The position numbers were made by a program, and so were the translations under genes. The notes beneath the pieces are model-generated. The model saw only the letters and a list, made by a program, of their open reading frames with translations. It searched no databases and was not told the origin of the DNA. A DNA stretch of 64,000 nucleotides from Roseimaritima multifibrata (GTDB taxonomy: Bacteria; Planctomycetota; Planctomycetia; Pirellulales; Pirellulaceae), in contig NZ_CP036262.1 in the NCBI RefSeq assembly GCF_007741495.1, forward strand, positions 124,001-188,000. The letters are read 5' to 3'. Below are positions 1 through 64,000 of the stretch, piece after piece. How positions within the stretch are numbered: position 1 is the stretch's first letter; the number at the start of each line of letters is the position of its first letter.

Positions 1-443
1 GCAATGAAGTAAGCGATCTGGCTCCTCTGGAAGCGATGTCCAATCTGCGGACCTTGTATGTGGCCAACAACAAACTGGAAACAGTTCAGCCGATCGCAAA
101 ACTGACTAAGATTTGGTCGCTGGACGCGTCGGGCAACAAACTGACGGACCTCTCCCCTGTCGCCGATCTGAAATGGTTGACCACTTTGGATGTGCGAAAC
201 AATCAGATCAAGCAGTTGGACCCGATCGCGAATCTGCCCGCACTAAAATATCTGCTGATCAGCAAAAACAAGATCGAAGACTTGGCACCCCTGGTCAAAA
301 TGTGCGAAGCCGACGCCAAGACCGCAAAACGTTTTGCTCCCTACCTAAATGTATACGTAGGGGAAAACCCGCTAAACGAAGAGGGGAAAGCCAAAGCCTT
401 CGAAGCCCTCAAGGCGGCAGGTGTGAAAGTGGTTGAAAAGTAA
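1..443 (+). CDS. Leucine-rich-repeat protein, 3' part (5' end outside window)
   Basis: The frame is open from base 3, before the first internal ATG at 36, so this is the C-terminal end of a longer gene. It shows about five internalin-type LRR units of roughly 22 residues with the pattern LxxLxxLxxLxLxxNxIxDLxPL (for example LTTLDVRNNQIKQLDPIANL), followed by a cap of about 50 residues ending VKVVEK. LRR proteins of this type are usually protein-binding and often secreted or surface proteins in planctomycetes; the localisation signal would lie upstream. The specific partner cannot be told. The gene is followed closely by a strong intrinsic terminator, which supports the stop. Confidence 0.85.
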   Translation, partial: NEVSDLAPLEAMSNLRTLYVANNKLETVQPIAKLTKIWSLDASGNKLTDLSPVADLKWLTTLDVRNNQIKQLDPIANLPALKYLLISKNKIEDLAPLVKMCEADAKTAKRFAPYLNVYVGENPLNEEGKAKAFEALKAAGVKVVEK

Positions 444-480
444 AGAACAACGGTTGTTCGCCGAGAAACAAACTTGCATT

Positions 481-521
481 GATCTCAACGCTGTAGATAA
501 AGCGTTGAGATCATTTTTTTT
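481..521 (+). terminator. Rho-independent terminator after the LRR gene
   Basis: Perfect 12-bp stem GATCTCAACGCT (481-492) / AGCGTTGAGATC (501-512) with an 8-nt loop, followed by ATTTTTTTT. It lies 38 nt after the LRR stop codon and in the right orientation. Confidence 0.88.
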
Positions 522-536
522 GAGTGCTACCAGGGC

Positions 537-617
537 AAAATCCCAAACCGCTGCGTCAGCGAGGGATTGAGGCCTGCTTTTTCTATCCCTCGCTGACGCT
601 GCGACTTGGGATGTTTT
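537..617. repeat. Dispersed inverted repeat, family A copy 1
   Basis: Imperfect long inverted repeat: the left arm contains GCGTCAGCGAGGGA and the right arm TCCCTCGCTGACGC, extended outward by AAATCCCAAACCGCT and GCGACTTGGGAT. The same arms recur at 12155-12225 and a half copy at 11424-11467, so it is a mobile or REP-like intergenic family rather than a gene-specific terminator. Confidence 0.75.
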
Positions 618-813
618 GGCCCTGCCGCACAGTCGCAATCCGCGTCAGCGATTGCTTCCTGTTCAGTGCTTCTCTCGAAGCGAACGTCAATTCGCAATGC
701 CCACGATGAACGATCTGATTATCCTTTAGTGGATTCGTGGCGCATGTTCTACAATGGCGTCGTCAATCCGCTTTGTCTCATCGGGCCCTTTTTCTAACTT
801 GGACGATTACGCA

Positions 814-1797
814 ATGATAGTGAGAACCTGCCTGCCGTTTTGCCTGCTGTTTGCGGCCTTTCTCCCGCTTGCTTTTGCGGTCGATCCGCTCCCTTCGTGG
901 AACGATGGTCCGAACAAAAAAGCGATCATCGATTTTGTTGAAAAGGTGACCAAGGCGGGGACCCCTGATTTTGTTCCGGTCGAGGAGCGGATTTCCGTCT
1001 TCGATAATGATGGGACTTTGTGGTGTGAGAACCCACTCCCCTTTCAAGCGATCTTTGCTGCGGATGAACTGAAGACGTTGCTGCCCGATCATCCGGAATG
1101 GCGCGAGGATCCTTCGGTGAAGGCATTCCTTAAATCGGATATCGCTGCCCTGTCGGCCAATCATTACAAAGGGCTTCTGGAAATTATTGCCCTGACTCAT
1201 GCGGGCATCACGCCGGATGAATTCACCGCTCGAGTGAAACAATGGTTGGCGACTGCCAAACATCCTCGATTTGACCGTCCTTTTACGGAATGTGTTTACC
1301 AGCCGATGCTGGAACTGCTCAGCTACCTTCGCGCCAATGACTTCCAGACCTGGATTGTTTCCGGAGGCGGAGTCGATTTTATGCGAGTCTTTGCCGAAGG
1401 AACGTATGGGATTCCGCCCGAACAGATCATTGGCTCGTATAGCTTGGTGCGATTTGAAATGAAGGATGGCAAGCCGGTCCTAACGAAGACCGTCGATTCC
1501 CTCTTCATTGATGACAAAGGAGGCAAGCCCGTTGGTATCCATACCTTCCTGGGGCGACGCCCGATCGCGGCGTTTGGTAATTCAAATGGAGACCAGGCGA
1601 TGATCGAATACACCACGATCGATAACCCTAGGCCAAGCTTTGGCTTGATCGTCCATCACACCGACGCGGAACGTGAGTATGCTTATGATGCGAATCCCAA
1701 AAGCACGGGCAAGCTGACGACCGCCCTCGAAGTGGCTCCTAAGTATGGCTGGACCGTGGTCGATATGAAGAACGACTGGAAGACGATCCTGCCATAG
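814..1797 (+). CDS. Secreted HAD-superfamily phosphatase
   Basis: About 327 residues. The frame is open from 754, but ATG 814 is preferred because it places a clean signal peptide first (MIVRTCLPFCLLFAAFLPLAFA, probable cleavage before VDPLPSW). HAD motif I is seen as VFDNDGTLW, with the nucleophile Asp and the +2 acid/base Asp; a motif II-like segment is TWIVSGGGVDF and the motif IV region is AAFGNSNGDQAM. The cap insert lies between motifs I and II. The family hydrolyses phosphomonoesters or phosphoserine; with a signal peptide it probably works in the periplasm, as do many planctomycete phosphatases. The gene is monocistronic and convergent with the DUF1501 gene. Substrate unknown. Confidence 0.85.
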   Translation: MIVRTCLPFCLLFAAFLPLAFAVDPLPSWNDGPNKKAIIDFVEKVTKAGTPDFVPVEERISVFDNDGTLWCENPLPFQAIFAADELKTLLPDHPEWREDPSVKAFLKSDIAALSANHYKGLLEIIALTHAGITPDEFTARVKQWLATAKHPRFDRPFTECVYQPMLELLSYLRANDFQTWIVSGGGVDFMRVFAEGTYGIPPEQIIGSYSLVRFEMKDGKPVLTKTVDSLFIDDKGGKPVGIHTFLGRRPIAAFGNSNGDQAMIEYTTIDNPRPSFGLIVHHTDAEREYAYDANPKSTGKLTTALEVAPKYGWTVVDMKNDWKTILP

Positions 1798-1861
1798 ATC
1801 CCATTCGGAGCCAGTAAGGAGATGGTTTTCTGTGGCGGGTGTTCCGCACAGCCATGGCGAA

Positions 1862-3292
1862 CTAGCTCATGATCGCGCTGATGGGGCTGGCCGGTTCGAC
1901 TCCGGTCAGTTTTTGGTCCAGGCCCTTAAAGGGAAAAATGAATCGATCGTGATCGATTCCCATCAGGTTCAAAATGGTCGCGTTTAGGTCGCGGATGTGG
2001 ACACCGTCGCGAACGATGTTGTAACTGAAGTCGTCGGTTTCACCGTGCACGAAGCCCTGCTTGATCCCGGCTCCGGCCAGCCAAATGGTAAAACACTTTG
2101 GATGGTGATCGCGGCCGTAATTTGTTTTAGTCAATTTTCCCTGACAGTAGATCGTGCGGCCAAATTCTCCGCCCCAAACGACTAGCGTTTCATCCAACAT
2201 GCCACGCTGTTTCAGGTCGGTTAACAGGCCTGCGGATGGTTGGTCGACGTCTCGGCATTGTTTAGGTAAATCGCCTGTGAGGTTTCCGTGTTGGTCCCAA
2301 CCGCGATGGAAGATTTGAGTGAACCTTACGCCGCGCTCTGCCATCCTGCGAGACATCAGGCAGCAGTTGGCAAAGGAACCCGGTTTGGTGACGTCGGGAC
2401 CGTATAGGTCCAGCACATGTTGAGGTTCGTCGGAGATGTTGTTTAGGTCGGGGACGCTGGTCTGCATCCGGTAGGCCATCTCGTACTGGGCGATCCGAGC
2501 GTTCGTTTCCGGGTCGGCCAAGCGAGCGTATTCGGCTTCGTTTAGACGCCCGAGTGAATCGAGCATTCGGCGGCGAATTTTAGGACTGATACCATCGGGA
2601 TTCGATAAGTACAGCACGGGATCGCCGGAACTGCGGAGCGCGACACCTTGGTACTTGCTAGGCAAGAAACCATTTCCCCACAAACGGTTGTACAGCGCCT
2701 GAGCTTGCTGGCGTCCGGACCAGCTGGCGGTCATGACTAAAAATGCGGGAAGGTTTTCGTTTTCGGTTCCCAGCCCGTAGCTCAGCCAAGATCCCAGGCT
2801 AGCCTTGCCGGGTAACTGGTCGCCGGTGCAGATGTAGGTGATTGCTGGGTCGTGATTGATCGCTTCGGTATGCATCGAATGGACGAGCGAAATTTCGTCG
2901 ACTTTGGTTGCCATGTGCGGAAGCAACTCGCTGACCATTGTCCCGTCTTTGCCGTGAGGTGCGAACTTATAGACGCTGGGGGCAATCGGGAACCGCGACT
3001 GGCCGCTGGTCATGGTTGTCAGCCGCTGGCCTTGGCGGATCGATTCGGGCAGGTCTTTGTCATACCAATCGGCCATCGCCGGTTTCGGATCCCACATGTC
3101 CATTTGGCTTGGTGCGCCTGACATGAACAGGTAGATCGCTCGCTTCGCTTTTGGTTCATGGTGCGGCAGCGTCGGAAGCCCACCGACAGCTTGTGAACCG
3201 GCCGCAGGACGTTGTTCTAGCGAAGCCAGCGCAGCGGCCCCTAGGCCCGCGGAGGTTTGCGAAAAGAAATGACGACGTGTCTGTGGAGTCAT
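1862..3292 (-). CDS. DUF1501 protein, Tat-exported, partner of the upstream PSD1 protein
   Basis: About 476 residues. The start ATG at 3292 is chosen over an in-frame TTG at 3301. The N-terminus [14 protein letters not shown] is a twin-arginine signal (RRHFF) followed by a short hydrophobic stretch. The body matches the sulfatase-like alkaline-phosphatase fold family DUF1501: [20 protein letters not shown] near the start, [10 protein letters not shown] mid-protein, [15 protein letters not shown], and [11 protein letters not shown] with [15 protein letters not shown] near the end. It lies 14 nt downstream of the DUF1549/DUF1553 gene, a pairing that is very common in Planctomycetes and thought to be involved in breakdown of complex polysaccharides or other polymers. 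No reaction has been established for the family as far as I know. Confidence 0.92.
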
Positions 3293-3306
3293 GGTGATCA
3301 ACTGGG

Positions 3307-6300
3307 CTATTTGGTGATAACTTCGTCTAAATTCAGAAGTGTATTAACCAGCACGGTCCAAGCCGCTAACGAAGCGTTCTCGGATTCAACCAAAGCTTTG
3401 GCCGCGGCGGGATCCGCTTCGTAGCTGGCGTTTAGATCGCCTAGGAGTGTCAGTAGTTCTTTCTGTTCGGCATCGGACGGAGACCTCGCAACAATGGTTT
3501 GGAAGATGGTTTCCAGTCGTTCCGGATCGGTCCCTTCGCTTTCGTTGGCGCGACTTGCCAGACGTTTGGCGGCGGTCATGTATTGTGGTTCGTTCAATAA
3601 TAACAATGCCTGTAAAGGCGTATTGGTCCGTTCGCGACGTGCTGTACACGATTCGCGACTAGGGGCATCAAACGTCGATAACTGAGGCGGCGGGCTGGTC
3701 CGTTTCCAGAACGTGTACAGGCTCCGGCGGTAGATCTTGCTGCCGGTATCCGCGGTGAAGCGGACCGTGTTGCTGCCCGAATAACCAACCGCAAACCACA
3801 GCCCATCGGGCTGCGGCGGTTTCACGCTGGGGCCGCCCATTTCTTCGATCAGCAATCCGCTGACCGCTAACGCTTGATCGCGAAGCATTTCTGCATCCAG
3901 GCGAAAGCGTGGGCCTCTAGCTAATAATCGATTGGTCGGATCCTTAGCCAAGATTTCCGGCGTCACTTGGCTGCTGCGGCGATAGGTGTCGGACATTACG
4001 ATTTGTTTCATCATCCGTTTGACATCCCAGCCGGATGCCTGGAAATCGACAGCCAGATGATCCAATAGTTTTGGATGGCTAGGGACGTCCCCTTGGGCGC
4101 CAAAGTCTTCGCTCGTTTTGACAATGCCGGTTCCGAAAACCTGTTGCCAGAAACGGTTCACGATGACTCGGGAAGTCAGCGGGTGGGAAGGCGCGAACAG
4201 CCACTGCGCCAGTCCCAGGCGATTGTTGGGTGCGGATTCAGGAAGCGGTGGGAGGAATTCGGGGACTCGCCGCGTCACCTCTTCGCCGGGGGAATCGTAC
4301 AACCCACGCAGCATGATGTTCGCTTTCCGCGGTTCTTCCGTTTCTTTCCAGACCAATGTGATCGGGATCGCTTTGTTGATCTCTTCCAGGCGTTTGACAA
4401 GGCCCGCTTGTTCGTCTTTTAACGCTAACCAGTCGGGATGCAAGCAGAACGCTTGGCGGTAGTAACTTCGCAGTCCCTCGGTTTGGGCGACGGTTCTTTG
4501 CTCCGCTGGGATCTTGGCGGTTGCCAGGATTTGCGGAGGGGTCACAACGGCAGGAGAGCGAAGGGCCGCAGAGAAGCCAGCGTTTCCGGAGTGATTAACG
4601 ATTTTCAGGTAAAGCGAATTCTCCCCTTTCTTTAAATCCAGTTTGTATTCGGATTCAAGCGCGACCAGCGGGCGTTCGCCGCGGACTTCCGCTAGACGGG
4701 TTCCGTTCAGCCAGACTTGAACTCCGTCACCGGTTCCTAGCAATAGCGTCGCTTGCTGGTCGGTCGGGGCGGTGATCGAACGATGAAGCAAGATTACCGA
4801 CGGTTGGTCGACCGCCGCAGGAAGGTCACTGGAGATCGTGTCATTAAACTGAGGGTGCGACTGCCAAGGGAAGTCCTGGTCGCGATAGCGAACCGCGGTT
4901 TCAGCGGTCGGCGGCGTTTTGTAATCGACGGCTCCGATTTGTCGGGGGTAGGCATGGCTGGGCGATTCCACGGGAAAAGGTCCTGCGAGTTGCCAGTCGG
5001 ATTGCTGCAGACGTTTGCCCTCGGTTGCCTGCGGGATTTGGTCACTGACGGACAGTCGAATTTGGCCAAACAGATGTTCGCTGAACTGCGATTCAAATTT
5101 CAAGCGGACCCGCAGACGTGCTTCACCACCTTCGGATAGCAGCCCCCGCGTGGCGAACCATGCGACTCGAGGTCCCGGTTTTTGGTGTCCTCCGATAGCC
5201 CAGCCTTCGGCTTTTTCGATTTTCCCGTCGTACGCGAAGCGGAGCGCGAATTTACCGTCTGGCTGTTCGAAATCGGCTTCACCGTAGGCGAATTTAACGG
5301 GCAGCCAGTCGTTGCCGGTCGCTTCGCTTTTCGTTTCGATTTCAATTTCTGAAAGGACAGCATTCCCGTTGGAAGCCAATCCCGCCAACGCTTCGGGGGT
5401 GTCGGTGGGAACTTCCAGGCGGACCAAGCGAAGCCCTTCCTGGGCGGGCAGGACCGATTCCAATGTGATCGTTGCGGTGGCTGGCGTTTTGCCACCTAGC
5501 TTGATGATTCCGGTATCGGTTTGCTCCAGTTCCAGCGTCGAATCTTTTCCGGCGTCCAGTTTATCCGGATGCAGGATTTGCCACTGAACGTCCTTGTTTT
5601 CGACCAGTTGTGCTTCCCAACGCGCCTGTTCGGAATCGACCGTATCGATCGGCTGGCGAGCCTCCAAGGCGAGCGCTGCCAACGCGGCGTTGACCTGTTC
5701 GATTTGTTCGATGTCGGCGGGCTGCGGGACCGGCAGGTTGGGTGGATGGTCTTTGACGTTTCCATCAAGCGCGCGTCCATCCAAACTATTGAAGAACGCG
5801 TACAGCGAGTAATAATCTCGCTGAGTAATCGGATCGAATTTATGATCGTGACAGGTGGAGCACTGAGTCGTTAAACCCAAGAAGACCGTTCCAAAAGCAT
5901 CCACACGATCGACAACATTGCGGAAGAAGACTTCGTCATAAATCGACCCTCCCTCGCTGGTTGTCACGTTCAGGCGGTTGTAGCCGCTGGCGATTTTCTG
6001 GTCGAGCGTTGCATTTGGCAGCAGGTCGCCCGCTAACTGTTCGATCCCAAATTGGTCAAACGGCATGTTGTCGTTAAACGCCCGGATCACCCAGTCGCGA
6101 TACGGCCACATTTCGCGGTAGTTGTCCAGGTGCAGGCCATGCGTGTCTCCGTATCGCGTCAGGTCCAGCCAGAACCGAGCCATATGTTCGCCGTACTGAG
6201 GCGAAGCGAGCAATCGGTCGACCGCTTTTTCGTAGGCTTCGGGGGAGGTGTCCGCCAAGAACTGGGAGGTTTGTTCTGGAGTCGGAGGCAGCCCGGTGAG

Positions 6301-6882
6301 ATCAAACGTTAACCGTCGGAAGAGCCGTCGAGGATCTTCCGGGCCGTTGAGTACAAGGCCTGCCGCTTCGGCTCGCTTGGCGATCAGGTAATCGATCGCG
6401 GAGCTCCCTTGAGTCGCAGCAATCGGGTCTGCCTGAGGCGGCGCAAAGGACCAATGCGCCCGGTACTCGGCCCCCTCTTCGATCCAAAGTTTCAGCTTCG
6501 CCTGTTGATCTTCGGTCAGCGGTTTGTGGAAACTTGACGGAGGCATTTGAGCCTCTTCGTCGTCGCTGCTGACGCGTGCCCAAAGTTCGCTGTCATCAAT
6601 GTCCGAGCGACTGACCACTTCAAACAGCCCTTCCTCGGTATCCAGGCGAAGACCGGAATCCCGTTTTTCCTCATCGGGGCCATGGCATGCGAAGCAATGG
6701 TTGGAAAGGATCGGGCGGATGTCTTGGTTGAAATCAATCGTCGCGGATTCGGCGGACTGGGGGGCCGTGTCGTCGGCATTTGCCACCGAGGTCCCCAGAA
6801 CCAGCATGCCAGCGGCAAGGGCAAAAACGAAACGGAAAAGACCCGCCGGAGAAAACGTAGGTTTTTCGAAAGTACCATCCAC
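3307..6882 (-). CDS. Planctomycete cytochrome c / DUF1549 / DUF1553 (PSD1) protein
   Basis: About 1191 residues from a GTG at 6882. The frame stays open to 7290, but that extension consists of 36-residue Arg-rich repeats made by a DNA repeat and would bury the signal sequence ([24 protein letters not shown]), so the shorter start is preferred; the GTG has no well-spaced ribosome site. Domain order: signal peptide; PSCyt1 haem site CFACHGPD with [14 protein letters not shown]1549 with [17 protein letters not shown] and a second haem-type motif [11 protein letters not shown]; a central lectin/PA14-like beta region containing [17 protein letters not shown]-terminal DUF1553 with [20 protein letters not shown] and [11 protein letters not shown]. 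It is a periplasmic multi-domain protein of unknown reaction, cotranscribed with the DUF1501 gene downstream. Confidence 0.9.
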
Positions 6883-7165
6883 CTTCTTAGCGGTACGGCG
6901 CAAGCCGTCCGGCCCCCACGCTGGAAACCTTGCCCGTCGGCCGGTCGGTTGGTGTTGCTCCGGCAGCATTTTTAATGATCGCTCTCGCTCCTTCTTAGCG
7001 GTACGGCGCAAGCCGTCCGGCCCCCGCGCTGGAAACCTTGCCTGTCGGCTGGTCGGTTGGTGTTGCTCCGGCAGCATTTTTAATGCTCGCTCTCGCTCCT
7101 TCTTAGCGGTACGGCGCAAGCCGTCCGGCCCCCGCGATGGAAACCTTGCCCGTCTGCTGGTCGGT
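6883..7165. repeat. 108-bp tandem repeat carrying a REP-like core, about 2.6 copies
   Basis: The block beginning CTTCTTAGCGGTACGGCG recurs at 6883, 6991 and 7099, an exact 108-bp period, so each unit is 36 codons and keeps the frame of the PSD1 gene open upstream of its likely start. Each unit holds the core GTACGGCGCAAGCCGTCCGG found at other intergenic places in this window. Confidence 0.85.
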
Positions 7166-7455
7166 TCATCCCGATCCGCTACGGCAACGCCAGCGACTTC
7201 AAACTCCCCGCGTCCTATTCCACCAATGCGACAACCCAAACCGTGATCGCGGGTAACAGCTTTCGGATAGAGGATCCGCAGGCGAGGCATAGAGAATTTC
7301 CAAAAGCGTATTTGGGAGGTGGGACCCTTCTATTCTACTGCGATTTACAACTTAGAACAAACGAAACTGCGGCTACGGTTCCCGCTTGGCCCGTAGCAGA
7401 TCTATAATCCGGGAAAACCGTTGTTATCGATCGATTCGCTGTTTCCGGGACACCT

Positions 7456-10434
7456 GTGATTAACGCCTCTGAAGACCCCGCCACCAATGACACCATCGAC
7501 TCATCCGAGCTGCAACGGCTGCTGAAACAAGGAATTCGAGGGGAAGTCTACGTCGATGATGTTAGTCGGGGCGTTTATGCGACCGATGCGTCGTTGTTTC
7601 AGATGTTTCCTCGCTGTGTGGTCGTCCCTCGGGATCAGGCGGATCTCTGCCATGCGATGAAAATTGCTGCGGCTCATAAGATCTCGGTGACGCCGCGTGG
7701 GGGGGCGACTTCCCTCTCTGGGCAAACCTATGGGCCCGGGATCATCCTGGATGTTTCGAAGTACATGAACCAAGTCCTCGCGGTCGACGTGCAGGCTCAA
7801 ACAGCGAGGGTTCAGCCGGGCGTCGTCCGCGATCAATTGAATGCGGCGGTCGCCGCGGATCAATTGCATTTCGCTCCTGATCCCGCGACCGGTTCACGAG
7901 CCACGATCGGGGGCATGATTGGAAACAATACGTGTGGGACTAGGAGCGTCGTTTATGGAAAAACGATTGACCACGTCCTTGCCTGCCGGGTTCTGTTGGC
8001 CGATGGAACGGTTGCTGAATTTGAGCAAGTGGAACCAGCGGTTTGGCAAGCAAGAGCGGCCGGGGAAAATGTCTCGGAGCGAGAAGCCGAACTCTATCGC
8101 GGAGTGACGGAGATCATTTCGGAGCACCATGATCAAATCCTTCAGCGATATCCCAAAGTGCTGCGACGGGTTTCCGGTTACAACCTGGATGAATTCGTCG
8201 ACGGCGCAGGCTACACCGGGACGATCGGCCCGCGAGCCGAACAGAACCAGGGGAAACGGCCGTGGAATCTAAGCAACCTGATTGTTGGCAGCGAAGGAAC
8301 CCTTGGCGTGGTCCTGGAGGCGACCGTACGCCTGACGCCCCTGCCCCAAGCCAGCGCGGTTTGTGTGGTCCATTTCAGCGAACTGTTGGATTCATTGAAG
8401 TATGTCGATGCGATGCTCCAGCACGAACCTTCGACGGTTGAACTGCTGGACGAAACGGTCATGCGCGAAGCCAAGGTCAATTCGGCAACGCAGCATATGT
8501 CGCACTTTATCGAAGGGGATCCTGCCGCCGTCCAGATCGTCGAATTCTTTGGCCAAGACCTGCCCGAGGCACAGCGACGCTGTGAACAATTTGCGACCGC
8601 GATGAAAGAGGCGGGGATCGGTTATTCATGGCCCGTGTTGTCGAAGCCGTCGGACGTTCACGATGTCTGGGAAACGCGGAAGCTGGGACTGGGGCTGATT
8701 TCCAATGTGCGTGGCGCCAATAAAGGGCGAGATTTTATCGAAGACGCCTGTGTCCCGACCGCTCATCTTGCGGAATACATTTCCAAAATCCAACAGTTGT
8801 GCACCGCCCAGGGGATCACCCGTTTAAGCCTGTACGCTCACGCGTCGGTTGGAGTCGTGCACGTTGTCCCTGCGCTCGATCTGCATCAGCATGCCGAAGC
8901 CGAAAAGATGCAGGCCATCGCGGATCAGGCTTTCCAGTGGGTGATGGAATATGGCGGGTCTTGGTCGGGCGAACATGGCGATGGACAATTGCGAGGGCAA
9001 TATTTGCCTGCCATGTTTGGTGACGATCTGTATGAAGCCTTCCGCCAAGTCAAAAGGTTATTTGATCCCAACAACCTGATGAATCCAGGGAAGGTAATCG
9101 ATTCTCAAACCCTGCTGGATAATCTGCGATACCAGCCGCCTGGCTATGCAGAAGCTGCCGAAAAATCCGAACAGGCGGCACTGTATAAGTACGCGGACCA
9201 AGGGGGCCTGCAGTTGGCCGTCGAGCAATGCAATGGCGTGGGAGCCTGCCGAAAAATCGGGAGTGGCACAATGTGTCCTTCGTACATGGCGACTCGCGAC
9301 GAACAGCATTCGACGCGAGGACGAGCCAACGCGTTGCGGTTGGCAATGAGCGGGCAGTTAGAGGCAGATCCTCTGGAGGGATTGGCGTCGGATGGGCTGC
9401 ATGACGTGCTTTCTCTCTGCTTGGCGTGCAAGGCTTGCAAAAGCGAATGTCCGAACGCTGTGGATATGGCGAAGCTGAAAAGTGAGGCTTTGCAGATTCG
9501 CCATGACCGCAAAGGAATTTCGCTGGGCGCAAAAGTGTTGGGCCGGATGCCGGATGCCGCCAAGCGTTTCGCTGGCTGGACCGGGAACATCGCCAACCTC
9601 ACGAATTGGATTCCAGGTGGTCGGGCTCTGTTGCAACGAATGGTTGGGATCGATCGTCGGCGTCCGCTGCCGACCTTTGCCACGACAACCCTTGCACAAT
9701 CGCTTCAGCGGGATCCTGTTCCGACCGGTCGGCGAGACCGTGGGCGGGTCGTGTTGTTCGACGATACGTACGCCAACTACTTTGAACCCAACCTGGGGCG
9801 TGCGGCTATCGGATTGTTAGAAGATGCGGGATACGAGGTCATTCTGGCAAAGGCCGGTTGCTGCCAGCGAACTCGGCTGAGCAAGGGACTGGTTCGTGAA
9901 GCCAAAAAGTACGGCGTTGAAGTCTTTCGTCGGTTGGACGTTTTTGCACAACAAGGGTTGCCGATCCTCTGCCTGGAACCTTCGTGTGCCTCCGCGTTGG
10001 TCGACGATCTTCCCGATTTGCTAGACGACCGAGAACTCGCCCAGCGGGTGGCCGGACAGATTCAGATGCTGGATGGCTTTTTGGATCGTGAGGGAATCGA
10101 AGTCGAATGCACGGAGGAATCGATTCTGTTGCATGGACACTGTCATCAGAAAGCGACCTTTGGAACCAGCGCGATCCATGCCCTATTGGGAGGCCCCGAA
10201 TCGGGATGCTGCGAAGAAGTCGATTCGGGGTGTTGCGGGATGGCCGGATCGTTTGGCTACGAGCACTACGACCTGTCGCAGCAAGTTGGTGAAGACCGAT
10301 TGTTTCCGGCGGTTCGCCAGGCGGTTGCAGAGGGGCGTGCCGTGGTTGCTTGTGGCATTTCATGTCGGCATCAACTAAAAGATTGTTTGGGGGTGGATGC
10401 CAAACACTTCGTTGAAGTGCTCCGCATCCGGTAG
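7456..10434 (+). CDS. FAD-linked oxidase fused to Fe-S / cysteine-rich domain oxidoreductase (GlcD-GlcF / D-lactate dehydrogenase type)
   Basis: 992 residues from a GTG start. The N-terminal half is a VAO-type FAD-binding oxidase (TPRGGATSLSGQTYGPGIILD, then GGMIGNNTCGTRSVVYG, and the C-terminal signature SGEHGDGQLRGQYLPAMFG with the active-site His). The second half carries a ferredoxin region (CNGVGACRKIGSGTMCPSYMA and CLACKACKSECPNAVD, two 4Fe-4S clusters) and two cysteine-rich CCG-type motifs (AGCCQRTRLSKG; SGCCGMAGSFGYEHYD) as in GlcF and heterodisulfide reductase. The fused arrangement fits a membrane-associated dehydrogenase for D-lactate, glycolate or another 2-hydroxy acid feeding electrons to quinone. 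It is divergent from the PSD1 gene and alone in its transcript. Substrate not decided by sequence. Confidence 0.92.
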   Translation: MINASEDPATNDTIDSSELQRLLKQGIRGEVYVDDVSRGVYATDASLFQMFPRCVVVPRDQADLCHAMKIAAAHKISVTPRGGATSLSGQTYGPGIILDVSKYMNQVLAVDVQAQTARVQPGVVRDQLNAAVAADQLHFAPDPATGSRATIGGMIGNNTCGTRSVVYGKTIDHVLACRVLLADGTVAEFEQVEPAVWQARAAGENVSEREAELYRGVTEIISEHHDQILQRYPKVLRRVSGYNLDEFVDGAGYTGTIGPRAEQNQGKRPWNLSNLIVGSEGTLGVVLEATVRLTPLPQASAVCVVHFSELLDSLKYVDAMLQHEPSTVELLDETVMREAKVNSATQHMSHFIEGDPAAVQIVEFFGQDLPEAQRRCEQFATAMKEAGIGYSWPVLSKPSDVHDVWETRKLGLGLISNVRGANKGRDFIEDACVPTAHLAEYISKIQQLCTAQGITRLSLYAHASVGVVHVVPALDLHQHAEAEKMQAIADQAFQWVMEYGGSWSGEHGDGQLRGQYLPAMFGDDLYEAFRQVKRLFDPNNLMNPGKVIDSQTLLDNLRYQPPGYAEAAEKSEQAALYKYADQGGLQLAVEQCNGVGACRKIGSGTMCPSYMATRDEQHSTRGRANALRLAMSGQLEADPLEGLASDGLHDVLSLCLACKACKSECPNAVDMAKLKSEALQIRHDRKGISLGAKVLGRMPDAAKRFAGWTGNIANLTNWIPGGRALLQRMVGIDRRRPLPTFATTTLAQSLQRDPVPTGRRDRGRVVLFDDTYANYFEPNLGRAAIGLLEDAGYEVILAKAGCCQRTRLSKGLVREAKKYGVEVFRRLDVFAQQGLPILCLEPSCASALVDDLPDLLDDRELAQRVAGQIQMLDGFLDREGIEVECTEESILLHGHCHQKATFGTSAIHALLGGPESGCCEEVDSGCCGMAGSFGYEHYDLSQQVGEDRLFPAVRQAVAEGRAVVACGISCRHQLKDCLGVDAKHFVEVLRIR

Positions 10435-10485
10435 ATCCAGACTGGTTTTGGACTACATCGTCGTTTCACTACTTGGATAAAAACC

Positions 10486-11379
10486 ATGCCGACTAAGTTC
10501 CTGTTGCCATTTTTGACGTCAATGTTGCTGTTACCTTCCACACTTGTCTTTGCTCAGGATCGTGCGGAAATCCCACTTTGGCCGGCTGCGGCTCCAGGCG
10601 AAACCGGCGACGTTGAGCCCGAGCATGCGCTGCCAAAGCGTGAAAACGAAAACCCGCCAAAGCTGCGGATCGGCAATGTGTCGAAACCAGTGATGACACT
10701 TTTCAAACCGGAGAATCCGGACCCCAAAGGTACAACCGTAATCGTTGCTCCCGGAGGCGGTTATTCGATCTTGGCTTACAGCCACGAAGGATCCGAAATC
10801 TGTGAGTGGTTGAATTCGATCGGAGTGACCGCAGTCTTACTGAAGTATCGAGTCCCACGGCGAAGCGAAGAAAATTTTCACGAGCTGCCTCTGATGGACG
10901 CTCAGCGAGCGATCCGGATGGTCCGATCGAAGGCAGCCGAGTGGAATATCAATCCAGACCGGATTGGAATGTTGGGGTTCAGTGCCGGCGGCCATCTGAC
11001 GGTGATGGCGGGGACCAATGGTGGTAAAGCTTCCTACGAAGCGGTCGACGAAATCGATCAGCTTAGTCCTCAGCTGAATTTCATGATCCCCATTTATCCC
11101 GCTTATTTGTTGAACAAAAAAACGAATCAGCTGAATACAAACATCGTGGTCAATAAAGATATCCCGCCGGCATTCATCGCGATCACTTTTGACGATTCAG
11201 AGCGAGCCGTGGGAGCGGCGATGTTGTTGGTCGCGATGAAGAAGGTTGACGTGCCCTGCGAACTGCACGTCTATCGCAACGGGGGCCATGGGTATGGGAT
11301 GCGAGCTTCAAAGAACGCCGTATCGAAGTGGCCTGAATTGTGCCGCGACTGGTTCGCAGCATCCGGTCTGATCGAATAA
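10486..11379 (+). CDS. Secreted alpha/beta-hydrolase (acetylxylan-esterase-like)
   Basis: 297 residues with a signal peptide (MPTKFLLPFLTSMLLLPSTLVFAQ). The oxyanion segment VIVAPGGGYSILAYSHEG, the nucleophile elbow GFSAGGHL and the late His in YRNGGHGYGM are the expected alpha/beta-hydrolase elements; the lid portion reads IYPAYLLNKKTNQL. Planctomycete relatives are annotated as esterase/lipase or acetylxylan esterase that remove ester groups from polysaccharides outside the cytoplasm. It starts 51 nt after the oxidoreductase stop and might be read through from it. Substrate is an inference. Confidence 0.88.
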   Translation: MPTKFLLPFLTSMLLLPSTLVFAQDRAEIPLWPAAAPGETGDVEPEHALPKRENENPPKLRIGNVSKPVMTLFKPENPDPKGTTVIVAPGGGYSILAYSHEGSEICEWLNSIGVTAVLLKYRVPRRSEENFHELPLMDAQRAIRMVRSKAAEWNINPDRIGMLGFSAGGHLTVMAGTNGGKASYEAVDEIDQLSPQLNFMIPIYPAYLLNKKTNQLNTNIVVNKDIPPAFIAITFDDSERAVGAAMLLVAMKKVDVPCELHVYRNGGHGYGMRASKNAVSKWPELCRDWFAASGLIE

Positions 11380-11423
11380 AAGAGCAGGAAGCGGGTGAAG
11401 TTTGTCGCCTTTCGGGTTCCCCC

Positions 11424-11467
11424 GTCCCTCGCTGCCCAGCGTGTTGGGATTTCGACAGCCTGCGGAC
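11424..11467. repeat. Half copy of dispersed repeat family A
   Basis: Contains CCCTCGCTG, then CAGCGTGTTGGGATTTCGACAGCCTGCGG, matching the right arm of the copies at 537-617 and 12155-12225 with changes. The left arm is missing. The rest of 11380-11673 shows no gene I can support. Confidence 0.5.
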
Positions 11468-11673
11468 TCCTCTCTGCTCTAGGCCCGAAGGGTCGACACA
11501 ATCTCTGCCGGGGGTGAAGCCCCCGGAGCAGCGAAATATAAATGAAGAAAGTCTGGCTCCCCTCGCCCCTAAGCGAGCTCTTTGGGGCGTAGTAAATCTC
11601 TGCTAGCTCATTGCGTGATCTCTGCCTCTTTTTTTGATTTAGTGAAGCTTGCTTGGGGGAGAGGGGCTGGGGG

Positions 11674-11854
11674 TGGACTGTCAAAAATCATTGCGGCGTG
11701 GCAAGCTGCGTACACTGCAGCATGTCAGACAACCCGGATTTTGAACGCTGTGAAACCGTATTTTCACCAGCACTTTGCGGTAAAAACGACCGTGAAACAC
11801 ATCGGTTTTGTCGGGGTGCGTCCAGGTCGACACCGACAAGTTTTTGACAGTCCA
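11674..11854. mobile_element. MITE-like element, 181 bp
   Basis: Perfect 14-bp terminal inverted repeats TGGACTGTCAAAAA (11674-11687) and TTTTTGACAGTCCA (11841-11854). It is flanked on both sides by the 9-bp direct repeat GGCTGGGGG (11665-11673 and 11855-11863), a textbook target-site duplication. The 153-bp interior has no convincing ORF, so it is non-autonomous. The parent transposase is not in this window; the ends do not match the IS4 or IS256 copies at 33-42 kb. Confidence 0.85.
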
Positions 11855-12154
11855 GGCTGGGGGAGAGGGGGAGATTTCCAGGCGGCGATTTTGCAGCGAA
11901 GAGGCGGTTAAAGCCTAGGATTTCAAGCGGTTATGCCACGCCTTGCCCAACGCTGTCGGCCCCTCTCCCCCAAAACGAGCCTTTGAATCGACCTTAATTG
12001 AATTCGCTGGCGAACCGTTGATCCGGTATCAAATCTGTTTTAGGCGAGCTTGTCTTGAGGGCGAGGGGAGCCAGACTTACTTCACTTATAAGCCGCACGT
12101 CCCAAGGGCCGACACAAAGACAGAGGGTAACGCATCCACATGGCATAACTTCAA

Positions 12155-12225
12155 AATGCGTCAGCGAGGGATTGCAGAGCATGTTTTCCGGTCCCTCGCT
12201 GACGCAGCGGGTTGGGATCTTTGAC
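12155..12225. repeat. Dispersed inverted repeat, family A copy 2
   Basis: Left arm ATGCGTCAGCGAGGGATTG, right arm TCCCTCGCTGACGC followed by AGCGGGTTGGGATCTTTGA. Same family as 537-617. Located between the MITE and the small cytochrome gene. Confidence 0.75.
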
Positions 12226-12301
12226 AGCCCGCGGGGTCCTGACGCCAGCACATCCCCCGAAACAAAAACGCAATACCCAAAACCCTTCCGGTTGCAGGCA
12301 T

Positions 12302-12342
12302 AAAAAAACGCCGACCACACAGAAGTGTGGCCAGCGTTTTTG
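12302..12342 (-). terminator. Terminator for the small cytochrome gene
   Basis: Hairpin with arms AAAAAACGC..GACCACAC and GTGTGGCC..GCGTTTTT around AGAA; both ends are A/T tracts so it can work in both directions. It lies 30 nt beyond the stop of the minus-strand gene ending at 12372. Confidence 0.8.
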
Positions 12343-12371
12343 GGTTCACTGCATTGAAATGCGGTGGATGC

Positions 12372-12764
12372 TTACAGTTTGGCGTCGGTGGCGGGAAGCT
12401 CACCTGCTTTGATCTTTTCGCCAAAGGCCTTTCCGTCTTTGCTTTTGACTGGAGCGACTTTCTTGAAAGCTTCCAGGATTTCTGCTTTTACCTTTTCGGG
12501 TTCCGCTTTGATGCGTTCCTTGGAAAAGTTTTCGGCGTCAAGGTGTTTGTGAAGGGCGTTGCCATACTCGTTGCGAGCTTCGTCCTTCTTTTCGCCTTTA
12601 ACGTGGCAGACGTAGCAACCGGCTTTGCGGCCGGATCGCTTGAAATCTTCGCTGGCGTCATCACCCAAGTACTGGGCTTTCCACTGCTTGTTAAATTCAC
12701 TGATGGCGTATGCTGGCGATCCCAGCATCATCAGGGTTAAGGCCATTAAAGCAAAACGTTTCAT
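12372..12764 (-). CDS. Small periplasmic monohaem cytochrome-like protein
   Basis: 131 residues. ATG 12764 is chosen because it begins a signal peptide (MKRFALMALTLMMLGSPAYA) and is preceded by GAGG at good spacing; the open frame upstream to 12863 lacks such features. The mature part has a single haem-attachment motif CYVCH about 50 residues in, then a Lys/Glu-rich helical tail (AEPEKVKAEILEAFKKVAPVK). No second haem or obvious distal Met is certain, so it could be an electron carrier or a haem-binding helper of the DUF1549-type systems. Its own terminator makes it monocistronic. Confidence 0.85.
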   Translation of the reverse strand: MKRFALMALTLMMLGSPAYAISEFNKQWKAQYLGDDASEDFKRSGRKAGCYVCHVKGEKKDEARNEYGNALHKHLDAENFSKERIKAEPEKVKAEILEAFKKVAPVKSKDGKAFGEKIKAGELPATDAKL

Positions 12765-12898
12765 TCGCGAGTCCTCAGAGTTGTTTGGTGGGATAATCAA
12801 CGGCTGGTTCGGAGATTTTATAATAGATCGCGATATTCGCGAGGCAATCCCCAAGTTAGCCAACTGCGATTAAATCTGCTGGGAGACCATTTGTCAAA

Positions 12899-15796
12899 TT
12901 AGGTAGGATCGTCTGGTGGGGTCGTTGCACTAGGAAGTAGGGTCGGAAGAAGCCCTATATCAAATCCAGGTAAGACGGTCCCATCTTGAAGAAAATCTTC
13001 TGGGGTTAACAAATGAAGCGGTTTTTCGCTGGGGGGGGACGGCTGAGACCAGTGAATGATGGACTGCGGAGCCTGCTCTTTCATCCATGCTGGGGGGGTG
13101 TTGGTCGCTAAATCGGACAATCGAAAAAGAACGCTGTCGTCGGCCTGATCGTTTAATCGCACCATTTGGTCGCTATTTCCAGGGCCGCTGTCGTAGTGAT
13201 TGCCGATTCCGCCAAGGAGCACAAAGGGGCCGTCTTGCAGATTGCTTAGCCCGTTGATTTCAATATGGCTGAATCCTGGAGCGGTTTTGAAGACCGAATT
13301 GGTGCAGACGCGGTCTAGAACCACTGGAATCGACCCAGAGGGGCCCAGGTTGACTTGTGCTAAGCCGGTAGGAAGCGAAGCGGTGATCTGTTTGAGGACC
13401 AGTTTCAGCTGAGTCCGCCCCGCTGGAGGCTTGGTGATCGCTCCGCCCGTTTCCAGCAGCCGCTGTGAAATCGCGGCCAGGCCATTTTCCCAGCGAAATT
13501 GTAACTGGGCGGCAACGTCCATCCGGATCAGTGTCATTTCTCCTCGGACAATGACGTTCAGCAGCTCGATCGCGACCAGCGGAGGGCTGGCAGCACTAAC
13601 GGTCTGCTGATCTTCGGACGATGTGGGGACCGGGGTGATCCAAAATGCGTTGATCGGATCACGAAGAAATGTATTTTCGATCGTGATCGCACAGTTTTCA
13701 AATTGGACGCCTCGATTGGCGGCGATTCGAAAAAGAGCCCCACCATGGACGGCGTTGCTGGGAACTTTCCACACAAATTGTAGGTTCTCAAATCGCACGC
13801 GCTGCGATCCGATGTCGACCATCACCGCATGTTCCATCGCTAACAGTGGTGAATTTTCAAACTGGATCTGGCAACCAGGGTCACTCGCGGCGATGACCAA
13901 GTTGTTTTGTTCGATGACCAACGGTTCGGTGACGATCAGCCGTTCGGCAAGTTCAATCCGAGCGATCTTGTGTTCGTTTGCCAATGCCAATGCAGTGGCC
14001 AAATCGTTGGTTCGAAGTTCATCGGGCGTGGTGGCTGAAATCCCGCCGACGCGGATCCGAGTCGCGGTAAGTTCTGAGATCGTGCTGCTCATCGCCGCGC
14101 CACTGGGAAGGTTCTCTTCCAGCCGAGTCGTTTCGGGGACGATCCCAGGCGGGAGCGGGATTTGTTGGATGCTTGGAGGCTGAGTCGCTTCGTCGGACGA
14201 TGATGGCGCCGGTGGTCCGACCAGCGGTTTCGTCGCTAACAGATCCTCACCCATGTTGCTGGGCTTTCGTAGCAGATCCGTTGCTGGTTGGTTTGTCTCT
14301 TTAGGACGCAGCGAAGCCATCCGCGTCGGTTCGCTGGCCATGCTGGTGGGGCGCGGCATGCTGTCGTCGACGGCGCTAACCGAAGAGAGCAGCTGTAGCC
14401 ATGCGACGCTTAGAACGAGAAGAACGGCGGCGGTGATCCACGGCAGGTGGCGTTCCAAACGAGCCAGCCAGCTGCTGCCCGTGCTGATCGCGACGGTCGA
14501 TAATCCCTGCGAACGAGTCAGGTTTTCGCGCCGTGCTAGTTCGGCCAGGTCGGAGATCAAATCGATTGGACGACGGTAGCGATCCCCAGGACGTTTTGCC
14601 AACATCTTGTGGAGAATGGAAACCAGGTCGTCGCTTACCTCTGGACGCACGTCCCGAGGATCCGGTGGAGGCGAATTGCCATGGCTGAGCAATTTTTGCA
14701 GGACCGTTCCACCCGGGTATGGCGGGCTGCCGGTCAACATGAAGTACAGTGTGCAGCCAAGGGAATAAATGTCGCTTCGCACGTCGGCGTCGCGAGGGTC
14801 GCGGGCCTGTTCCGGCGAAATGTAGTCGAACGTGCCCAGCGTCACGCCGCTGGCGGTCATGTCTCCGGAGACTTCCAACTGGAGCGTTCTTGCCAAACCC
14901 ATGTCAACAACCTTCACCTGCCCGTCCGGGCGGATCAGGACGTTGGACGGTTTGATGTCGCGGTGAACGACGCCACGCAGATGGGCATGTTCAAGCGCTT
15001 CGGCTACCTGGCGGACGAAGTAGACCGCCTCGTCGATCGATAGGACCCCGTGGCGGTTAACCAAATCACGAACGTTCGTTCCTTCGATAAATTCGAAAAC
15101 GATGTAGTGCCATTCATCGTGTCGGCCAACGTCGTAGACGCGAGCGATGTTGGGATGGTCCAGCTTGGCAGCACTCTGAGCTTCATTGCGGAACCTTCGC
15201 AGCAGATCGGGGTCTTCGCCGACGCGAGGGATGACCTTGATCGCGACCGTGCGGTCCAGACGCGTATCGTGGGCGCTAAAAACAGCGCCCATTCCACCCC
15301 CGCCGATCAAACTGTTCAGCTGAAAATGGTTCAGATGGTATCCCAGCAGGACACTCGCAATCTGAGCGGGCGTATGTCCGGCTAAAGGAGATTGCCCGTC
15401 CCCGTTCGCTTTTCGAATAACCGTCTTGGCGGCGACCAGATCGTCGATCGGCAAATCCGCAGCACTTCCCTGATCCGGAGGCGTTAAGTCTTGGCCCGGG
15501 ATCTCTTCGGTGGAAGTATCCGCAGGGAGCGCAGGGCTTAGACGAGGCAGCACGGGTTTCGTGCTCTCGGTTTCGCTGCTGGCCGCGATTTCACGGTCCG
15601 GTTCCGAGTCCGGGCCTGGATCGTCAGCCGAAGAAGAGGGTTGAGTAGATGGATCCATACAATCCAACCTAACTGAGCCCTCCAGAAGGGTCAATCTTTT
15701 CCACTCCTCAATTAGGTGGATGCTAGCAGCAGTGGTCCGGGCGAGGTGGTGTTGCACGACTGGAACGATTGTGCTGATTTCCTGTGGGGAATGCAC
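12899..15796 (-). CDS. Membrane Ser/Thr protein kinase (PknB type) with large extracytoplasmic beta-rich domain
   Basis: About 965 residues. The GTG at 15796 is preferred because AGGAGG stands 8 nt before it; ATG 15658 is the alternative. The kinase domain begins near residue 155 with the Gly loop LIGGGGMGAVFSAHD, VAIKVIP with the ATP-binding Lys, catalytic loop VVHRDIKPSNVLI, and activation segment where DFG is replaced by DMG (VVDMGLARTL), then TLGTFDYISPEQA. A juxtamembrane Pro/Thr-rich region is followed by one membrane helix (LPWITAAVLLVLSVAWLQLL). The external part of about 500 residues resembles a right-handed beta-helix (repeated short hydrophobic strands such as NNLVIAASDPGCQIQFENSP, MVDIGSQRVRFENLQFVW). 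It probably phosphorylates cytoplasmic targets in response to an external cue; no sensor ligand is visible. Confidence 0.92.
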   Translation of the reverse strand: MHSPQEISTIVPVVQHHLARTTAASIHLIEEWKRLTLLEGSVRLDCMDPSTQPSSSADDPGPDSEPDREIAASSETESTKPVLPRLSPALPADTSTEEIPGQDLTPPDQGSAADLPIDDLVAAKTVIRKANGDGQSPLAGHTPAQIASVLLGYHLNHFQLNSLIGGGGMGAVFSAHDTRLDRTVAIKVIPRVGEDPDLLRRFRNEAQSAAKLDHPNIARVYDVGRHDEWHYIVFEFIEGTNVRDLVNRHGVLSIDEAVYFVRQVAEALEHAHLRGVVHRDIKPSNVLIRPDGQVKVVDMGLARTLQLEVSGDMTASGVTLGTFDYISPEQARDPRDADVRSDIYSLGCTLYFMLTGSPPYPGGTVLQKLLSHGNSPPPDPRDVRPEVSDDLVSILHKMLAKRPGDRYRRPIDLISDLAELARRENLTRSQGLSTVAISTGSSWLARLERHLPWITAAVLLVLSVAWLQLLSSVSAVDDSMPRPTSMASEPTRMASLRPKETNQPATDLLRKPSNMGEDLLATKPLVGPPAPSSSDEATQPPSIQQIPLPPGIVPETTRLEENLPSGAAMSSTISELTATRIRVGGISATTPDELRTNDLATALALANEHKIARIELAERLIVTEPLVIEQNNLVIAASDPGCQIQFENSPLLAMEHAVMVDIGSQRVRFENLQFVWKVPSNAVHGGALFRIAANRGVQFENCAITIENTFLRDPINAFWITPVPTSSEDQQTVSAASPPLVAIELLNVIVRGEMTLIRMDVAAQLQFRWENGLAAISQRLLETGGAITKPPAGRTQLKLVLKQITASLPTGLAQVNLGPSGSIPVVLDRVCTNSVFKTAPGFSHIEINGLSNLQDGPFVLLGGIGNHYDSGPGNSDQMVRLNDQADDSVLFRLSDLATNTPPAWMKEQAPQSIIHWSQPSPPSEKPLHLLTPEDFLQDGTVLPGFDIGLLPTLLPSATTPPDDPT

Positions 15797-16004
15797 GCGT
15801 TGATCCTCCTGCAAGCGGTCGACGATCGGCGAAATCGGTCACTTTCAGACGGACGGGTAGCCTCGGCACACCCTCGGAGGCCTAGCGGAGAGGAGAACTT
15901 GTCGGCTGATTCGGCGACCCCCTGCAAATGGGTGCCAATCGGTTCGCCCTTGCGGCCAACCCCCGGAAAACGCTACAGGGCGTTTTTAACTCTTTAGAGA
16001 TAGC

Positions 16005-16682
16005 ATGATGCTTACGTCCCATAACAAACGATATCTGGTCCTGGGGATCCTGGCGGTATCCGGATTGACCGGCTGTGCCAACCGCGGCCGCATCCCTTTC
16101 TTTTCCCAAGCCCCTGAACCGGAATCACTGGAAACCGCTGAATCCAGTCCTTCTTACGCGCTTTCGGATACTTCTGAATCCTCCCCTGCGGCAGTTGCCG
16201 CCGCCGAGATGTCGATGTCCGATTTGGAATCGACCGAATCGCCCAAGGAGCAAGCTCCCGCCGATGTGCAGGTGAAAACCGTTTCGGCGACGATGGAATC
16301 GAAGGCGGAAGTCGCTTCGGCGGATCTAGAAAAACCAGCGGTCGTGTCACGGTCGATGATCCAGCCAACCCTGATAACGCTGCCCGAGGGCGCAGACCTC
16401 GAAGCCTTGGTGGCCGAAACAAGGGGGCCGGTCCTGATCGATTTTTACGCCGATTGGTGCGGCCCCTGCCGAACTCAAGGAAAGATTTTGCATTCCCTGG
16501 AATCCGAAGCGGCTAGTCGGCAAGGTCGGATTATCAAGGTCGATATCGAAGCGCACCCGAAATTAGCAAAACGTCTGGGCGTCAAAAGCCTGCCCACGTT
16601 GGTCATGATCCGTGACGGCGAAGTGGTCGAACGAAAAGTAGGCGTGACCGACAAAAAAACGTTGCTGAACTGGCTGAAGTAA
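16005..16682 (+). CDS. Thioredoxin-domain lipoprotein
   Basis: 225 residues. The N-terminus has a lipoprotein signal with lipobox LTGC about 24 residues in, then a Ser/Glu/Ala-rich linker of about 100 residues, then a C-terminal thioredoxin fold: VLIDFYADWCGPCRTQGKILHSLE with the WCGPC active site, cis-Pro loop VKSLPTLVMIRDGEVV, and KKTLLNWLK. Being lipid-anchored, it likely performs thiol-disulfide exchange at a membrane surface outside the cytoplasm (for example in cytochrome maturation or rescue of extracytoplasmic proteins). Two adjacent ATG codons (16005, 16008) could start it. Divergent from the kinase gene. Confidence 0.9.
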   Translation: MMLTSHNKRYLVLGILAVSGLTGCANRGRIPFFSQAPEPESLETAESSPSYALSDTSESSPAAVAAAEMSMSDLESTESPKEQAPADVQVKTVSATMESKAEVASADLEKPAVVSRSMIQPTLITLPEGADLEALVAETRGPVLIDFYADWCGPCRTQGKILHSLESEAASRQGRIIKVDIEAHPKLAKRLGVKSLPTLVMIRDGEVVERKVGVTDKKTLLNWLK

Positions 16683-16833
16683 ATCAATCTGCTTGCCGCC
16701 CGCGCGATACGAGCACGAATCGCAAGTTTTGATGTTGCGCGTTTTGGAGTGGGCTACTTTGCTTCCGCCGGGCTTGTCCCGGTCCGGGGCAACAACTGGC
16801 AGCTACCCGCCATGCCTCTTTGCTCATTCATCT

Positions 16834-16881
16834 TTCTCCGCCAGCCCCAAATCGCCTAGGCGATTTGGGGCTGGCGGAGAA
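16834..16881. repeat. 48-bp perfect palindrome
   Basis: Every base from TTCTCCGCCAGCCCCAAATC (16834) to its mirror GATTTGGGGCTGGCGGAGAA (ending 16881) pairs around the centre CC|TAGG with no loop. It is far from the thioredoxin stop (about 150 nt) and has no T tract, so an ordinary terminator is unlikely. GGCAGCTACCCGCC just to its left (16797) recurs at 30825. Confidence 0.9.
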
Positions 16882-17095
16882 CAGCCTTTTGATCGCCCGA
16901 TAAGGTAGCTGCCAATTGCGAGTCCGCAGGGGCAAGCCCTGAAACGGAACTCTCGATACTTGGAGCTAAAAAGGTGCTGGAATAGCCGAATGATTTGAGG
17001 CATCCGCAAGAGTACGGTAATCAGGACGATTGACCACAGCAATCACCTCAAAAGCGCAACATCAAAAAGCGCAAGCGAGTGAATAAACGATTCTT

Positions 17096-17121
17096 AGCGG
17101 AACGGCGCGAGCCGTCCGGCC
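17096..17121. repeat. REP-like element (family B), copy
   Basis: AGCGGAACGGCGCGAGCCGT followed by CCGGCC. This core, which can fold as GGACGGCtcgcGCCGTtCC, is also at 25532, 25854, 25960 and 30609 and inside the 108-bp repeats at 6883-7165. A diverged relative is at 17430-17456. Apart from the palindrome and this element the spacer 16683-17489 shows no gene I can support. Confidence 0.8.
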
Positions 17122-17489
17122 GGTAAACCATCCGGCAAGAGTCGCCCTTCTTATGTGGATATATTTCAAGCCCAGCGGTCTGGCAGATACTCGCCGCCCG
17201 CAAGAAATAAACGAAATACAATCACGAAGCGCCAGCGAGTGAATAAAAGATTCTTGACGCGGGTCCAATGTAATCGTTTGCGTGACTGTTCTGAATACTT
17301 GCTTGCGCTTCGTGCTTGTATTCGGATACGCGGCATATGTGAGGAGGTCCGCGTCGGCGAGGTGTTGTTGTCCCTTATAAACTTCGCATCCCGTGCGAAA
17401 GGCGACACTGAGGAACGCCCGCGTACCTGCGGAGCGGCTCGCGCCGCTCCGCTAGGATTGTTGACGCGTGCTTGCTCTACCGTCGATGC

Positions 17490-17981
17490 TTACTGGTTTG
17501 GATAAGGCTGCGGAGTCCAGGGGGCACCGTTTTGCGTTTGGTAGCCGGCTGGCTGATTCTGCCACGGTGAATTGTTTTGTTGCGGCTGCTGTGGCTGCTG
17601 AGTGTAGTTCGGCTGCTGTGGGTAATTGGCTGGGAAAGCCTGCGTCCCACTTTGTGGCGGGTAATTCTGTGGAGCTTGCCCGTTCTGTGCTGGGGGGTAG
17701 TTCGCGTTGTGACTGGCTGGAGCGTTGTAGTTGCCCCAGGGTGCATTCGCCGGGGCTCCTGTGTTCTCTTGGTAGCCCGCGTTCGAGGCGGCCTGACCAG
17801 CTTGTTGGCCGCGTTGCTCCAAATACTCACGCCCTCGATCGACCGCCTGTTGTGCATCTTGGCGGATCTCGTCGCGATTGATTTCTATCTTTGTTTGGTC
17901 GCCGTCACGCTCGATACTAAACCAACCGGCCATAAAGCCGATCACTACCAAGACCGCCAGCATCATCAACGTCCGTACCAT
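17490..17981 (-). CDS. Single-pass membrane protein with Gln/Pro/Asn-rich tail
   Basis: 163 residues. The ATG at 17981 is preferred over an in-frame TTG two codons upstream. One N-terminal membrane helix (LMMLAVLVVIGFMAGWFSIE) is followed by a charged, probably helical segment (KIEINRDEIRQDAQQAVDRGREYLEQRGQQ) and then about 90 residues of low-complexity sequence dominated by Q, P, N, Y and A. The topology suggests a short cytoplasmic N-end and an exposed disordered tail. I do not recognise a family. It lies downstream of the MMPL exporter gene on the same strand with a 98-nt gap. Confidence 0.7.
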   Translation of the reverse strand: MVRTLMMLAVLVVIGFMAGWFSIERDGDQTKIEINRDEIRQDAQQAVDRGREYLEQRGQQAGQAASNAGYQENTGAPANAPWGNYNAPASHNANYPPAQNGQAPQNYPPQSGTQAFPANYPQQPNYTQQPQQPQQNNSPWQNQPAGYQTQNGAPWTPQPYPNQ

Positions 17982-18079
17982 GACCAACTACCGTTGCGAA
18001 AATTTTGAAACAAACTCAAATACAAAAACCGAACTTCGTCTGGCCTGTTAAAGAGTGGCCAGCCGCCGGGAAGAGTGTT

Positions 18080-20551
18080 TCAAAATTCATCGTCTGAGGG
18101 GAAGAGCAACTTCGAGGAAAAAATGGCTCGCCCTAACAAAACTGGAAGCAAAATTTGGTTTGCTAGCATCCCAAGCAGCATCGCTAACGACAGCAACGCT
18201 CCAAAAGTTGCGGTGGGGACGAAGTCGCTCCGAGTCAGGACCGCAAATCCGACGACCAAAGCTAGGGTCGCACAGCTGATCGGCCAGCTCACTTGCGATT
18301 GGGCTCGCAGCACCGCTCGCCCGGCACAGCGACCATAACGTTGACGGCTTCTCCGATAGGAAGCGAGGAAATGGAGCGATCCATCGATCGTTAATCCGAT
18401 CGATACGGCCGCGATCATCGCCCCGCCCATGTTCAGGGGAATATTCAGCCAGCCCAATGCGGCCAAGGAAATCATCACGGGGAATCCATTGGCCAGCAGC
18501 GTCAGGGCCGCCCACACAAAATTGCCCGTTGCCCACCAGACGACCACAAATATCCCGATCGATGCAAGGCCCAGGCTGGTCCATTGGTCTTCCAGCAAGC
18601 TGTTAACCAGTCGAGCCAGAAGGACGTAATAACCTGTGACGCGTCCCGGTTCCGTAAATGCCGATTCCTCAAGTCCTGTTTGTTTGGGACGTTGCTGGAC
18701 AGATTGCCATTCCGGACGATCGAGGTGTTGCTGGACGGTTTGTTGGACCGACCGGATCAATGCGGTTTTCGCTTCGCTGTTCAGGTTTTCTGGGCTGCGA
18801 AGCATCATCCGCAGGCCGTGATAGCCATCGTTCGAATCGGTTGGTGTCATCAACGCCGCCGAGAATTCGGGCATGATTTGAGCCATCCTCTGCAACCGGA
18901 CGCTGGAGGGGGCCAGCCGGATCAGCGGGTTTTCGGAAAGCGCTGCCGCGGCGTCGGTGTCCGCCATGCTGAGTGTCTGCGTGACTCGAGCATTGGGGAA
19001 ATCGGGGATGCGGATCGCTTGCAGGTCCACCTCTAGGTTGTGAACGCGTTTTAGGTCGGCGGTCGTTAACGGGCGATCGGGGATGGGCAGCAAAATATCC
19101 CACACGCCCGCGCCCCCAAATTGCTCTTCGACCAATTGGTAGGCCTTGGCGATCGAGCTTTCCTCGCGGAAGTTGCGAAGGAAATTTGTTTCGGCGCTTA
19201 ATCGACTTAGACCGATTGCCGTCAGCAAACCCAGCAGGCACGTTCCCCACAGAATCGCTTGACGGTGTTTTAAAAGCCCGACCGTAAACCGCGATCCCCA
19301 GCGACCGAAACCGGCAGTAAACCGTCGACGCCGTTTTGAGCGGTTGGCTTGATGGGCGTGTTGGGGCGATCCTTTTCCGTGGGCGGTCTCCGGTTTTCCG
19401 GCACAAAGCCCCGCAGGGAGAAGAAAGAATAATACCAACATGACAACGCCGACCCCCAGTGTCATCAGCAGTCCGAAATCGCGGACGGGACCAACGTCGG
19501 CGGCCATCAGGGCGGCAAATCCAACCGCATCGGTGAACCCGGCCCACAGGATCGGAGGGAGCAAACGGGTCAGCGTTCGGATCGTCGCCGCTTGCCGATC
19601 CTCGCCGCGGGCCCTGCGTTTTTGCCACGCGACCGCGATATGGATCAAAGCGGCAACCGAAACGACAGTCAGGATTGCGGTCAACATCGAAGAGACCAAC
19701 GACAGCTGCAGGCCCAGCAAAACCGCCAGCCCACGTGTGACGGTGGACGATCCCCAGATGGTTGCCAGTGCCAACAGGACCCAGCGGGGACTGCGAAACA
19801 GAATGAGCAGAACCACCGAAAGCAGCCAGATGGTGGTCGTTCCCAGCTGTTGACCATCGCGTTGGATCATCGTGTAACCCTCGCTGACCAAGACCGGCTG
19901 GCCGACAAGAACGCCTTTACCGAGCTCCGGCGGCAGGTCATTGGCGATTGCACGGAGGCTGGCAACCGTCGCTTCGTGGTTCGCTTGCACCCCGCCCGAC
20001 CGTTTGTCCGGCGTTTCAGATGAAGGGTCTGCAAGTGGCTGGAGCATGACGACGATCGCGCCGTAGTTTTCGGCTTGATTGTGCGTGTAGCCGGCAAACA
20101 TTTTGCGGAAAGCGATCGACGTCGGGCTGGTTTCCAGAATGGCTGGAGGCTTTTTCTCACCTAGCAACGCCATCCCAAACGACGAGATCCCACGCAGTTC
20201 TTCAACCGACTGGGCGACTTCGGCGATCGACAGCGTCGCTTGGACGCCGGGCACCGCTCCAACACGGTCGCTCAGCTTGGCCGCTCGTTGAAGCCCGCCG
20301 GCGGTGAATAATTGATCGTCGGGATAGACCAACAACACGATCGCGTTGCCGCCAAAGTGCTCGGCAAGATCTTTGTAGGCGACGACCGCTGGATCGCTAG
20401 CCGGGAACATCGATTCGATTTGCCGATCCATTTGCAGTCGACCGGCTGCTGGCAAAGTCACTAAATAGAGTACGATACCGATCCCCAGCAACCACCATCG
20501 CAAGGCAACCCACTGTCGGACCAGCGATTGAAGGGGAGTTTCTTGAAGCAT
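18080..20551 (-). CDS. MMPL/RND-family membrane exporter
   Basis: 823 residues. The N-terminal helix (WWLLGIGIVLYLVTLPAAG) is followed by a large periplasmic loop, a block of five helices (IWLLSVVLLILF, WVLLALATIWGS, LSLVSSMLTAILTVVSVAALIHIAVA, and VGVVMLVLFFLLPAGL), and then a second copy of the same plan (AILWGTCLLGLLTAIGLSRL, loop, SLGLASIGIFVVVWW to ALLSLAMLLGMLANQILLPVLLG). This duplicated layout is that of RND-superfamily lipid exporters such as MmpL and the hopanoid transporter HpnN. GAGG precedes the ATG. It shares its start region with the divergent glycosyltransferase gene, so both may depend on one short control region. Substrate unknown, probably a lipid. Confidence 0.88.
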   Translation of the reverse strand: MLQETPLQSLVRQWVALRWWLLGIGIVLYLVTLPAAGRLQMDRQIESMFPASDPAVVAYKDLAEHFGGNAIVLLVYPDDQLFTAGGLQRAAKLSDRVGAVPGVQATLSIAEVAQSVEELRGISSFGMALLGEKKPPAILETSPTSIAFRKMFAGYTHNQAENYGAIVVMLQPLADPSSETPDKRSGGVQANHEATVASLRAIANDLPPELGKGVLVGQPVLVSEGYTMIQRDGQQLGTTTIWLLSVVLLILFRSPRWVLLALATIWGSSTVTRGLAVLLGLQLSLVSSMLTAILTVVSVAALIHIAVAWQKRRARGEDRQAATIRTLTRLLPPILWAGFTDAVGFAALMAADVGPVRDFGLLMTLGVGVVMLVLFFLLPAGLCAGKPETAHGKGSPQHAHQANRSKRRRRFTAGFGRWGSRFTVGLLKHRQAILWGTCLLGLLTAIGLSRLSAETNFLRNFREESSIAKAYQLVEEQFGGAGVWDILLPIPDRPLTTADLKRVHNLEVDLQAIRIPDFPNARVTQTLSMADTDAAAALSENPLIRLAPSSVRLQRMAQIMPEFSAALMTPTDSNDGYHGLRMMLRSPENLNSEAKTALIRSVQQTVQQHLDRPEWQSVQQRPKQTGLEESAFTEPGRVTGYYVLLARLVNSLLEDQWTSLGLASIGIFVVVWWATGNFVWAALTLLANGFPVMISLAALGWLNIPLNMGGAMIAAVSIGLTIDGSLHFLASYRRSRQRYGRCAGRAVLRAQSQVSWPISCATLALVVGFAVLTRSDFVPTATFGALLSLAMLLGMLANQILLPVLLGRAIFSSKLLFPSDDEF

Positions 20552-22046
20552 GGTCCTCGTTTGTTTCCCCGTTGGAATTTCCTTTGAGCCCGTGGATGGC
20601 GATCCCGTGAAGAACGATCCCGCAACTAGTCAATCGGATTGGTCGTTTTCAAGTCTGAAGGTGTGGCGGTCTCTGTGGGGATTGTTGCTGGTCGCGTTGG
20701 TGATCCGAGGAGGAATCTTAGTCTCTCGTGTCGATAGTCTCCAAGCGGACGTCGATGGGTACCGCTGGATCGCAGAGACCTTAGCAGAGTATCAAGTCTT
20801 CGGAGTCGCTGGCGAGGAAGGCAATGTACGTGCGACGGCTTTCCGCCCTCCCCTTTATCCGTGGATGCTTTCCTGGTTGGTCAGCGATTCGCCCACCGAC
20901 GCGGGAGCGACCGGGGAATCGAAACCGACGGTATCGATCTGGAGCGTCGTTTTGTTGCATTTGATTCTAGGCCTTTTGACGGTCGCTGGAACGTACCATA
21001 TCGCCCGTGCCCTGCTTTCTCCGCTAGAGGCCTGGGGGGCGGGGTTGTTGGTCGCCATGGACCCCATCTTGTTGACGCAGTCGACTCAGGTCATGACCGA
21101 GACCTTGGCCACCGCGTTGGCGGTCGCCGTCGGGTTGGCGTGGCAGCGGCTGTTTTTGCCGCTGGAGTCAAGCCACACAGACGATCAGGCAGCCGCGAAC
21201 AACCCGTTTGCCCGCCCGCGTTATTGGCTGGCAAGTGGCGGATTGGCGGTTGCGCTTTCGCTGGGATTTCTGTCGCGACCAACGTTTTTCGTGTGGGCGT
21301 TCTTGCTTTTGATTTATCTGGTTGGGGTTGCCGTGCGGAAGCGAGTCTGGTGGCCGGTGGTGACGGCCGCGCTGGTGGTTGCCGTCATGGCGTCCGTTAT
21401 CGGAGCTTGGACGGTGCGGAATCAGCGGCAATTGGGGCACCCGGTTTGGGCGACGTCGCACGGTGGATACACGCTGCTATTGGGGAATAATCCGCTATTC
21501 TATGACTATCTTGAGGACGACCCGGAGCAACCCAATCAGACGGACGCCTGGGATGCTGAGAGGTTTCATCGTACTTGGGCCGGACGCTATCAAAGCGATC
21601 CCTTAGAGGAGGACTTTTGGAAATGGCCGCCAACCGGGCCGGTCCCCTCTCCACAGATTGACGATGAAGTCGCAGATGACGCGTTGGCCTATTCGGCTGC
21701 GAAGCAAACCATCCATCAGCGTCCAGCGATGTTTGCTTGGGCTTGTTGTGTCCGCGTCGCCCGTTTGTGGACGCCGCTGCCGCATGCGACTCCCGGACGG
21801 AGCCTTAATGCTGTCCGAGCCGTCGGAGGGTATTACTTCATCTTTTATGCGGCGATGCTGGGAGGCCTGTGCCGTTACGGTAGACGCTGGCTTCACTCTC
21901 CTTGGATGGCCGGGTTATTGCTAGCAGTGGCGTTAACTTGCCTGCATTCGATTTACTGGAGCAACATGCGGATGCGAGCGCCGGTGATCCCGTGGATGGC
22001 ATGCGTCGCAGCCGCCGCCATCGGATCGAGAGAGCCGCGACGGTAG
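20550..22046 (+). CDS. PMT/GT39-type membrane glycosyltransferase
   Basis: Up to 498 residues; the first ATG overlaps the divergent exporter start by 2 nt, and a GTG about 15 codons in is a possible real start. About ten hydrophobic segments are seen (LWGLLLVALVIRGGILVSRV, SVVLLHLILGLLTVAGTYHIA, FVWAFLLLIYLVGVAV, VTAALVVAVMASVIGAWTV). After the first helix comes an acidic loop DVDGYRWIAETLAEYQVFG then FRPPLYPW, the arrangement of ArnT/PMT-like glycosyltransferases that use polyprenyl-phosphate sugars with a catalytic Asp in the first external loop. It may modify cell-envelope lipid or protein. Neighbouring lipid exporter and LptD-like genes suggest an envelope cluster, but acceptor and sugar are unknown. 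Confidence 0.8.
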   Translation: MVLVCFPVGISFEPVDGDPVKNDPATSQSDWSFSSLKVWRSLWGLLLVALVIRGGILVSRVDSLQADVDGYRWIAETLAEYQVFGVAGEEGNVRATAFRPPLYPWMLSWLVSDSPTDAGATGESKPTVSIWSVVLLHLILGLLTVAGTYHIARALLSPLEAWGAGLLVAMDPILLTQSTQVMTETLATALAVAVGLAWQRLFLPLESSHTDDQAAANNPFARPRYWLASGGLAVALSLGFLSRPTFFVWAFLLLIYLVGVAVRKRVWWPVVTAALVVAVMASVIGAWTVRNQRQLGHPVWATSHGGYTLLLGNNPLFYDYLEDDPEQPNQTDAWDAERFHRTWAGRYQSDPLEEDFWKWPPTGPVPSPQIDDEVADDALAYSAAKQTIHQRPAMFAWACCVRVARLWTPLPHATPGRSLNAVRAVGGYYFIFYAAMLGGLCRYGRRWLHSPWMAGLLLAVALTCLHSIYWSNMRMRAPVIPWMACVAAAAIGSREPRR

Positions 22047-22272
22047 CGACGGCCGTCACGTAGCTGTGCTCGCCAGCGCCTGGGCAGTGCCATTCGGCCC
22101 TCTCCTAGCAAAAATTTTTCTGCGAAAGGGATCAAAAGCCTAAAAACAACGCAGATTTTAAGCTTGTGGGCAATCTTCGCTGGTCCGTATACTCCGCCGC
22201 GTCTGGGCTCCGATTTTGCCCGGATTTAAAACTGCAAGGATTGCAGGCTTATCACAAGCTCTTAAAGCAAGG

Positions 22273-25200
22273 ATGTTAAATCCGTTGTCAGCCCTGCCGG
22301 CCGAACGGAACGATCGTGAAGTGGAAGGATGTAGCGAGCCCCGCTCGCCCACGTCCCTTTCCGCTGCGCGCCGTCGGTCTTGCCGGTCGCTGTTGGTGGC
22401 ATCCTTGGTAATGATTATTGGTTGGCTGGGGGGGGCGGATGCCTATTCCGCCCGACCCGCCGAGACGCAGGCTGCTGGGCTTCGCGTTCGAGGGACCACG
22501 GTGTGGCGATGGCGCGACGGCGCGACAGACCTCTATTTTTTAACAGGCGATTGTGAAATTGAATCGAACGGTAAAGCGATTCTTGCCGATCGAGTCCTGG
22601 TGAAATTTGATCGACGCGGTGACGCATTTGATGTGGTGGCGTTGGCATCGGGATCGGTTCATGTCGATGGACAATCGCAGCAAGAATGGTCGCAACAGGT
22701 CACGCTCTCGCAGCGTCCTTCGATCGATGGTCTGCAGTATCGCGGGCGACCGGAGCAACCACTGGAACTGCTCGCCCGAATGACACAGCTGCAGGGACAG
22801 CCCATACAGGGACAGCCCATACAGGGACAACCGCACGGTCGATTCGGCCAGGTTCAACAAGCTCAGCTGATGACGCCCATTCCCGCAGCCAATTCGGCCG
22901 CCTATGCAGACGGCGGGGTCCAGCAAGCCGTTGGAATCTTCGATCCGGCTGAACCGCTGCAGGCGACCAGCCCTATTCGTCCGGTGCAATTTCAGCCGCC
23001 CGTCGAACGAGAGGGTCCGCTGGGAGACAACAATATGCGATTTTTGGTCGGCGGAGGTGCACTGGCCGTCGAAGTATTGCCACGAAACGCTTCGCTCCTT
23101 CCGCAGATCAGTATCCGCACGCGACCGCTTCCTGGCGAAACGCAGGGAGAATCGGTGATCATTGGTCGCGGAGGGGTGACGATTGCCATCAATGATGCAC
23201 AAGCCGATCTGGGCGACAGGATCATTAACGTTGGTACGGTTTCTTTGTCCGCAGACCGAGTCGTCGGCTGGATGCCAAACTTAAGCAGTGTCTTAAGTGG
23301 TGGCGGTCTGGGGGCTGGGGATGGTGAACTGTATCTGGAAGGAGACATTGTCTTTCGGCAGGGAGACCGTGTGATCTATGCCGATCGGATGTACTACAAC
23401 GTCACCCGCCAATACGGAATGGTGTTGGATGCCGAAGTCCTCACATCGATCCCCGAATATGAAGGGTTGGTCCGGTTAAAAGCGGATGTGCTTCAGCAGG
23501 TTTCACAGGGCGAATTTGTTGCCTTTGATGCCGCGTTAACGACCAGTCGGATGGGGGTTCCTCGCTACTGGCTGCAAAGTGAACAGCTCCGGTTAAGCAC
23601 GCGTGAAGAGTTGGTCGTCGATGATGCGACCGGCCTGGGGACGATGACTCGCAGGAACCTGGTCAGCAGCAATCGGAATTTCGTCTATGCCGGCGGAGTC
23701 CCGTTGCTTTACTGGCCGGTCTTTACGAGCGATCTAAAGCATTCCAATTTGTATGTCACCGATATCAAAATCAAAAACGATAGTATCTTCGGGACCCAGC
23801 TCTTTTTGGACTTCGACTTGTTCCAGGTGCTGGGCGTCGACGATCCGCCTGATAATGTCGAGTGGACGCTGTCGACGGACTACCTTAGCGATCGTGGCCC
23901 CGCACTTGGGACCACGTTGGATTACAACGTCCCTAGCGTGTTGGGGATTCCCGGTCCGGTTAAAGGGATGTTTGATATCTGGGGGATCGATGATAGTGGA
24001 CTGGATTATCTAGCAAACGATCGAAAGAACCTGGTTCCCCCGGTAAGCCTCCGAGGGCGAGCTCTCTTGCGGCATCGTCATTATTTGCCGAACGATTTTG
24101 AATTGATCGCCGAACTCGGTTTGATTAGCGACCGCAACTTCCTTGAGCAGTATTTGGAGCGCGAATGGGATCGCGACAAGGATCAAGACAACTCGCTCCG
24201 ATTGCGCAAATATTATCAAAACAATATGTTCGACCTGAACGTTTCAGTTCGAACCAGTGACTTCTTCATGGATACCAATCAACTGCCACGCTTTGACCAC
24301 TACGGTTTAGGCGGTTCGATTTTTGGCGACCGTCTGACGTGGTCGATGCACAATCAGATTGGGTATTCCAAGTTGGAGGTCGCCGACGCGCCGGAGGATC
24401 CTGTGGAATTGGCCAAGTTCACCTTGTTGCCAGGGGAAGTCCCCGCGGAAGGTTTGATCGCTTCCACGAAACAGGAACTCGCCGCTCCAATAAACGCAGG
24501 GGTGGTGAAAGTCGTTCCCTATGTGTCGGGTGAAGTGACCTATTACGGTGAAGATGTGAACGGCAATGAGCTGACTCGCTTGCTTGGGCAAGGGGGAGTC
24601 CGGACGACGTTGCCGATGTCCAAGCAGTTTCCTACTGTCCAAAGCAGTCTGCTGAATATCCGTTCGCTGGCACATAAGCTGGAATGGCGAGGCGATTTTT
24701 TCTATGCGGACAGCAATACCGACTTGGATCAAATTCCGCTTTACGACCAGCTGGATGATGATTCCCAGGAGCAGTTTAGAAGGCGTCTGATCTTTGATAA
24801 CTTTGGCGGGCCGCCGCTGCCAACGCAGTACGACCCTCGTAACTTTGCCTTTCGGCAAGGCATGCAAAGTCACGTTACCAGCCCTAGCAATCCGATTGCT
24901 GACGATTTGATGCAGGTTCGGCTTGGTTTGAATCAACGTTGGCAAACGAAGCGTGGGCTTCCTGGGCGAGAACGGATTGTTGATTTGGCCATCTTCGATT
25001 TCGATGTCTTGCTGTTTCCAGAAGAGGATCGCGATAACTTCGGTGAGGTCCTTGGCCCGACTCGATATGATTTTCGTTACCACGTCGGAGACCGTGTGAC
25101 CCTATTGTCCGATGGTTACTTTGACTTTTTCGAAGAAGGTCTACGCTCGGTCAGTGCAGGCGTTATGTCCAGCCGACCGGGACTCGGAGACATCTATGTT

Positions 25201-25512
25201 GGGTTCCTTAGTTTGGAAGGACCGATCAGCAGCAGTGTTCTTCGCGGAGCCGTTGACTACCGCCTAAACGAGAAATGGATCTTAGGTGCGGGAAGCACAT
25301 TTGACCTCGGAGTGGTCGGGAATGTCGGTCAGAACCTAACGATCACAAGGATTGGCGAATCGGGATTGTTGCGGATGGGAATCAATGTCGACTCCGGTCG
25401 CGACAACGTCGGTTTCGTATTCAGCTTCGAGCCACGGTTCTGGCCCAAACGACGTCTAGGAATGTTAGGCGGTCAGCTGATTCCACCGCCCGGAGTCGAA
25501 GGGCTAGAGTAA
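22273..25512 (+). CDS. LptD/OstA-like outer-membrane protein
   Basis: About 1079 residues. ATG 22273 is chosen; an in-frame TTG at 22216 is also possible. A long N-region precedes a signal-like helix (SLLVASLVMIIGWLGGADA). Then comes an OstA/LptA-like beta-jellyroll (GDCEIESNGKAILADRVLVKFD), a Gln/Pro-rich linker with three tandem QGQPI units (22795-22830), a second jellyroll-like part (LYLEGDIVFRQGDRVIYADRMYYNV) and a long beta-barrel-like C-terminal half rich in alternating residues (GVPLLYWPVFTSDLKHSNLYV). Family role: inserting lipopolysaccharide-type lipid in the outer leaflet. It is longer than E. coli LptD (about 780). Its presence fits a Gram-negative-type envelope. Confidence 0.78.
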   Translation: MLNPLSALPAERNDREVEGCSEPRSPTSLSAARRRSCRSLLVASLVMIIGWLGGADAYSARPAETQAAGLRVRGTTVWRWRDGATDLYFLTGDCEIESNGKAILADRVLVKFDRRGDAFDVVALASGSVHVDGQSQQEWSQQVTLSQRPSIDGLQYRGRPEQPLELLARMTQLQGQPIQGQPIQGQPHGRFGQVQQAQLMTPIPAANSAAYADGGVQQAVGIFDPAEPLQATSPIRPVQFQPPVEREGPLGDNNMRFLVGGGALAVEVLPRNASLLPQISIRTRPLPGETQGESVIIGRGGVTIAINDAQADLGDRIINVGTVSLSADRVVGWMPNLSSVLSGGGLGAGDGELYLEGDIVFRQGDRVIYADRMYYNVTRQYGMVLDAEVLTSIPEYEGLVRLKADVLQQVSQGEFVAFDAALTTSRMGVPRYWLQSEQLRLSTREELVVDDATGLGTMTRRNLVSSNRNFVYAGGVPLLYWPVFTSDLKHSNLYVTDIKIKNDSIFGTQLFLDFDLFQVLGVDDPPDNVEWTLSTDYLSDRGPALGTTLDYNVPSVLGIPGPVKGMFDIWGIDDSGLDYLANDRKNLVPPVSLRGRALLRHRHYLPNDFELIAELGLISDRNFLEQYLEREWDRDKDQDNSLRLRKYYQNNMFDLNVSVRTSDFFMDTNQLPRFDHYGLGGSIFGDRLTWSMHNQIGYSKLEVADAPEDPVELAKFTLLPGEVPAEGLIASTKQELAAPINAGVVKVVPYVSGEVTYYGEDVNGNELTRLLGQGGVRTTLPMSKQFPTVQSSLLNIRSLAHKLEWRGDFFYADSNTDLDQIPLYDQLDDDSQEQFRRRLIFDNFGGPPLPTQYDPRNFAFRQGMQSHVTSPSNPIADDLMQVRLGLNQRWQTKRGLPGRERIVDLAIFDFDVLLFPEEDRDNFGEVLGPTRYDFRYHVGDRVTLLSDGYFDFFEEGLRSVSAGVMSSRPGLGDIYVGFLSLEGPISSSVLRGAVDYRLNEKWILGAGSTFDLGVVGNVGQNLTITRIGESGLLRMGINVDSGRDNVGFVFSFEPRFWPKRRLGMLGGQLIPPPGVEGLE

Positions 25513-25531
25513 CGCGGTCATTGTCCATCCT

Positions 25532-25985
25532 AGCGGCGCGGCGCAAGCCGTCCGGCCGACGTCCTGTGTATGGGCTTGCTCTTTTTAGCCCGGAGGGCGG
25601 CAGATACTTGCCGGCGGCCTCAGCCGCCGGATTGCTTCCAGTGCATTGTTTAGCCCAGCGGGCGACAGAATTGGTGATGGAAAATTTCTTTCGCCCGCTG
25701 GGCTTTGCCATCTACTTTATCCCACCGGCGGCTAACGCCGCCGGCAAGTATCTGTCGCCCTCCGGGCTGTCTCCGCTTGGCATTGGAGACTTTCGATTGT
25801 CGAGTTAGGTTTGCTCGCAGTTTCGTCGACCGCTAAGAATCGGCCCCCCTCCTAGCGGAACGGCGCAAGCCGTCCGGCCGACGCGCTGGAACCCGCGCGC
25901 ACCTGCCGGGCGGCTCGCGCCGCACCGCTAAGAAGATTGCCGGTCTACGTCACACTCCTAGCGGAACGGCGCAAGCCGTCCGGCC
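25532..25985. repeat. REP-like cluster: three family B copies
   Basis: Copies at 25532-25557 (AGCGGCGCGGCGCAAGCCGT..), 25854-25879 and 25960-25985 (both AGCGGAACGGCGCAAGCCGT..CCGGCC), plus a diverged inverted relative near 25910-25932. Together with the nested inverted repeat they fill the spacer 25513-26057, where I see no gene. Confidence 0.8.
25587..25768. repeat. 182-bp nested inverted repeat
   Basis: Three pairs of arms nest inside one another: 25587-25618 with 25737-25768 (32 bp, one mismatch), 25622-25630 with 25725-25733 (AGCCGCCGG), and 25652-25665 with 25691-25704 (AGCCCAGCGGGCGA). The transcript on either strand could fold into one long rod. No coding frame is evident inside. Confidence 0.88.
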
Positions 25986-26057
25986 TTTCTTGCAGAGCGG
26001 TTTCCAGGCTGGAGACCTTGTACCCTTCCGTTCAGAAATTTAACGTCTCCACTTACC

Positions 26058-26954
26058 CTACGGGTCGACAAACCGAATCGGGACGGCGATCGTTTGTGCG
26101 ACGGCGGTCTCCCCCTTCATCGCCGGCAGAAAATGCCAATTGCGGACCGCTGCGACCGCCGCGTTGTCCAGGTCCTTGTGGCCGCTCGATTGAATGACCT
26201 CGACTTTGTTTGCTTTACCCTTTGAGTCAACTTCGACGCGAAGGATGGTTCGACCCTGACGGTTTTCTAAGTCGGCGGCCGGAGGATAAACGGGCGGTGG
26301 ATTGCTGGGAGCGGGGCGAGCCGGTGTATCGACTTGAGCTCCGCTAGGAGCGGACGTGGATGCCACCGTTGCCGGGGCTTCGGCGGCAGGCATCGATGCC
26401 TCGATTTCTTCGTGGGCATCCTGAGCCGCCTGCACATTTGCGTCGGCCACTTCGGCTTCCGAGTCGCTTTCCGGCATGGCTTCGACGATAGGAGGCGGTT
26501 CGGAATCCGGAATCACTTCGGGCCCCGGTTGCCCATTGGGGTCACCCTTGGGGACGGAGTCCACGGGAAGTTCGATTTCCGTAAACGTCATAGGGAGCAG
26601 GACGGCCGGCAGTTCGGCCAGCAGCGGTTCGATTTCGCGAGGAGCTTCGCCGCTTGTTTCCAGAGTCGGCGGAGGGCTGGACGAATCGGATTCAGGATCG
26701 CCCCATGGAACGAGAACCGCCGTCGCCGCCGAGGCCGTTACCTGGGCAGCAGCCAATTGGATCACCGCTTGGCTACCCGTTTCCCCCGGAGTCACCGGAA
26801 CATCAATCGATTCACGAACACCAATCGAAATACCCAGAATAGCCGCAGCCGCATGCAGAATCAGGCTGGCACTCCAAGCGCTCGCCCCATGCCCAACCGT
26901 CGGGCTGATAGGGCCAGTTTCAAGTTGCAACGGAACGATAAACGGAGATTCCAT
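26058..26954 (-). CDS. TonB-family energy transducer
   Basis: 298 residues. The N-terminal membrane helix ([18 protein letters not shown]) follows a short cytoplasmic part, then about 180 residues rich in Pro, Glu, Ala and Ser that can span the periplasm, then a C-terminal TonB domain ([64 protein letters not shown]). Such proteins pass proton-motive energy from ExbBD to outer-membrane receptors. No exbB/exbD or receptor gene is adjacent. The start at 26954 is the first ATG of the frame. Confidence 0.9.
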
Positions 26955-27004
26955 GAAGCGATTTTAGCAACCAACGACAAGGGCGGAGAGGGGGGCGGAG
27001 GGGG

Positions 27005-27248
27005 GGAGACACGGAGACACGGAGACACGGAGACACGGAGACACGGAGACACGGAGACACGGAGACACGGAGACACGGAGACACGGAGTGAAGGAGTGAA
27101 GGAGTGAAGGAGTGAAGGAGTGAAGGAGTGAAGGAGTGAAGGAGAACGCGGTCCTCCAGCTCCCAGCTCCCAGCTCCCAGCTCCCAGCTCCCAGCTCCCA
27201 ACTCCCAACTCCCAACTCCCAACTCCCAACTCCCAACTCCCAACTCCT
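27005..27248. repeat. Compound tandem microsatellite (8-mers then 7-mers)
   Basis: Four back-to-back arrays: ACACGGAG units at 27005-27088 (about 10.5 copies), TGAAGGAG units at 27089-27144 (7 copies), a 13-nt joint, AGCTCCC units at 27158-27199 (6 copies), and AACTCCC units at 27200-27248 (7, last imperfect). The 8-mer arrays are purine-rich and the 7-mer arrays pyrimidine-rich on the same strand. All lie between the TonB and lipoate-ligase genes. Confidence 0.95.
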
Positions 27249-27260
27249 TGTCTCCCAAAC

Positions 27261-28016
27261 TCAATGCCGAAGTGTCCAGGACTCCTGCCCATACCTCTCC
27301 TCGGTCAACTTCCTGATTCGCTCTTCCAGTGTGCTGGGTAGCGGTTCGTGGTCTTTGCACAGGGGCTCTTGGGCTTCGAATTCTTTTGCTAGGTGCGTTC
27401 GTAGTGAGTTGGCGTTGGCTGGGACGTTGGTGATGAAATCTCGGTGGGAGCGCTCTTGGCGGTAGGTTGGCTGCCGTGGCGCCGTTGCTAGACACTCCGC
27501 GATCAGGCCTAGGTCGCTCGCCAGCAGGATGGTGCCGTGATACAGCACATGGTGACGCGTGATGCGTAGGCTGTTCCCTGAAAACTTGCGATTCTGGTAG
27601 GTCAGATCGCAGATGCCTTGGAACTGCAATGCCTCCTTTTGGTCCGAATCTACCGATTTTTGAACTCCAGCGAGGACCCGCTGCATAACATGGGAGTGCA
27701 GGTGGTTCAGTTGCCGTAGGTGTGGGTTCGGTCGCAGGTCGATCACCAAGCTGTACATCAAACAGCCCGGGCCCCCCATAACGGTTGCCCCTCCACTGCA
27801 GCGGCGGAGGATCGGGATTTGCTGCGAACGGCAGTGCTCCAGCTGAACCTCTTCCGTCGCCTTTGAGCCTCGCCCGACGACGACCGTTGGACTGGCGAAC
27901 TGCCATAACCGGAGCACCGGAGGGATCTCGTCCGCCTCGGCAGCTAGTAATAAGGCCTCGTCCAACGCCAGGTTGGACGCCGGCGAATCGAGGGAGCGTT
28001 CCAGCAGTTGTGGCAT
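27261..28016 (-). CDS. Lipoate-protein ligase A-family protein
   Basis: About 251 residues from ATG 28016 ([23 protein letters not shown]), chosen because family members begin with this NxxxDEALL segment; the frame is open to 28070. Signature parts: [24 protein letters not shown], the nucleotide/lipoate loop [21 protein letters not shown], and [22 protein letters not shown], the expected lipoyl-attachment Lys region of LplA/LipB/LipM enzymes. The family transfers lipoate or octanoate onto the H- or E2-proteins of 2-oxoacid and glycine-cleavage complexes. The tandem array starts right beyond its stop (27261), so the array lies in its 3' flank. Confidence 0.88.
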
Positions 28017-28398
28017 CGTAGGCGTCAAACGGGGCAGGAAATGGTTGCTTTCTCGCAACGTCTGTTGCAAAAACGCAACGGTTGTAGCGATGAATAAACA
28101 GTTCAGGAAAGATAGTGAAAGGTTGTTAGGGGGGCGGTTGCGAAAGTGCCCTTTTTCCCAGGAATTTTATCAATTTAGCTAAAGCATTGAAGCTACATTA
28201 GTTGAGACGCGTGGTAAGCGTTAGTGGCATTTGCACATTCGCTTGCTCGTAACCAAAATAGAACAGCTCGTCAGAGGTAGGAAACCTTCATGCGAAATCT
28301 TTTGATTTCCTTTTCCCTCGGACGTGCTGATGATTCAGACCATCAAGATGATTTCCTTTTCGATTCAGATGATGAAGCACGTAACCGTGAGGCAGGAT
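28017..28398. other. Divergent intergenic region
   Basis: 382 bp between the lipoate ligase-like gene (minus) and the Tyr/Arg repeat gene (plus). It must hold both promoters. A/T-rich stretch around 28165-28200 (TTTTATCAATTTAGCTAAAG). I see no RNA gene or clear operator. Confidence 0.5.
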
Positions 28399-30051
28399 AT
28401 GGAAAAAAGTAGTCACTACCGACAGCTGCTTGGAACCGCCGCGCTGCTGGCAAGCGTTTCCGGCGGCGAATTGCTCGCTCAGGACGCATGCTGCTTTCAG
28501 CCTGCTTACCAGTTGAAGTGCGAAACCGTGATGGAGCCACAAACGGTGGCTCGGTTCCGGCTGGAGTACGAAACCGAAATGGAAGAGAAGGAGATCGTCT
28601 CCTATCGGCCCGTGTTGAAGACTCGCGTCGAACAGCAGACGCATCGAGTCGCTCGCCCGGTCACCAAGACGACCTATCGCGAGGAACGCTACTTCGTTCA
28701 ACGCCCGGTCTTGGAAACCAGTTACCGCGACGAAACGGTCACGCAAACCCGTTATGTCACCGAGACCGCCGAACGGGAAGAACAGGTCACCAGTTATCGA
28801 CCGATCACCGAAACGCAGTACCGTGACCAGTCCTACACCGTCCAGCGCCCGGTCACCGAAACGCAGTACCGCGATCAGTCCTACACCGTCCAACGCCCCG
28901 TCGTTGAAACGCAGATGCAGACCCAGCAGTACACCGCGCTCCGCCCGGTGACTTCTTATCGTCCGCAGACCGTCGATGCTGGCGGTTATGTCGCTCAGCA
29001 AGTCGTCCAGCCCGGTTCCGTTCAATACGGAATGCAGTGGGCTCCAGGGACCGGTTACACACCCGGCCCGTTTGGGATCTTCGCTCGACGAAATCCAGGC
29101 GGCCCCGTTTGGACGCCTCAGGTCACTCCGCCAACCGTCCAGACGCAGTTGGCTTATCGGCCTAACTTCATCACTCAGCAAGTGCCGCAGACCACGTACG
29201 TTCCTGAAGTCGTTCAGCAACAGGTGCCCGTTCAAGTCCAACGCATGCAGACCGAAATCGTTTCACAGAAAGTTCCTGTGGCGGTGACGCGAATGCAGAC
29301 CGAAGTCGTGAACCAAAAGATTCCTGTTCAGATCACCCGGTACGAACCGGTCACCGAAGTTCGCAAGATTCCTTACCAGGTTCAGCGTCCTGTCACCGAA
29401 ACAACCACTCGCAAGGTTCCCGAGCAAAAGTATCGCTGGGTAACTGAAGAGAAGGTTCGCAAGGTGCCCGTGACGACGACCGAAATGGTCTACGAAACAT
29501 CTAGCAAGCCGGTTGAAGTTCAGTACTACGAGAACGAACGAACCGTCCAGCGAATTCAGGTCCCTCGCACCAAGCAGGTTTGGAAACGCGTCGAAGAACA
29601 ACGCATGGTCCCTCGCCAAGTCGTGCAGCGGATTCCATACGGATATGTCGATCCATTTAGTGCTTCGATCGTGCATGGCTACTCATCGTTTGATGATTCC
29701 GTCAGCTCATCGATGATCGTCAATCCTCCCCCACCGCTACCCGTGCCGGATCCAAGTGCCAGTACAGGGGACGCTAGTTCGATGAAGCCGGAAACCAAAC
29801 TGAAGGCTGTTGAAGTGAATCCAAGCGGTTCAGAAGACAGCCCAAGCGATGCCAATGATTCCATTTTTGGCGAAGAAGGGCCCAGCACTCCTTTGGATGA
29901 AGCTGGCGACGGAGAGATGGATCTTGGTTCGCCAGGGGGATCCGCTGCCGATCCTAGCGACGAAGACGAAGTCGAAGTCCCATCGTTGGGTTCGCCTGCC
30001 GTTCATCGGATTCGCTTATTTCGAGCCGATTCTCAGCCTCGCGAAGCCTAA
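28399..30051 (+). CDS. Secreted protein with Tyr/Arg/Gln/Val degenerate repeats
   Basis: About 550 residues. The start at 28399 follows GAGGCAGGAT and leads into a signal peptide (SSHYRQLLGTAALLASVSGGELLAQ); the frame is open from 28324. Two repeat fields follow: near residues 60-190, units like RPVTETQYRDQSYTVQ (two almost identical at 28816-28905), and near residues 270-400, units like VPVAVTRMQTEVVNQKIPV. A Pro-rich break between them contains GPFGIFARRNPGGPVWTPQV. The tail is acidic and disordered. Proteins like this are known from planctomycete genomes with no function; the repeat form suggests a structural or envelope-associated polymer. I do not name a family. It ends with a strong terminator. 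Confidence 0.82.
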   Translation: MEKSSHYRQLLGTAALLASVSGGELLAQDACCFQPAYQLKCETVMEPQTVARFRLEYETEMEEKEIVSYRPVLKTRVEQQTHRVARPVTKTTYREERYFVQRPVLETSYRDETVTQTRYVTETAEREEQVTSYRPITETQYRDQSYTVQRPVTETQYRDQSYTVQRPVVETQMQTQQYTALRPVTSYRPQTVDAGGYVAQQVVQPGSVQYGMQWAPGTGYTPGPFGIFARRNPGGPVWTPQVTPPTVQTQLAYRPNFITQQVPQTTYVPEVVQQQVPVQVQRMQTEIVSQKVPVAVTRMQTEVVNQKIPVQITRYEPVTEVRKIPYQVQRPVTETTTRKVPEQKYRWVTEEKVRKVPVTTTEMVYETSSKPVEVQYYENERTVQRIQVPRTKQVWKRVEEQRMVPRQVVQRIPYGYVDPFSASIVHGYSSFDDSVSSSMIVNPPPPLPVPDPSASTGDASSMKPETKLKAVEVNPSGSEDSPSDANDSIFGEEGPSTPLDEAGDGEMDLGSPGGSAADPSDEDEVEVPSLGSPAVHRIRLFRADSQPREA

Positions 30052-30121
30052 TCGGATCATGGTTCGCAGGCGTCCGAAAACGCTTGCATGTTGCATGATT
30101 CTCATTCTTTCGTAACACTGC

Positions 30122-30184
30122 CAAAGGGCTTGTGAACGACGTCTAAAATTTCTAGACGTCTGCCACAAGCCCTTTGTTCTTTTT
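30122..30184 (+). terminator. Terminator after the repeat protein
   Basis: Long two-part stem: CAAAGGGCTTGTG pairs with CACAAGCCCTTTG, and within it GACGTCTA with TAGACGTC around AAATTTC, then TTCTTTTT. About 70 nt after the stop. Confidence 0.85.
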
Positions 30185-30208
30185 GACGTTACTGTTTGCG
30201 AGTTTCCG

Positions 30209-30553
30209 ATGACCAACGAATCAGAATTGCCGATCGAAATCGATGTCCAGGAAGTCCAGCGGCTCCGCGATGCAGGCGAAGCTTTCCTGTTGCTGGATGT
30301 CCGCGAACAGGATGAGTACGCAACGGCTAGGATCGAAGGGGCCGTCCTGCTGCCGCTAAGCGAACTGCAAGAGCGAGCCAAGGAATTGCAGGAACGCCAG
30401 GCCGAGCGTGTCATCGTCCACTGTCACCACGGCGGCCGAAGCCTGCGAGTCGTTTCGGTGCTGCGTCAAAGCGGTTTCAAGCAAGCACAAAACATGACTG
30501 GCGGCATCGAGCAATGGAGCCAAGAAATCGACTCCACCGTCCCACGCTACTAG
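30209..30553 (+). CDS. Rhodanese-like sulfurtransferase
   Basis: 114 residues, single rhodanese domain: EAFLLLDVREQDEYATARIEGAVLLPL at the front, active-site Cys in IVHCHHGGRSLRV, and NMTGGIEQWSQEID at the end. It transfers sulfane sulfur from a donor to an acceptor through a persulfide on this Cys. The loop HCHHGGRS is of the short type seen in GlpE/PspE-like proteins. No signal peptide, so cytoplasmic. No operon partner. Confidence 0.93.
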   Translation: MTNESELPIEIDVQEVQRLRDAGEAFLLLDVREQDEYATARIEGAVLLPLSELQERAKELQERQAERVIVHCHHGGRSLRVVSVLRQSGFKQAQNMTGGIEQWSQEIDSTVPRY

Positions 30554-30608
30554 CTGCCGCATTGTCGCCTTTCGCGCCGCGAACATCAATTGTTTTGAAG
30601 TGATTTTT

Positions 30609-30634
30609 AGCGGAACGGCGCGAGCCGTCCGGCC
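30609..30634. repeat. REP-like element (family B), copy
   Basis: AGCGGAACGGCGCGAGCCGT then CCGGCC, as at 17096. The remaining part of the spacer to 30884 includes GGCAGCTACCCGCC, shared with 16797, and no visible gene. Confidence 0.78.
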
Positions 30635-30884
30635 TCGCGTCGTCGGACCATTCTCACCGTTTCGCGACAATTGAGACCGCGCAGGGGTACAATCGGCGTT
30701 CCCCGCGAAAGTGGCGTCTTCAGTAGCATACCTGCCAGCCAGCCAAGCCGATCCTGGCAGCCCCTAAGCCTATAAACGCGACGTCAAACCCCACTTCTGG
30801 GCATGCTCCGGCGGGTTCATAACCGGCAGCTACCCGCCGCAAGACTGTCGTCCTTTCCCCAAAAAACGCAACGCATCCAAGCCC

Positions 30885-31541
30885 ATGGCCCAGAAGAAGC
30901 CCAAATTCTACGTCGTCTGGCAAGGCCGGTCCCCGGGCGTCTATGCGACTTGGGATGCATGTCAGAATCAGATCAGTGGTTTTTCCGGGGCCAAGTACAA
31001 ATCTTTTCCATCCCGTTCGGCCGCCGAAACCGCATTCAAGCAGGCAGCCGACCAGCACTGGGGTAAAGGCGGATCAAGTCGGTCCAAGAAATCGACCCCG
31101 GTCGTCGATTCGGACGATCTGGAGGGGATGGGGGTCGACATGACGGCCTGGGCCGTCGACGCCGCCTGCAAGGGGAATCCGGGCGAGCTGGAATACCAGG
31201 GCGTCGATTTGGCTTCGGGAATCAACCTGTTTCACAAAGGGCCCTACGAAGAGGGGACGGTGAATATCGGCGAATTCCTAGCGATTGTGCATGCTTTGGC
31301 GCTCCTGGATCACGCGGGGCACTCGCACACCGCCATTTACTCCGATTCGCGGATCGGGATCAGCTGGGTCAAGCAGAAGAAGTGCAAAACCAAGCTGCCC
31401 CGGTCGCCAATCAATGCGGGGTTGTTTCGGTTGGTTGATCGAGCCGAAAAGTGGTTGGAATCGCACAAATTTCAAAACCGGATATTGAAATGGGAAACCA
31501 AGCACTGGGGAGAAATCCCCGCCGATTTCGGCCGCAAGTAA
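30885..31541 (+). CDS. rnhA: Viroplasmin-domain ribonuclease H
   Basis: 218 residues. The N-terminal viroplasmin/RNH1 domain (KFYVVWQGRSPGVYATWDACQNQISGFSGAKYKSFPS) binds RNA-DNA hybrid in eukaryotic-type RNase H1. A spacer leads to the RNase H fold (AWAVDAACKGNPGELEYQGVDL with the first catalytic Asp, NIGEFLAIVHALALLDH with Glu, IYSDSRIGISWVKQKK with Asp, and a late NRILKWETKHWGE replacing the usual His/Asp end). It removes RNA from RNA-DNA hybrids. This two-domain form is found in various bacteria besides eukaryotes. It is the last chromosomal gene before the tRNA used by the integrated element. Confidence 0.92.
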   Translation: MAQKKPKFYVVWQGRSPGVYATWDACQNQISGFSGAKYKSFPSRSAAETAFKQAADQHWGKGGSSRSKKSTPVVDSDDLEGMGVDMTAWAVDAACKGNPGELEYQGVDLASGINLFHKGPYEEGTVNIGEFLAIVHALALLDHAGHSHTAIYSDSRIGISWVKQKKCKTKLPRSPINAGLFRLVDRAEKWLESHKFQNRILKWETKHWGEIPADFGRK

Positions 31542-31557
31542 GTCTCCCCTGCCCTAC

Positions 31558-31586
31558 TTGTCAAACTTTCCAACGATGATTAACTT
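31558..31586 (+). promoter_or_regulatory. Probable sigma-70-type promoter of tRNA-Leu
   Basis: TTGTCA (31558-31563), 17-nt spacing, TAACTT (31581-31586), placed 14 nt before the tRNA. A match by eye only. Confidence 0.45.
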
Positions 31587-31599
31587 TTCAGGCTAACCT

Positions 31600-31683
31600 G
31601 CGGATGTGGCGGAATTGGCAGACGCGCTAGATTCAGGTTCTAGTGCCCGCAAGGGCGTGGAGGTTCAAGTCCTCTCATCCGCA
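31600..31683 (+). tRNA. tRNA-Leu (anticodon CAG)
   Basis: Acceptor stem GCGGATG (31600-31606) pairs with CATCCGC (31676-31682). The anticodon arm CTAGA-TTCAGGT-TCTAG puts CAG at 31634-31636. A long variable arm (GCCCGCAAGGGC) marks a class II tRNA, and the T arm reads GGAGGTTCAAGTCCTC. No encoded CCA. The 3' half faces the integrase gene. Confidence 0.96.
31660..31683 (+). other. Probable attachment site (attL/attB core) of the integrated element
   Basis: The 3' end of the tRNA gene (T arm and acceptor strand) is the usual target of tyrosine integrases, and the integrase starts 120 nt further. The other copy of this sequence should mark the right end but is not in the window, so core length is not determined. 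Confidence 0.6.
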
Positions 31684-31693
31684 CTAGTCTTTT

Positions 31694-31729
31694 AAAGGGT
31701 TCAGCGTAATATTCGTTGAACCCTTTTTC
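31694..31729 (+). terminator. Terminator after tRNA-Leu
   Basis: AAAGGGTTCAGCG (31694-31706) pairs with CGTTGAACCCTTT (one G-T), loop TAATATT, then TTTCTTT. Confidence 0.82.
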
Positions 31730-31802
31730 TTTGGGTTCCCAGAAAAGCGACCAAAACGCGACCAGCGTGGAGGTCGCGTGTCTTTAGCAGGGGAGCCACC
31801 TC

Positions 31803-33035
31803 ATGGCAGGTTTGGAAGTCCGAAATGGCCGTTATAACCTCATCCTTCGGTTCGGCGGCAAACGCTTCGTGCGGTCGCTGAAAACCAGCGACGAAGACGA
31901 AGCGACGTCGAAAAGGCTCCGTGTCGAGGAGAACATCAAATTGGTCGAATCGGGCCGCTTGACGATTCCAGACAATTCGGACGTCGTCACGTTTCTGCTG
32001 TCCGACGGAAAGCTAGACAGAAAGCCCGTCGTAAAAGGATCGTTGACCATTCCGCAGCTGTTCAAAGAGTTTTGGGAGGCCCTGCCAGTCGACAGCCTCG
32101 AAGGTTCGACGATGGACATGATGAAAATCCATCAGCGTCACGTCGAAAGCGTCCTCGGTAGGCGGTTGATCGCTCAGGACCTCACTCACGACGATTTGCA
32201 GAAGTACGTCACGAAACGTGCTGCAGTAAAGACTTACAAAGGGACGACGATCAGCGGGGGCACGATCAAGAAGGAAATCGTTACGTTCAACTCGGTCTGG
32301 CGATGGGGCGTTAATACCGGCAAGTTGCACGGCGAATTTCCCAAAAGCAACCTCCGCTACCCAAAATCCAAAGAACTGCCCGTCTTTCAGACTTGGCAAG
32401 AAATCGAACGCCAAGTAGCGGCGGGAGCGTCAGCCGGGATCTGGGACGCCCTCTATCTGAGTCTGGACGAAATCACCCATTTGCTGGACCACGTTAAAGA
32501 AATCGCAAATCTGCCATTTCTCTATCCGATGTTCACATTCGCCGCATACACGGGCGCTCGCCGCTCGGAACTGCTACGGTCGCAACTGTCGGACATCAAT
32601 CTGCAAGGCGGGGTCATCACTATTCGAGAGAAGAAGCGAGTAAAGGGCAAGACGAGTACTCGCCGCGTGCCGCTCGCCACGCCTCTCAAAGCGGTATTAA
32701 CCAATTGGTTAAGCGAGCACCCTGGTTCTCCGTTTACATTCTGTCATCCCGACCCGATCCTGGGGTCACACCGCAAAACTCGAGACGATGAGAACCAACT
32801 AACCAGAGACCAGGCGTCTCACCACTTCAAGCAGGTATTGCAGAATAGCCCTTGGTCGGTGATCAAAGGCTGGCACTGTCTCCGTCACAGCTTCATTTCA
32901 AACTGTGCCAGCAAAGGGATTGACCAACGCATGATCGACGAATGGGTTGGGCACAGCACAGAAGCCATGCGTCGCCGCTACCGGCATTTATTCCCCGCAA
33001 GTCAAAGCCAAGCCATGAAATCCCTGTTCGCTTGA
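31803..33035 (+). CDS. int: Tyrosine integrase of the element
   Basis: 410 residues. The N-terminus is a small beta domain (GRYNLILRFGGKRFVRSLKTSDE) as in Arm-binding regions of integrases, then a SAM-like core-binding region (LPVDSLEGSTMDMMKIHQRHVESVLG), then the catalytic domain: Arg in TGARRSEL, Lys-containing KKRVKGKTSTRRVPL, H358-xx-R361 (HCLRHSF), H384 (GHS) and nucleophile Y393 (RRRYRHL). All catalytic residues are present, so it is likely active. Position right next to the tRNA-Leu 3' end shows that it inserted the element there. No excisionase is next to it; the HTH protein at 41794 could serve. Confidence 0.93.
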   Translation: MAGLEVRNGRYNLILRFGGKRFVRSLKTSDEDEATSKRLRVEENIKLVESGRLTIPDNSDVVTFLLSDGKLDRKPVVKGSLTIPQLFKEFWEALPVDSLEGSTMDMMKIHQRHVESVLGRRLIAQDLTHDDLQKYVTKRAAVKTYKGTTISGGTIKKEIVTFNSVWRWGVNTGKLHGEFPKSNLRYPKSKELPVFQTWQEIERQVAAGASAGIWDALYLSLDEITHLLDHVKEIANLPFLYPMFTFAAYTGARRSELLRSQLSDINLQGGVITIREKKRVKGKTSTRRVPLATPLKAVLTNWLSEHPGSPFTFCHPDPILGSHRKTRDDENQLTRDQASHHFKQVLQNSPWSVIKGWHCLRHSFISNCASKGIDQRMIDEWVGHSTEAMRRRYRHLFPASQSQAMKSLFA

Positions 33036-33184
33036 ATCGACGTCATAGTTTGGCATCTTACGTGCCAATAGGCGTAGGGTATCGTGTAGCGTGGCGATTG
33101 TAGCGAAAAAGAGGAAACTGACATTGCCTGTCGACCGCATTCTGAGCAATCCGAATGAATTGCACTTACCGGCAAGAGGCAAGG

Positions 33185-34727
33185 CTCCGGTGTCGGCCAC
33201 GAATGGCACGTAGATTATTCCTAAGCCCTTTTTGGGAAACGATATATACGAAAAGAGCCTCACTTGCTTAGATGGAGTTACCACACACCCATCACCGGCA
33301 AGGAGGCCATGAACGTGAGCAGTTTGAACAATGCACGGTTTCGGCGACAGATCAGTTTTTTAAGGCGACAATTCTTACAGGACGGAGAATCTGCGTTCGC
33401 GAATATTCTCGCTGACAGTTGCATCGCTGAAGCTTTGAGAGCGAATGACGTCCAGTGGAGGGATCGAATCTTCTCACCAATGGTGACGCTTTGGGTATTC
33501 TTGATTCAGGTTCTTAGCGCGGATCACTCTTGCCGCGCTGCGGTTGCTCGATTGGTTGCTCACCGCGTTTCACAGGGAAAGCCTTCGTGCTCTGCTGAAA
33601 CTGGTGCCTATTGCCAAGCGAGAAAACGGATTCCGGAGAAGTTCTTCGCGGACGTTGTCAGGAAGACAGGACATGCAACGGTGGAGGCCGCTGACACCGC
33701 ATGGCGATGGAAAGAACGCCGAGTCCTAATGTTCGATGGAACGACCGTGACCATGCCCGATACAGCAGAAAACCAAAGCGATTATCCACAGAACTCCGCG
33801 CAAAAGCCAGGCCTTGGGTTTCCCATCGCACGCATCGCCGCTCTGCTCTCGCTTTCCTGCGGAGCTGTTCTGGATCTGCGGATTTGCAAATATGCGGGCA
33901 AGGGTCAAAGTGAACTAGGGATGCTACGACAGTTGATGGGTGTCTTTAGCAAAGGTGATGTCTTACTCGCGGATCGACTCATGTGTTCTTGGCGAGAAAT
34001 AGCCATGCTCAAAGCAAGGAGTGTTGACTCTGTGACTCGCCTTTCGGCAAAGCGAACTGCGGACTTCCGCTGCGGCAGACGCATTGGCAAGGATGACCAC
34101 ATCGTTAGATGGCCCAAACCTGTGCTCCGTGCAACCGATCCAGAGACAGATTGTTCGCTTCCGGATTTCTTGGAGATTCGTGAAACGCGTGTGCGTGTTG
34201 AGCAGGCGGGTTTCTGCACGGTTTGCATCATCATCGTGACAACGTTGCTAGATTCCGATGAAATCACCAAAGATGGAACAACGAACTGGATCTAAGATCC
34301 TTAAAAGAAACCATGCAGATGGATGAATTGCGATGCAAAACACCAGAACTGGTGCGTAAAGAGATCTGGACGCACGTTCTGGCGTACAACTTAATTCGAG
34401 CAGCGATCGCACAGGCCGCCGTCGCACACCGAATTGAACCGAGATCAATCAGTTTTAAAGGAGCCATTCAAGCAATCGAAGCATTTCGCCCTCTGATCGC
34501 ATTTCAAGGTCACCAGACCGCAAAACAACTTTCGACGATTTACAGTCATATCCTTAACGCTCTCGTCGTGCATCGGGTCGCGGACCGGCCAGACAGATTC
34601 GAGCCGCGGAGAAGGAAACGGCGAAACGACAGATATGATCTGTTAACAAAGCCAAGAGACGCAATGAAACGCGAAATCCAGAAACAACTCATACGTAACT
34701 AAGTGCCATTCGTGTCGGCCACCGGAG
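33185..34727 (+). mobile_element. IS4-family insertion sequence, decayed
   Basis: Imperfect terminal inverted repeats of about 25 bp: CTCCGGTGTCGGCCACGAAT.. (33185-33209) and its partner ..ATTCGTGTCGGCCACCGGAG (34703-34727), enclosing one broken transposase gene. A target duplication could not be made out. Within the preceding 33036-33184 spacer nothing else is seen. Confidence 0.7.
33309..34702 (+). pseudogene. IS4-family transposase, broken by a small deletion
   Basis: Frame 1 (33309 to the stop at 34293-34295) carries the first DDE Asp (RVLMFDGTTVTMPDT) and the second (GDVLLADRLMCSW). Frame 2 continues to 34702 with the IS4 signature RWNNELDLRSLKETMQMDEL (R-3-E-6-K) and RKEIWTHVLAYNLIRA. 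The two parts meet near 34262-34270, where the preceding Tyr of the Y-2-R-3-E-6-K motif is missing. The sequence ATCACCAAAGATGG suggests that a piece between two short repeats was lost. The copy can therefore not make an intact transposase unless the frames are joined by recoding, which the missing Tyr argues against. An AGGAGG precedes the start region. Confidence 0.82.
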
Positions 34728-35383
34728 CAAGTTGGCAAGGCATGAGAACGCGCGTCAGTGTGATTCAATGCAGAAGATCGCAATTACGTCGCGATGCTTC
34801 AGGCAAATGCCCCGTTTGCTTCCTCCCCTTTGTGCAGCAAAACCACATCAAAGGTTTGCCGGCCGGCCCGCGCATCTTTCCAATTCGTCCACCTATATTC
34901 AATATTTGGGGTCGCATGGATCGCAGTGTTTCGGGACTCCCCTCTGTCCAAGGCTTCGTTCTTGCTCCACCGTCGTGACACCTTGTCGCCATCCGCTCAT
35001 GCTTAGCGGCATTTTCGCCAATCGCTTTCTCAGGCATTATCGCCTACGGTCGCTGCGACGTGACACTTAGGATTGCGTTGGAAGCGAATGGAGACTCATT
35101 TGCCGCGGCATCTTGGAACATTGACCGAAATATCGGAGGCGTGGAGACGTCTTTCCATTCGGCAATGGTGTTAGCGCCGACGGTGTTAACCCACCTTTGC
35201 TAAAGTGACGTTTGCGTTACTGTCAGTTTGGCCCTAGGCCAACCACCGATGACGAAAATCACGGCAATTGACAAATCATCTTGTTTGGCCTTTGATATGC
35301 AGACTCCCCATCCAGCCATCAGAAAACCAACGCTGATGCTCGCCGAAAACGGATTTTGATTGACCTAACGTGTCAACCAAACA
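34728..35383. other. Spacer between IS4 remnant and CBASS; no supported gene
   Basis: 656 bp. A 90-codon minus-strand frame (34765-35037) has no family I recognise and no ribosome site I trust. Small symmetric TTGGCC-CTA-GGCCAA at 35228-35242 lies about 140 nt before the CBASS start and could be an operator. The CBASS promoter must lie in the last part of this region. Confidence 0.45.
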
Positions 35384-36499
35384 ATGGAAACTTCTGAAAT
35401 GAATCTAAACGGCCAACCAGAACAACAAACCACGAAACCTTTGCGGGTATTGAGCCTAGATGGTGGCGGGATGCGTGGAATCTATTCAGCTGCGTACTTA
35501 TCGCGATTGAACGATCGTTTTGCACAGGTACACAAAACATCCAAACTCATTGACTTGGGCAAGCGTTTTGACTTGATAGTGGGCACCAGTACCGGCGCGC
35601 TAATCGGTTGTGGTTTGGCGAAAGGCGTTCCCTTGAGTGAGATCGTTGCTCTGTACCGAAACAACGGAAGCAATATTTTTCGTCGGTCAATTCCTAAAAC
35701 GATGTTCGGCGTTCCTCTGGACATTTTGAAACGCGGTAAAGCCCTAGCCGTGGGCGAAAAATCGCTGCGAGAGGCGTTGCAACTCTGCCTCGGCAATACG
35801 ACTCTTGCGGAGATATATCGTGACCGAAATATTGCGATGGCGATTCCTGCGGTAGAAATGGGCCGCCACGGTTCTTGGGTCTTTAAGACAGCGCACCTAA
35901 ATGGTTCAAATCATCGCGATGATGACTACTCGCTCGTTGATGTCTGCATGGCAACCAGTGCAGCCCCTCTCTACCGATCGCTAGCCCGCATTCCAGTACC
36001 AGACTCAGGTCAAACTCGTGCATACAACTATTTTGCTGATGGTGGCCTTTGGGCGAATAACCCGGTGCTTGTCGGACTAATCGACTCGCTTGGCATGGCA
36101 TCCGAGGGACAAGAAATCCAAATCTATAGTTTGGGGACATGCTCAAGACCAACTGGCGAGAATCTGCGCCCGTCGGATGTGAATCGAGGCCTAGTTGGCT
36201 GGCGGTTCGGTGCTGATGCTGCCGCTTTGTCGATCGACGCACAGGAAATGGCGTACGACTACATGGCAAGGATGTTGACTAAGCACGTAAAGAATACGTG
36301 CACTATCGTCCGTTTTCCATTCGACGATGTGCCCGCCCACATGATGGACTATTTGGGACTCGATGACACGCGTGAAGAGTCAATGGATGAACTCGTTCGA
36401 CAAGCGCACTCAGATGCGGATTTCACTAACAGTAAGTGTGCAAAGCCGGAGGACACAGACGGACGGCTGATCGCTTCACTATTTAAACCAGAAGAATAG
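35384..36499 (+). CDS. capV: CBASS effector, patatin-like phospholipase CapV
   Basis: 371 residues. Patatin fold elements in order: oxyanion hole DGGGMRG (residues 26-32), nucleophile Ser69 in GTSTG (67-71), and catalytic Asp219 in DGG (219-221) followed by LWANNP. No signal peptide or membrane segment. In CBASS, CapV-type enzymes are silent until they bind the cyclic dinucleotide made by the neighbouring CD-NTase, and then hydrolyse membrane phospholipids, killing the infected cell before phage release. It is the first gene of the operon, 20 nt before the CD-NTase. ATG 35399 is an alternative start. The C-terminal 120 residues probably hold the nucleotide-sensing face. Confidence 0.93.
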   Translation: METSEMNLNGQPEQQTTKPLRVLSLDGGGMRGIYSAAYLSRLNDRFAQVHKTSKLIDLGKRFDLIVGTSTGALIGCGLAKGVPLSEIVALYRNNGSNIFRRSIPKTMFGVPLDILKRGKALAVGEKSLREALQLCLGNTTLAEIYRDRNIAMAIPAVEMGRHGSWVFKTAHLNGSNHRDDDYSLVDVCMATSAAPLYRSLARIPVPDSGQTRAYNYFADGGLWANNPVLVGLIDSLGMASEGQEIQIYSLGTCSRPTGENLRPSDVNRGLVGWRFGADAAALSIDAQEMAYDYMARMLTKHVKNTCTIVRFPFDDVPAHMMDYLGLDDTREESMDELVRQAHSDADFTNSKCAKPEDTDGRLIASLFKPEE

Positions 36500-36519
36500 A
36501 TTACTTGCGAGGAAACTAA

Positions 36520-37611
36520 ATGTTTGATTGTTCAAAAGACGTTATCGCGTACCACAAAGACGATGTCACGCTGCGTCAAAGTGACTGCGACAGCATGCGA
36601 CAGCGCAGGAATTCTAACCAGGCTCGGTTGGCAAATGGACTAAAGAAGAACGACGACCCAGCTCCGTTGGAGCACGTCACACAGGGATCATACGAAATGA
36701 AAACGATGGTCCAACACCCGGATAACGACTACGACATTGATGACGGTGTCTACTTCGAAAAGGATGGCTTGGTCGGGAAGCAGGGCGGAGACAAATCCGC
36801 TCTCGATACACGGAAGATGATTCGTGACGCCGTTGATGACGGAAGCTTCAAGACACCACCAGAAGTCAAGACGAATTGCGTGCGAGTTCAGTACGACACC
36901 GGTTACCACGTTGACCTGCCAGCCTATCGGCGTGTAACTGAAACGGACATCTTCGGTAACGAGACTACCTACAACGAACTAGCAAGCTCATCCTGGATGC
37001 GATCGGATGCTCGAGATGTAACGAGCTGGTTTAATAGACTGAACCAAGAACTAAGCCCAGATACAACGAACGGTCGCCAAGTTCGCCGAGTTGTTCGTCT
37101 GATTAAGAAATACTCCAAGAGTCGCTCCAGTTGGGAGTCAAAAAACCTCAGCGGTTTCGGAATTACAAAACTGGTTACCGAGTGCTATCGAGCGAACGAA
37201 AATCGGGAAGATATGGCTCTCCATGACACGATGGAAGCGATTCGGGACCGGCTAAACGGCAACCTCGTTGTTGACCATCCTGTCACGCCGGACGCGACGA
37301 TCACAACCGGTGACGAAGACCCTAAGGCAATTTTTTTGCGTGAGAAACTCTCTGAAGCGATCAAGAATTTGGAGCCGTTATTTGAGTTCGGCTGTACTCG
37401 GGAAAAGGCTTTGAAATGTTGGGACAAAGTATTCGCGACGAAATACTTCACTGATCGTGATGCAAACGCCAAGAAGAGCGAAAGTTCTGCAAAGTCAATG
37501 AATGCAGTGAGTCCATTCGGCGTGTTTTCGGAATCACGACGAGAGGAAATTGAGGAAAACCCTGTCCAAAAGCAGGGTGGTGGTAGGTTCGGCACGAGCC
37601 ATGAATGCTAA
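36520..37611 (+). CDS. CBASS CD-NTase, DncV-like cyclic dinucleotide synthase
   Basis: 363 residues, SMODS-type nucleotidyltransferase. Active-site parts: GSYEMKT (G56-S57), the metal-binding pair D72-I-D74 in DYDIDDGVYF, and the third acid D132 in YHVDLPAYR. The N-terminus FDCSKDVIAYHKDDVTL and TMVQHPDNDYD are much like Vibrio DncV relatives, which make 3'3'-cGAMP; the product here is thus probably a cGAMP-type dinucleotide (inference). The tail is Gly-rich, GGGRFG, followed by TSHEC. In type II CBASS, Cap2 links the C-terminus of the synthase to other molecules and raises its activity. GAGGA precedes the ATG; the last 11 nt overlap cap2. Confidence 0.94.
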   Translation: MFDCSKDVIAYHKDDVTLRQSDCDSMRQRRNSNQARLANGLKKNDDPAPLEHVTQGSYEMKTMVQHPDNDYDIDDGVYFEKDGLVGKQGGDKSALDTRKMIRDAVDDGSFKTPPEVKTNCVRVQYDTGYHVDLPAYRRVTETDIFGNETTYNELASSSWMRSDARDVTSWFNRLNQELSPDTTNGRQVRRVVRLIKKYSKSRSSWESKNLSGFGITKLVTECYRANENREDMALHDTMEAIRDRLNGNLVVDHPVTPDATITTGDEDPKAIFLREKLSEAIKNLEPLFEFGCTREKALKCWDKVFATKYFTDRDANAKKSESSAKSMNAVSPFGVFSESRREEIEENPVQKQGGGRFGTSHEC

Positions 37612-39382
37612 GAACTCAATAGCGGAGCTTGCCCGTTGGATAGACGCTCTCCCCAATACGAGAAGACTTGCCGGCCATGAATTGCACAACTATCGCAAGC
37701 AATTTGTTGACGGTTGGCGCATTGACCTGAATCTCGCGGAGAACGTGTCCATCAATTTGTTGATTACTGCTCAGTTTCCGTTTGTCTCACCGAAGATTGC
37801 GCTGATTGATCGAACCAAGTTCTTGTCTTGGCCGCACGTCGAGAAGGACGGCTGCCTATGCGTCTTTCCTCCCAATACCAATGTTGACCCGTATCGCCCA
37901 GTCGAAGTTGCCAAATCTCTAGTAGCTGAAACCGAGGCCCTATTGCAGTGTCTTCTCGACGGCAATTTGGATGATGATTTCAATAGAGAATTTGATTCGT
38001 ACTGGCTGCTATCGTCAGACGACTTACGCCATCAGTTTTTTTCGATACTTCCGGACGGATGCGATTCGCAGAAAGTCGCCGTTTGGAGTTCAAGTAAATT
38101 TCGCATAATTGGTGCCGACGAAAAGTCTGTACTTTGCTGGCTAAAGAACCGTCTTCAGAAAGACTACGACAGAACTGACACCGGCTTTTTGGTCAAATTG
38201 TCGAAACCGCTCTCGCCAGAGGAATACCCAGACTGCACGGAGGCTCTACTGGCATTGATCTCGGAAGATGCACCCAACTTTTTGGAATCGATATCGGATC
38301 ACATCGCAAAGTCTTTTCAACCATTGACGATCATCTTGGCAATCAGCGCCACAAACGGGACCAACTATGGTGTCGTGGAGCTGTGCCGCTTATTAAGAGC
38401 CAACGAGAAGGTCAGCAAGTGTGGCCGATCGAACCGCGTTAGCGTTAATGGTTTTCGCGATGGAAAGGCTCCGCTGAGCGTTCAACTTAGTCAGCAAACA
38501 AAATACACCAAAGTTGTTCGGTCACCACTAGAACGAGCGGATGCGGAGTGGGCACTTGGCGGTCGCGGCCACGATCCGCGGTTTGCGGTGCTACAGAAGC
38601 AGCGAGTCGCGATCGTCGGCCTTGGATCCTTTGGTTCCTTTCTTACCGACAACCTAATCCAGGCCGGGCTTGGGCAAGTTGCGATGTTTGATGGAGACCT
38701 AATGCGATGGGAGAACACGGGCCGACACCTTCTCGGTGGCGACACAGTAGGACAGAACAAGACGGACGCACTAAAGCGGCGGTTTGAAACCAACTATCCG
38801 ACAATTGTTAGTTGTGAGTCTAACCCGGTCGATTGGCAGCAAAGGATTGAGACTGCTGAGTCACTAGATGGGTTCGATTTAGTGATTTCGACCACCGGCT
38901 CATGGAAAGCTGAGTGTATGCTCAATGACCTTCATGAATGCTCCGGGAAGCGAACACCGATTGTATATGCCTGGCTCGAGCCGTTCGCCGCAGCTGGACA
39001 TGCTGTCGCAATAATGGAGCGAAGTGGATGTCTTCAATGTGGATTTACTGGTGCAGGTCAGTTTTCTCGGCGCGTATTCGATTGGCCAGCTGCACCGACG
39101 ACCATGGTTTCGCAAGCGGGGTGCGGGAACGAGTTTCAACCTTACGGCATAACCGACTCGCTTCACTCAATCGCAATGGCAGTTGATCTATCGGTTGAAT
39201 GTCTTCTCGGTCAGCTAACCGCATCGACACATCGTGTTTGGATCAACAAGGATCGAAAAATCGATCCGATTCAGCGAGGTTGGTCTGTTGCATGGCAAAC
39301 AGTCCCCAACTTTGATACGCGTGAAGAAGTAGTCTCCGAGTTTCCGTGGTCCGCTCGCCCGGATTGTCAGCGATGCAGTTAG
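37601..39382 (+). CDS. cap2: CBASS Cap2, fused E2-E1 ubiquitin-transfer-like enzyme
   Basis: 593 residues from ATG 37601, inside the end of the CD-NTase gene (frame open from 37550). N-terminal E2-like domain with the probable thioester Cys in DGCLCVF (C85 or C87). A linker domain leads to the ThiF/E1 domain: nucleotide loop IVGLGSFGSF (340-345), FDGDLMRWENTGRHLLG with the acidic metal/ATP residues, and a late AGCGNEFQPYG segment that likely has the E1 catalytic Cys. Two CxxC pairs (CLQC and the final CQRC) can hold zinc. Known role: adenylates the C-terminus of the CD-NTase, passes it to Cys and conjugates it to a target, which primes the synthase. Next gene overlaps by 10 nt. Confidence 0.94.
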   Translation: MNAKNSIAELARWIDALPNTRRLAGHELHNYRKQFVDGWRIDLNLAENVSINLLITAQFPFVSPKIALIDRTKFLSWPHVEKDGCLCVFPPNTNVDPYRPVEVAKSLVAETEALLQCLLDGNLDDDFNREFDSYWLLSSDDLRHQFFSILPDGCDSQKVAVWSSSKFRIIGADEKSVLCWLKNRLQKDYDRTDTGFLVKLSKPLSPEEYPDCTEALLALISEDAPNFLESISDHIAKSFQPLTIILAISATNGTNYGVVELCRLLRANEKVSKCGRSNRVSVNGFRDGKAPLSVQLSQQTKYTKVVRSPLERADAEWALGGRGHDPRFAVLQKQRVAIVGLGSFGSFLTDNLIQAGLGQVAMFDGDLMRWENTGRHLLGGDTVGQNKTDALKRRFETNYPTIVSCESNPVDWQQRIETAESLDGFDLVISTTGSWKAECMLNDLHECSGKRTPIVYAWLEPFAAAGHAVAIMERSGCLQCGFTGAGQFSRRVFDWPAAPTTMVSQAGCGNEFQPYGITDSLHSIAMAVDLSVECLLGQLTASTHRVWINKDRKIDPIQRGWSVAWQTVPNFDTREEVVSEFPWSARPDCQRCS

Positions 39383-39858
39383 ACCAACCAATCAGATATG
39401 CAATTGCAAATAGCGACCAATGTATTGTTGTGGAGACTCAAGTCTTGGAAGTATTTGACGACTATCGACAGGACCGCTGCTGGAAGCGCGAAGCAGGTGG
39501 GCAGCTATTTGCCAAGCTTACCAATGATGAAATTGTGCTCAAAATTGCGACTTCACCTACGCGGAAGGACATTCGCCGCCGCTTTCAATTCATTCCATTT
39601 CTGAAAAACCAACAGGAAGAAATCAACTCGCAATTTGAGTCAGGCCTGTTTTTCGTTGGTGACTGGCATACACATCCGCAAACGGTGCCGGAAATGTCAC
39701 CAGAAGACCGAGAAAGCATGGCAGACTGTTTCGTGAAATCGAGTCACGGCTTGGACGCTTTTCTCATGGTAATCGTCGGTACGAGACCATTTCCCGAAGG
39801 CCTGTCAGTCTCAATTCATCGTGAAAGAGATTTTGCAAAGGCAACTTTAGTGAGCTAA
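39373..39858 (+). CDS. cap3: CBASS Cap3, JAB/JAMM-family isopeptidase
   Basis: 161 residues from ATG 39373, overlapping the cap2 stop; the frame begins at 39346. The zinc-protease motif is complete: E40 in REAGGQLF and H99-x-H101-x7-S109-xx-D112 in DWHTHPQTVPEMSPED. In type II CBASS this enzyme cuts CD-NTase conjugates made by Cap2 and holds the system back; it is related to eukaryotic deubiquitinases. It ends the operon; no clear terminator follows at once. Confidence 0.94.
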   Translation: MQLDQPIRYAIANSDQCIVVETQVLEVFDDYRQDRCWKREAGGQLFAKLTNDEIVLKIATSPTRKDIRRRFQFIPFLKNQQEEINSQFESGLFFVGDWHTHPQTVPEMSPEDRESMADCFVKSSHGLDAFLMVIVGTRPFPEGLSVSIHRERDFAKATLVS

Positions 39859-40046
39859 ACCTTTCAATTTGATAGGTGATCCTGCTAGTAACTCGGCGGT
39901 CTTCGCGTATGAGCGACGGCGATGATTCGTTCGTTGCGAACCATGTAGGGCATGAGGTGCTTTTCCTCAGAGATTCTGAATTTTATCACCGCAGACAGAA
40001 GGGCCACGAAGCCCTGCCCTAACTTTCCGCAACTCGTCAACCTGCA

Positions 40047-40110
40047 CCGGTGGCCGACGCCGGACGCTCTGATTTCGTCGATCGGAAGATAATCCGGCGT
40101 CGGCCACCGG
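40047..40110. repeat. 64-bp inverted-repeat element, shares 19 bp with the IS4 right end
   Basis: Perfect 18-bp arms CCGGTGGCCGACGCCGGA (40047-40064) and TCCGGCGTCGGCCACCGG (40093-40110). Continuing rightward, GTCGGCCACCGGAGCAAGT also occurs at the right end of the IS4 element (34714-34732). The surrounding spacer 39859-40160 shows no gene. Confidence 0.8.
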
Positions 40111-40241
40111 AGCAAGTCGCGTTTGATGGCTGAACACCTCCGTCAATTCGAACAATTACCGGGGATGTCCGATTTGTTGTTGAAACTCTTGATGGTCTCT
40201 CGGGTAAAACGTAGGTGGTTGTGTCTGAGCTTGCAAGAAGA

Positions 40242-40286
40242 TTCCCCCATCCCAGCTTCGCCGTAGGCGAAGCTGGGATGGGGGAA
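40242..40286. terminator. Strong hairpin just after the IS256 transposase
   Basis: Perfect 21-bp arms TTCCCCCATCCCAGCTTCGC.. (40242-40262) and mirror (40266-40286) around GTA, 5 nt beyond the transposase stop at 40292. Only a weak T tract follows on the minus strand, so it may block transcription from outside as well as end it. Confidence 0.6.
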
Positions 40287-40291
40287 AGACG

Positions 40292-41500
40292 TTAGGCAGG
40301 CGGTACCTCCGGTCGCCCCAGGGCCGCGACAAGCAAGGGAAGTGATGTGTGACCGGTGATCCGGCGAAACCCTTTCTCGGCCTCCAGCAACGCATACGAA
40401 AGCCACCGACTTGCTTGATCGGTTTCGGCGCGAAAACGCGTCACACGCCCCAGTCTGCGACGCGTGTTTAAGAATGAGTTCTCAATCGCGTTAGTGCTCA
40501 AAAGTGAACGGTGAAGCGTGTTGGGGACGTTCAAGCGATGCAAAGCCAGCAGGTCATCACCGGCTTCGTGCAGACTCCGATACGCCTCGGCGTTTATCGG
40601 TTCCAAGAACGTTTTGAGCTCGCCGAAGATTTCCTCGGCAGCTTCGATTCCCTGAACGCGGCGAAGGCGAGTGAATAGACGCGATAGTTCGCCCCAATGA
40701 CGCTTGGAAAGTTTTCCTTTGATATTACGTTCTTTGTGAACCAAACAACGCTGGATGACAGCGTCAGAAAAGAACTCAACCACCGCACCGCGAAGAGCAT
40801 CGCTGCCATCGAGAACCACGTACAAGCGGTGGTCGCATGTGAAGCCGCGATTGACGATTCGGGTCATCAGTTCACGCGAAACTTCCAGGTTTTCACTACT
40901 GCCCAACGCAAAGTCCAAGACGTGTTTACGGCCTCCGCTGTCGATCCCCAGTGCCACTACGGCAGTCTGATCTTTGCTCAAATGGATGCCGTCAAGCATC
41001 AACGCACACCAGGTGATCGAGCTCAGGTCCTTCCCTCGCATCTGCTCAATCAACTTGTTGCCAGCGTCCTTCCAAAGTCGCGAAACGTTGGATTTTTTGA
41101 CACCGGGAGAATTCGGCTTTAGCTCTTCGATACCGCGAGAAGTGACCCCCGAAACGATCGCTTGTACGATCTGTGCCTGTAACTGTTGGGGATCTTTGGC
41201 GACACGGTAGGTGCTTAGTTCAACTTCATGACTGGAGCCGTTACTGAACTTCTGACGCACTCGCGGCCGGACAACTTCTTCGCGTTCGCCCTCGTACAGC
41301 ACACGCCCTGAGCTTGAGCCGGCACGATAGACATCGCTGGACGTGGGATCGTGCTTGGGACCGCACAGCTCCGTTACTTCTGCGGCCATGACTTCACTGA
41401 TCATTTCCCGCACGTGACCTCTCAGGAAATTGCGAAAGATCTGTCCGGTTTCAGAAGCTGAAACTTGCCCCAGTGATTCTAAAAGACTAACTTCATTCAT
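40292..41500 (-). CDS. IS256-family (mutator) transposase
   Basis: About 402 residues from ATG 41500 (MNEVSLLESLGQVSASETGQ); the frame is open to 41593. Typical IS256/mutator elements: an N-terminal DNA-binding part (VRPRVRQKF), the first DDE Asp in WCALMLDGIHLS, the second in LYVVLDGSDALRGAV with FFSDAVIQRCLVHKERNI (C-x2-H), and Glu in the C-terminal TNAIENSFLNTRRRLG. Length and motifs are complete, so this copy is likely active. It lies convergent with the CBASS operon. Confidence 0.93.
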   Translation of the reverse strand: MNEVSLLESLGQVSASETGQIFRNFLRGHVREMISEVMAAEVTELCGPKHDPTSSDVYRAGSSSGRVLYEGEREEVVRPRVRQKFSNGSSHEVELSTYRVAKDPQQLQAQIVQAIVSGVTSRGIEELKPNSPGVKKSNVSRLWKDAGNKLIEQMRGKDLSSITWCALMLDGIHLSKDQTAVVALGIDSGGRKHVLDFALGSSENLEVSRELMTRIVNRGFTCDHRLYVVLDGSDALRGAVVEFFSDAVIQRCLVHKERNIKGKLSKRHWGELSRLFTRLRRVQGIEAAEEIFGELKTFLEPINAEAYRSLHEAGDDLLALHRLNVPNTLHRSLLSTNAIENSFLNTRRRLGRVTRFRAETDQASRWLSYALLEAEKGFRRITGHTSLPLLVAALGRPEVPPA

Positions 41501-41793
41501 GATGGTCTCCCCGTCGGTTGCTGCCGACGAAAATTGGAAAGTTGTGGAGAGCAGAGTCTGCTCTCCGGGAGACCATCTTTCAACTTTCAACAATTATTTG
41601 GACGCTTCCTAAAAGTCCATGCCGGGCGATTAAACGGCTGTCCAGAGTATTCGGAGTCCTTGATGACCCTGTTCAGCCGATGGCTCTAAGGCAATAATAA
41701 AACATCGCTGGAATTGATTTGCCGTCAATCCATCGTAGGATCCATGCTCTCTTGCCCCGGATCATGGCTCTGTTTTTTGGCGTGAGGTTTTCT

Positions 41794-42066
41794 TCAGCGT
41801 CGCTCAAGCGGCAGAAGCCCCTCCGATTTGATGCGTTCGAGTTCGGCATTGGAAATCATCCATTCTTTTGCACTGCCGCGCCCGCAGACTCGTTTTTCAG
41901 CTTTGACTCGTCCTAGCCGGCACCATTCGCGAACGCTGTAAGCGGCTCGATCTAAAATCTCTCCAACAGTCTTGGTGTCGTACCACTCTTGGATAGCTTT
42001 GGCTTCAACCAATCGATTTAGCTGAAGCTCTATCCGTTCAAGCTGAGTAAGAATCGTTTCCATCAT
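41794..42066 (-). CDS. Small helix-turn-helix protein (excisionase/MerR-like)
   Basis: 90 residues. The N-terminal half is helical, perhaps a coiled coil (ILTQLERIELQLNRLVEAKAIQEWY); the second half TVGEILDRAAYSVREWCRLGRVKAEKRVCGRGSAKEWMISNAELERI is a winged helix of the HTH_17/excisionase type, with the recognition stretch SVREWCRLG. Such proteins act as excisionases (directional factors) or as regulators of plasmid functions. It lies next to the replication origin, on the strand opposite to the initiator gene. Which role it has is not decided. Confidence 0.75.
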   Translation of the reverse strand: MMETILTQLERIELQLNRLVEAKAIQEWYDTKTVGEILDRAAYSVREWCRLGRVKAEKRVCGRGSAKEWMISNAELERIKSEGLLPLERR

Positions 42067-42078
42067 CGTTTACGCCTT

Positions 42079-42267
42079 TCACTTCGGGTCACGGTGAATG
42101 AATCGTCCAATCTGTCCGACGCCTAATTGACGCTTGAATGCCCCTAAAGGGGAAATCGAATCGAGTTGTTCTTCTTCCCTCTTGGCAGAAACGTCTTGAA
42201 CCTCGACCCCGCAATTCTGGGTCAATACCTTGCTCCTGAACGATGCGAACTTCGATAAGTTATCCAC
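42079..42267 (-). CDS. Possible small protein upstream of the HTH gene
   Basis: 62 residues from a GTG that lies inside the DnaA box at 42260-42268. No family recognised and no ribosome site. The 12-nt gap to the HTH gene is operon-like, but the frame may be accidental. Confidence 0.3.
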   Translation of the reverse strand: MDNLSKFASFRSKVLTQNCGVEVQDVSAKREEEQLDSISPLGAFKRQLGVGQIGRFIHRDPK

Positions 42268-42513
42268 AGGCTGCAGTGTGTTATATAAGTGTTAAATAAA
42301 GTGTTACGCTGTGGATAGCCAGCGATAACCTTCTGAAATTTGCACCTTTTTCAAGGTAGCCTGTGGGTAAAATGTCGTTCGATTGTGTGTGGAATGTCGA
42401 AAAGGCGTGTGTGAAATGACGAAGACAGTTCGGGTCTGCGCGAGGATTCAAACGCTTTTCACTTGTGGGTGAAATGTCGTTTTAGCTTGACAGTGTGGGC
42501 GAAATGTCGTTTG
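42260..42513. other. Plasmid replication origin (oriV) with iterons and DnaA boxes
   Basis: Perfect DnaA box TTATCCACA (42260-42268), second near-match TGTGGATAG (42310-42318), and between them an A/T-rich stretch (TTATATAAGTGTTAAATAAAG). Then five direct repeats of the type TGTGGGTGAAATGTCGTTT start at 42362, 42384, 42407, 42464 and 42494; the last two are closest to the consensus. This sits directly before the RPA-family initiator gene, as in iteron-controlled theta plasmids. Confidence 0.85.
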
Positions 42514-42524
42514 TCATTAGGGGT

Positions 42525-43574
42525 ATGAATGAAACCACGACAACACGCTCGCCGCTGCTTCCCGACCGGCATCCCACACACGACTTCTTCGTTTGCGACA
42601 TTTTCAACGCGGCTCCTAAAAGTGACATGGCGTCGATGGAGCATCCAATCTTCAGCCTTTCCACCAAGCCTGATCGCAGTATTCGTCGATACGATCACGG
42701 TGACTTATTCGTTGAGATCCGACCGTCCGCTGACGGGCTCGCGACAGTTCACGATCGCGATATTCTCATCTACTGCATTAGCCAAGTTATGGCGGCAAAG
42801 AATGCCGGACGGTCCGCGTCGCAGATCATTAGGTTTCGCGGCCACGAATTACTGCGAGCTACAAACCGAATGACTAATGGGCGGGGCTATGATGGGCTCA
42901 AGGCGGCTTTGGAGCGCCTCGCCGGCACCAGGATCACGACCAACGTTGTCACGGGCGGCAAAGAGATCATCCGTGGATTCGGGCTGATCGATCAATACGA
43001 AATTGTCCGGGAAACTCGGGGCGGTCGCATGCAGGAGGTCGAGGTTAAACTCTCAGACTGGGTTTTTAACGCCGTAGAGCATCATGAGGTGCTGACGCTG
43101 AGCCGAGACTACTTCCGGTTAAGGAAGCCTATTGAGCGGCGAATTTACGAGCTCGGTCGCAAGCATTGCAATCGCAAGGCAGAATGGAAGATTTCCCTCG
43201 CCCTACTTCAAAAAAAATGCGGAGCCGTTTCGTCATCTAGGGAGTTCCGACGACTGGTCAACAACATTGTCCAGGAAGATCGAACCTATTCTCACATGCC
43301 CGACTATGCCGTGGATCTGAATGATGATGACATGGTCATCTTCACCAGTCGTGGGACGATTGCAAGCTTAACTACTTCGAGCGATGTCGACCTGAGCCAT
43401 GTTCGCATCAGTGGTGACGGATACGATCAAGCGCGACTTGCGGCTCCGGGCTGGGATATTCATCGTGTCGAACAGGAATGGCGGGAATGGATGACAGAGT
43501 CTCCAACCAATTCGGACGCCGCATTCATCGGCTTCTGTCGCAAGTGGTTCGAGAAACGTGGACGTCCCGCATAA
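42525..43574 (+). CDS. Plasmid replication initiator, RPA family (PF10134)
   Basis: About 349 residues from ATG 42525; the frame also has a GTG at 42495, inside the last iteron, less likely. The sequence FFVCDIFNAAPKSDMASMEHPIFSLSTKPD, then GLATVHDRDILIYCISQVMAAKN, VKLSDWVFNAVEHHEVLTLSRDYFRLRKPIERRIYELGRKHC, is the known pattern of replication initiator protein A from alpha-proteobacterial and other plasmids. It binds the iterons upstream and opens the origin; binding of its own promoter region would control its amount. It shows that the element was or is a replicating plasmid. Confidence 0.92.
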   Translation: MNETTTTRSPLLPDRHPTHDFFVCDIFNAAPKSDMASMEHPIFSLSTKPDRSIRRYDHGDLFVEIRPSADGLATVHDRDILIYCISQVMAAKNAGRSASQIIRFRGHELLRATNRMTNGRGYDGLKAALERLAGTRITTNVVTGGKEIIRGFGLIDQYEIVRETRGGRMQEVEVKLSDWVFNAVEHHEVLTLSRDYFRLRKPIERRIYELGRKHCNRKAEWKISLALLQKKCGAVSSSREFRRLVNNIVQEDRTYSHMPDYAVDLNDDDMVIFTSRGTIASLTTSSDVDLSHVRISGDGYDQARLAAPGWDIHRVEQEWREWMTESPTNSDAAFIGFCRKWFEKRGRPA

Positions 43575-43589
43575 ACTTCGTTTATGCAA

Positions 43590-43949
43590 TCAGACCCGAT
43601 TCGCCAGCTTTTGGCTTTCCGCGTGCAGCCAATTTTCTATCGCCACTTCGATGATGTCCTGGATGCTGTTTGGCTCAACGCCGTCTAGCTGTCGCTCCAA
43701 CGATGCCCGTTTCAAAGCCGAAGCAAGTTCAGGACGACAACGAGTAGTGAGCGGAACGCGGCCCTTGTATTGTGGCAAAACACTTTTTTCCTTCTCGGCA
43801 ACCGGCGTTTCGGTTGACTGCTCGGCTGCTACTGTTGAAGCATCTGTGCTCTTTGAAGGTTTTCCCCCGAACACAAATTGTTTTTCTAATTCGTCGATGG
43901 CGGGAGTGTCATTGAGGCCAGTCACCAGTGAACGTCGCTCTTTGGTCAT
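43590..43949 (-). CDS. ParA partner (small partition protein)
   Basis: 119 residues. Overlaps the parA stop by 4 nt (ATGA). The N-terminal two-thirds is Ser/Glu/Pro-rich and probably disordered; the C-terminal part VPLTTRCRPELASALKRASLERQLDGVEPNSIQDIIEVAIENWL fits a ribbon-helix-helix or similar small DNA-binding fold. In type Ib partition loci the gene after parA codes a small centromere-binding protein, which is the likely role. No ParB of the classic long type is seen. Confidence 0.72.
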   Translation of the reverse strand: MTKERRSLVTGLNDTPAIDELEKQFVFGGKPSKSTDASTVAAEQSTETPVAEKEKSVLPQYKGRVPLTTRCRPELASALKRASLERQLDGVEPNSIQDIIEVAIENWLHAESQKLANRV

Positions 43950-44623
43950 GCGGAAACCCTCGCTTTCGACTTCTTCGTCGCCTTTTTTCGAACCGCGTCG
44001 GGAAGAATCTCGCAGAACAACCGGTGAACTTCTTGAGAGGCGTCTTTCGTCTTAGACCCCATCTGCCAAACCACTGCACCCTGCCCCGGAGCGTCTGCAT
44101 AAATCTGCCGTAGAACGAGCGGGGTATCAGCCATCGGGAGATTAAGTGCGGCCGCCGCTTCAATCATGTCACGGGTCAGTCGATAGTTCTTCCTCACCAT
44201 GCTAAGCACGATGACAGCCCTTGGTAGGCCGCCGCGAATGTCTTGGGCCTGCCGTAGCACTTCGGTAGCTTTGGAAAGGGCTCGTATTTCAAGCAGTGAA
44301 GCCTTGCATGGAACAATCGCCAAATCGGCTCTCAGCAGAAGTGCCCTACTCGTTTCGGTCTGGCTTCCGGGGCCATCCGCGACAAGAAAGTCAACGTCTT
44401 GAGCCAAAGCAGGCAACTCATTAAGAATGTCGTTCGGCTTGTCCAGTACAACGGTTTTCACATCCGGGCACGCTTCGCGAACCCACTGGCTGGAACTATG
44501 CTGAGTGTCACAATCGGCAAGCAGGACGCTGTGCCCTTGTTCATGCAGCCAGGCTGCCAGATGAACTGCGGTTGTTGATTTCCCGACTCCGCCTTTGGTG
44601 TTTGCTACTGCGATGATTGTCAT
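43946..44623 (-). CDS. parA: ParA-family partition ATPase
   Basis: 225 residues from ATG 44623, which begins directly with MTIIAVANTKGGVGKSTTAV, the deviant Walker A (KGGVGKST). Then LLADCDTQHSSSQW (Walker A'), FLVADGPGSQTETSRALL (Walker B) and LVLRQIYADAPGQGAVVWQM. The lack of an N-terminal HTH domain marks a type Ib ParA. It drives segregation of plasmid copies together with the small downstream protein and a centromere, for which the repeats at 44691-44767 are candidates. Confidence 0.93.
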   Translation of the reverse strand: MTIIAVANTKGGVGKSTTAVHLAAWLHEQGHSVLLADCDTQHSSSQWVREACPDVKTVVLDKPNDILNELPALAQDVDFLVADGPGSQTETSRALLLRADLAIVPCKASLLEIRALSKATEVLRQAQDIRGGLPRAVIVLSMVRKNYRLTRDMIEAAAALNLPMADTPLVLRQIYADAPGQGAVVWQMGSKTKDASQEVHRLFCEILPDAVRKKATKKSKARVSA

Positions 44624-44690
44624 GCAGCAGCCATACCAGCAATCTTTCCAAATGGCAAGCAGAAATGTTTGCCGGGCATCATGCAAACTG

Positions 44691-44767
44691 GTTAGCCAGA
44701 TCGCATGAAAGTTAGTTGGAAAACAGGCATGTAAGCATGCTTCCATGTTAGCCAGCAATCATGAAAG
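44691..44767. promoter_or_regulatory. Direct repeats upstream of parA, candidate centromere/operator
   Basis: GTTAGCCAGATCGCATGAAAG-like units at 44691-44711 and 44747-44767 (18 of 21 bases equal), 56 nt apart, with the palindrome AAGCATGCTT (44733-44742) between. They lie just before the parA start, where type Ib partition sites usually are. Confidence 0.55.
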
Positions 44768-44919
44768 CCAGCCTAGGTGGCCTGCCTTATTTCAAATTTG
44801 AAGAGCGGCATGCTCCTTCAAGGAATCGCCTGCCATATTTTATTTTTGCTTTAGTGTACGCTCGTGCATATCAGTTATGTAACTGACTTTCCCCGGGAAA
44901 CTTTCCTTTGGGATTTGAG

Positions 44920-45804
44920 TTAGCGAATTGGGCCCGTGAGGGAAGCGGTGTGAAACGCATTTAGATCCTCGTAACCAACATAGATTTCCGAGCGATCGAC
45001 TACCGATGTATCTGGTAGCCTGGCACCTAACATTGCTGTCAAGTCATTGGTCGCTTGCCTGCCAGTCGCGTCGTGATCGAGCCATAGCGTCACTTGGTTT
45101 GGGCTGAGCTTCACTATCTGCTCAACGGTGGCCTCTTTCAATGAAGCCGAATTCATCACGACCGCAGTATCATTACTGGACAGTAGGTGGCGGCTGATCG
45201 CGGTCAAGTAGTCGGTAAATCCTTCGAACACGGCAACGGATTCAGAACCTGGATTTCGCGTACTGATCGCCTTGCTGCCGAGTGAACCTTTGAAGCGACT
45301 GGTACGAAGTTCGTAGCAATCGCGATCGTTAGCGAAGCCAATCGCGAAGTATTCCTTGCCGTCACGGGTGTAGCGAATTTCGCGAAGTTGTTTTCGACTT
45401 GCCGGGTCATCCAGCCCGCGAGACTTCAGATACCGAATCAGCGAGTGTGACCGAAGTGGTTCAACGCTTGTAATTTCGGGGATTGAGGCCTGACGGGTCG
45501 CTATCACCTTTTTTACTGCCGCCCGCTGAGGCATTGGTTCACCAATCAGGCGGCGAAGCTCCACCAGGGCTTCTTTGACGGTATGAAGTTTGTTTAGTTC
45601 CTGAATCAAATCCAGCACGTCCCCATGTTTGCCAGTGGCAAAGTCATACCATTGATTGCGGTCGTTGATTTTGAACGAGGGCTCAGCTTCGTTACGGAGC
45701 GGGCTGCAATACCACAGTTCGTTTCCACGCCGATAGGTGGGAGCATGCCCGAGTCGCTCAAGCACATCGCTTAGCGGCAGTTGTTTCGCTTGATTGATAT
45801 TCAT
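44920..45804 (-). CDS. Plasmid primase-like protein (CHC2-like + TOPRIM)
   Basis: 294 residues. The N-terminal part PTYRRGNELWYCSPLRNEAEPSFKI, WYDFATGKHGDVLDLIQ resembles the primase zinc-binding domain, though only one of the usual Cys is visible, as in many mobile-element forms. The C-terminal TOPRIM domain has VAVFEGFTDYLTA (Glu) and VTLWLDHDATGRQATNDLTAM (DxD). Expected role: making primers for plasmid replication or for conjugal strand synthesis. It heads a minus-strand run with the ParA locus, some 300 nt away. Confidence 0.85.
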   Translation of the reverse strand: MNINQAKQLPLSDVLERLGHAPTYRRGNELWYCSPLRNEAEPSFKINDRNQWYDFATGKHGDVLDLIQELNKLHTVKEALVELRRLIGEPMPQRAAVKKVIATRQASIPEITSVEPLRSHSLIRYLKSRGLDDPASRKQLREIRYTRDGKEYFAIGFANDRDCYELRTSRFKGSLGSKAISTRNPGSESVAVFEGFTDYLTAISRHLLSSNDTAVVMNSASLKEATVEQIVKLSPNQVTLWLDHDATGRQATNDLTAMLGARLPDTSVVDRSEIYVGYEDLNAFHTASLTGPIR

Positions 45805-45890
45805 GCAGTACTCCTTTGTTTAACGGTATGCCATGCCGTGAGTTGCCAAGCAACATAAATGGGGCGACCAGGACGGCCGCCCCACAGATG

Positions 45891-46292
45891 TCAGTGCTCA
45901 GACGGCAAATACAATGTCCAGTACGTTCCGTCGAAGCCTGCCCAAACGTCGATGCAATCGAACGGAAAGTCAGTGAAGTCAATCGCCTGCGCGATGAATG
46001 GCTTCAGTCCCTTGTCGGCTACGGCGTACAGACTGGCTGTCTGTTCGTCGGTGACTTCAAGTCTCCAAAATTGGAGGGACTGCAACCGGTCGTCCCGTTT
46101 CATTGCGTTTCGCATTTCCGGGCCAACGAAATACGAAGCAATAGCGTCGATTAGCCAGTAGGCCTGGGCGTTCTCTGCAAGGTACTTGATGCCCGGCGTA
46201 TAGATCACCGATCGGTTCAGCGTCCGGTAGCGAAGGTCGTCGCCAGTAAATTGCTGAAGATCTGCTTTTGAGAAGGAGCTCGTAATTGTCAT
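45891..46292 (-). CDS. DUF6876-family plasmid protein
   Basis: 133 residues with the family pattern LQQFTGDDLRYRTL, VIYTPGIKYLAENAQAYWLIDAIASY, FWRLEVTD, and the end IDFTDFPFDCIDVW..YLPSEH. Found on plasmids and phages of many groups; no function is known. Its start overlaps the stop of the 46289 gene by 4 nt, so they are translated together. Confidence 0.8.
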   Translation of the reverse strand: MTITSSFSKADLQQFTGDDLRYRTLNRSVIYTPGIKYLAENAQAYWLIDAIASYFVGPEMRNAMKRDDRLQSLQFWRLEVTDEQTASLYAVADKGLKPFIAQAIDFTDFPFDCIDVWAGFDGTYWTLYLPSEH

Positions 46293-46510
46293 GCGGCACC
46301 TCCATCAGCTTGCTCGTGTATTGCGGGCTGGCAGACGATACGCCCGTCCAGAGGAAGGCAATCAAGCTGGATAATGAAGCCGCCACTCTTCGTATCCCAA
46401 GCGGCGCCAATGCGGTTCCAGTACGATTTGCCATCGCCGATGTCTCTGACCTGATAGGCAAAGAGCGATGGTCTCTTTGCAGAAGATGAAGTTGTTGATG
46501 TATCTGACAT
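46289..46510 (-). CDS. Small conserved plasmid protein
   Basis: 73 residues from ATG 46510, preceded by AAAGGA at proper distance. Sequence core: LFAYQVRDIGDGKSYWNRIGAAWDTKSGGFIIQLDCLPLDGRIV, a pattern I have met in small proteins of plasmids and integrative elements (usually ...WTRIGAAWPHKDGKGFN.QLD..PLDGR.). Function not known. Overlaps with the DUF6876 gene (ATGA). Confidence 0.75.
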   Translation of the reverse strand: MSDTSTTSSSAKRPSLFAYQVRDIGDGKSYWNRIGAAWDTKSGGFIIQLDCLPLDGRIVCQPAIHEQADGGAA

Positions 46511-46608
46511 AAAAGTCCTTTCTTTGTTTTTCCGGCCACAAAACCCTTGCGGCCGATGGTGAGCAAAGAATGCCACGTTCGTCGGATCGGCCCGACAGGG
46601 ACGAGTCG

Positions 46609-46666
46609 CAGTCCAGGGTTAAAGTGGGGGGACCATTTTTGGGGGAGCCGCTTTAATCCTGGACTG
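46609..46666. promoter_or_regulatory. 20-bp inverted repeat upstream of the two small plasmid genes
   Basis: GCAGTCCAGGGTTAAAGTGG (46609-46628) is mirrored by CCGCTTTAATCCTGGACTGC (46647-46666) with two mismatches, 99 nt before ATG 46510. It could be a regulator site or a hairpin in the leader. Confidence 0.5.
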
Positions 46667-46775
46667 CGCCGGCGGTGGTATTAGCGACACCAGCCACCGG
46701 CCGTATGGTTTTGGACCTGGAGAGCAGAATGAGGGCTCAAGATTGAAAGCCAACGTGTTTCATCGCGACAAAAAA

Positions 46776-47525
46776 TTAGCGATCGATTCCAGTAGAATCG
46801 TCCGTCGAGCTTCGGAAGGATGAGGAGGGGGATGCACTGGCTTCAGCGGCAAGAATGGCCTGGGCTGTATCCAAGTGCCCGTGCAATTCCGCAGCCCGGC
46901 GTATCCTTGGCAGTAATGTTGCCTTGGCGTGGGAGCCGATTCGACTTTTATCGATCAAAAGCGTTACGGCTTCCGTCTTGCCTGCTGCCGCCGCTTCGTG
47001 CAATGGTGTGTAACCAGTGTTGTTCTTGGCAAAAGCATCCGCGTCTGCAGCGGGATCAAGCAGTGACCGAATCATCGGAACATGACCTTTCTTGGCCGCA
47101 AAGTGCAATGCTGTGTCGCCCGCCGGCGTTGCCAGATCGACAGACGCACCGGCTCGAATCAATTCATGAGCCAGATACTGGAACCCGCCGTTTGCAGCGT
47201 AATGGAGCGGCGATTTTCCCGCAGTATTGACTGCATCAGGATCCGCACCACTTTCAAGCAGAAGAGTGGTGAAGCCGATATCGCCTGTTCGTGCGGCCCG
47301 ATGTAAAAGAGTGTCGCCGTTCTGGCCGATTATTTGGTGTATGTCAGCACCGCGTTTGATCAGTTCGCGTCCGGTGTTGAACCGCCCATATTTCTGTGCG
47401 ACTTCCAGAACCGTCAGTCCCGAGAGGCTACGTGCGTCGACAGTAGCCCCCTTCGAGATTGCCTCGTCGATGCCGCTATTACGTCCCTCTTGGATGGATT
47501 GAATCAGTTCATACTCTGGTAACAT
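46776..47525 (-). CDS. Ankyrin-repeat protein
   Basis: 249 residues. Six ankyrin units of about 33 residues, clearest in GQNGDTLLHRAARTGDIGFTTLLLESGADPDAV, AGKSPLHYAANGGFQYLAHELIRAGASVDLA, AGDTALHFAAKKGHVPMIRSLL and TGYTPLHEAAAAGKTEAVTLLID. The tail is Ser-rich. No signal peptide, so a cytoplasmic protein-binding scaffold; partner unknown. Such proteins are found in mobile elements and near defence genes, which is only context here. Confidence 0.9.
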   Translation of the reverse strand: MLPEYELIQSIQEGRNSGIDEAISKGATVDARSLSGLTVLEVAQKYGRFNTGRELIKRGADIHQIIGQNGDTLLHRAARTGDIGFTTLLLESGADPDAVNTAGKSPLHYAANGGFQYLAHELIRAGASVDLATPAGDTALHFAAKKGHVPMIRSLLDPAADADAFAKNNTGYTPLHEAAAAGKTEAVTLLIDKSRIGSHAKATLLPRIRRAAELHGHLDTAQAILAAEASASPSSSFRSSTDDSTGIDR

Positions 47526-47980
47526 GCCGCCTCATGGAGCGGCGATAGAGCAAATTGAGGAACGCCGCAAGAAAAAAACGCAGGATGAATCAAATATTCA
47601 TCGCTGAGACCACCTAATTCACATGCAGTATTGAGCGAGTGCAGCCTCTGAGTCATCGACGCGTTGAAGCGACATTTCGTTGACATTGCTAACTCTTAAT
47701 GCGGCGGTAGCGAATAGCACAACGCCGCAAGATTCCACGAATTCACAATTATCTCGAGGTGCTTAAGGGCGTCTCCTTATGGGCGATGGAATTCCCCACG
47801 ATCACCAGCGCCTAACCACTCCCCAAGAACCTTCTTTTGATTAATACGAGACTCTCAAGGCGAATTCGGTCCCAAACATCAGTCTGCGGTAGTCAATTGA
47901 GTTGCCAGCCACGGCAACGGGGGGTACGATGCAGGGCATCGCTAAAACACTCAATATTCAGTCGATCTGGGGTCCCAAAC
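47526..47980. other. Divergent spacer, no gene supported
   Basis: Between the ankyrin gene (minus) and the FCD-like gene (plus). GGAACGCCGCAAG-like segments at about 47559 and 47720. A frame open from 47837 leads into the next gene, but no good start lies in it before GTG 47981. Confidence 0.45.
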
Positions 47981-49075
47981 GTGCCTATTCAGTCGTTTCC
48001 TAGACTTGTAGACCAACTTAGTGGAATTGGCATTATCACAGAGCTTCAAAATCTGATCGATGATGCGAGGGCAGAATTCGGAGATGTCGTTCCGAGCGAG
48101 TTCCGCGAAGCCATTGCGTGGTTTCTTCGAGACTGCATTGAGAACCATGACCCACGTCATCTGAAGCGATTATTCGCCATTCGACTGCCGATCGAAACGC
48201 AATTTGCTTTCAGGCTTGGGCACGCTGCTCGAAGTGATAGCAGGTCATTCGAGGTTAAAAAGGCAAAATCCAATCTTCTGGAAATTATTACGAAGATGGA
48301 ACGCTCGGAAGCAGGTAATTGGACTGAGTTCTTTGAGCTTGACCTGGCGTTTCATGGGGAGATCGCTAGAGGCGCCGAAGCGCAGGACGCAGCTCTGTTG
48401 ATTCAAGAACTGCGGTCTGCGTATGGCATCGAAGACGTCTACCGATTTGACAGCAAAGATATCGAGTACGTGATCGATTCGCACCGAAAGATCTACAACG
48501 CCATTTTTGACCCAGGGGGGTCGGATGAAAGCATTCGGGAAGTATTGGCAAATCATATTTTGGAAGCAAAAACGTTAGAAAAGTGGGAGACAGAGCAGGA
48601 AAATCGTGCTAGCAAAGCTGAGCAAGGCGAAAGATTCGCTGACAGTAATGCCGAAGATAGGGAAAGGCCTAGCTTCAGGGAGGAAGATTCTATGGACCAG
48701 AATGATGTGGAACGATTGCTCATTGACTACCGGGATCGAGCAGTGGAAATTGTTGGTAGTGATCCCAACGAGTTCATTGACCAAGTGCGTACCGAACTGC
48801 AGCATCGAATCGAGGGAAACCCTGCGGGTTTTGAACCGATTCAGTGCGATGCTGTAGTCGAGGAAATGCTCATGAGAAAAAAATACGGTGCCGACCGATT
48901 CGTTCTGTATCGGTGGCAAGAACGTGTAGGCGTGCGGGGAGAGCCGCGGGTTATCGCAAAGACTCTCGGGACTGCTTCCAATTGGGCGGATATCGTACAG
49001 CTAGAACTTGAGAATGATGGCGGTAGCAACATTCTTAACCCAAGCTCTCAAGATCGATTTGTCTCTCTACGTTGA
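47981..49075 (+). CDS. FCD (FadR C-terminal)-like domain protein, no recognised HTH
   Basis: About 364 residues from GTG 47981, 8 nt after GGGG. Residues about 15-190 look like the all-helical FCD ligand domain of FadR/GntR regulators: VPSEFREAIAWFLRDCI, LLEIITKME, FFELDLAFHGEIARGA, HRKIYNAIF, ILEAKTLEKWETE, with the metal-type pattern D-x3-H (DLAFHGEI) and a later His (DSHRKI). The usual N-terminal winged helix is lacking. A linker follows, then a C-terminal domain of about 130 residues (MDQNDVERLLIDYRDRAVEIVG..) I do not recognise. The stop overlaps the start of the retropepsin-like gene, so the two are coupled. The match to FCD is by eye. Confidence 0.6.
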   Translation: MPIQSFPRLVDQLSGIGIITELQNLIDDARAEFGDVVPSEFREAIAWFLRDCIENHDPRHLKRLFAIRLPIETQFAFRLGHAARSDSRSFEVKKAKSNLLEIITKMERSEAGNWTEFFELDLAFHGEIARGAEAQDAALLIQELRSAYGIEDVYRFDSKDIEYVIDSHRKIYNAIFDPGGSDESIREVLANHILEAKTLEKWETEQENRASKAEQGERFADSNAEDRERPSFREEDSMDQNDVERLLIDYRDRAVEIVGSDPNEFIDQVRTELQHRIEGNPAGFEPIQCDAVVEEMLMRKKYGADRFVLYRWQERVGVRGEPRVIAKTLGTASNWADIVQLELENDGGSNILNPSSQDRFVSLR

Positions 49076-49749
49076 ATACCCAATTGCCGCCAGGTTCCAA
49101 TCCTACAAAAATCTTTGAGATCGAGAGTGGGAGCAGAGAGAACCGAAATAGTACGTCACTGCGAACCGGAGTGTCACAGACGCTGTTTTGGCATCGTATT
49201 TACATTCCGATTTTCGTTCGTGTCGTCAGAAAGGATAAGGCGGTTGGCGAGTGGAAAAAGATTCAGATGTTGCTCGACACCGGGTCTGACCACTCAACGT
49301 TGCCGCCCCCTAACTCGCTTCATTATCCATTTCTTCGTGATTGGAAAAAACACGCCCAGGGCAGTCAGAGGGTTCACACCGACTGCGGTGACTATTCGAC
49401 TCAGATCGTTGATGTCCTGTACAAGATTGACGGTTTCAACGACGTCATGTTTTGTGGTTGTTTTGGATTCCGTAACGATCTTTTTCGCGCGAAAGAACGT
49501 GGCCTCGTCCATGGGCTGCAAGATATGCTTAAGAAACTTCGAAGCACGAGAAATGTTTCAAAGACTGACGAAGCCGCCAACCAGACAATGGAGACATGGT
49601 CGTCTAACCCGCTAAATTACTGTGGCCTCCTAAGCCTACAAAACGTTTTAGTGCACTTTGACGTTCGTGCCTATTATGACAAGCACTCTCCGAGTGGGTA
49701 CATGCTCTCGCTTGAGTATCGCGGCGGCGGGAAACCCGATTCCCCGTAA
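49072..49749 (+). CDS. Retropepsin-like aspartic protease-fold protein
   Basis: 225 residues from a TTG start that overlaps the previous stop (TTGA). The segment KIQMLLDTGSDHSTLPP carries the D-T-G-S signature of retroviral-type aspartic proteases, preceded by a beta-rich piece (IYIPIFVRVV) as expected. After it come QIVDVLYKIDGFNDVMFCGCFGFRND and, near the end, YCGLLSLQNVLVHFDVRAYY, where the usual second hydrophobic-Gly element (here CGLLSL) may be. Such enzymes act as dimers. With its coupled FCD-like partner it may form a sensor-protease pair; this is an inference. Confidence 0.65.
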   Translation: MNTQLPPGSNPTKIFEIESGSRENRNSTSLRTGVSQTLFWHRIYIPIFVRVVRKDKAVGEWKKIQMLLDTGSDHSTLPPPNSLHYPFLRDWKKHAQGSQRVHTDCGDYSTQIVDVLYKIDGFNDVMFCGCFGFRNDLFRAKERGLVHGLQDMLKKLRSTRNVSKTDEAANQTMETWSSNPLNYCGLLSLQNVLVHFDVRAYYDKHSPSGYMLSLEYRGGGKPDSP

Positions 49750-49755
49750 TGCAGA

Positions 49756-49893
49756 GATTTCCCAGCCGAGCATTGGAGCCACCTACGAACCACCAATCCG
49801 ATCGAATCCTTGTTCGCGACTCTCGCAAGCCAAAACCGGAAAAACTTCCTTTCCGCTGTCTGACAGGCCCTCGATGCCGCGATCCGGCGATAA
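49756..49893 (+). pseudogene. Remnant of an IS256-type transposase C-terminus
   Basis: Translation of the frame beginning at 49756 gives FPAEHWSHLRTTNPIESLFA, the well-known stretch of IS256/mutator transposases with the last catalytic Glu, then TLASQNRKNFLSAV, a stop at 49861, and ALDAAIRR beyond. The rest of the gene is gone. It differs from the intact copy at 40292, so another IS once lay here. Confidence 0.75.
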
Positions 49894-49927
49894 TCGGCTG
49901 CAGCGTCGTTAAGTTTGATCTAGACTA

Positions 49928-49964
49928 AAAAACGCAGGATCGGATAATCCAACCCTGCGTTTGG
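49928..49964 (-). terminator. Terminator for the small membrane-protein gene
   Basis: Arms AAACGCAGG and CCTGCGTTT around about 16 nt; on the minus strand the hairpin is followed by TTTTTT. It lies 75 nt after the 50038 stop. Confidence 0.7.
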
Positions 49965-50037
49965 GAGTTTTGGCTGGGTGCGATCAACAATCAGCCAAGG
50001 TTCTTACGATTTAGACCGCGAGCGGCCGGCTTTTGAG

Positions 50038-50226
50038 CTAGTCGCTCGTTTTTTTGTGCCCCACGGTGTTTTTCCAAAAAGTCACTTGAAAGCTGCCACT
50101 CCTGCCCCAGTCGCTCCAGTGGACAGCGAATGTCGCAATAGCGAACAGGCCAAGAACCGCAAGCAGCCCAAGTGCCGGAAAAAACAACCACGGGTCAGAA
50201 AGAACAAACATAAGAAGTTCATTCAT
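50038..50226 (-). CDS. Small membrane protein
   Basis: 62 residues. ATG 50226 is preceded by AAGGAG with 8-nt spacing, one of the best ribosome sites in the window. One long hydrophobic helix (PWLFFPALGLLAVLGLFAIATFAVHW) with a basic tail (WKNTVGHKKTSD). Family unknown. The terminator downstream supports a real short transcript; small membrane proteins near defence cargo may be toxins or effectors, but nothing shows that here. Confidence 0.6.
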   Translation of the reverse strand: MNELLMFVLSDPWLFFPALGLLAVLGLFAIATFAVHWSDWGRSGSFQVTFWKNTVGHKKTSD

Positions 50227-50685
50227 GGCCGCGTCTCCTTGTTTTTAGGGAAATGAAACGCGAGAAAACCGATTTCCCTCGCTCAATAACATGTATTAGG
50301 GCTTTGAGTCTTCTATCCAAGTAAATTAAGCAAATTAAGCAAATTTTTTGGTTATTACTCGGGCCGGGAGTTACAGGATCTGCTGGATATGCGTCAATGC
50401 TATGGATTCCCTTTACTTTTCCAAGGATCGAAAAAATTCAGCGACCGGGTTCTTCGCACCGCACATTGCCCGGCCAAGACAAGGGTATAAAAGCTAGACA
50501 ATAAGGCAATTACCCCCCCCGCTGTCCCCATGCTCGACAGTCGAAACCAGGTTTTTGCTGGAAAAAACAGGTGTAAAGCACCTTCCGAATATCCAGAAAA
50601 CAATCAAAAAACATTCTGAGAACTCTGAAAAAAATTTCGGCCCAGCCGGACATTTTTTGTTGACGGAGCGTCGTATTGAGTATTT
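50227..50685. other. Divergent spacer with short A/T-rich direct repeats
   Basis: AAATTAAGC occurs in tandem at 50322-50346 (last copy partial). The region also has a CCCCCCCC run (50513-50520). No gene supported. Confidence 0.5.
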
Positions 50686-51156
50686 ATGGTTCAAATTATG
50701 GATGAAGATCAGAGAATAGATGACGAACTCCGTTCGCAAATTGCCGAAGAACACGGTTCGCAAATTGCCGAAGAACTCACGCCGATGGATCGGTCCGAGA
50801 CGGCATTAGAAATGCTGCGGACGCTTGAACACGAATTTCGCGGAGAGCTACTCAGCCGACGGCAAATAGGTTTGTTTTCGGATTCGTGCGGGCTTCTCCG
50901 AAGAATCGTTCGCGGATTCTCCGGAAACACGCGGCTTCGCGAGAACATCCTAGGATTTATGGACGGATTTGAAGAAACGGCGTTAAACGACAAACAACTT
51001 GCGGCTTTAACGGATATCTTGGACGACGGAGCAAGTTTAGGCTTTACCCTCAACGACGGATTCAATGAAACAAGATCAATCGATGAAAAAGGTACCTCCT
51101 GGACCGAACGATCTACCGAACGTGAATCAGGAAAACAGCCAAAATCCGGACTTTAA
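50686..51156 (+). CDS. Unknown acidic helical protein, gene 1 of three-gene operon
   Basis: 156 residues (or from ATG 50698). Very acidic at the start (MDEDQRIDDELRSQIAEEHGSQIAEEL, with a SQIAEE duplication), then a helical core ETALEMLRTLEHEFRGELLSRRQIGLFSDSCGLLRRIVRGFSGN and TALNDKQLAALTDILDDGASLGF, then a Ser/Thr/Lys tail. No signal or membrane part. The last 92 nt overlap the next gene in another frame, which is a lot and suggests translational coupling or that this frame's tail has extended by mutation. I do not recognise a family. Confidence 0.6.
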   Translation: MVQIMDEDQRIDDELRSQIAEEHGSQIAEELTPMDRSETALEMLRTLEHEFRGELLSRRQIGLFSDSCGLLRRIVRGFSGNTRLRENILGFMDGFEETALNDKQLAALTDILDDGASLGFTLNDGFNETRSIDEKGTSWTERSTERESGKQPKSGL

Positions 51157-52606
51157 GGATCGAATCGCCGACAGGACACTATTGAAGCCTGAATTCCATC
51201 CCATTTGCACTCGGGGTCAGGTCAACAAAAGAAGGAGCGAACGGAACAACGAGGCTAGATACGCAAAATTCAAAATAGAGTTGCCCGCTCTTGAAACTGC
51301 AAATTTTTACAACTTGATTGGGTTAAAAACGGGACGGGGCATGTCCTACGACAATTTTGTCGAAACGGTCACGTTTCTTGCCTTCTTGTTCCCAGATCAG
51401 TTTCGAAACAAAACATTTTCCGACGTAGCATCGCATCCAGATGCTTTCGAAGAATCTGAAGCTTGGAAACTGATTTGCAACAAATTGATTTCAAATCACG
51501 TTTCAGAGAAACGATATTTCAAAGCCTTCAAGAGAGCTAGAGAGGCGTCAGCGGCTACAGATGACGAAAACCGGAAACCCTGTGTTAAACCGATTGGCGT
51601 TTCAACGAATTCTTTGGCGACCAGAGATAACACACAAGTCGAACAGTCCGGCTTCTCGGATTCCGACTCAGCCATCGTTGCAAAACCACCCTGGCCTGCA
51701 AATGCCCCATTCGCGGAAGTTATCTTGAAAGCCAGTACGGCTAAGCGGGGCGACGCCACGCACTCCTCCCAGCCAGATGGAGTATCGACATCTGGCCAAA
51801 CCGATCAGATGTCGAAAGATGAAACTGACGGCGATGCAGAAGATCGGCCGGGCGAACAGTCAGTGGTCGAGACTCCCTCCAAAGACTCTCGCGTAGGCTC
51901 TGGTCACAACAATCTCAATCCCGGTGACGATACGAGAGCTGAACAATTAGGGAACGATGAAACAAATGAAAGGATTCCCGAATTCCCGACTGACGATTCG
52001 TCACGTCATCAAGCAAAGATTGAGAGGGCAACCGTTGATACCGACGATGCCCCATCGCCAGCCAGTAAGCTCGCTCCAAGTACCGATGCCGGCGAGCCGC
52101 TGGCCTCGGAAGAAAAGCGAAGTAGACAATATGTGGCACCAAAGGAGAATCACGACTACCGCCGAGTGCTGGTGGTCGCAATTGGAATCATCGCATTTCT
52201 GATTACACTGTCGATTATCGATCGGCAACCTCCCTCAGCTCCGACCGACCACCTGACACCATCATCTGAAGAAAAGTACGCCGAAACGGTTGAAGGTACT
52301 GGAGACTTGTTGGTCACGGGCAAACTAACAGGCCAAGTGGTGGATGCAAAAACAGCTCAGCCCATTGTCGATGCTACAGTAACGGTTTACGAAGTTAACG
52401 GTCTGAGGCTACCTGACCTCGAAATTGTCACCGATGATCGCGGCGAGTATAAACTGGCTATTCCTGGTCGCTACGCCTCATTGCAGATAGATGTGCAAGC
52501 CGCGAAGCCTGACTATCGACAGCGTAGTAAACGCATCATTTCACTTGACAGTTATGACGGATCTCCTGTCGAAATAGTGTTACATCCGGATGAGACGAAT
52601 GAATAA
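51065..52606 (+). CDS. Unknown single-pass membrane protein with external carboxypeptidase-regulatory-like domain, gene 2
   Basis: 513 residues. The cytoplasmic N-part has a small helical domain (FKIELPALETANFYNLIGLKTGRGMSYDNFVETVTFLAFLFPDQF, then AWKLICNKLISNHVSEKRYFKAFKRA) and a disordered acidic/Ser/Thr stretch of about 200 residues. One membrane helix (VLVVAIGIIAFLITLSIID) follows at about 375. The outer part ends with a carboxypeptidase-regulatory-like/CNA-B-type beta domain (LTGQVVDAKTAQPIVDATVTVYEV, DRGEYKLAIPGRYASLQIDV). The organisation is that of a signal-passing protein across a membrane. No family known to me. The gene overlaps both neighbours, so the three form one operon. Confidence 0.75.
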   Translation: MKQDQSMKKVPPGPNDLPNVNQENSQNPDFKDRIADRTLLKPEFHPICTRGQVNKRRSERNNEARYAKFKIELPALETANFYNLIGLKTGRGMSYDNFVETVTFLAFLFPDQFRNKTFSDVASHPDAFEESEAWKLICNKLISNHVSEKRYFKAFKRAREASAATDDENRKPCVKPIGVSTNSLATRDNTQVEQSGFSDSDSAIVAKPPWPANAPFAEVILKASTAKRGDATHSSQPDGVSTSGQTDQMSKDETDGDAEDRPGEQSVVETPSKDSRVGSGHNNLNPGDDTRAEQLGNDETNERIPEFPTDDSSRHQAKIERATVDTDDAPSPASKLAPSTDAGEPLASEEKRSRQYVAPKENHDYRRVLVVAIGIIAFLITLSIIDRQPPSAPTDHLTPSSEEKYAETVEGTGDLLVTGKLTGQVVDAKTAQPIVDATVTVYEVNGLRLPDLEIVTDDRGEYKLAIPGRYASLQIDVQAAKPDYRQRSKRIISLDSYDGSPVEIVLHPDETNE

Positions 52607-53606
52607 GTCACGAATCGCGATATTGGTACTCGGCTTTGCTTTTTTGGGATCAAACATCGCGGTGGCCCAGAATCGCTTAAGTGGTAAGCTTGTTAGAGTG
52701 CTATCTGACACTAATGCTAAACCGACTTACACCGAGCTTGTTGAGCTAACCTTGAGCCAAGGCATGTCATCTGAAATTGGAGAACTCGTCGACAATGGCA
52801 GGTTCTCTTTTTCCCTGTCCGATGCCAAGCCTGGCGACATTGTGACGTTTGATTTGGTAAGTGACGATGTCGCCATACTTTACCCGCGATACGGCGAATT
52901 CACCATTCCTGTTGAACAGGAACGGCGAGAGAACATTAAGATTGAACTGGTCGAAATTGGCTCGGATCTTCTTGTTAGAGAGAAAAATATCGAAACAGAG
53001 TTGCGGTGGCTCTGGCAACGACTTGAAAAATTGGAAGACGACAATCAACGACAAGAAGAGGCGAATAAATTAGTAGCCAGACTGATCAAATTAACCGATC
53101 GCCCCGAAATCGTGATCCGCTTTAAGTTCGAACTATGGGTAGTTCTGAACAAAGACAATAAACGACTTGCAGACTTGGTGGAGTTGGCTCTTGAATATTT
53201 TGTCCCTCAAGACTCAAAGGCCGTAGCGTCTGGTCCATTCCCAGAGGGCTCTAAGTGGCACGGCACCATTACCTACACGCCTCTCAATTTATTTTTGAAT
53301 GTAAAACCGAGGACGGCTCTGCCCCAGGAATCGGAAGATATTCTCATTGCCGTAACCAGTTCATCCGAGACGTCGTTTTCTGGAATCCTTAACAGCAAGT
53401 CGTTTAAAGACGTGAAAATCTCTGGGAAGATTCAGAAACATCGACGATCCCGGACGGATTATAGCATCGTCATCATGCTCTACACGTTTCCGGTCAAGAA
53501 GTTTGAGGGTCCCCTGGATTCCGCCGCAGTCGGCGGCGAGCAAGAAATGCCGCGTCTTGGTTTCCCTACTAACACCGACAGCATCGGGTTTGAACGAACG
53601 CCGTAG
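52590..53606 (+). CDS. Unknown secreted protein, gene 3
   Basis: 338 residues with a signal peptide (SRIAILVLGFAFLGSNIAVAQ). Residues 25-130 are beta-rich (LSGKLVRVLSDTNAKPTYTELVELTL, GRFSFSLSDAKPGDIVTFDLVSDDVAIL), again like a carboxypeptidase-regulatory fold, then a charged helical segment (ELRWLWQRLEKLEDDNQRQEEANKLVARLIKL), then another beta part. It starts 17 nt inside gene 2, and the shared fold type hints that genes 2 and 3 interact outside the cytoplasm. Function unknown. Confidence 0.72.
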   Translation: MRRMNKSRIAILVLGFAFLGSNIAVAQNRLSGKLVRVLSDTNAKPTYTELVELTLSQGMSSEIGELVDNGRFSFSLSDAKPGDIVTFDLVSDDVAILYPRYGEFTIPVEQERRENIKIELVEIGSDLLVREKNIETELRWLWQRLEKLEDDNQRQEEANKLVARLIKLTDRPEIVIRFKFELWVVLNKDNKRLADLVELALEYFVPQDSKAVASGPFPEGSKWHGTITYTPLNLFLNVKPRTALPQESEDILIAVTSSSETSFSGILNSKSFKDVKISGKIQKHRRSRTDYSIVIMLYTFPVKKFEGPLDSAAVGGEQEMPRLGFPTNTDSIGFERTP

Positions 53607-53663
53607 GACGCCCACTAGAAGCTTCCGTCGGACGCTTCTATGGGTGGATAACCAAATCAGTGC

Positions 53664-54641
53664 CTATATTCGAACCCTTTCGATTTCGTCTAAGCTGACC
53701 TCGTCACTCGTCCGGTCGTATAGCTTTGTTGTCCTAGCAGACTCATGAGCTGCGATTTGCATTGCGTGTTCAAGCGAACCGCCATTTTGCAGATAGTTGG
53801 TGATGCCGGTGGCACGCCAACTGTGACAACAGGTTGACACGGGCAGGCCAGCTTTTACCGCCCGACGTTTCACCATCCGCAACGCATCGGTACGGTGCAT
53901 TCGGTTGTTACTTAGCTTCTTATCGCGTGCGATCGTGCGAAACAGTGGGCTTTTTCGTTGGCCACTAAGTCCAGCCGCAAGGATATAGGCGTCGACATAC
54001 TCTTCGACCAAGTGATGGGCTGGCACCTCGTGGTATTTCCCGCCCTTTTCGTGCAGCCTAAGCCACATTCGTCGCCCCTGCTGATAGAAGTCGTCTACGT
54101 TCATGCCAAGCGTTGCACTGACCCTGGCAAAACTGAACACCATCACGCCAATCAACGCCCGGTCTCGAAGACCGCCAATCGTTGACAGGTCGATCCCATC
54201 CAGCAGTAGCCTTGCTTCTCCAGCAGATAAAACCGGCGTCTTGCCTTTCTTCGCCACATGCTTGGGACCGCGAACAGAAGCAGCCGGATTAAATGGCACG
54301 ATCTGGCCTATCACTAGATAGTCATAGAGCATCCGAATTGCCGCCAAATGAAGTTTGACAGTTGGGGCGCTCAGCTGCAACGTGAGTGATTCAATGTAAG
54401 TTGCGATCACAATCGGTTCGATCTTCTCAAACTGAACTCCATGACGTTCGCACCAACTAAAGAATCTCTTGACTGCATGCAAATATGCTTCGCGGGTTCC
54501 TTTATTTCGTATTTGTGCCGTGAAAAATTCGATGAAGCGCCGTTTCGTATTATCGCCGGCACGGTCGATGAGCAATGGCACTTGCAGGGAAATGCGGGTT
54601 ACGAAGTTATTTGGGGCTTGGATCGTGAACTGGTTGGCCAT
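53664..54641 (-). CDS. Second tyrosine recombinase (XerC/D-like)
   Basis: 325 residues. N-terminal SAM-like domain (FFTAQIRNKGTREAYLHAVKRFFSWCERHGV) and a catalytic domain with Arg in FSFARVSATLGM, H273-xx-R276 (HSWRATGI), H299 (AHESARTTKLY) and Y308. All catalytic residues are present. The form SFARVSA/CHSWRATGIT is that of plasmid- and integron-like recombinases rather than the tRNA integrase at 31803. Likely role: resolving plasmid dimers, or moving the cargo block. It is convergent to the unknown three-gene operon. Confidence 0.92.
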   Translation of the reverse strand: MANQFTIQAPNNFVTRISLQVPLLIDRAGDNTKRRFIEFFTAQIRNKGTREAYLHAVKRFFSWCERHGVQFEKIEPIVIATYIESLTLQLSAPTVKLHLAAIRMLYDYLVIGQIVPFNPAASVRGPKHVAKKGKTPVLSAGEARLLLDGIDLSTIGGLRDRALIGVMVFSFARVSATLGMNVDDFYQQGRRMWLRLHEKGGKYHEVPAHHLVEEYVDAYILAAGLSGQRKSPLFRTIARDKKLSNNRMHRTDALRMVKRRAVKAGLPVSTCCHSWRATGITNYLQNGGSLEHAMQIAAHESARTTKLYDRTSDEVSLDEIERVRI

Positions 54642-54828
54642 ATTTGAGTCCCATTTTTTTGTTCTCTTTCACGATGCCACAAACTGAACGCTTCAAAAAG
54701 GACATTTTGATACATGCTTGGAAATTTCGTGCAGGGTGTTGCACCGGTGCCACAGCAGAAATTGCTTGCGCTAAGCTTATGTTAGTGGCACACTGGGCAA
54801 TGACTGGCAATTCAATCAAGGAGGAGAA

Positions 54829-55110
54829 ATGACCGGACACATGCCAACAGTAGCTGAAGCGTGGAGATGCAAGCTCGATACGTCAGGGCGGATTGTTCTA
54901 CCGCAAGCGATTCGCATGGCGAAGGGATTGGCTAATGGCGACGAGCTGATAGCCAGCTTTGAGGAAGGTACGATCGTACTTCGCACCTACGAAGAGGCGA
55001 TGCAACGTTTGCAAGATGCGTTTTGCACCGGAATCGACGGTGACGTTAGTTTAGTTAGCGAATTGCTCGCCGAACGCCGCCAGGAAGCAGAGTATGAAGA
55101 GGGTCGTTGA
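54829..55110 (+). CDS. vapB: VapB/AbrB-type antitoxin
   Basis: 93 residues. SpoVT/AbrB-type swapped-hairpin DNA-binding domain: RCKLDTSGRIVLPQAIRMAKGLANGDELIASFEEGTIVLRT, followed by an acidic tail (ERRQEAEYEEGR) that would bind the toxin. GGAGGAGAA precedes the ATG. The end overlaps the toxin gene by 17 nt. It will also repress its own promoter in 54642-54828. Confidence 0.92.
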   Translation: MTGHMPTVAEAWRCKLDTSGRIVLPQAIRMAKGLANGDELIASFEEGTIVLRTYEEAMQRLQDAFCTGIDGDVSLVSELLAERRQEAEYEEGR

Positions 55111-55483
55111 CGCTTCGGCGGTCCTTGCTGTTTGCAAACAGGAAGAAGGGGCCGTTGAAGCGAGACGAAAAATGCGGGGTGGTCTTATCTCCGCCGTCAA
55201 TCTCTCCGAAGTGTATTACAAGGCTGCAAGTTTCGACAAGCAAGCGATTGCCAACGCAATCGTGCAAACAGCCGAATTGCAAGTAATTTCATTCGATCAA
55301 CAGCAAGCGTCCATCGCTGCGGACCTTGCCGCCAGAACTAAAGGGGCAGGCGTCTCATTTGCCGATCGAGCCTGCCTCGCTCTCGGACTATCAGAAAATC
55401 TTTCAATCTTGACTGGAGATCATCTGTGGATCGAACTTAGGCTCGAAATTCAACTCGACTTTTTCCGTGAAAAGCCAAGTTGA
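55094..55483 (+). CDS. vapC: VapC-type PIN-domain toxin
   Basis: 129 residues. PIN-domain acids: D6 in RVVDASAVLAV, Glu in AVNLSEVYYK, Asp in SFADRACLAL and Asp in ILTGDHLW. These bind Mg and cut RNA; VapC toxins usually target tRNA or rRNA. With the upstream antitoxin it makes a complete addiction module, helping the element to persist. Confidence 0.93.
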   Translation: MKRVVDASAVLAVCKQEEGAVEARRKMRGGLISAVNLSEVYYKAASFDKQAIANAIVQTAELQVISFDQQQASIAADLAARTKGAGVSFADRACLALGLSENLSILTGDHLWIELRLEIQLDFFREKPS

Positions 55484-55653
55484 ACTCTGTGTCCAGCACT
55501 GGAGAGGACGACAACGAATAGATTCGGGGCGACAACCACTTCCATACTGTTGCCCCTTCTGATCCAATTCCCAGCCTCGTTATTCAGGATAGAATCTGTT
55601 ATCTGGAGTGAACACTGCCAGATGCCAAGTCCTCGATCAAGCAATTTCTTAGC

Positions 55654-55974
55654 TCAGTCCATATCGCCCGCATCATAGAAACAGTAGAGCCCCTTTCCCT
55701 TTAGGTAGTCCACGACTGGCCCCGCAGTAGCACTTAAGTGAAGGTCGCCTTGAAGCGGCATTCGATGTGTCGAAATCAGTATTTTCGTATTAGTTTTCCG
55801 ACAGCGGTAACCCCTGTAGTGAACTGATATTCCCGCCCCCTTTACTGCGCAGCCTGATGGTGACAAAGCATCAAAGGCTTCGCACAGATCAAACCACATC
55901 TTCTCCGCGTCCTGAATCAAAGCTTTGATCTCAGGCTTCTCCAAATCCTTTTCCCGCAAAACATCGCTGCTCAT
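55654..55974 (-). CDS. Hypothetical protein
   Basis: 106 residues. GAGG precedes the ATG at good spacing. N-half helical and acidic (REKDLEKPEIKALIQDAEKMWFDLCEAFDAL), then a beta-rich part with GISVHYRGYRCRKTNTKILISTHRMPLQGDLHLSATAGPVVDYLKGKGLYCFYDAG. No known motif, signal or membrane segment. Alone in its transcript. Confidence 0.65.
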   Translation of the reverse strand: MSSDVLREKDLEKPEIKALIQDAEKMWFDLCEAFDALSPSGCAVKGAGISVHYRGYRCRKTNTKILISTHRMPLQGDLHLSATAGPVVDYLKGKGLYCFYDAGDMD

Positions 55975-56143
55975 AGCTGCCTCACTAAAGAGTTACGCAT
56001 ACTTACTCTGAGCATGTCGCACGGAAAGGCTCAACGCAATAAAATAACGCGTTTGTCGCCAAGAGATTCTGAATTACGAAAACGCCCGACCGGGAAATCG
56101 GGTGCATTTCCATGTTCGCGTAATTGATGGTCGAGTATTCAGA

Positions 56144-56701
56144 CTAGTAAGTACATCCAGGATCGACTAGCACATCTCCGAGTGCCTCGTCTGCTAATTC
56201 TCCGAGTTCGTCTAGTGGGTGATCTGAATTACCACAACAATCGGTCACTCCAAATCGCGATCGAATAGAATCGACGTCACTTGCCAACATGTTGCCGTGA
56301 TTCGACTCAAACTGTTGCCGCAGCTTCTGAAATTCTCCAACAATCCCTTTTCTTTCTTCAGCATCCGTCGCGGACAATGATGACCAGCGTCGCTCAAAGT
56401 TCTCTATTGCCGCGAGTATTCTATCCCCGTCTTTCTTTCCGATCGAATCAGACGGAACGAACCAGAGGAGAAAACTCACGAGAGACGCAATTCCAAAAAC
56501 AATTCCAAGAATCGCGACGAGGGAACCTCTACGGACATGCCAAGGTTGTTTGATCAGCCTTAAAAGTTCGGATCTGTCGTGTGCCAGGAGGTTCGCTATC
56601 AGTGCCTCTTTTGTTCGCCCCGAATGACTCACTCGCAACGAGCGACAAATCGCTCGGAGCTCATCGATACGCATCGTTTGAAGCTTTGCCACTGTTTTCA
56701 T
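56144..56701 (-). CDS. SAP-domain membrane protein
   Basis: About 185 residues from ATG 56701 (TAGGTG 8 nt before). The N-terminal 40 residues form a SAP-like helix-extended-helix motif (LQTMRIDELRAICRSLRVSHSGRTKEALIANLLAHD), a fold that binds DNA or nucleoprotein. Then one or two hydrophobic helices (GSLVAILGIVFGIASLVSFLLWFV) and a C-part that is helical (RILAAIENFERRWSSLSATDAEERKGIVGEFQKL) with CC near the end. A DNA-binding domain linked to a membrane helix is unusual. It is 30 nt downstream of the MltR-like gene and probably in its operon. Confidence 0.68.
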   Translation of the reverse strand: MKTVAKLQTMRIDELRAICRSLRVSHSGRTKEALIANLLAHDRSELLRLIKQPWHVRRGSLVAILGIVFGIASLVSFLLWFVPSDSIGKKDGDRILAAIENFERRWSSLSATDAEERKGIVGEFQKLRQQFESNHGNMLASDVDSIRSRFGVTDCCGNSDHPLDELGELADEALGDVLVDPGCTY

Positions 56702-56731
56702 ATTACGCACCTAAAGGACGTTCGCCTATGG

Positions 56732-57316
56732 CTACGGATACTTCACCGTCTTCGCGGCAACGCCATCGATTCGACGAACGATCGTGATGGCGAGCTCACA
56801 TTTGGCAATTACATCAGTAGCCGCTATCACGAAGTGTATCCGTGTAGGAGTTAGCGTGGGTAGCACTTCCTCAAACGTCTTACGTAATGACACGAGGTTG
56901 GGCATCGAGTCGATACCGTGCGCGAGCTCAGCAATCCTTTCCGCGTGCGGCGAAACTTCCAGAGTCTGTCCTTCATAGGCATGTGCAAAAACGTTTCGCA
57001 TGCGACGAAATATGTGCAAAGCTCGCGCAAGGGACGCGTCAATAATCCCTAATCGATACGCCATTATGATTCGGTTAGAAAACGTGCCAAGACCACGTTC
57101 GGAGTCAAGAAATTCATCCTTCTTCTCAACGCAGGGCAGCAACCGTTCACGAATTGCAGCACCTAGCAACTCATCCATTTTCGATGTAGCAACAATGACA
57201 GCTGCATGGTCGGGCATCCCTATAAAATGCTGCATGAACGTGCTGGCGCGGCGTAAAGCCTCAGCCAAAAGCGTCTTTGCGGTTTCCTCAAGTTGTTCGC
57301 GTGTTGGTTCGGTCAT
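56732..57316 (-). CDS. MltR/DUF4145-like helical protein
   Basis: 194 residues. The core MDELLGAAIRERLL, GLGTFSNRIIMAYRLGIIDASLARALHIFRRMRNVFAHAYEG has the pattern of the MltR (mannitol repressor) family and of RiboL-PSP-HEPN/DUF4145-like proteins, with R-x2-RN-x-FAH at the expected HEPN position (Rx4-6H). No mannitol genes are near, so a metabolic role is unlikely here; HEPN-like RNase activity is possible. It pairs with the SAP-membrane gene downstream. Confidence 0.75.
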   Translation of the reverse strand: MTEPTREQLEETAKTLLAEALRRASTFMQHFIGMPDHAAVIVATSKMDELLGAAIRERLLPCVEKKDEFLDSERGLGTFSNRIIMAYRLGIIDASLARALHIFRRMRNVFAHAYEGQTLEVSPHAERIAELAHGIDSMPNLVSLRKTFEEVLPTLTPTRIHFVIAATDVIAKCELAITIVRRIDGVAAKTVKYP

Positions 57317-57994
57317 GCAGGAACTTGTTAGGCGAACGCCAGCAATGTGCTTCAGCGAGAGTAGGTTTCCAAGCAGACCAAACGGCGCTGCCGCCGCTCA
57401 GTACAATTGCTTGGTTATCGCGGCAAACTTGTGAGCTTGCCGACACTCAGATCATCGTAGCGACTGGCACCGCGCAAATCAAATCTGCGGTCCCCCGAAC
57501 ACTGAGCCAACATGTAGGACTCGAGCGCGACACGGGACTGTCGAGGAAGCGATCGGTCGGCGCAAGCAAGCGATAGAGACGACCAGGAGGCGCACACGAT
57601 GCTGCCACCGGAACCAACGAGGCGACCGTAGCTAGAGACGATTCACGGCCAAACCGCACACCAATCTAGGACCGGGATAACCATAACTTACCAAACATAC
57701 TGGGTGAGAATGAGTGGTTTTGGGGTGTTTTTTTTGGACTTGGCGGTGAGAACAAGTCTTCTTGAGGTGACTTGTTCTCACGTTTTCCTTCCCCAAGCGG
57801 TCCTTATTCATCGCTGATGAATCGGACAACGGCAAATTTTAAATTTCGCTTTGCTAGCGTTCAAATGCTCTTGAGATAGAAATTCAAAAATGTCGAGGTG
57901 AACGGTTGACACCGACTTGCCTGATGAAACTGGTGGACACATTGACCGATTTCCGGCAACTCTGTCTCAGGATGAGAGATTCAATCCACCTGAG
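57317..57994. other. 678-bp spacer without supported gene
   Basis: Short frames on both strands lack family matches and ribosome sites. It contains the hairpin at 57746-57786 and a run of eight T at about 57729. Confidence 0.5.
57746..57786 (+). terminator. Terminator-like hairpin
   Basis: Perfect 13-bp arms GTGAGAACAAGTC (57746-57758) and GACTTGTTCTCAC (57769-57781), 10-nt loop, then GTTTT. No plus-strand gene is recognised upstream, so it could end a small RNA or be a regulatory site. Confidence 0.6.
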
Positions 57995-58438
57995 TCACTT
58001 GTCCTCAAATTGCGAGCTAAACCTCGGCATTACCTGTTTTTCGGCGATGACAAGTCCAGTGATTACGGGATCGCCATCCTCAACTAACTTACCAGTCGCG
58101 TGGTCGGCCTCCGCGATGAAAACGACTCTTTGCGAAGCCAATTTCTGAAATCCTTGATCCAATCGCCTGCCCGTGATCGTGATGATGCATTCGATGTAGG
58201 TCAACGTAATGCCCTCGGATGGATTGAACGAAAGTCGACGCAGGTCGCTATACGGGAGAGCCTCACGCTGGCCGGTCTTCAGGATGAAAACAATCATGGG
58301 TTCTCCACCCCAAGCCTTTCGGGAAATCCCGAAAGCCCGATACGGAGCTTCTTCTTCGAATTGATCCGATTCCTGATTCGAAGGGTCAGTCGTTAGACCG
58401 AATCGATCTAAGATGCCGGTGGATTCTGGACGGCCCAT
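57995..58438 (-). CDS. Hypothetical protein cotranscribed with the relaxase
   Basis: 147 residues from ATG 58438; GAGG of the ribosome site lies across the relaxase stop (58441-58443). Compact mixed sequence: MIVFILKTGQREALPYSDLRRLSFNPSEGITLTYIECIITITGRRL, FIAEADHATGKLVEDGDPVITGLVI. No family known to me. Position after a MobF relaxase is shared with small accessory genes in other mobile elements. Confidence 0.7.
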   Translation of the reverse strand: MGRPESTGILDRFGLTTDPSNQESDQFEEEAPYRAFGISRKAWGGEPMIVFILKTGQREALPYSDLRRLSFNPSEGITLTYIECIITITGRRLDQGFQKLASQRVVFIAEADHATGKLVEDGDPVITGLVIAEKQVMPRFSSQFEDK

Positions 58439-58440
58439 AT

Positions 58441-61161
58441 TTACCTCGCATGTTGTGGCTGGTGTGCTGATACCCATTCCCTGATTCGTTCAATCTGCTT
58501 GGCTGCAAAGCGTTGGGCTTGCGTCCGAGCACGTTCAATGGCTTCTTTCAGTCGGCCATTCGCCGCGATTTCTTCCTGGACTGAATTGGGAATGAGATCG
58601 CTGGCGTTCATCGCCTGATGGCTTTGCTTTACTGCTTGGCGGAGTGCCACACGATCGTCGGTATAGATGGTTACTTGCTCTCGACCACGGCTGACTGATA
58701 CGTATGCCTGCTCGGGCGACGATGCCGGGAAGGAAAGGCTACTTTGGGCTACAAGCACTCGGTCGAAGGTCTGCCCTTGCGATGCGTACGAAGTAACTGT
58801 GGTCCCGTGGTCAAAATGCCCCCACTCTGCCGGCACGGTTTGCCCGTTGCTCAGCTTGAGGTCTCCCGATCCCGTAAAGCCTTTGAGCGTCAATACTGTT
58901 CCGTTGTTAAGTCGTTTTGCTGAAGAGTTTCGGTCGGGTCGGCGATTCTTGGTGATCCGCAGTAGATCCCCTTCCGCAAAATTTGAGTTGTGCGGTCGAT
59001 AAACATCGAATGACTTGGGCGATTCGATAGGCACTGAAGCCATGCCATCCGGGGTGCCAGCAAGCACGCGGCCGTCAGCAACGGACTCGATAGTCAATCG
59101 GTCGCCCGGCTTATAGCCCCCTTTTCCCTTGGTCACAAATTCGACGACGTCTCCTGGAGAGTAACTAGTCGCATCGCCTCGCTGAGCTTCGGTAAGACGT
59201 TTGGACCGGAGCGTCACAATGCTTTGTTCTTTGCCGGTGATCTTCCCACGCGACCGAAGTTCACTTCGAATTGCCTCTGTTACCGATTCCCGCTCGGCAT
59301 GGGTTGGGGCAACGACCAAACACGATTTTTTCACTTGAATGGAATCGGCATAGTCACGCGCAAGTTGTTCGTTGCGTTGTTGGTCATCATCGATTTCCTT
59401 GATGAATCCAAGTTTCTCCAATTGGTCCAATCCTGCATCGACATCGCCGCGACTCAGCGAGGTAACCGCGTGACGGTACTCGCCTCGTTGACGCCGAATC
59501 GTCGACACCTGATGGGGTTTGATCCCTGCATCCGACTCTAATAGCCTGAGAGGAAGCCCGCGAGCGACGGGCTGATGCTGCTGAGAGTCACCGCTGAGGA
59601 TAATCCGTGCGTCGATCTGGCTCGCAACCCTGGTTAGCTCGGCCAAGTCTTGTGTCCCAATCAAGCCGGCCTCATCTACCCAAATGACCCCATGTTTCGC
59701 ATCGTTTTGTTTCTGTTCATTTTTAAGAAAATACGCGAGCGTTTCGGCATCGAAGCCTTCTTGCTCCCGAAGCACACCATGAGCGGCCTTGGCCGTTGGC
59801 GCGAGAACCGTGACATGATTGCCATTCTTTTTCATCGCGTCGATTGCTTCGCTCATCAGGGACGTCTTTCCGCTTCCTGCAACGCCACGCAGGATCTGCA
59901 ATCTGTCGTTTGATTCTAGAAGTCCGGTCACGGCTGTTTTTTGTTCGTCGCTGAACCACTCTCGCTCAATAGCGTGACCGAGGGCGAGTGCTGAAACCTG
60001 GCCGCGTCCACTGCGAGCGAAAGCCAGCAAGGCTTGTTCTTCGGCTAGCACTTTTCGTGTACTGAGTAAAGTGTTTTCACCCTCCCCTTCCTTTATCCAG
60101 TCACGATTGGCTACTTGCTGGTGAATATCCGCAACGCTTGTTTGGCCGATTCCGTGGCGAATTGCCTCGCGAAGCAACTCCCGTTCGCGAACGACCGATT
60201 TCAATTCAAAGCAGTGGTCTGTCGCAAAGTCCACTGCCTTTCCCGCCGCCTCCTTTTGTTTTTGTGGCACGTAATCTTTCGCAGCAATCGCCTTAAGCGT
60301 TGCAGCCTCTTCATCAGTCAGCCGCTGGCGCCAGAATGCCGGCAGTTGTCCCTCGGGAACCAGGTTGGTTGACTTTTTGTCGCGTGTCTGGGCTCCAAGA
60401 GAGCCTTTCGCCGCACTGTCGGTAACCCCTTTTTCTTCGGCAAGTTTTTCAATCAGGCTGGTACGCCGCGAAAATTTTTCGATAGTTTGCCGTGTGACTC
60501 CAGCGATCTCAAAGTCACGCTCGCTTCGTTCAACCGGATAGCCAATCGACGCGATTTTCCCAGCCAAGCGAGACTGAAAAATGGCCTCGTAATATCCTGA
60601 ATCACGGACAACGGCGGACAGGTCGGCCGCTGTCCAGCGATTACCCGTATTCGTGGCGTTTAAGACAAAACCGTGTACATGCAACTGAGGGTCGGGGTGA
60701 CCATCCACGGGCCTGGCGGTTGTGTGAAGCCAGCTCGCGCCTACCAAGTTGCCCGTTTTAGCGAGCGTCATTGTCCCCCGCTTCTGATTCACCCTGGTCT
60801 GAACATCCTGCTCTAAGCATGCGTAGGTCTCATGAGCGGCATCTTGCACTGCCTGGAGGATCTCTTGATCTTGAGTGACTCCCCAGAGCAGGGATACGGA
60901 CTTAGGAGCAGAAAGCGTGATGTCGGTTCCGACTCGCCTATCCGGCCGGTTTCGTTGGGTAAGGCGTTTGTCTTCAAACGGCAGAAGGTTATCGATTAAT
61001 CGATCAAAAAGTTCTTTTTCGACGTCACCTTCCAGCCCAAGCATCGTCGCCCCACGTCCGAACCATGCGCCCTTAAGTTGAGAGGGGCCAGAATCGTAGT
61101 AGTCACTGAATGCATAGTAATTCTTGGCGTCTCGCGAGCTTTTTGAGTGAGTAATCCGCAT
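58441..61161 (-). CDS. MobF relaxase-helicase (TrwC/TraI-like)
   Basis: 906 residues. The relaxase domain is at residues 1-300: Tyr pairs N14-Y15-Y16 and D20-Y21-Y22, LSAPKSVSLLWG (82-93), and the metal-binding His set H146, H161, H163 in HTTARPVDGHPDPQLHVHG. The helicase/ATPase part begins near 400: Walker A GVAGSGKT (426-433), Walker B-like IWVDEAGLIG, SGDSQQHQPVARG, and the late UvrD-type motif TSYASQGQTFDRVLV with YVSVSRGREQVTIYT. The enzyme nicks oriT, stays covalently bound to the 5' end and unwinds DNA for transfer. Somewhat shorter than TrwC (966), but all parts are present. Confidence 0.94.
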   Translation of the reverse strand: MRITHSKSSRDAKNYYAFSDYYDSGPSQLKGAWFGRGATMLGLEGDVEKELFDRLIDNLLPFEDKRLTQRNRPDRRVGTDITLSAPKSVSLLWGVTQDQEILQAVQDAAHETYACLEQDVQTRVNQKRGTMTLAKTGNLVGASWLHTTARPVDGHPDPQLHVHGFVLNATNTGNRWTAADLSAVVRDSGYYEAIFQSRLAGKIASIGYPVERSERDFEIAGVTRQTIEKFSRRTSLIEKLAEEKGVTDSAAKGSLGAQTRDKKSTNLVPEGQLPAFWRQRLTDEEAATLKAIAAKDYVPQKQKEAAGKAVDFATDHCFELKSVVRERELLREAIRHGIGQTSVADIHQQVANRDWIKEGEGENTLLSTRKVLAEEQALLAFARSGRGQVSALALGHAIEREWFSDEQKTAVTGLLESNDRLQILRGVAGSGKTSLMSEAIDAMKKNGNHVTVLAPTAKAAHGVLREQEGFDAETLAYFLKNEQKQNDAKHGVIWVDEAGLIGTQDLAELTRVASQIDARIILSGDSQQHQPVARGLPLRLLESDAGIKPHQVSTIRRQRGEYRHAVTSLSRGDVDAGLDQLEKLGFIKEIDDDQQRNEQLARDYADSIQVKKSCLVVAPTHAERESVTEAIRSELRSRGKITGKEQSIVTLRSKRLTEAQRGDATSYSPGDVVEFVTKGKGGYKPGDRLTIESVADGRVLAGTPDGMASVPIESPKSFDVYRPHNSNFAEGDLLRITKNRRPDRNSSAKRLNNGTVLTLKGFTGSGDLKLSNGQTVPAEWGHFDHGTTVTSYASQGQTFDRVLVAQSSLSFPASSPEQAYVSVSRGREQVTIYTDDRVALRQAVKQSHQAMNASDLIPNSVQEEIAANGRLKEAIERARTQAQRFAAKQIERIREWVSAHQPQHAR

Positions 61162-61257
61162 CGCGATTACCTAGCAGAGCAATGTGACAATTGTATGACA
61201 ATCGCTGCTCTAACCCGATGCAGCGTCCGCAGGCTTAAGCGAACATTGACATTCACA
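61162..61257. other. Candidate origin of transfer (oriT)
   Basis: 96 non-coding bases directly upstream of the relaxase gene. They hold an interrupted inverted repeat, AGAGCA (61176-61181) with TGCTCT (61206-61211), and within it ACAATTGT followed by ACAAT. MobF oriT sites commonly lie beside the relaxase gene. The nick site cannot be told. Confidence 0.4.
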
Positions 61258-61680
61258 CTAGCCAGGCTCTCGATCCGGTTCGTTAATGGCCGTCGTGGAT
61301 GTTGCTCGCTCAGTCAGATTGGCGAGGATCGACGTTTCTTGGTTTGCTCGATCGATCTGTTCAAGAGGTGCTACACTCGCATTCGCAACTCCAAACCCTT
61401 CCATAAGACGCCCAAACGTCATCCGGTGGTCGTCCGCAAAGTCAGTCGCAGCCTCAGCGAGTTGAGTCAAATCTCGGACTGCAGGATCATTTTGATTTTT
61501 AAGATTCAAAATCGTCGTTCGAATACCCTCAATGACCAATTTCAGCTCGTAGTTCATGTTGGCCAGTGACGCAACTTCACTCGTGGACCAGTCATCTCCC
61601 TCCCAGGCCCCCTCCGTATCGGCCTGATTGGTGCGTTTGACGCTGGGTATTTGGCGTCGCTTGCGAGTTTGTTTGCTCAT
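61258..61680 (-). CDS. Small transfer-region protein 1
   Basis: 140 residues. Basic start (MSKQTRKRRQIPSVKRTN), then a mostly helical body (SEVASLANMNYELKLVIEGIRTTILNLKNQND, VRDLTQLAEAATDFADDH). The layout, small and basic, beside the relaxase, suggests an accessory of the relaxosome or of the coupling step, but no family is recognised. ATGA overlap with the next gene shows cotranslation. Confidence 0.7.
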   Translation of the reverse strand: MSKQTRKRRQIPSVKRTNQADTEGAWEGDDWSTSEVASLANMNYELKLVIEGIRTTILNLKNQNDPAVRDLTQLAEAATDFADDHRMTFGRLMEGFGVANASVAPLEQIDRANQETSILANLTERATSTTAINEPDREPG

Positions 61681-62078
61681 TGTTCGTACTCCATTTCTGG
61701 CGGTTGCATCTGGGCCGTCTGCTCGGCTTGCGCCACTAGACCACCGAGAATCGAATCGTCGTGGGAAGGGGCGATTGCCGGAGCAATTTGCATATCCACC
61801 GCACTTAGCGGTTCAGTGATAGGCTCAACGCTCAGCGCGTTCGCGTCGGGCGATTGAAACGGCGGCGAGGACGAACCGCCATAAATAGTTGCTGTCTGAC
61901 CATGAACCACAACATTTGCAGCTTCGTTTGCACCATGGGCAAGCCATTGGTCAAACGTGCCATCATCTCGAAAGAAGTTGTCTTTGGCGACTTTCAAGGT
62001 CACCACATCTTTGATGTATTGCGCCGCCGTGCTGGTCAAGTTTCGCAGAAATCCTTGCTTGGGAGGTTGACTGCTCAT
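61677..62078 (-). CDS. Small transfer-region protein 2
   Basis: 133 residues. N-half FLRNLTSTAAQYIKDVVTLKVAKDNFFRDDGTFDQWLAHGANEAANVVVHGQTATIYGG; C-half acidic and disordered. No signal or membrane helix. Overlaps gene 1 by 4 nt and is 3 nt from the next gene, thus one operon. Function unknown. Confidence 0.7.
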   Translation of the reverse strand: MSSQPPKQGFLRNLTSTAAQYIKDVVTLKVAKDNFFRDDGTFDQWLAHGANEAANVVVHGQTATIYGGSSSPPFQSPDANALSVEPITEPLSAVDMQIAPAIAPSHDDSILGGLVAQAEQTAQMQPPEMEYEQ

Positions 62079-62081
62079 TTA

Positions 62082-62687
62082 TCACCAGTTCTTTCGTTGT
62101 GGAGACCAGTAGGACGACCGAGACGCAGCAGCGGAGATCCGGGAACGCTTAACGTTTGATCGAAGCAAGAAAAAGCCGTGCCAGACGATTGAACCCAACG
62201 CCATCAACACGAACCATCGAGCCTGAATCGGTGAGCTGAGCGATGAAAACAATGCCACCAGTGCCAAAGCGACCGCCAGGTCAGATAACACGCCCACAGT
62301 AAGCTCTGATTGGTGCGGAAAAAAGCGTTTCAGTGTCCCCTGCCCCAGGCCGATTACTGAACCAGAGTGACTGCGGAGCAACGTACGGAACAGCCCGATA
62401 CTCCACGCGACTAAAGACGCCAAGCACACAAACGCGGGTCGAATGGCGTCAGCCGAACCGGTACGCCGTTCCATTTCATCGTAGAACGCCACAAACAGGG
62501 CAACCGTAAAGATCGAGAGCCATGAGGCCATCGGCCCGGCAGTTCCAGGGCTCCGGGAAAAAAAGTGTAGGTTGCGGATCAAGCAGCCGGAGCAAACCAG
62601 TAAAATCGCAATACCGGTGCGCGCACTTTGTAGTTCCTCTTCCAGGTATTCCTCAGCTTCTTTTGTTGGGGGTGGTCGGTCAATCAT
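62082..62687 (-). CDS. Polytopic membrane protein of the transfer region
   Basis: About 201 residues from ATG 62687 (MIDRPPPTKEAEEYLEEEL). Hydrophobic helices near residues 23-40 (TGIAILLVCSGCLI), 50-70 (MASWLSIFTVALFVAFY), 84-105 (FVCLASLVAWSIGLF), 135-152 (VLSDLAVALALVALFSSL) and 158-175 (WFVLMALGSIVWHGFFLL). The tail is basic. Probably an inner-membrane part of the conjugation apparatus; family not recognised. Lies 7 nt after the ATPase gene. Confidence 0.72.
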   Translation of the reverse strand: MIDRPPPTKEAEEYLEEELQSARTGIAILLVCSGCLIRNLHFFSRSPGTAGPMASWLSIFTVALFVAFYDEMERRTGSADAIRPAFVCLASLVAWSIGLFRTLLRSHSGSVIGLGQGTLKRFFPHQSELTVGVLSDLAVALALVALFSSLSSPIQARWFVLMALGSIVWHGFFLLRSNVKRSRISAAASRSSYWSPQRKNW

Positions 62688-62694
62688 GGGAACC

Positions 62695-64000
62695 TTAGCG
62701 TTGTTTGAAGGAAACGAGTCTGAAAGGGCTTCTCTCCTTACCAAACGTTCTGCCGCCCTGAGTAAGAAAGGCGTCCACGATTTTCTTATTGGATTTTCCG
62801 CCCCGCCGAAGTGCTAGAAAAAAGTCCGGCGGGCAGCGTGGCGTCAGCTGCTGACTGACCGAGACGGTGTATTCATCGATTCCGAACAGCATGTTCATTG
62901 GGTCGATTTTTCTTTCCGGCTTGGCTTCGCTGACCGTCACGAAATTCTCTCGGCTGGAACCCCATGCGTCTGAGAAATAAGAATTCGTACGGCTACAGGA
63001 ATTTGCCAGAACTAACCGCGTATTAAAGTTCGCAAAAGTAGCCAACATGTGCTGCTCTGCGACGCTATCCCCTCCCATCGCTGACTGAATGAGGGGTAAA
63101 TTTTGTGCCGAAGAAATGAACGCAAGCTTATGCGAACGGGCAACCGACTGGACTTTTGCTTCGAAGTCGGGATCCGCGATGAGGTACTGGCATTCATCAC
63201 GCACGAGTGCCGTAATCTGCTTCGGATTTTTTCTGCGCAGCGCAGCTTCCATCACCATGAGCATGATTAGGCTCTGGAAAAGTATGCCGCCCTGTTGATA
63301 CACAAGTACGGGAAAATCCATCACTACGCAGTAACCGTCCAGCGGCATCTCAGGCGTAAAGTTAGACGTTTCAGAGCAGACAGTTGAGTAAAGGGGATCG
63401 ACCAAAAAGGGTGAAAGAACGGACGAGCATTGAGTGAGGACGGACCCCCTTCCTTTACTACCGATCGATATAATTTGTTCCAAGATGAATGACGCTGCTT
63501 GTGTGTACTGGCGACGTTCAGAGTCGGTTTGCAGGTTCCTTTCGGCAGCGGAAAGCACTTGGTAACAAAATGACGATTTAAATAACTTGGTTCCAACCTG
63601 TTCGAAACTACTTGGACTAGTGACAATAAATTGATAGACGTCTTCAACCGAAATTGGGGAACCATTTTTCTTCGCCATGTGACACAGCGTAATCGCGTAC
63701 GTCATCATTTTTTCGAACAAGTTTGCCCAGTAGGCCTCCTCCTTACGCCCGCTCGATTTTGTAATCAAGTTGTTAAGACGCTGAAAAAGTTGCGTGGCAG
63801 TCGCGGGCGTACCCCCCGTTCGGGTGAGCTCAAAATAAAGGAAATTGAAAGTGAATTTTCCGGGAACCAAGTGTTTCAATTTATGCTCTTTGCCTGCCTT
63901 TTTAATGACACGAATTGCGTTTTCAGATTCATCGGCCTTGACGCAGGCCCATAGTACGGAAACGTCACGACGAATGATGTCCTCCATTAGGATCTTCAAC
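62695..64000 (-). CDS. TraG/VirD4/TraD-like conjugation ATPase, C-terminal part (N-terminus outside window)
   Basis: 434 residues visible; the frame runs to the window edge. Walker A is not seen and must lie beyond 64000. Visible parts: helical FFELTRTGG-like bundle (ATQLFQRLNNLITKSSGRKEEAYWANLFEKMMTYAITLC, like the all-alpha domain of coupling proteins), Walker B-like GYCVVMDFPVLV, the ALVRDECQYLIADPDFEAKVQSVARSHKLAFISSAQNLPLI segment (Glu and Gln of the ATPase core), and FANFNTRLVLANSCSRTNSYFSDAWG. It would bring the relaxase-DNA complex to the channel. Placed upstream in the same transcript as the relaxase block. Confidence 0.85.
   Translation of the reverse strand, partial: LKILMEDIIRRDVSVLWACVKADESENAIRVIKKAGKEHKLKHLVPGKFTFNFLYFELTRTGGTPATATQLFQRLNNLITKSSGRKEEAYWANLFEKMMTYAITLCHMAKKNGSPISVEDVYQFIVTSPSSFEQVGTKLFKSSFCYQVLSAAERNLQTDSERRQYTQAASFILEQIISIGSKGRGSVLTQCSSVLSPFLVDPLYSTVCSETSNFTPEMPLDGYCVVMDFPVLVYQQGGILFQSLIMLMVMEAALRRKNPKQITALVRDECQYLIADPDFEAKVQSVARSHKLAFISSAQNLPLIQSAMGGDSVAEQHMLATFANFNTRLVLANSCSRTNSYFSDAWGSSRENFVTVSEAKPERKIDPMNMLFGIDEYTVSVSQQLTPRCPPDFFLALRRGGKSNKKIVDAFLTQGGRTFGKERSPFRLVSFKQR

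Follow-up and report, generated by a model that had tools for sequence, protein, structure and literature searches.

A type II CBASS operon in Roseimaritima multifibrata encodes a C-terminally extended cyclase, a candidate precursor for maturation by Cap3

The described systems closest to the locus reported here are the CapV-DncV-Cap2-Cap3 operons of E. coli TW11681 and Vibrio cholerae. A published alignment of 1,583 cyclases shows strong conservation of Gly or Ala at the last position. Conjugation requires this residue, and in published work Cap3 cleaved a linear fusion precisely at the cyclase C terminus. It is a matter of speculation in the literature whether type II CBASS is aided or held back by Cap3 (PMC11153139). 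The window, by which we mean the whole stretch of 64,000 nucleotides that was analysed, encodes the same four kinds of genes with conserved active-site residues. Unlike the E. coli and V. cholerae systems, however, its cyclase is CdnB-like by fold and runs five residues past the conserved Gly, and its proteins score below the NCBIfam equivalog cut-offs.

Among sequenced relatives, CapV-cyclase-Cap2 operons, mostly from Alphaproteobacteria (Agrobacterium, Sinorhizobium, Bradyrhizobium and others), encode cyclases 53-61% and CapV proteins about 48-52% identical to those of the window. In contrast to the window, no Cap3 was detected in these operons (28 rows), and their cyclases have the ordinary end, mostly GGGRHA. 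The operon of Ancylobacter polymorphus pB (L095) and that of its relative L140 resemble the window in combining Cap2 and Cap3 with a five-residue cyclase extension, in their case past a conserved Ala, but their cyclase is only 45% identical to that of the window, the tail reads GSALP and the patatin belongs to a different subfamily (PDLC00755).

The operon and its mobile element

Positions 35384-39858 of the window hold a four-gene type II CBASS operon encoding CapV, a CD-NTase, Cap2 and Cap3, with all frames open:

35384..36499, + strand, CapV-type patatin phospholipase, the CBASS effector (PADLOC, Pfam, column conservation)
36520..37611, + strand, CD-NTase (CdnB-like cyclase), 363 aa (PADLOC, Pfam, conservation, structure prediction, fold search)
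37591-37593, + strand, codon of the conserved Gly358 of the CD-NTase
37594..37608, + strand, five-codon C-terminal extension TSHEC, residues 359-363 of the cyclase (beyond the end of relatives and of the PADLOC profile)
37601..39382, + strand, Cap2, an E2-E1 fusion whose ATG lies within the extension codons (PADLOC, Pfam, conservation)
39373..39858, + strand, Cap3, a JAB/JAMM isopeptidase with intact JAMM residues (PADLOC, conservation)

The ATGs at 37601 and 39373 are the most likely starts of Cap2 and Cap3, respectively. The preliminary description had the genes overlapping tightly, which is true of cyclase and Cap2 (11 nt) and of Cap2 and Cap3 (10 nt), but not of CapV and the cyclase, which are separated by 20 nt with no overlap.

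The best PADLOC E-values were 5.4e-100 for the phospholipase effector, 3.9e-148 for the cyclase (PDLC00783), 1.7e-162 for E1-E2 (PDLC00836) and 4.4e-58 for JAB (PDLC00891), and the Pfam families matched above cut-offs were Patatin, DncV-like_NTFase, ThiF with Prok-E2_B, and Prok-JAB. The NCBIfam CBASS equivalog models fell below theirs (CBASS_lipase 197 versus 200; cGAS 119 versus 150; Cap3 58 versus 200), and the operon is therefore a divergent CBASS member. Of the alignment columns with a conservation of 95% or more among relatives, the window keeps 67 of 70 in CapV (50 rows), 60 of 61 in the cyclase (54 rows), 49 of 54 in Cap2 (44 rows) and 19 of 19 in Cap3 (15 rows). Kept in the same alignments are S69 and D219 of CapV, D72, D74 and D132 of the cyclase, C87 and C508 of Cap2, and E40, H99, H101 and D112 of Cap3; in addition, C477 and C480 of Cap2 are invariant in a five-row alignment. 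The catalytic roles that we assume for these residues, C477 and C480 apart, follow the literature on the families, and the test here was one of conservation. Both the location first given for the four genes and the motif residues named for them are thus confirmed. The label 'DncV-like' for the CD-NTase needs a correction: structure comparison does match structures of DncV, a clade A CD-NTase, but the nearest solved structure, by sequence as well as by fold, is 7ljo, a CdnB, and in the fold search with the predicted cyclase DncV structures first appear at rank 11.

Judged from its genes, which include a CD-NTase, an effector, Cap2 and Cap3, the operon is a type II CBASS with a predicted antiphage function that would operate via a cyclic nucleotide. 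A type II cyclase is also expected to end in Gly or Ala; the encoded window cyclase does not, and would do so only after removal of five residues. Because L095, L140 and L173 break the same rule, we file the window operon as a type II CBASS variant.

The operon lies inside an element of ~51.9 kb that is integrated at a tRNA-Leu(CAG) gene:

31600..31684, + strand, tRNA-Leu (CAG), the integration site (ARAGORN)
31626..31685, + strand, attL, 60 bp covering the tRNA 3' end (100% repeat at attR)
G000:C1:207453-207512, outside the window, attR, an exact copy of the 60-bp attL
31803..33035, + strand, the element's tyrosine integrase (PF00589, 1.7e-21)
33184..34728, + strand, IS4-family element (30-nt terminal inverted repeats, 87% complementary)
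40292..41593, - strand, IS256-family transposase (NF033543, 185.8 bits)
42495..43574, + strand, plasmid replication initiator (RPA); 67% identity with a protein from a Paracoccus plasmid
43946..44758, - strand, ParA-type partition ATPase of the element
58441..61161, - strand, MobF/TrwC relaxase-helicase of the element (PF08751, 2.9e-60)
62695..63999, - strand, TraG/TraD-like protein, a fragment running off the window (TraG-D_C, PF12696, 8.4e-06)

As first described, the operon stands between two insertion sequences near the integrase end of the mobile element; one belongs to the IS4 and one to the IS256 family. The IS4-family element is probably inactive, because its transposase is split over two ORFs (33264-34295 and 34313-34702). 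The claim of an integrated conjugative element is borne out as to integration, by the integrase and the 60-bp att repeats at the tRNA, and a relaxase and a TraG-D_C match are present; however, no match to PF03135 (VirB4) was found anywhere in the genome.

Three of the four best plasmid matches of the relaxase, among the matches listed, carry the names of the planctomycetes Paludisphaera and Singulisphaera, and a planctomycete host is consistent with these matches. Spread of the operon within the phylum, which had also been suggested, is unsupported: among 392 genomes from the phylum, four, the window included, have a cyclase match at E <= 0.001, which is strong in only two of them, while the closest CBASS relatives, and most of the 47 relatives from named genomes, are proteobacterial. 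Similarity to the relatives is about 33% for Cap2 and up to 65% for the cyclase. A recombinant operon with a Cap2 from elsewhere was rejected, since the 14 best plasmid matches of Cap2 share their records or genera with those of the cyclase; probably Cap2 simply diverges faster.

The cyclase extension and its occurrence among relatives

A four-gene CBASS operon in a mobile element is ordinary. The preliminary description called the set complete and intact, which is right for the four genes and their active sites, but it missed the C-terminal extension of the cyclase. Among Cap2-bearing relatives the cyclase mostly ends in GGGR(F/Y/H)(G/A). That of the window keeps GGGRFG right up to Gly358 and continues with TSHEC, and the PDLC00783 match stops exactly at residue 358 (349/349 of the profile). 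The last 33 residues (331-363) are predicted to be disordered, with pLDDT under 50. At codon 359, none of the single substitutions and single-base indels that were tried brings back the usual end, and a frameshift or one-base error was rejected as the origin of the tail on this ground.

Among distinct relatives that have both a stop and Cap2, the last residue is Ala or Gly in 59 of 63, including L128 with seven residues past the homologous Ala; none of the four relatives in which Cap2 was not seen does so. In the Ancylobacter plasmid cyclase L095 the PDLC00783 match stops at 345 of 350, leaving GSALP over (+5), and in the Priestia cyclase L173 the PDLC00795 match stops at 346 of 349, leaving MES (+3), whereas in an ordinary control cyclase (L142) the profile match reaches the protein end (355 of 355). 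The L095, L140 and L173 operons all encode both Cap2 and Cap3 beside the extended cyclase. Extensions were seen in 4 of 33 Cap3-bearing operons (the window, L095, L140 and L141, the last being a longer stretch of L128), six of the 33 having weak profile matches only (Cap2 65-82 bits, Cap3 34-41 bits), in 2 of 13 (L167 and L173) in a further sample drawn from other clades of the cyclase, and in none of 28 Cap3-less operons, all of one clade. The difference between Cap3-bearing and Cap3-less operons (6/46 versus 0/28) is not significant, with a one-sided p of 0.051, or 0.085 when one ambiguous case is taken as ordinary, and the rows are related. No motif common to the extensions is visible.

Beside the window, L095/L140 and L173, the two further extended cases are ambiguous. 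The L141 tail itself ends in Ala, and trimming may be unneeded there. The extended cyclase of L167 stands beside a Cap2 annotated as two ORFs, which fits decay.

On the tree, the extensions of the window and of the Ancylobacter-type pair need two changes. No close relative of the window operon with the same tail was found. For the L095/L140 pair dN/dS was determined; the two share 96% DNA identity and an identical tail. With few changes to count (13 synonymous and 9 not in the cyclase), the ratios were 0.08 for the patatin, 0.20 for the cyclase, 0.31 for Cap2 and 0.22 for Cap3, and values in this range argue that the extended-tail operon of this pair is under purifying selection, Cap2 and Cap3 included.

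These counts exclude more distant CD-NTases, which often end without Gly or Ala. Dropped before the tree counts were L023 (a frameshifted draft), L045 (truncated) and L097 (truncated Cap2, ordinary end), as well as L036, L037, L098 and L137, in which no Cap2 was seen. L008 has no stop before the contig end; L021 offers 1,921 bases past the cyclase only, and its lack of Cap3 is unsure; no cyclase was found in L170, and Cap2 is absent from the incomplete gene table of the L162 record. In viral contigs, single-protein queries returned no relative, a search with the cyclase alignment turned up two operons, each with an ordinary end, and one with the Cap3 alignment gave 21 loci. One of these is the first of the two cyclase-found operons; another (L106) encodes Cap2 and Cap3 downstream of an ORF that ends in GGGGYA; L105 is not long enough for a verdict, and no Cap2 or cyclase match was seen in the remaining 18. 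Phage records yielded one 33% match.

A possible pro-cyclase and the alternatives

Since Cap2 needs a free C-terminal Gly or Ala, the presence of TSHEC beyond Gly358 implies that Cap2 would be blocked unless the tail is removed. Deubiquitinases mature ubiquitin-like precursors, and in such precursors, as in the bacterial Bil system, a short C-terminal peptide is removed to expose a Gly for E1. Our preferred reading, held at about even odds, is that the window cyclase is likewise a precursor, matured by Cap3. In contrast to ubiquitin-like precursors and Bil, the part of the modifier would fall to a nucleotide cyclase, which lacks the beta-grasp fold, and its processing is something we infer. 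On the evidence of the protein families, infection would lead the CD-NTase to make a cyclic nucleotide, and this product would switch on the CapV phospholipase. Cap2 would have to activate the C-terminal Gly of the cyclase, which is capped; Cap3, as a JAMM protease, would cleave after Gly358 and free it; the trimmed cyclase would then be conjugated by Cap2, and Cap3 would later be able to reverse the conjugate, presumably in that order. Cap3 would in this scheme be both a required maturase and a deconjugase. More tentatively, and with somewhat less than even confidence, we suggest that pro-cyclases are encoded by a number of type II CBASS operons across several cyclase clades, and that a short C-terminal tail keeps them from Cap2 until Cap3 trims it.

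In published systems Cap3 is dispensable against several phages, and in an E. coli one it is essential against T4 and T6 (PMC11153139). The dispensability counts against reading Cap3 as a required maturase.

The main rival, which we think unlikely but worth serious attention, is that a shift of the stop codon removed the conjugatable end, leaving Cap2 idle on the cyclase and the operon basal, conjugation-independent or starting to decay. Such a loss would resemble the change or deletion of the terminal residue that abolishes conjugation and lowers defence in published systems (PMC10097602; A331E in PMC11153139). In a leave-one-out count the window Cap2 keeps 47 of 52 conserved columns, fourth lowest of 26 rows and below the median, which could reflect relaxed constraint, and the Cap2 in two ORFs in the extended L167 operon also speaks for this rival. 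However, all four window ORFs are open, Cap3 has lost none of its strongly conserved columns, and the GGGRFG motif has not drifted; the purifying selection on the Ancylobacter-type pair, which extends to Cap2 and Cap3, likewise argues against a system out of use.

It is improbable that a host carboxypeptidase or another protease cuts the tail, or that Cap2 accepts the longer C terminus, with Cap3 not the maturase in either case. The predicted disorder would make the cyclase end accessible to proteases, but general trimming would not predict that tails are absent from Cap3-less operons, a weak signal in itself. Although the Ala at the end of the longer L141 tail suits acceptance by Cap2, published mutants with S, V, R or W as the last residue form no Cap2 thioester (PMC10097602), so that Cap2 probably does not accept a Cys in this place. 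Finally, a sequencing or assembly error at the cyclase end is very improbable even though the search gave no other genome carrying this operon for comparison, given that the genome is a single contig of 7.2 Mb, that the single-base edits tried at codon 359 do not bring back the usual stop, and that other genomes carry extended tails, identical in two of them.

Among the matches listed from openly licensed PMC papers, none was found to describe such cyclase extensions, and we know of no other modifier without a ubiquitin fold that undergoes precursor processing. A naturally capped cyclase offers a clean test of the role of Cap3 in type II CBASS. If maturation by Cap3 is true, such operons could not be activated without Cap3, the opposite of the antagonism proposed for the V. 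cholerae protein, and the processing logic of ubiquitin precursors would be acting on an immune nucleotide cyclase.

The operon and the end of its cyclase

The operon consists of four closely packed genes:

35384-39858, plus strand, CapV, cyclase, Cap2 and Cap3

Independent libraries identify these genes as a CBASS phospholipase effector, a CD-NTase, an E1-E2 fusion and a JAB peptidase. Since the proteins fall below the NCBIfam equivalog cut-offs, the operon is a divergent CBASS member. Alignment of each protein with relatives taken from public genomes and plasmids gave the columns that at least 95% of the other sequences conserve; the window keeps 67/70 such columns in CapV, 60/61 in the cyclase, 49/54 in Cap2 and 19/19 in Cap3. 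The preliminary description had judged all four genes intact by motif, and the alignments bear this out: every residue it numbered lies within kept conserved columns. For the E2 and E1 cysteines, which it left unnumbered, Cap2 keeps C87 and C508 and also has C477 and C480.

Cap2 links the cyclase to targets via the cyclase's final residue. According to Jenson et al. (PMC10097602), this residue is a highly conserved Gly or Ala across 1,583 aligned cyclases with Cap2 and Cap3, four other final residues abolish thioester formation, and a tandem fusion is cut by Cap3 at the C terminus of the first cyclase. In the window's cyclase gene, five extra codons and the stop come after the conserved GGGRFG: ACG AGC CAT GAA TGC TAA. 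Of the 68 distinct relatives with a score of 150 bits or more, 63 have a stop codon and a downstream Cap2, and 59 of these end in A or G, including L128, which runs seven residues past the homologous Ala. The other four are L023 (a frameshifted draft), L045 (a truncated gene), and L095 (an Ancylobacter plasmid) and L135, which carry an identical five-residue tail, GSALP. An A/G end was found in none of the four relatives where no Cap2 was seen. PADLOC profiles, made by others, stop exactly at the proposed cut in the window, L095 and the Priestia locus L173, and at the last residue of an ordinary-ended control, L142.

Cap3 and the fate of the extension

The simplest account that leaves Cap2 and Cap3 both useful is maturation: Cap3 would trim the tail off the cyclase, Cap2 would then conjugate the trimmed protein, and Cap3 could also release the conjugate. 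We placed 61 Cap2 operons, taken as longer stretches and searched with a Cap3 profile, in a tree; 33 have Cap3, the window included (six with weak matches to the Cap2 and Cap3 profiles, at 65-82 and 34-41 bits), and 28 lack it. These 28 form one clade of CapV-cyclase-Cap2 operons without detectable Cap3 (for example L005, L011, L099 and L154), in which Cap3 seems dispensable. Extensions occur in the window, L095 and L140 (a longer stretch of L135), all with Cap3, and less clearly in L141 (a longer stretch of L128), also with Cap3; there are none in the 28 Cap3-less operons, a single clade. A second sample took 14 of 60 listed Cap3 plasmid matches (189 records matched), with non-clinical hosts preferred. 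A cyclase is present in 13 of the 14, with a G/A end in 11. In the operon of a Vibrio nigripulchritudo plasmid (L167, 2792-4478) the cyclase ends in ANNE and the annotation splits Cap2 into separate E2 and ThiF ORFs; the cyclase of L173 ends in MES, with Cap2 and Cap3 present. Pooled, extensions number 6/46 with Cap3 versus 0/28 without (p = 0.051), and since the p value is borderline and the rows are related, the association is suggestive only.

The main rival reading takes the window's tail to be a harmful stop-shift. Most other Cap2 proteins are better conserved than the window's (47/52 columns, fourth lowest of 26), which counts against maturation. Although 4% of bases differ between the two GSALP operons, both keep the tail and the frames, with dN/dS of 0.08-0.31 across the four genes (few changes), so an operon whose cyclase is capped is being maintained; the window operon has no comparably close relative. 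None of the single-base errors tried explains the tail.

Fold, origin and rarity of the cyclase

The AlphaFold2 model of the cyclase (22 sequences, mean pLDDT 87) is disordered over residues 331-363. The enzyme had been called DncV-like; its top structural matches are instead CdnB enzymes of Bacteroides and Deinococcus, with DncV structures only from rank 11 and that of V. cholerae at rank 13, and therefore kinship to DncV does not settle its product. The best sequence match is from Bradyrhizobium (62% identity), and a gammaproteobacterial draft genome gives 65% across residues 1-315; proteobacteria may have been the source of the element's CBASS end.

Cyclase matches at E ≤ 0.001 occur in 4 of 392 genomes of the phylum, window included, only two being strong (the window and G105, a relative of the same class), and E2 matches in 3 of 397 genomes of the class. 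The G105 operon has Cap2 and Cap3, and its cyclase ends in the ordinary way; scanning of adjacent stretches and ORFs recognised no patatin. A SMODS gene and a SMODS-associated 4TM effector adjoin it (L142, 505-2679).

The integrated element

The element is integrated at a tRNA gene:

31600-31684, tRNA-Leu(CAG), integrase shortly after

Sixty bases spanning the 3′ end of this gene recur without mismatch at genome position 207453-207512, and the element, bounded by attL and attR, is therefore about 51.9 kb long and runs on beyond the window. Besides the CBASS operon it contains an IS4-family element whose transposase is split, an IS256-family transposase, a plasmid replication initiator, ParA, ParB, a MobF relaxase and a TraG-D_C-like protein. 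The element had been described as conjugative; the VirB4 family PF03135 has no match in the genome, so that mobilisation is plausible and self-transfer only a possibility. The initiator (42495-43574) shares 67% identity with a protein of a Paracoccus plasmid and the relaxase's best plasmid matches, among the matches listed, are from Runella and planctomycete plasmids, so that the element looks composite across phyla. Other Rhodobacterales plasmid proteins are also near the initiator. Downstream of CBASS, a short inverted repeat pair (40033-40117), perhaps an IS remnant, resembles the ends of the IS4-family element, and such ends thus flank the operon on both sides. The element also encodes a 1197-aa fusion of a protein kinase with WD40 repeats (L161, a stretch of the element, 5120-8713) and an RHS-repeat protein (2071 aa; L161, 9452-15667).

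The preliminary description of CBASS on a mobile element was thus largely correct, but what it described is ordinary, and the extended end of the cyclase was missing from it. It is this end that raises an ordinary CBASS finding to a new, testable variant.
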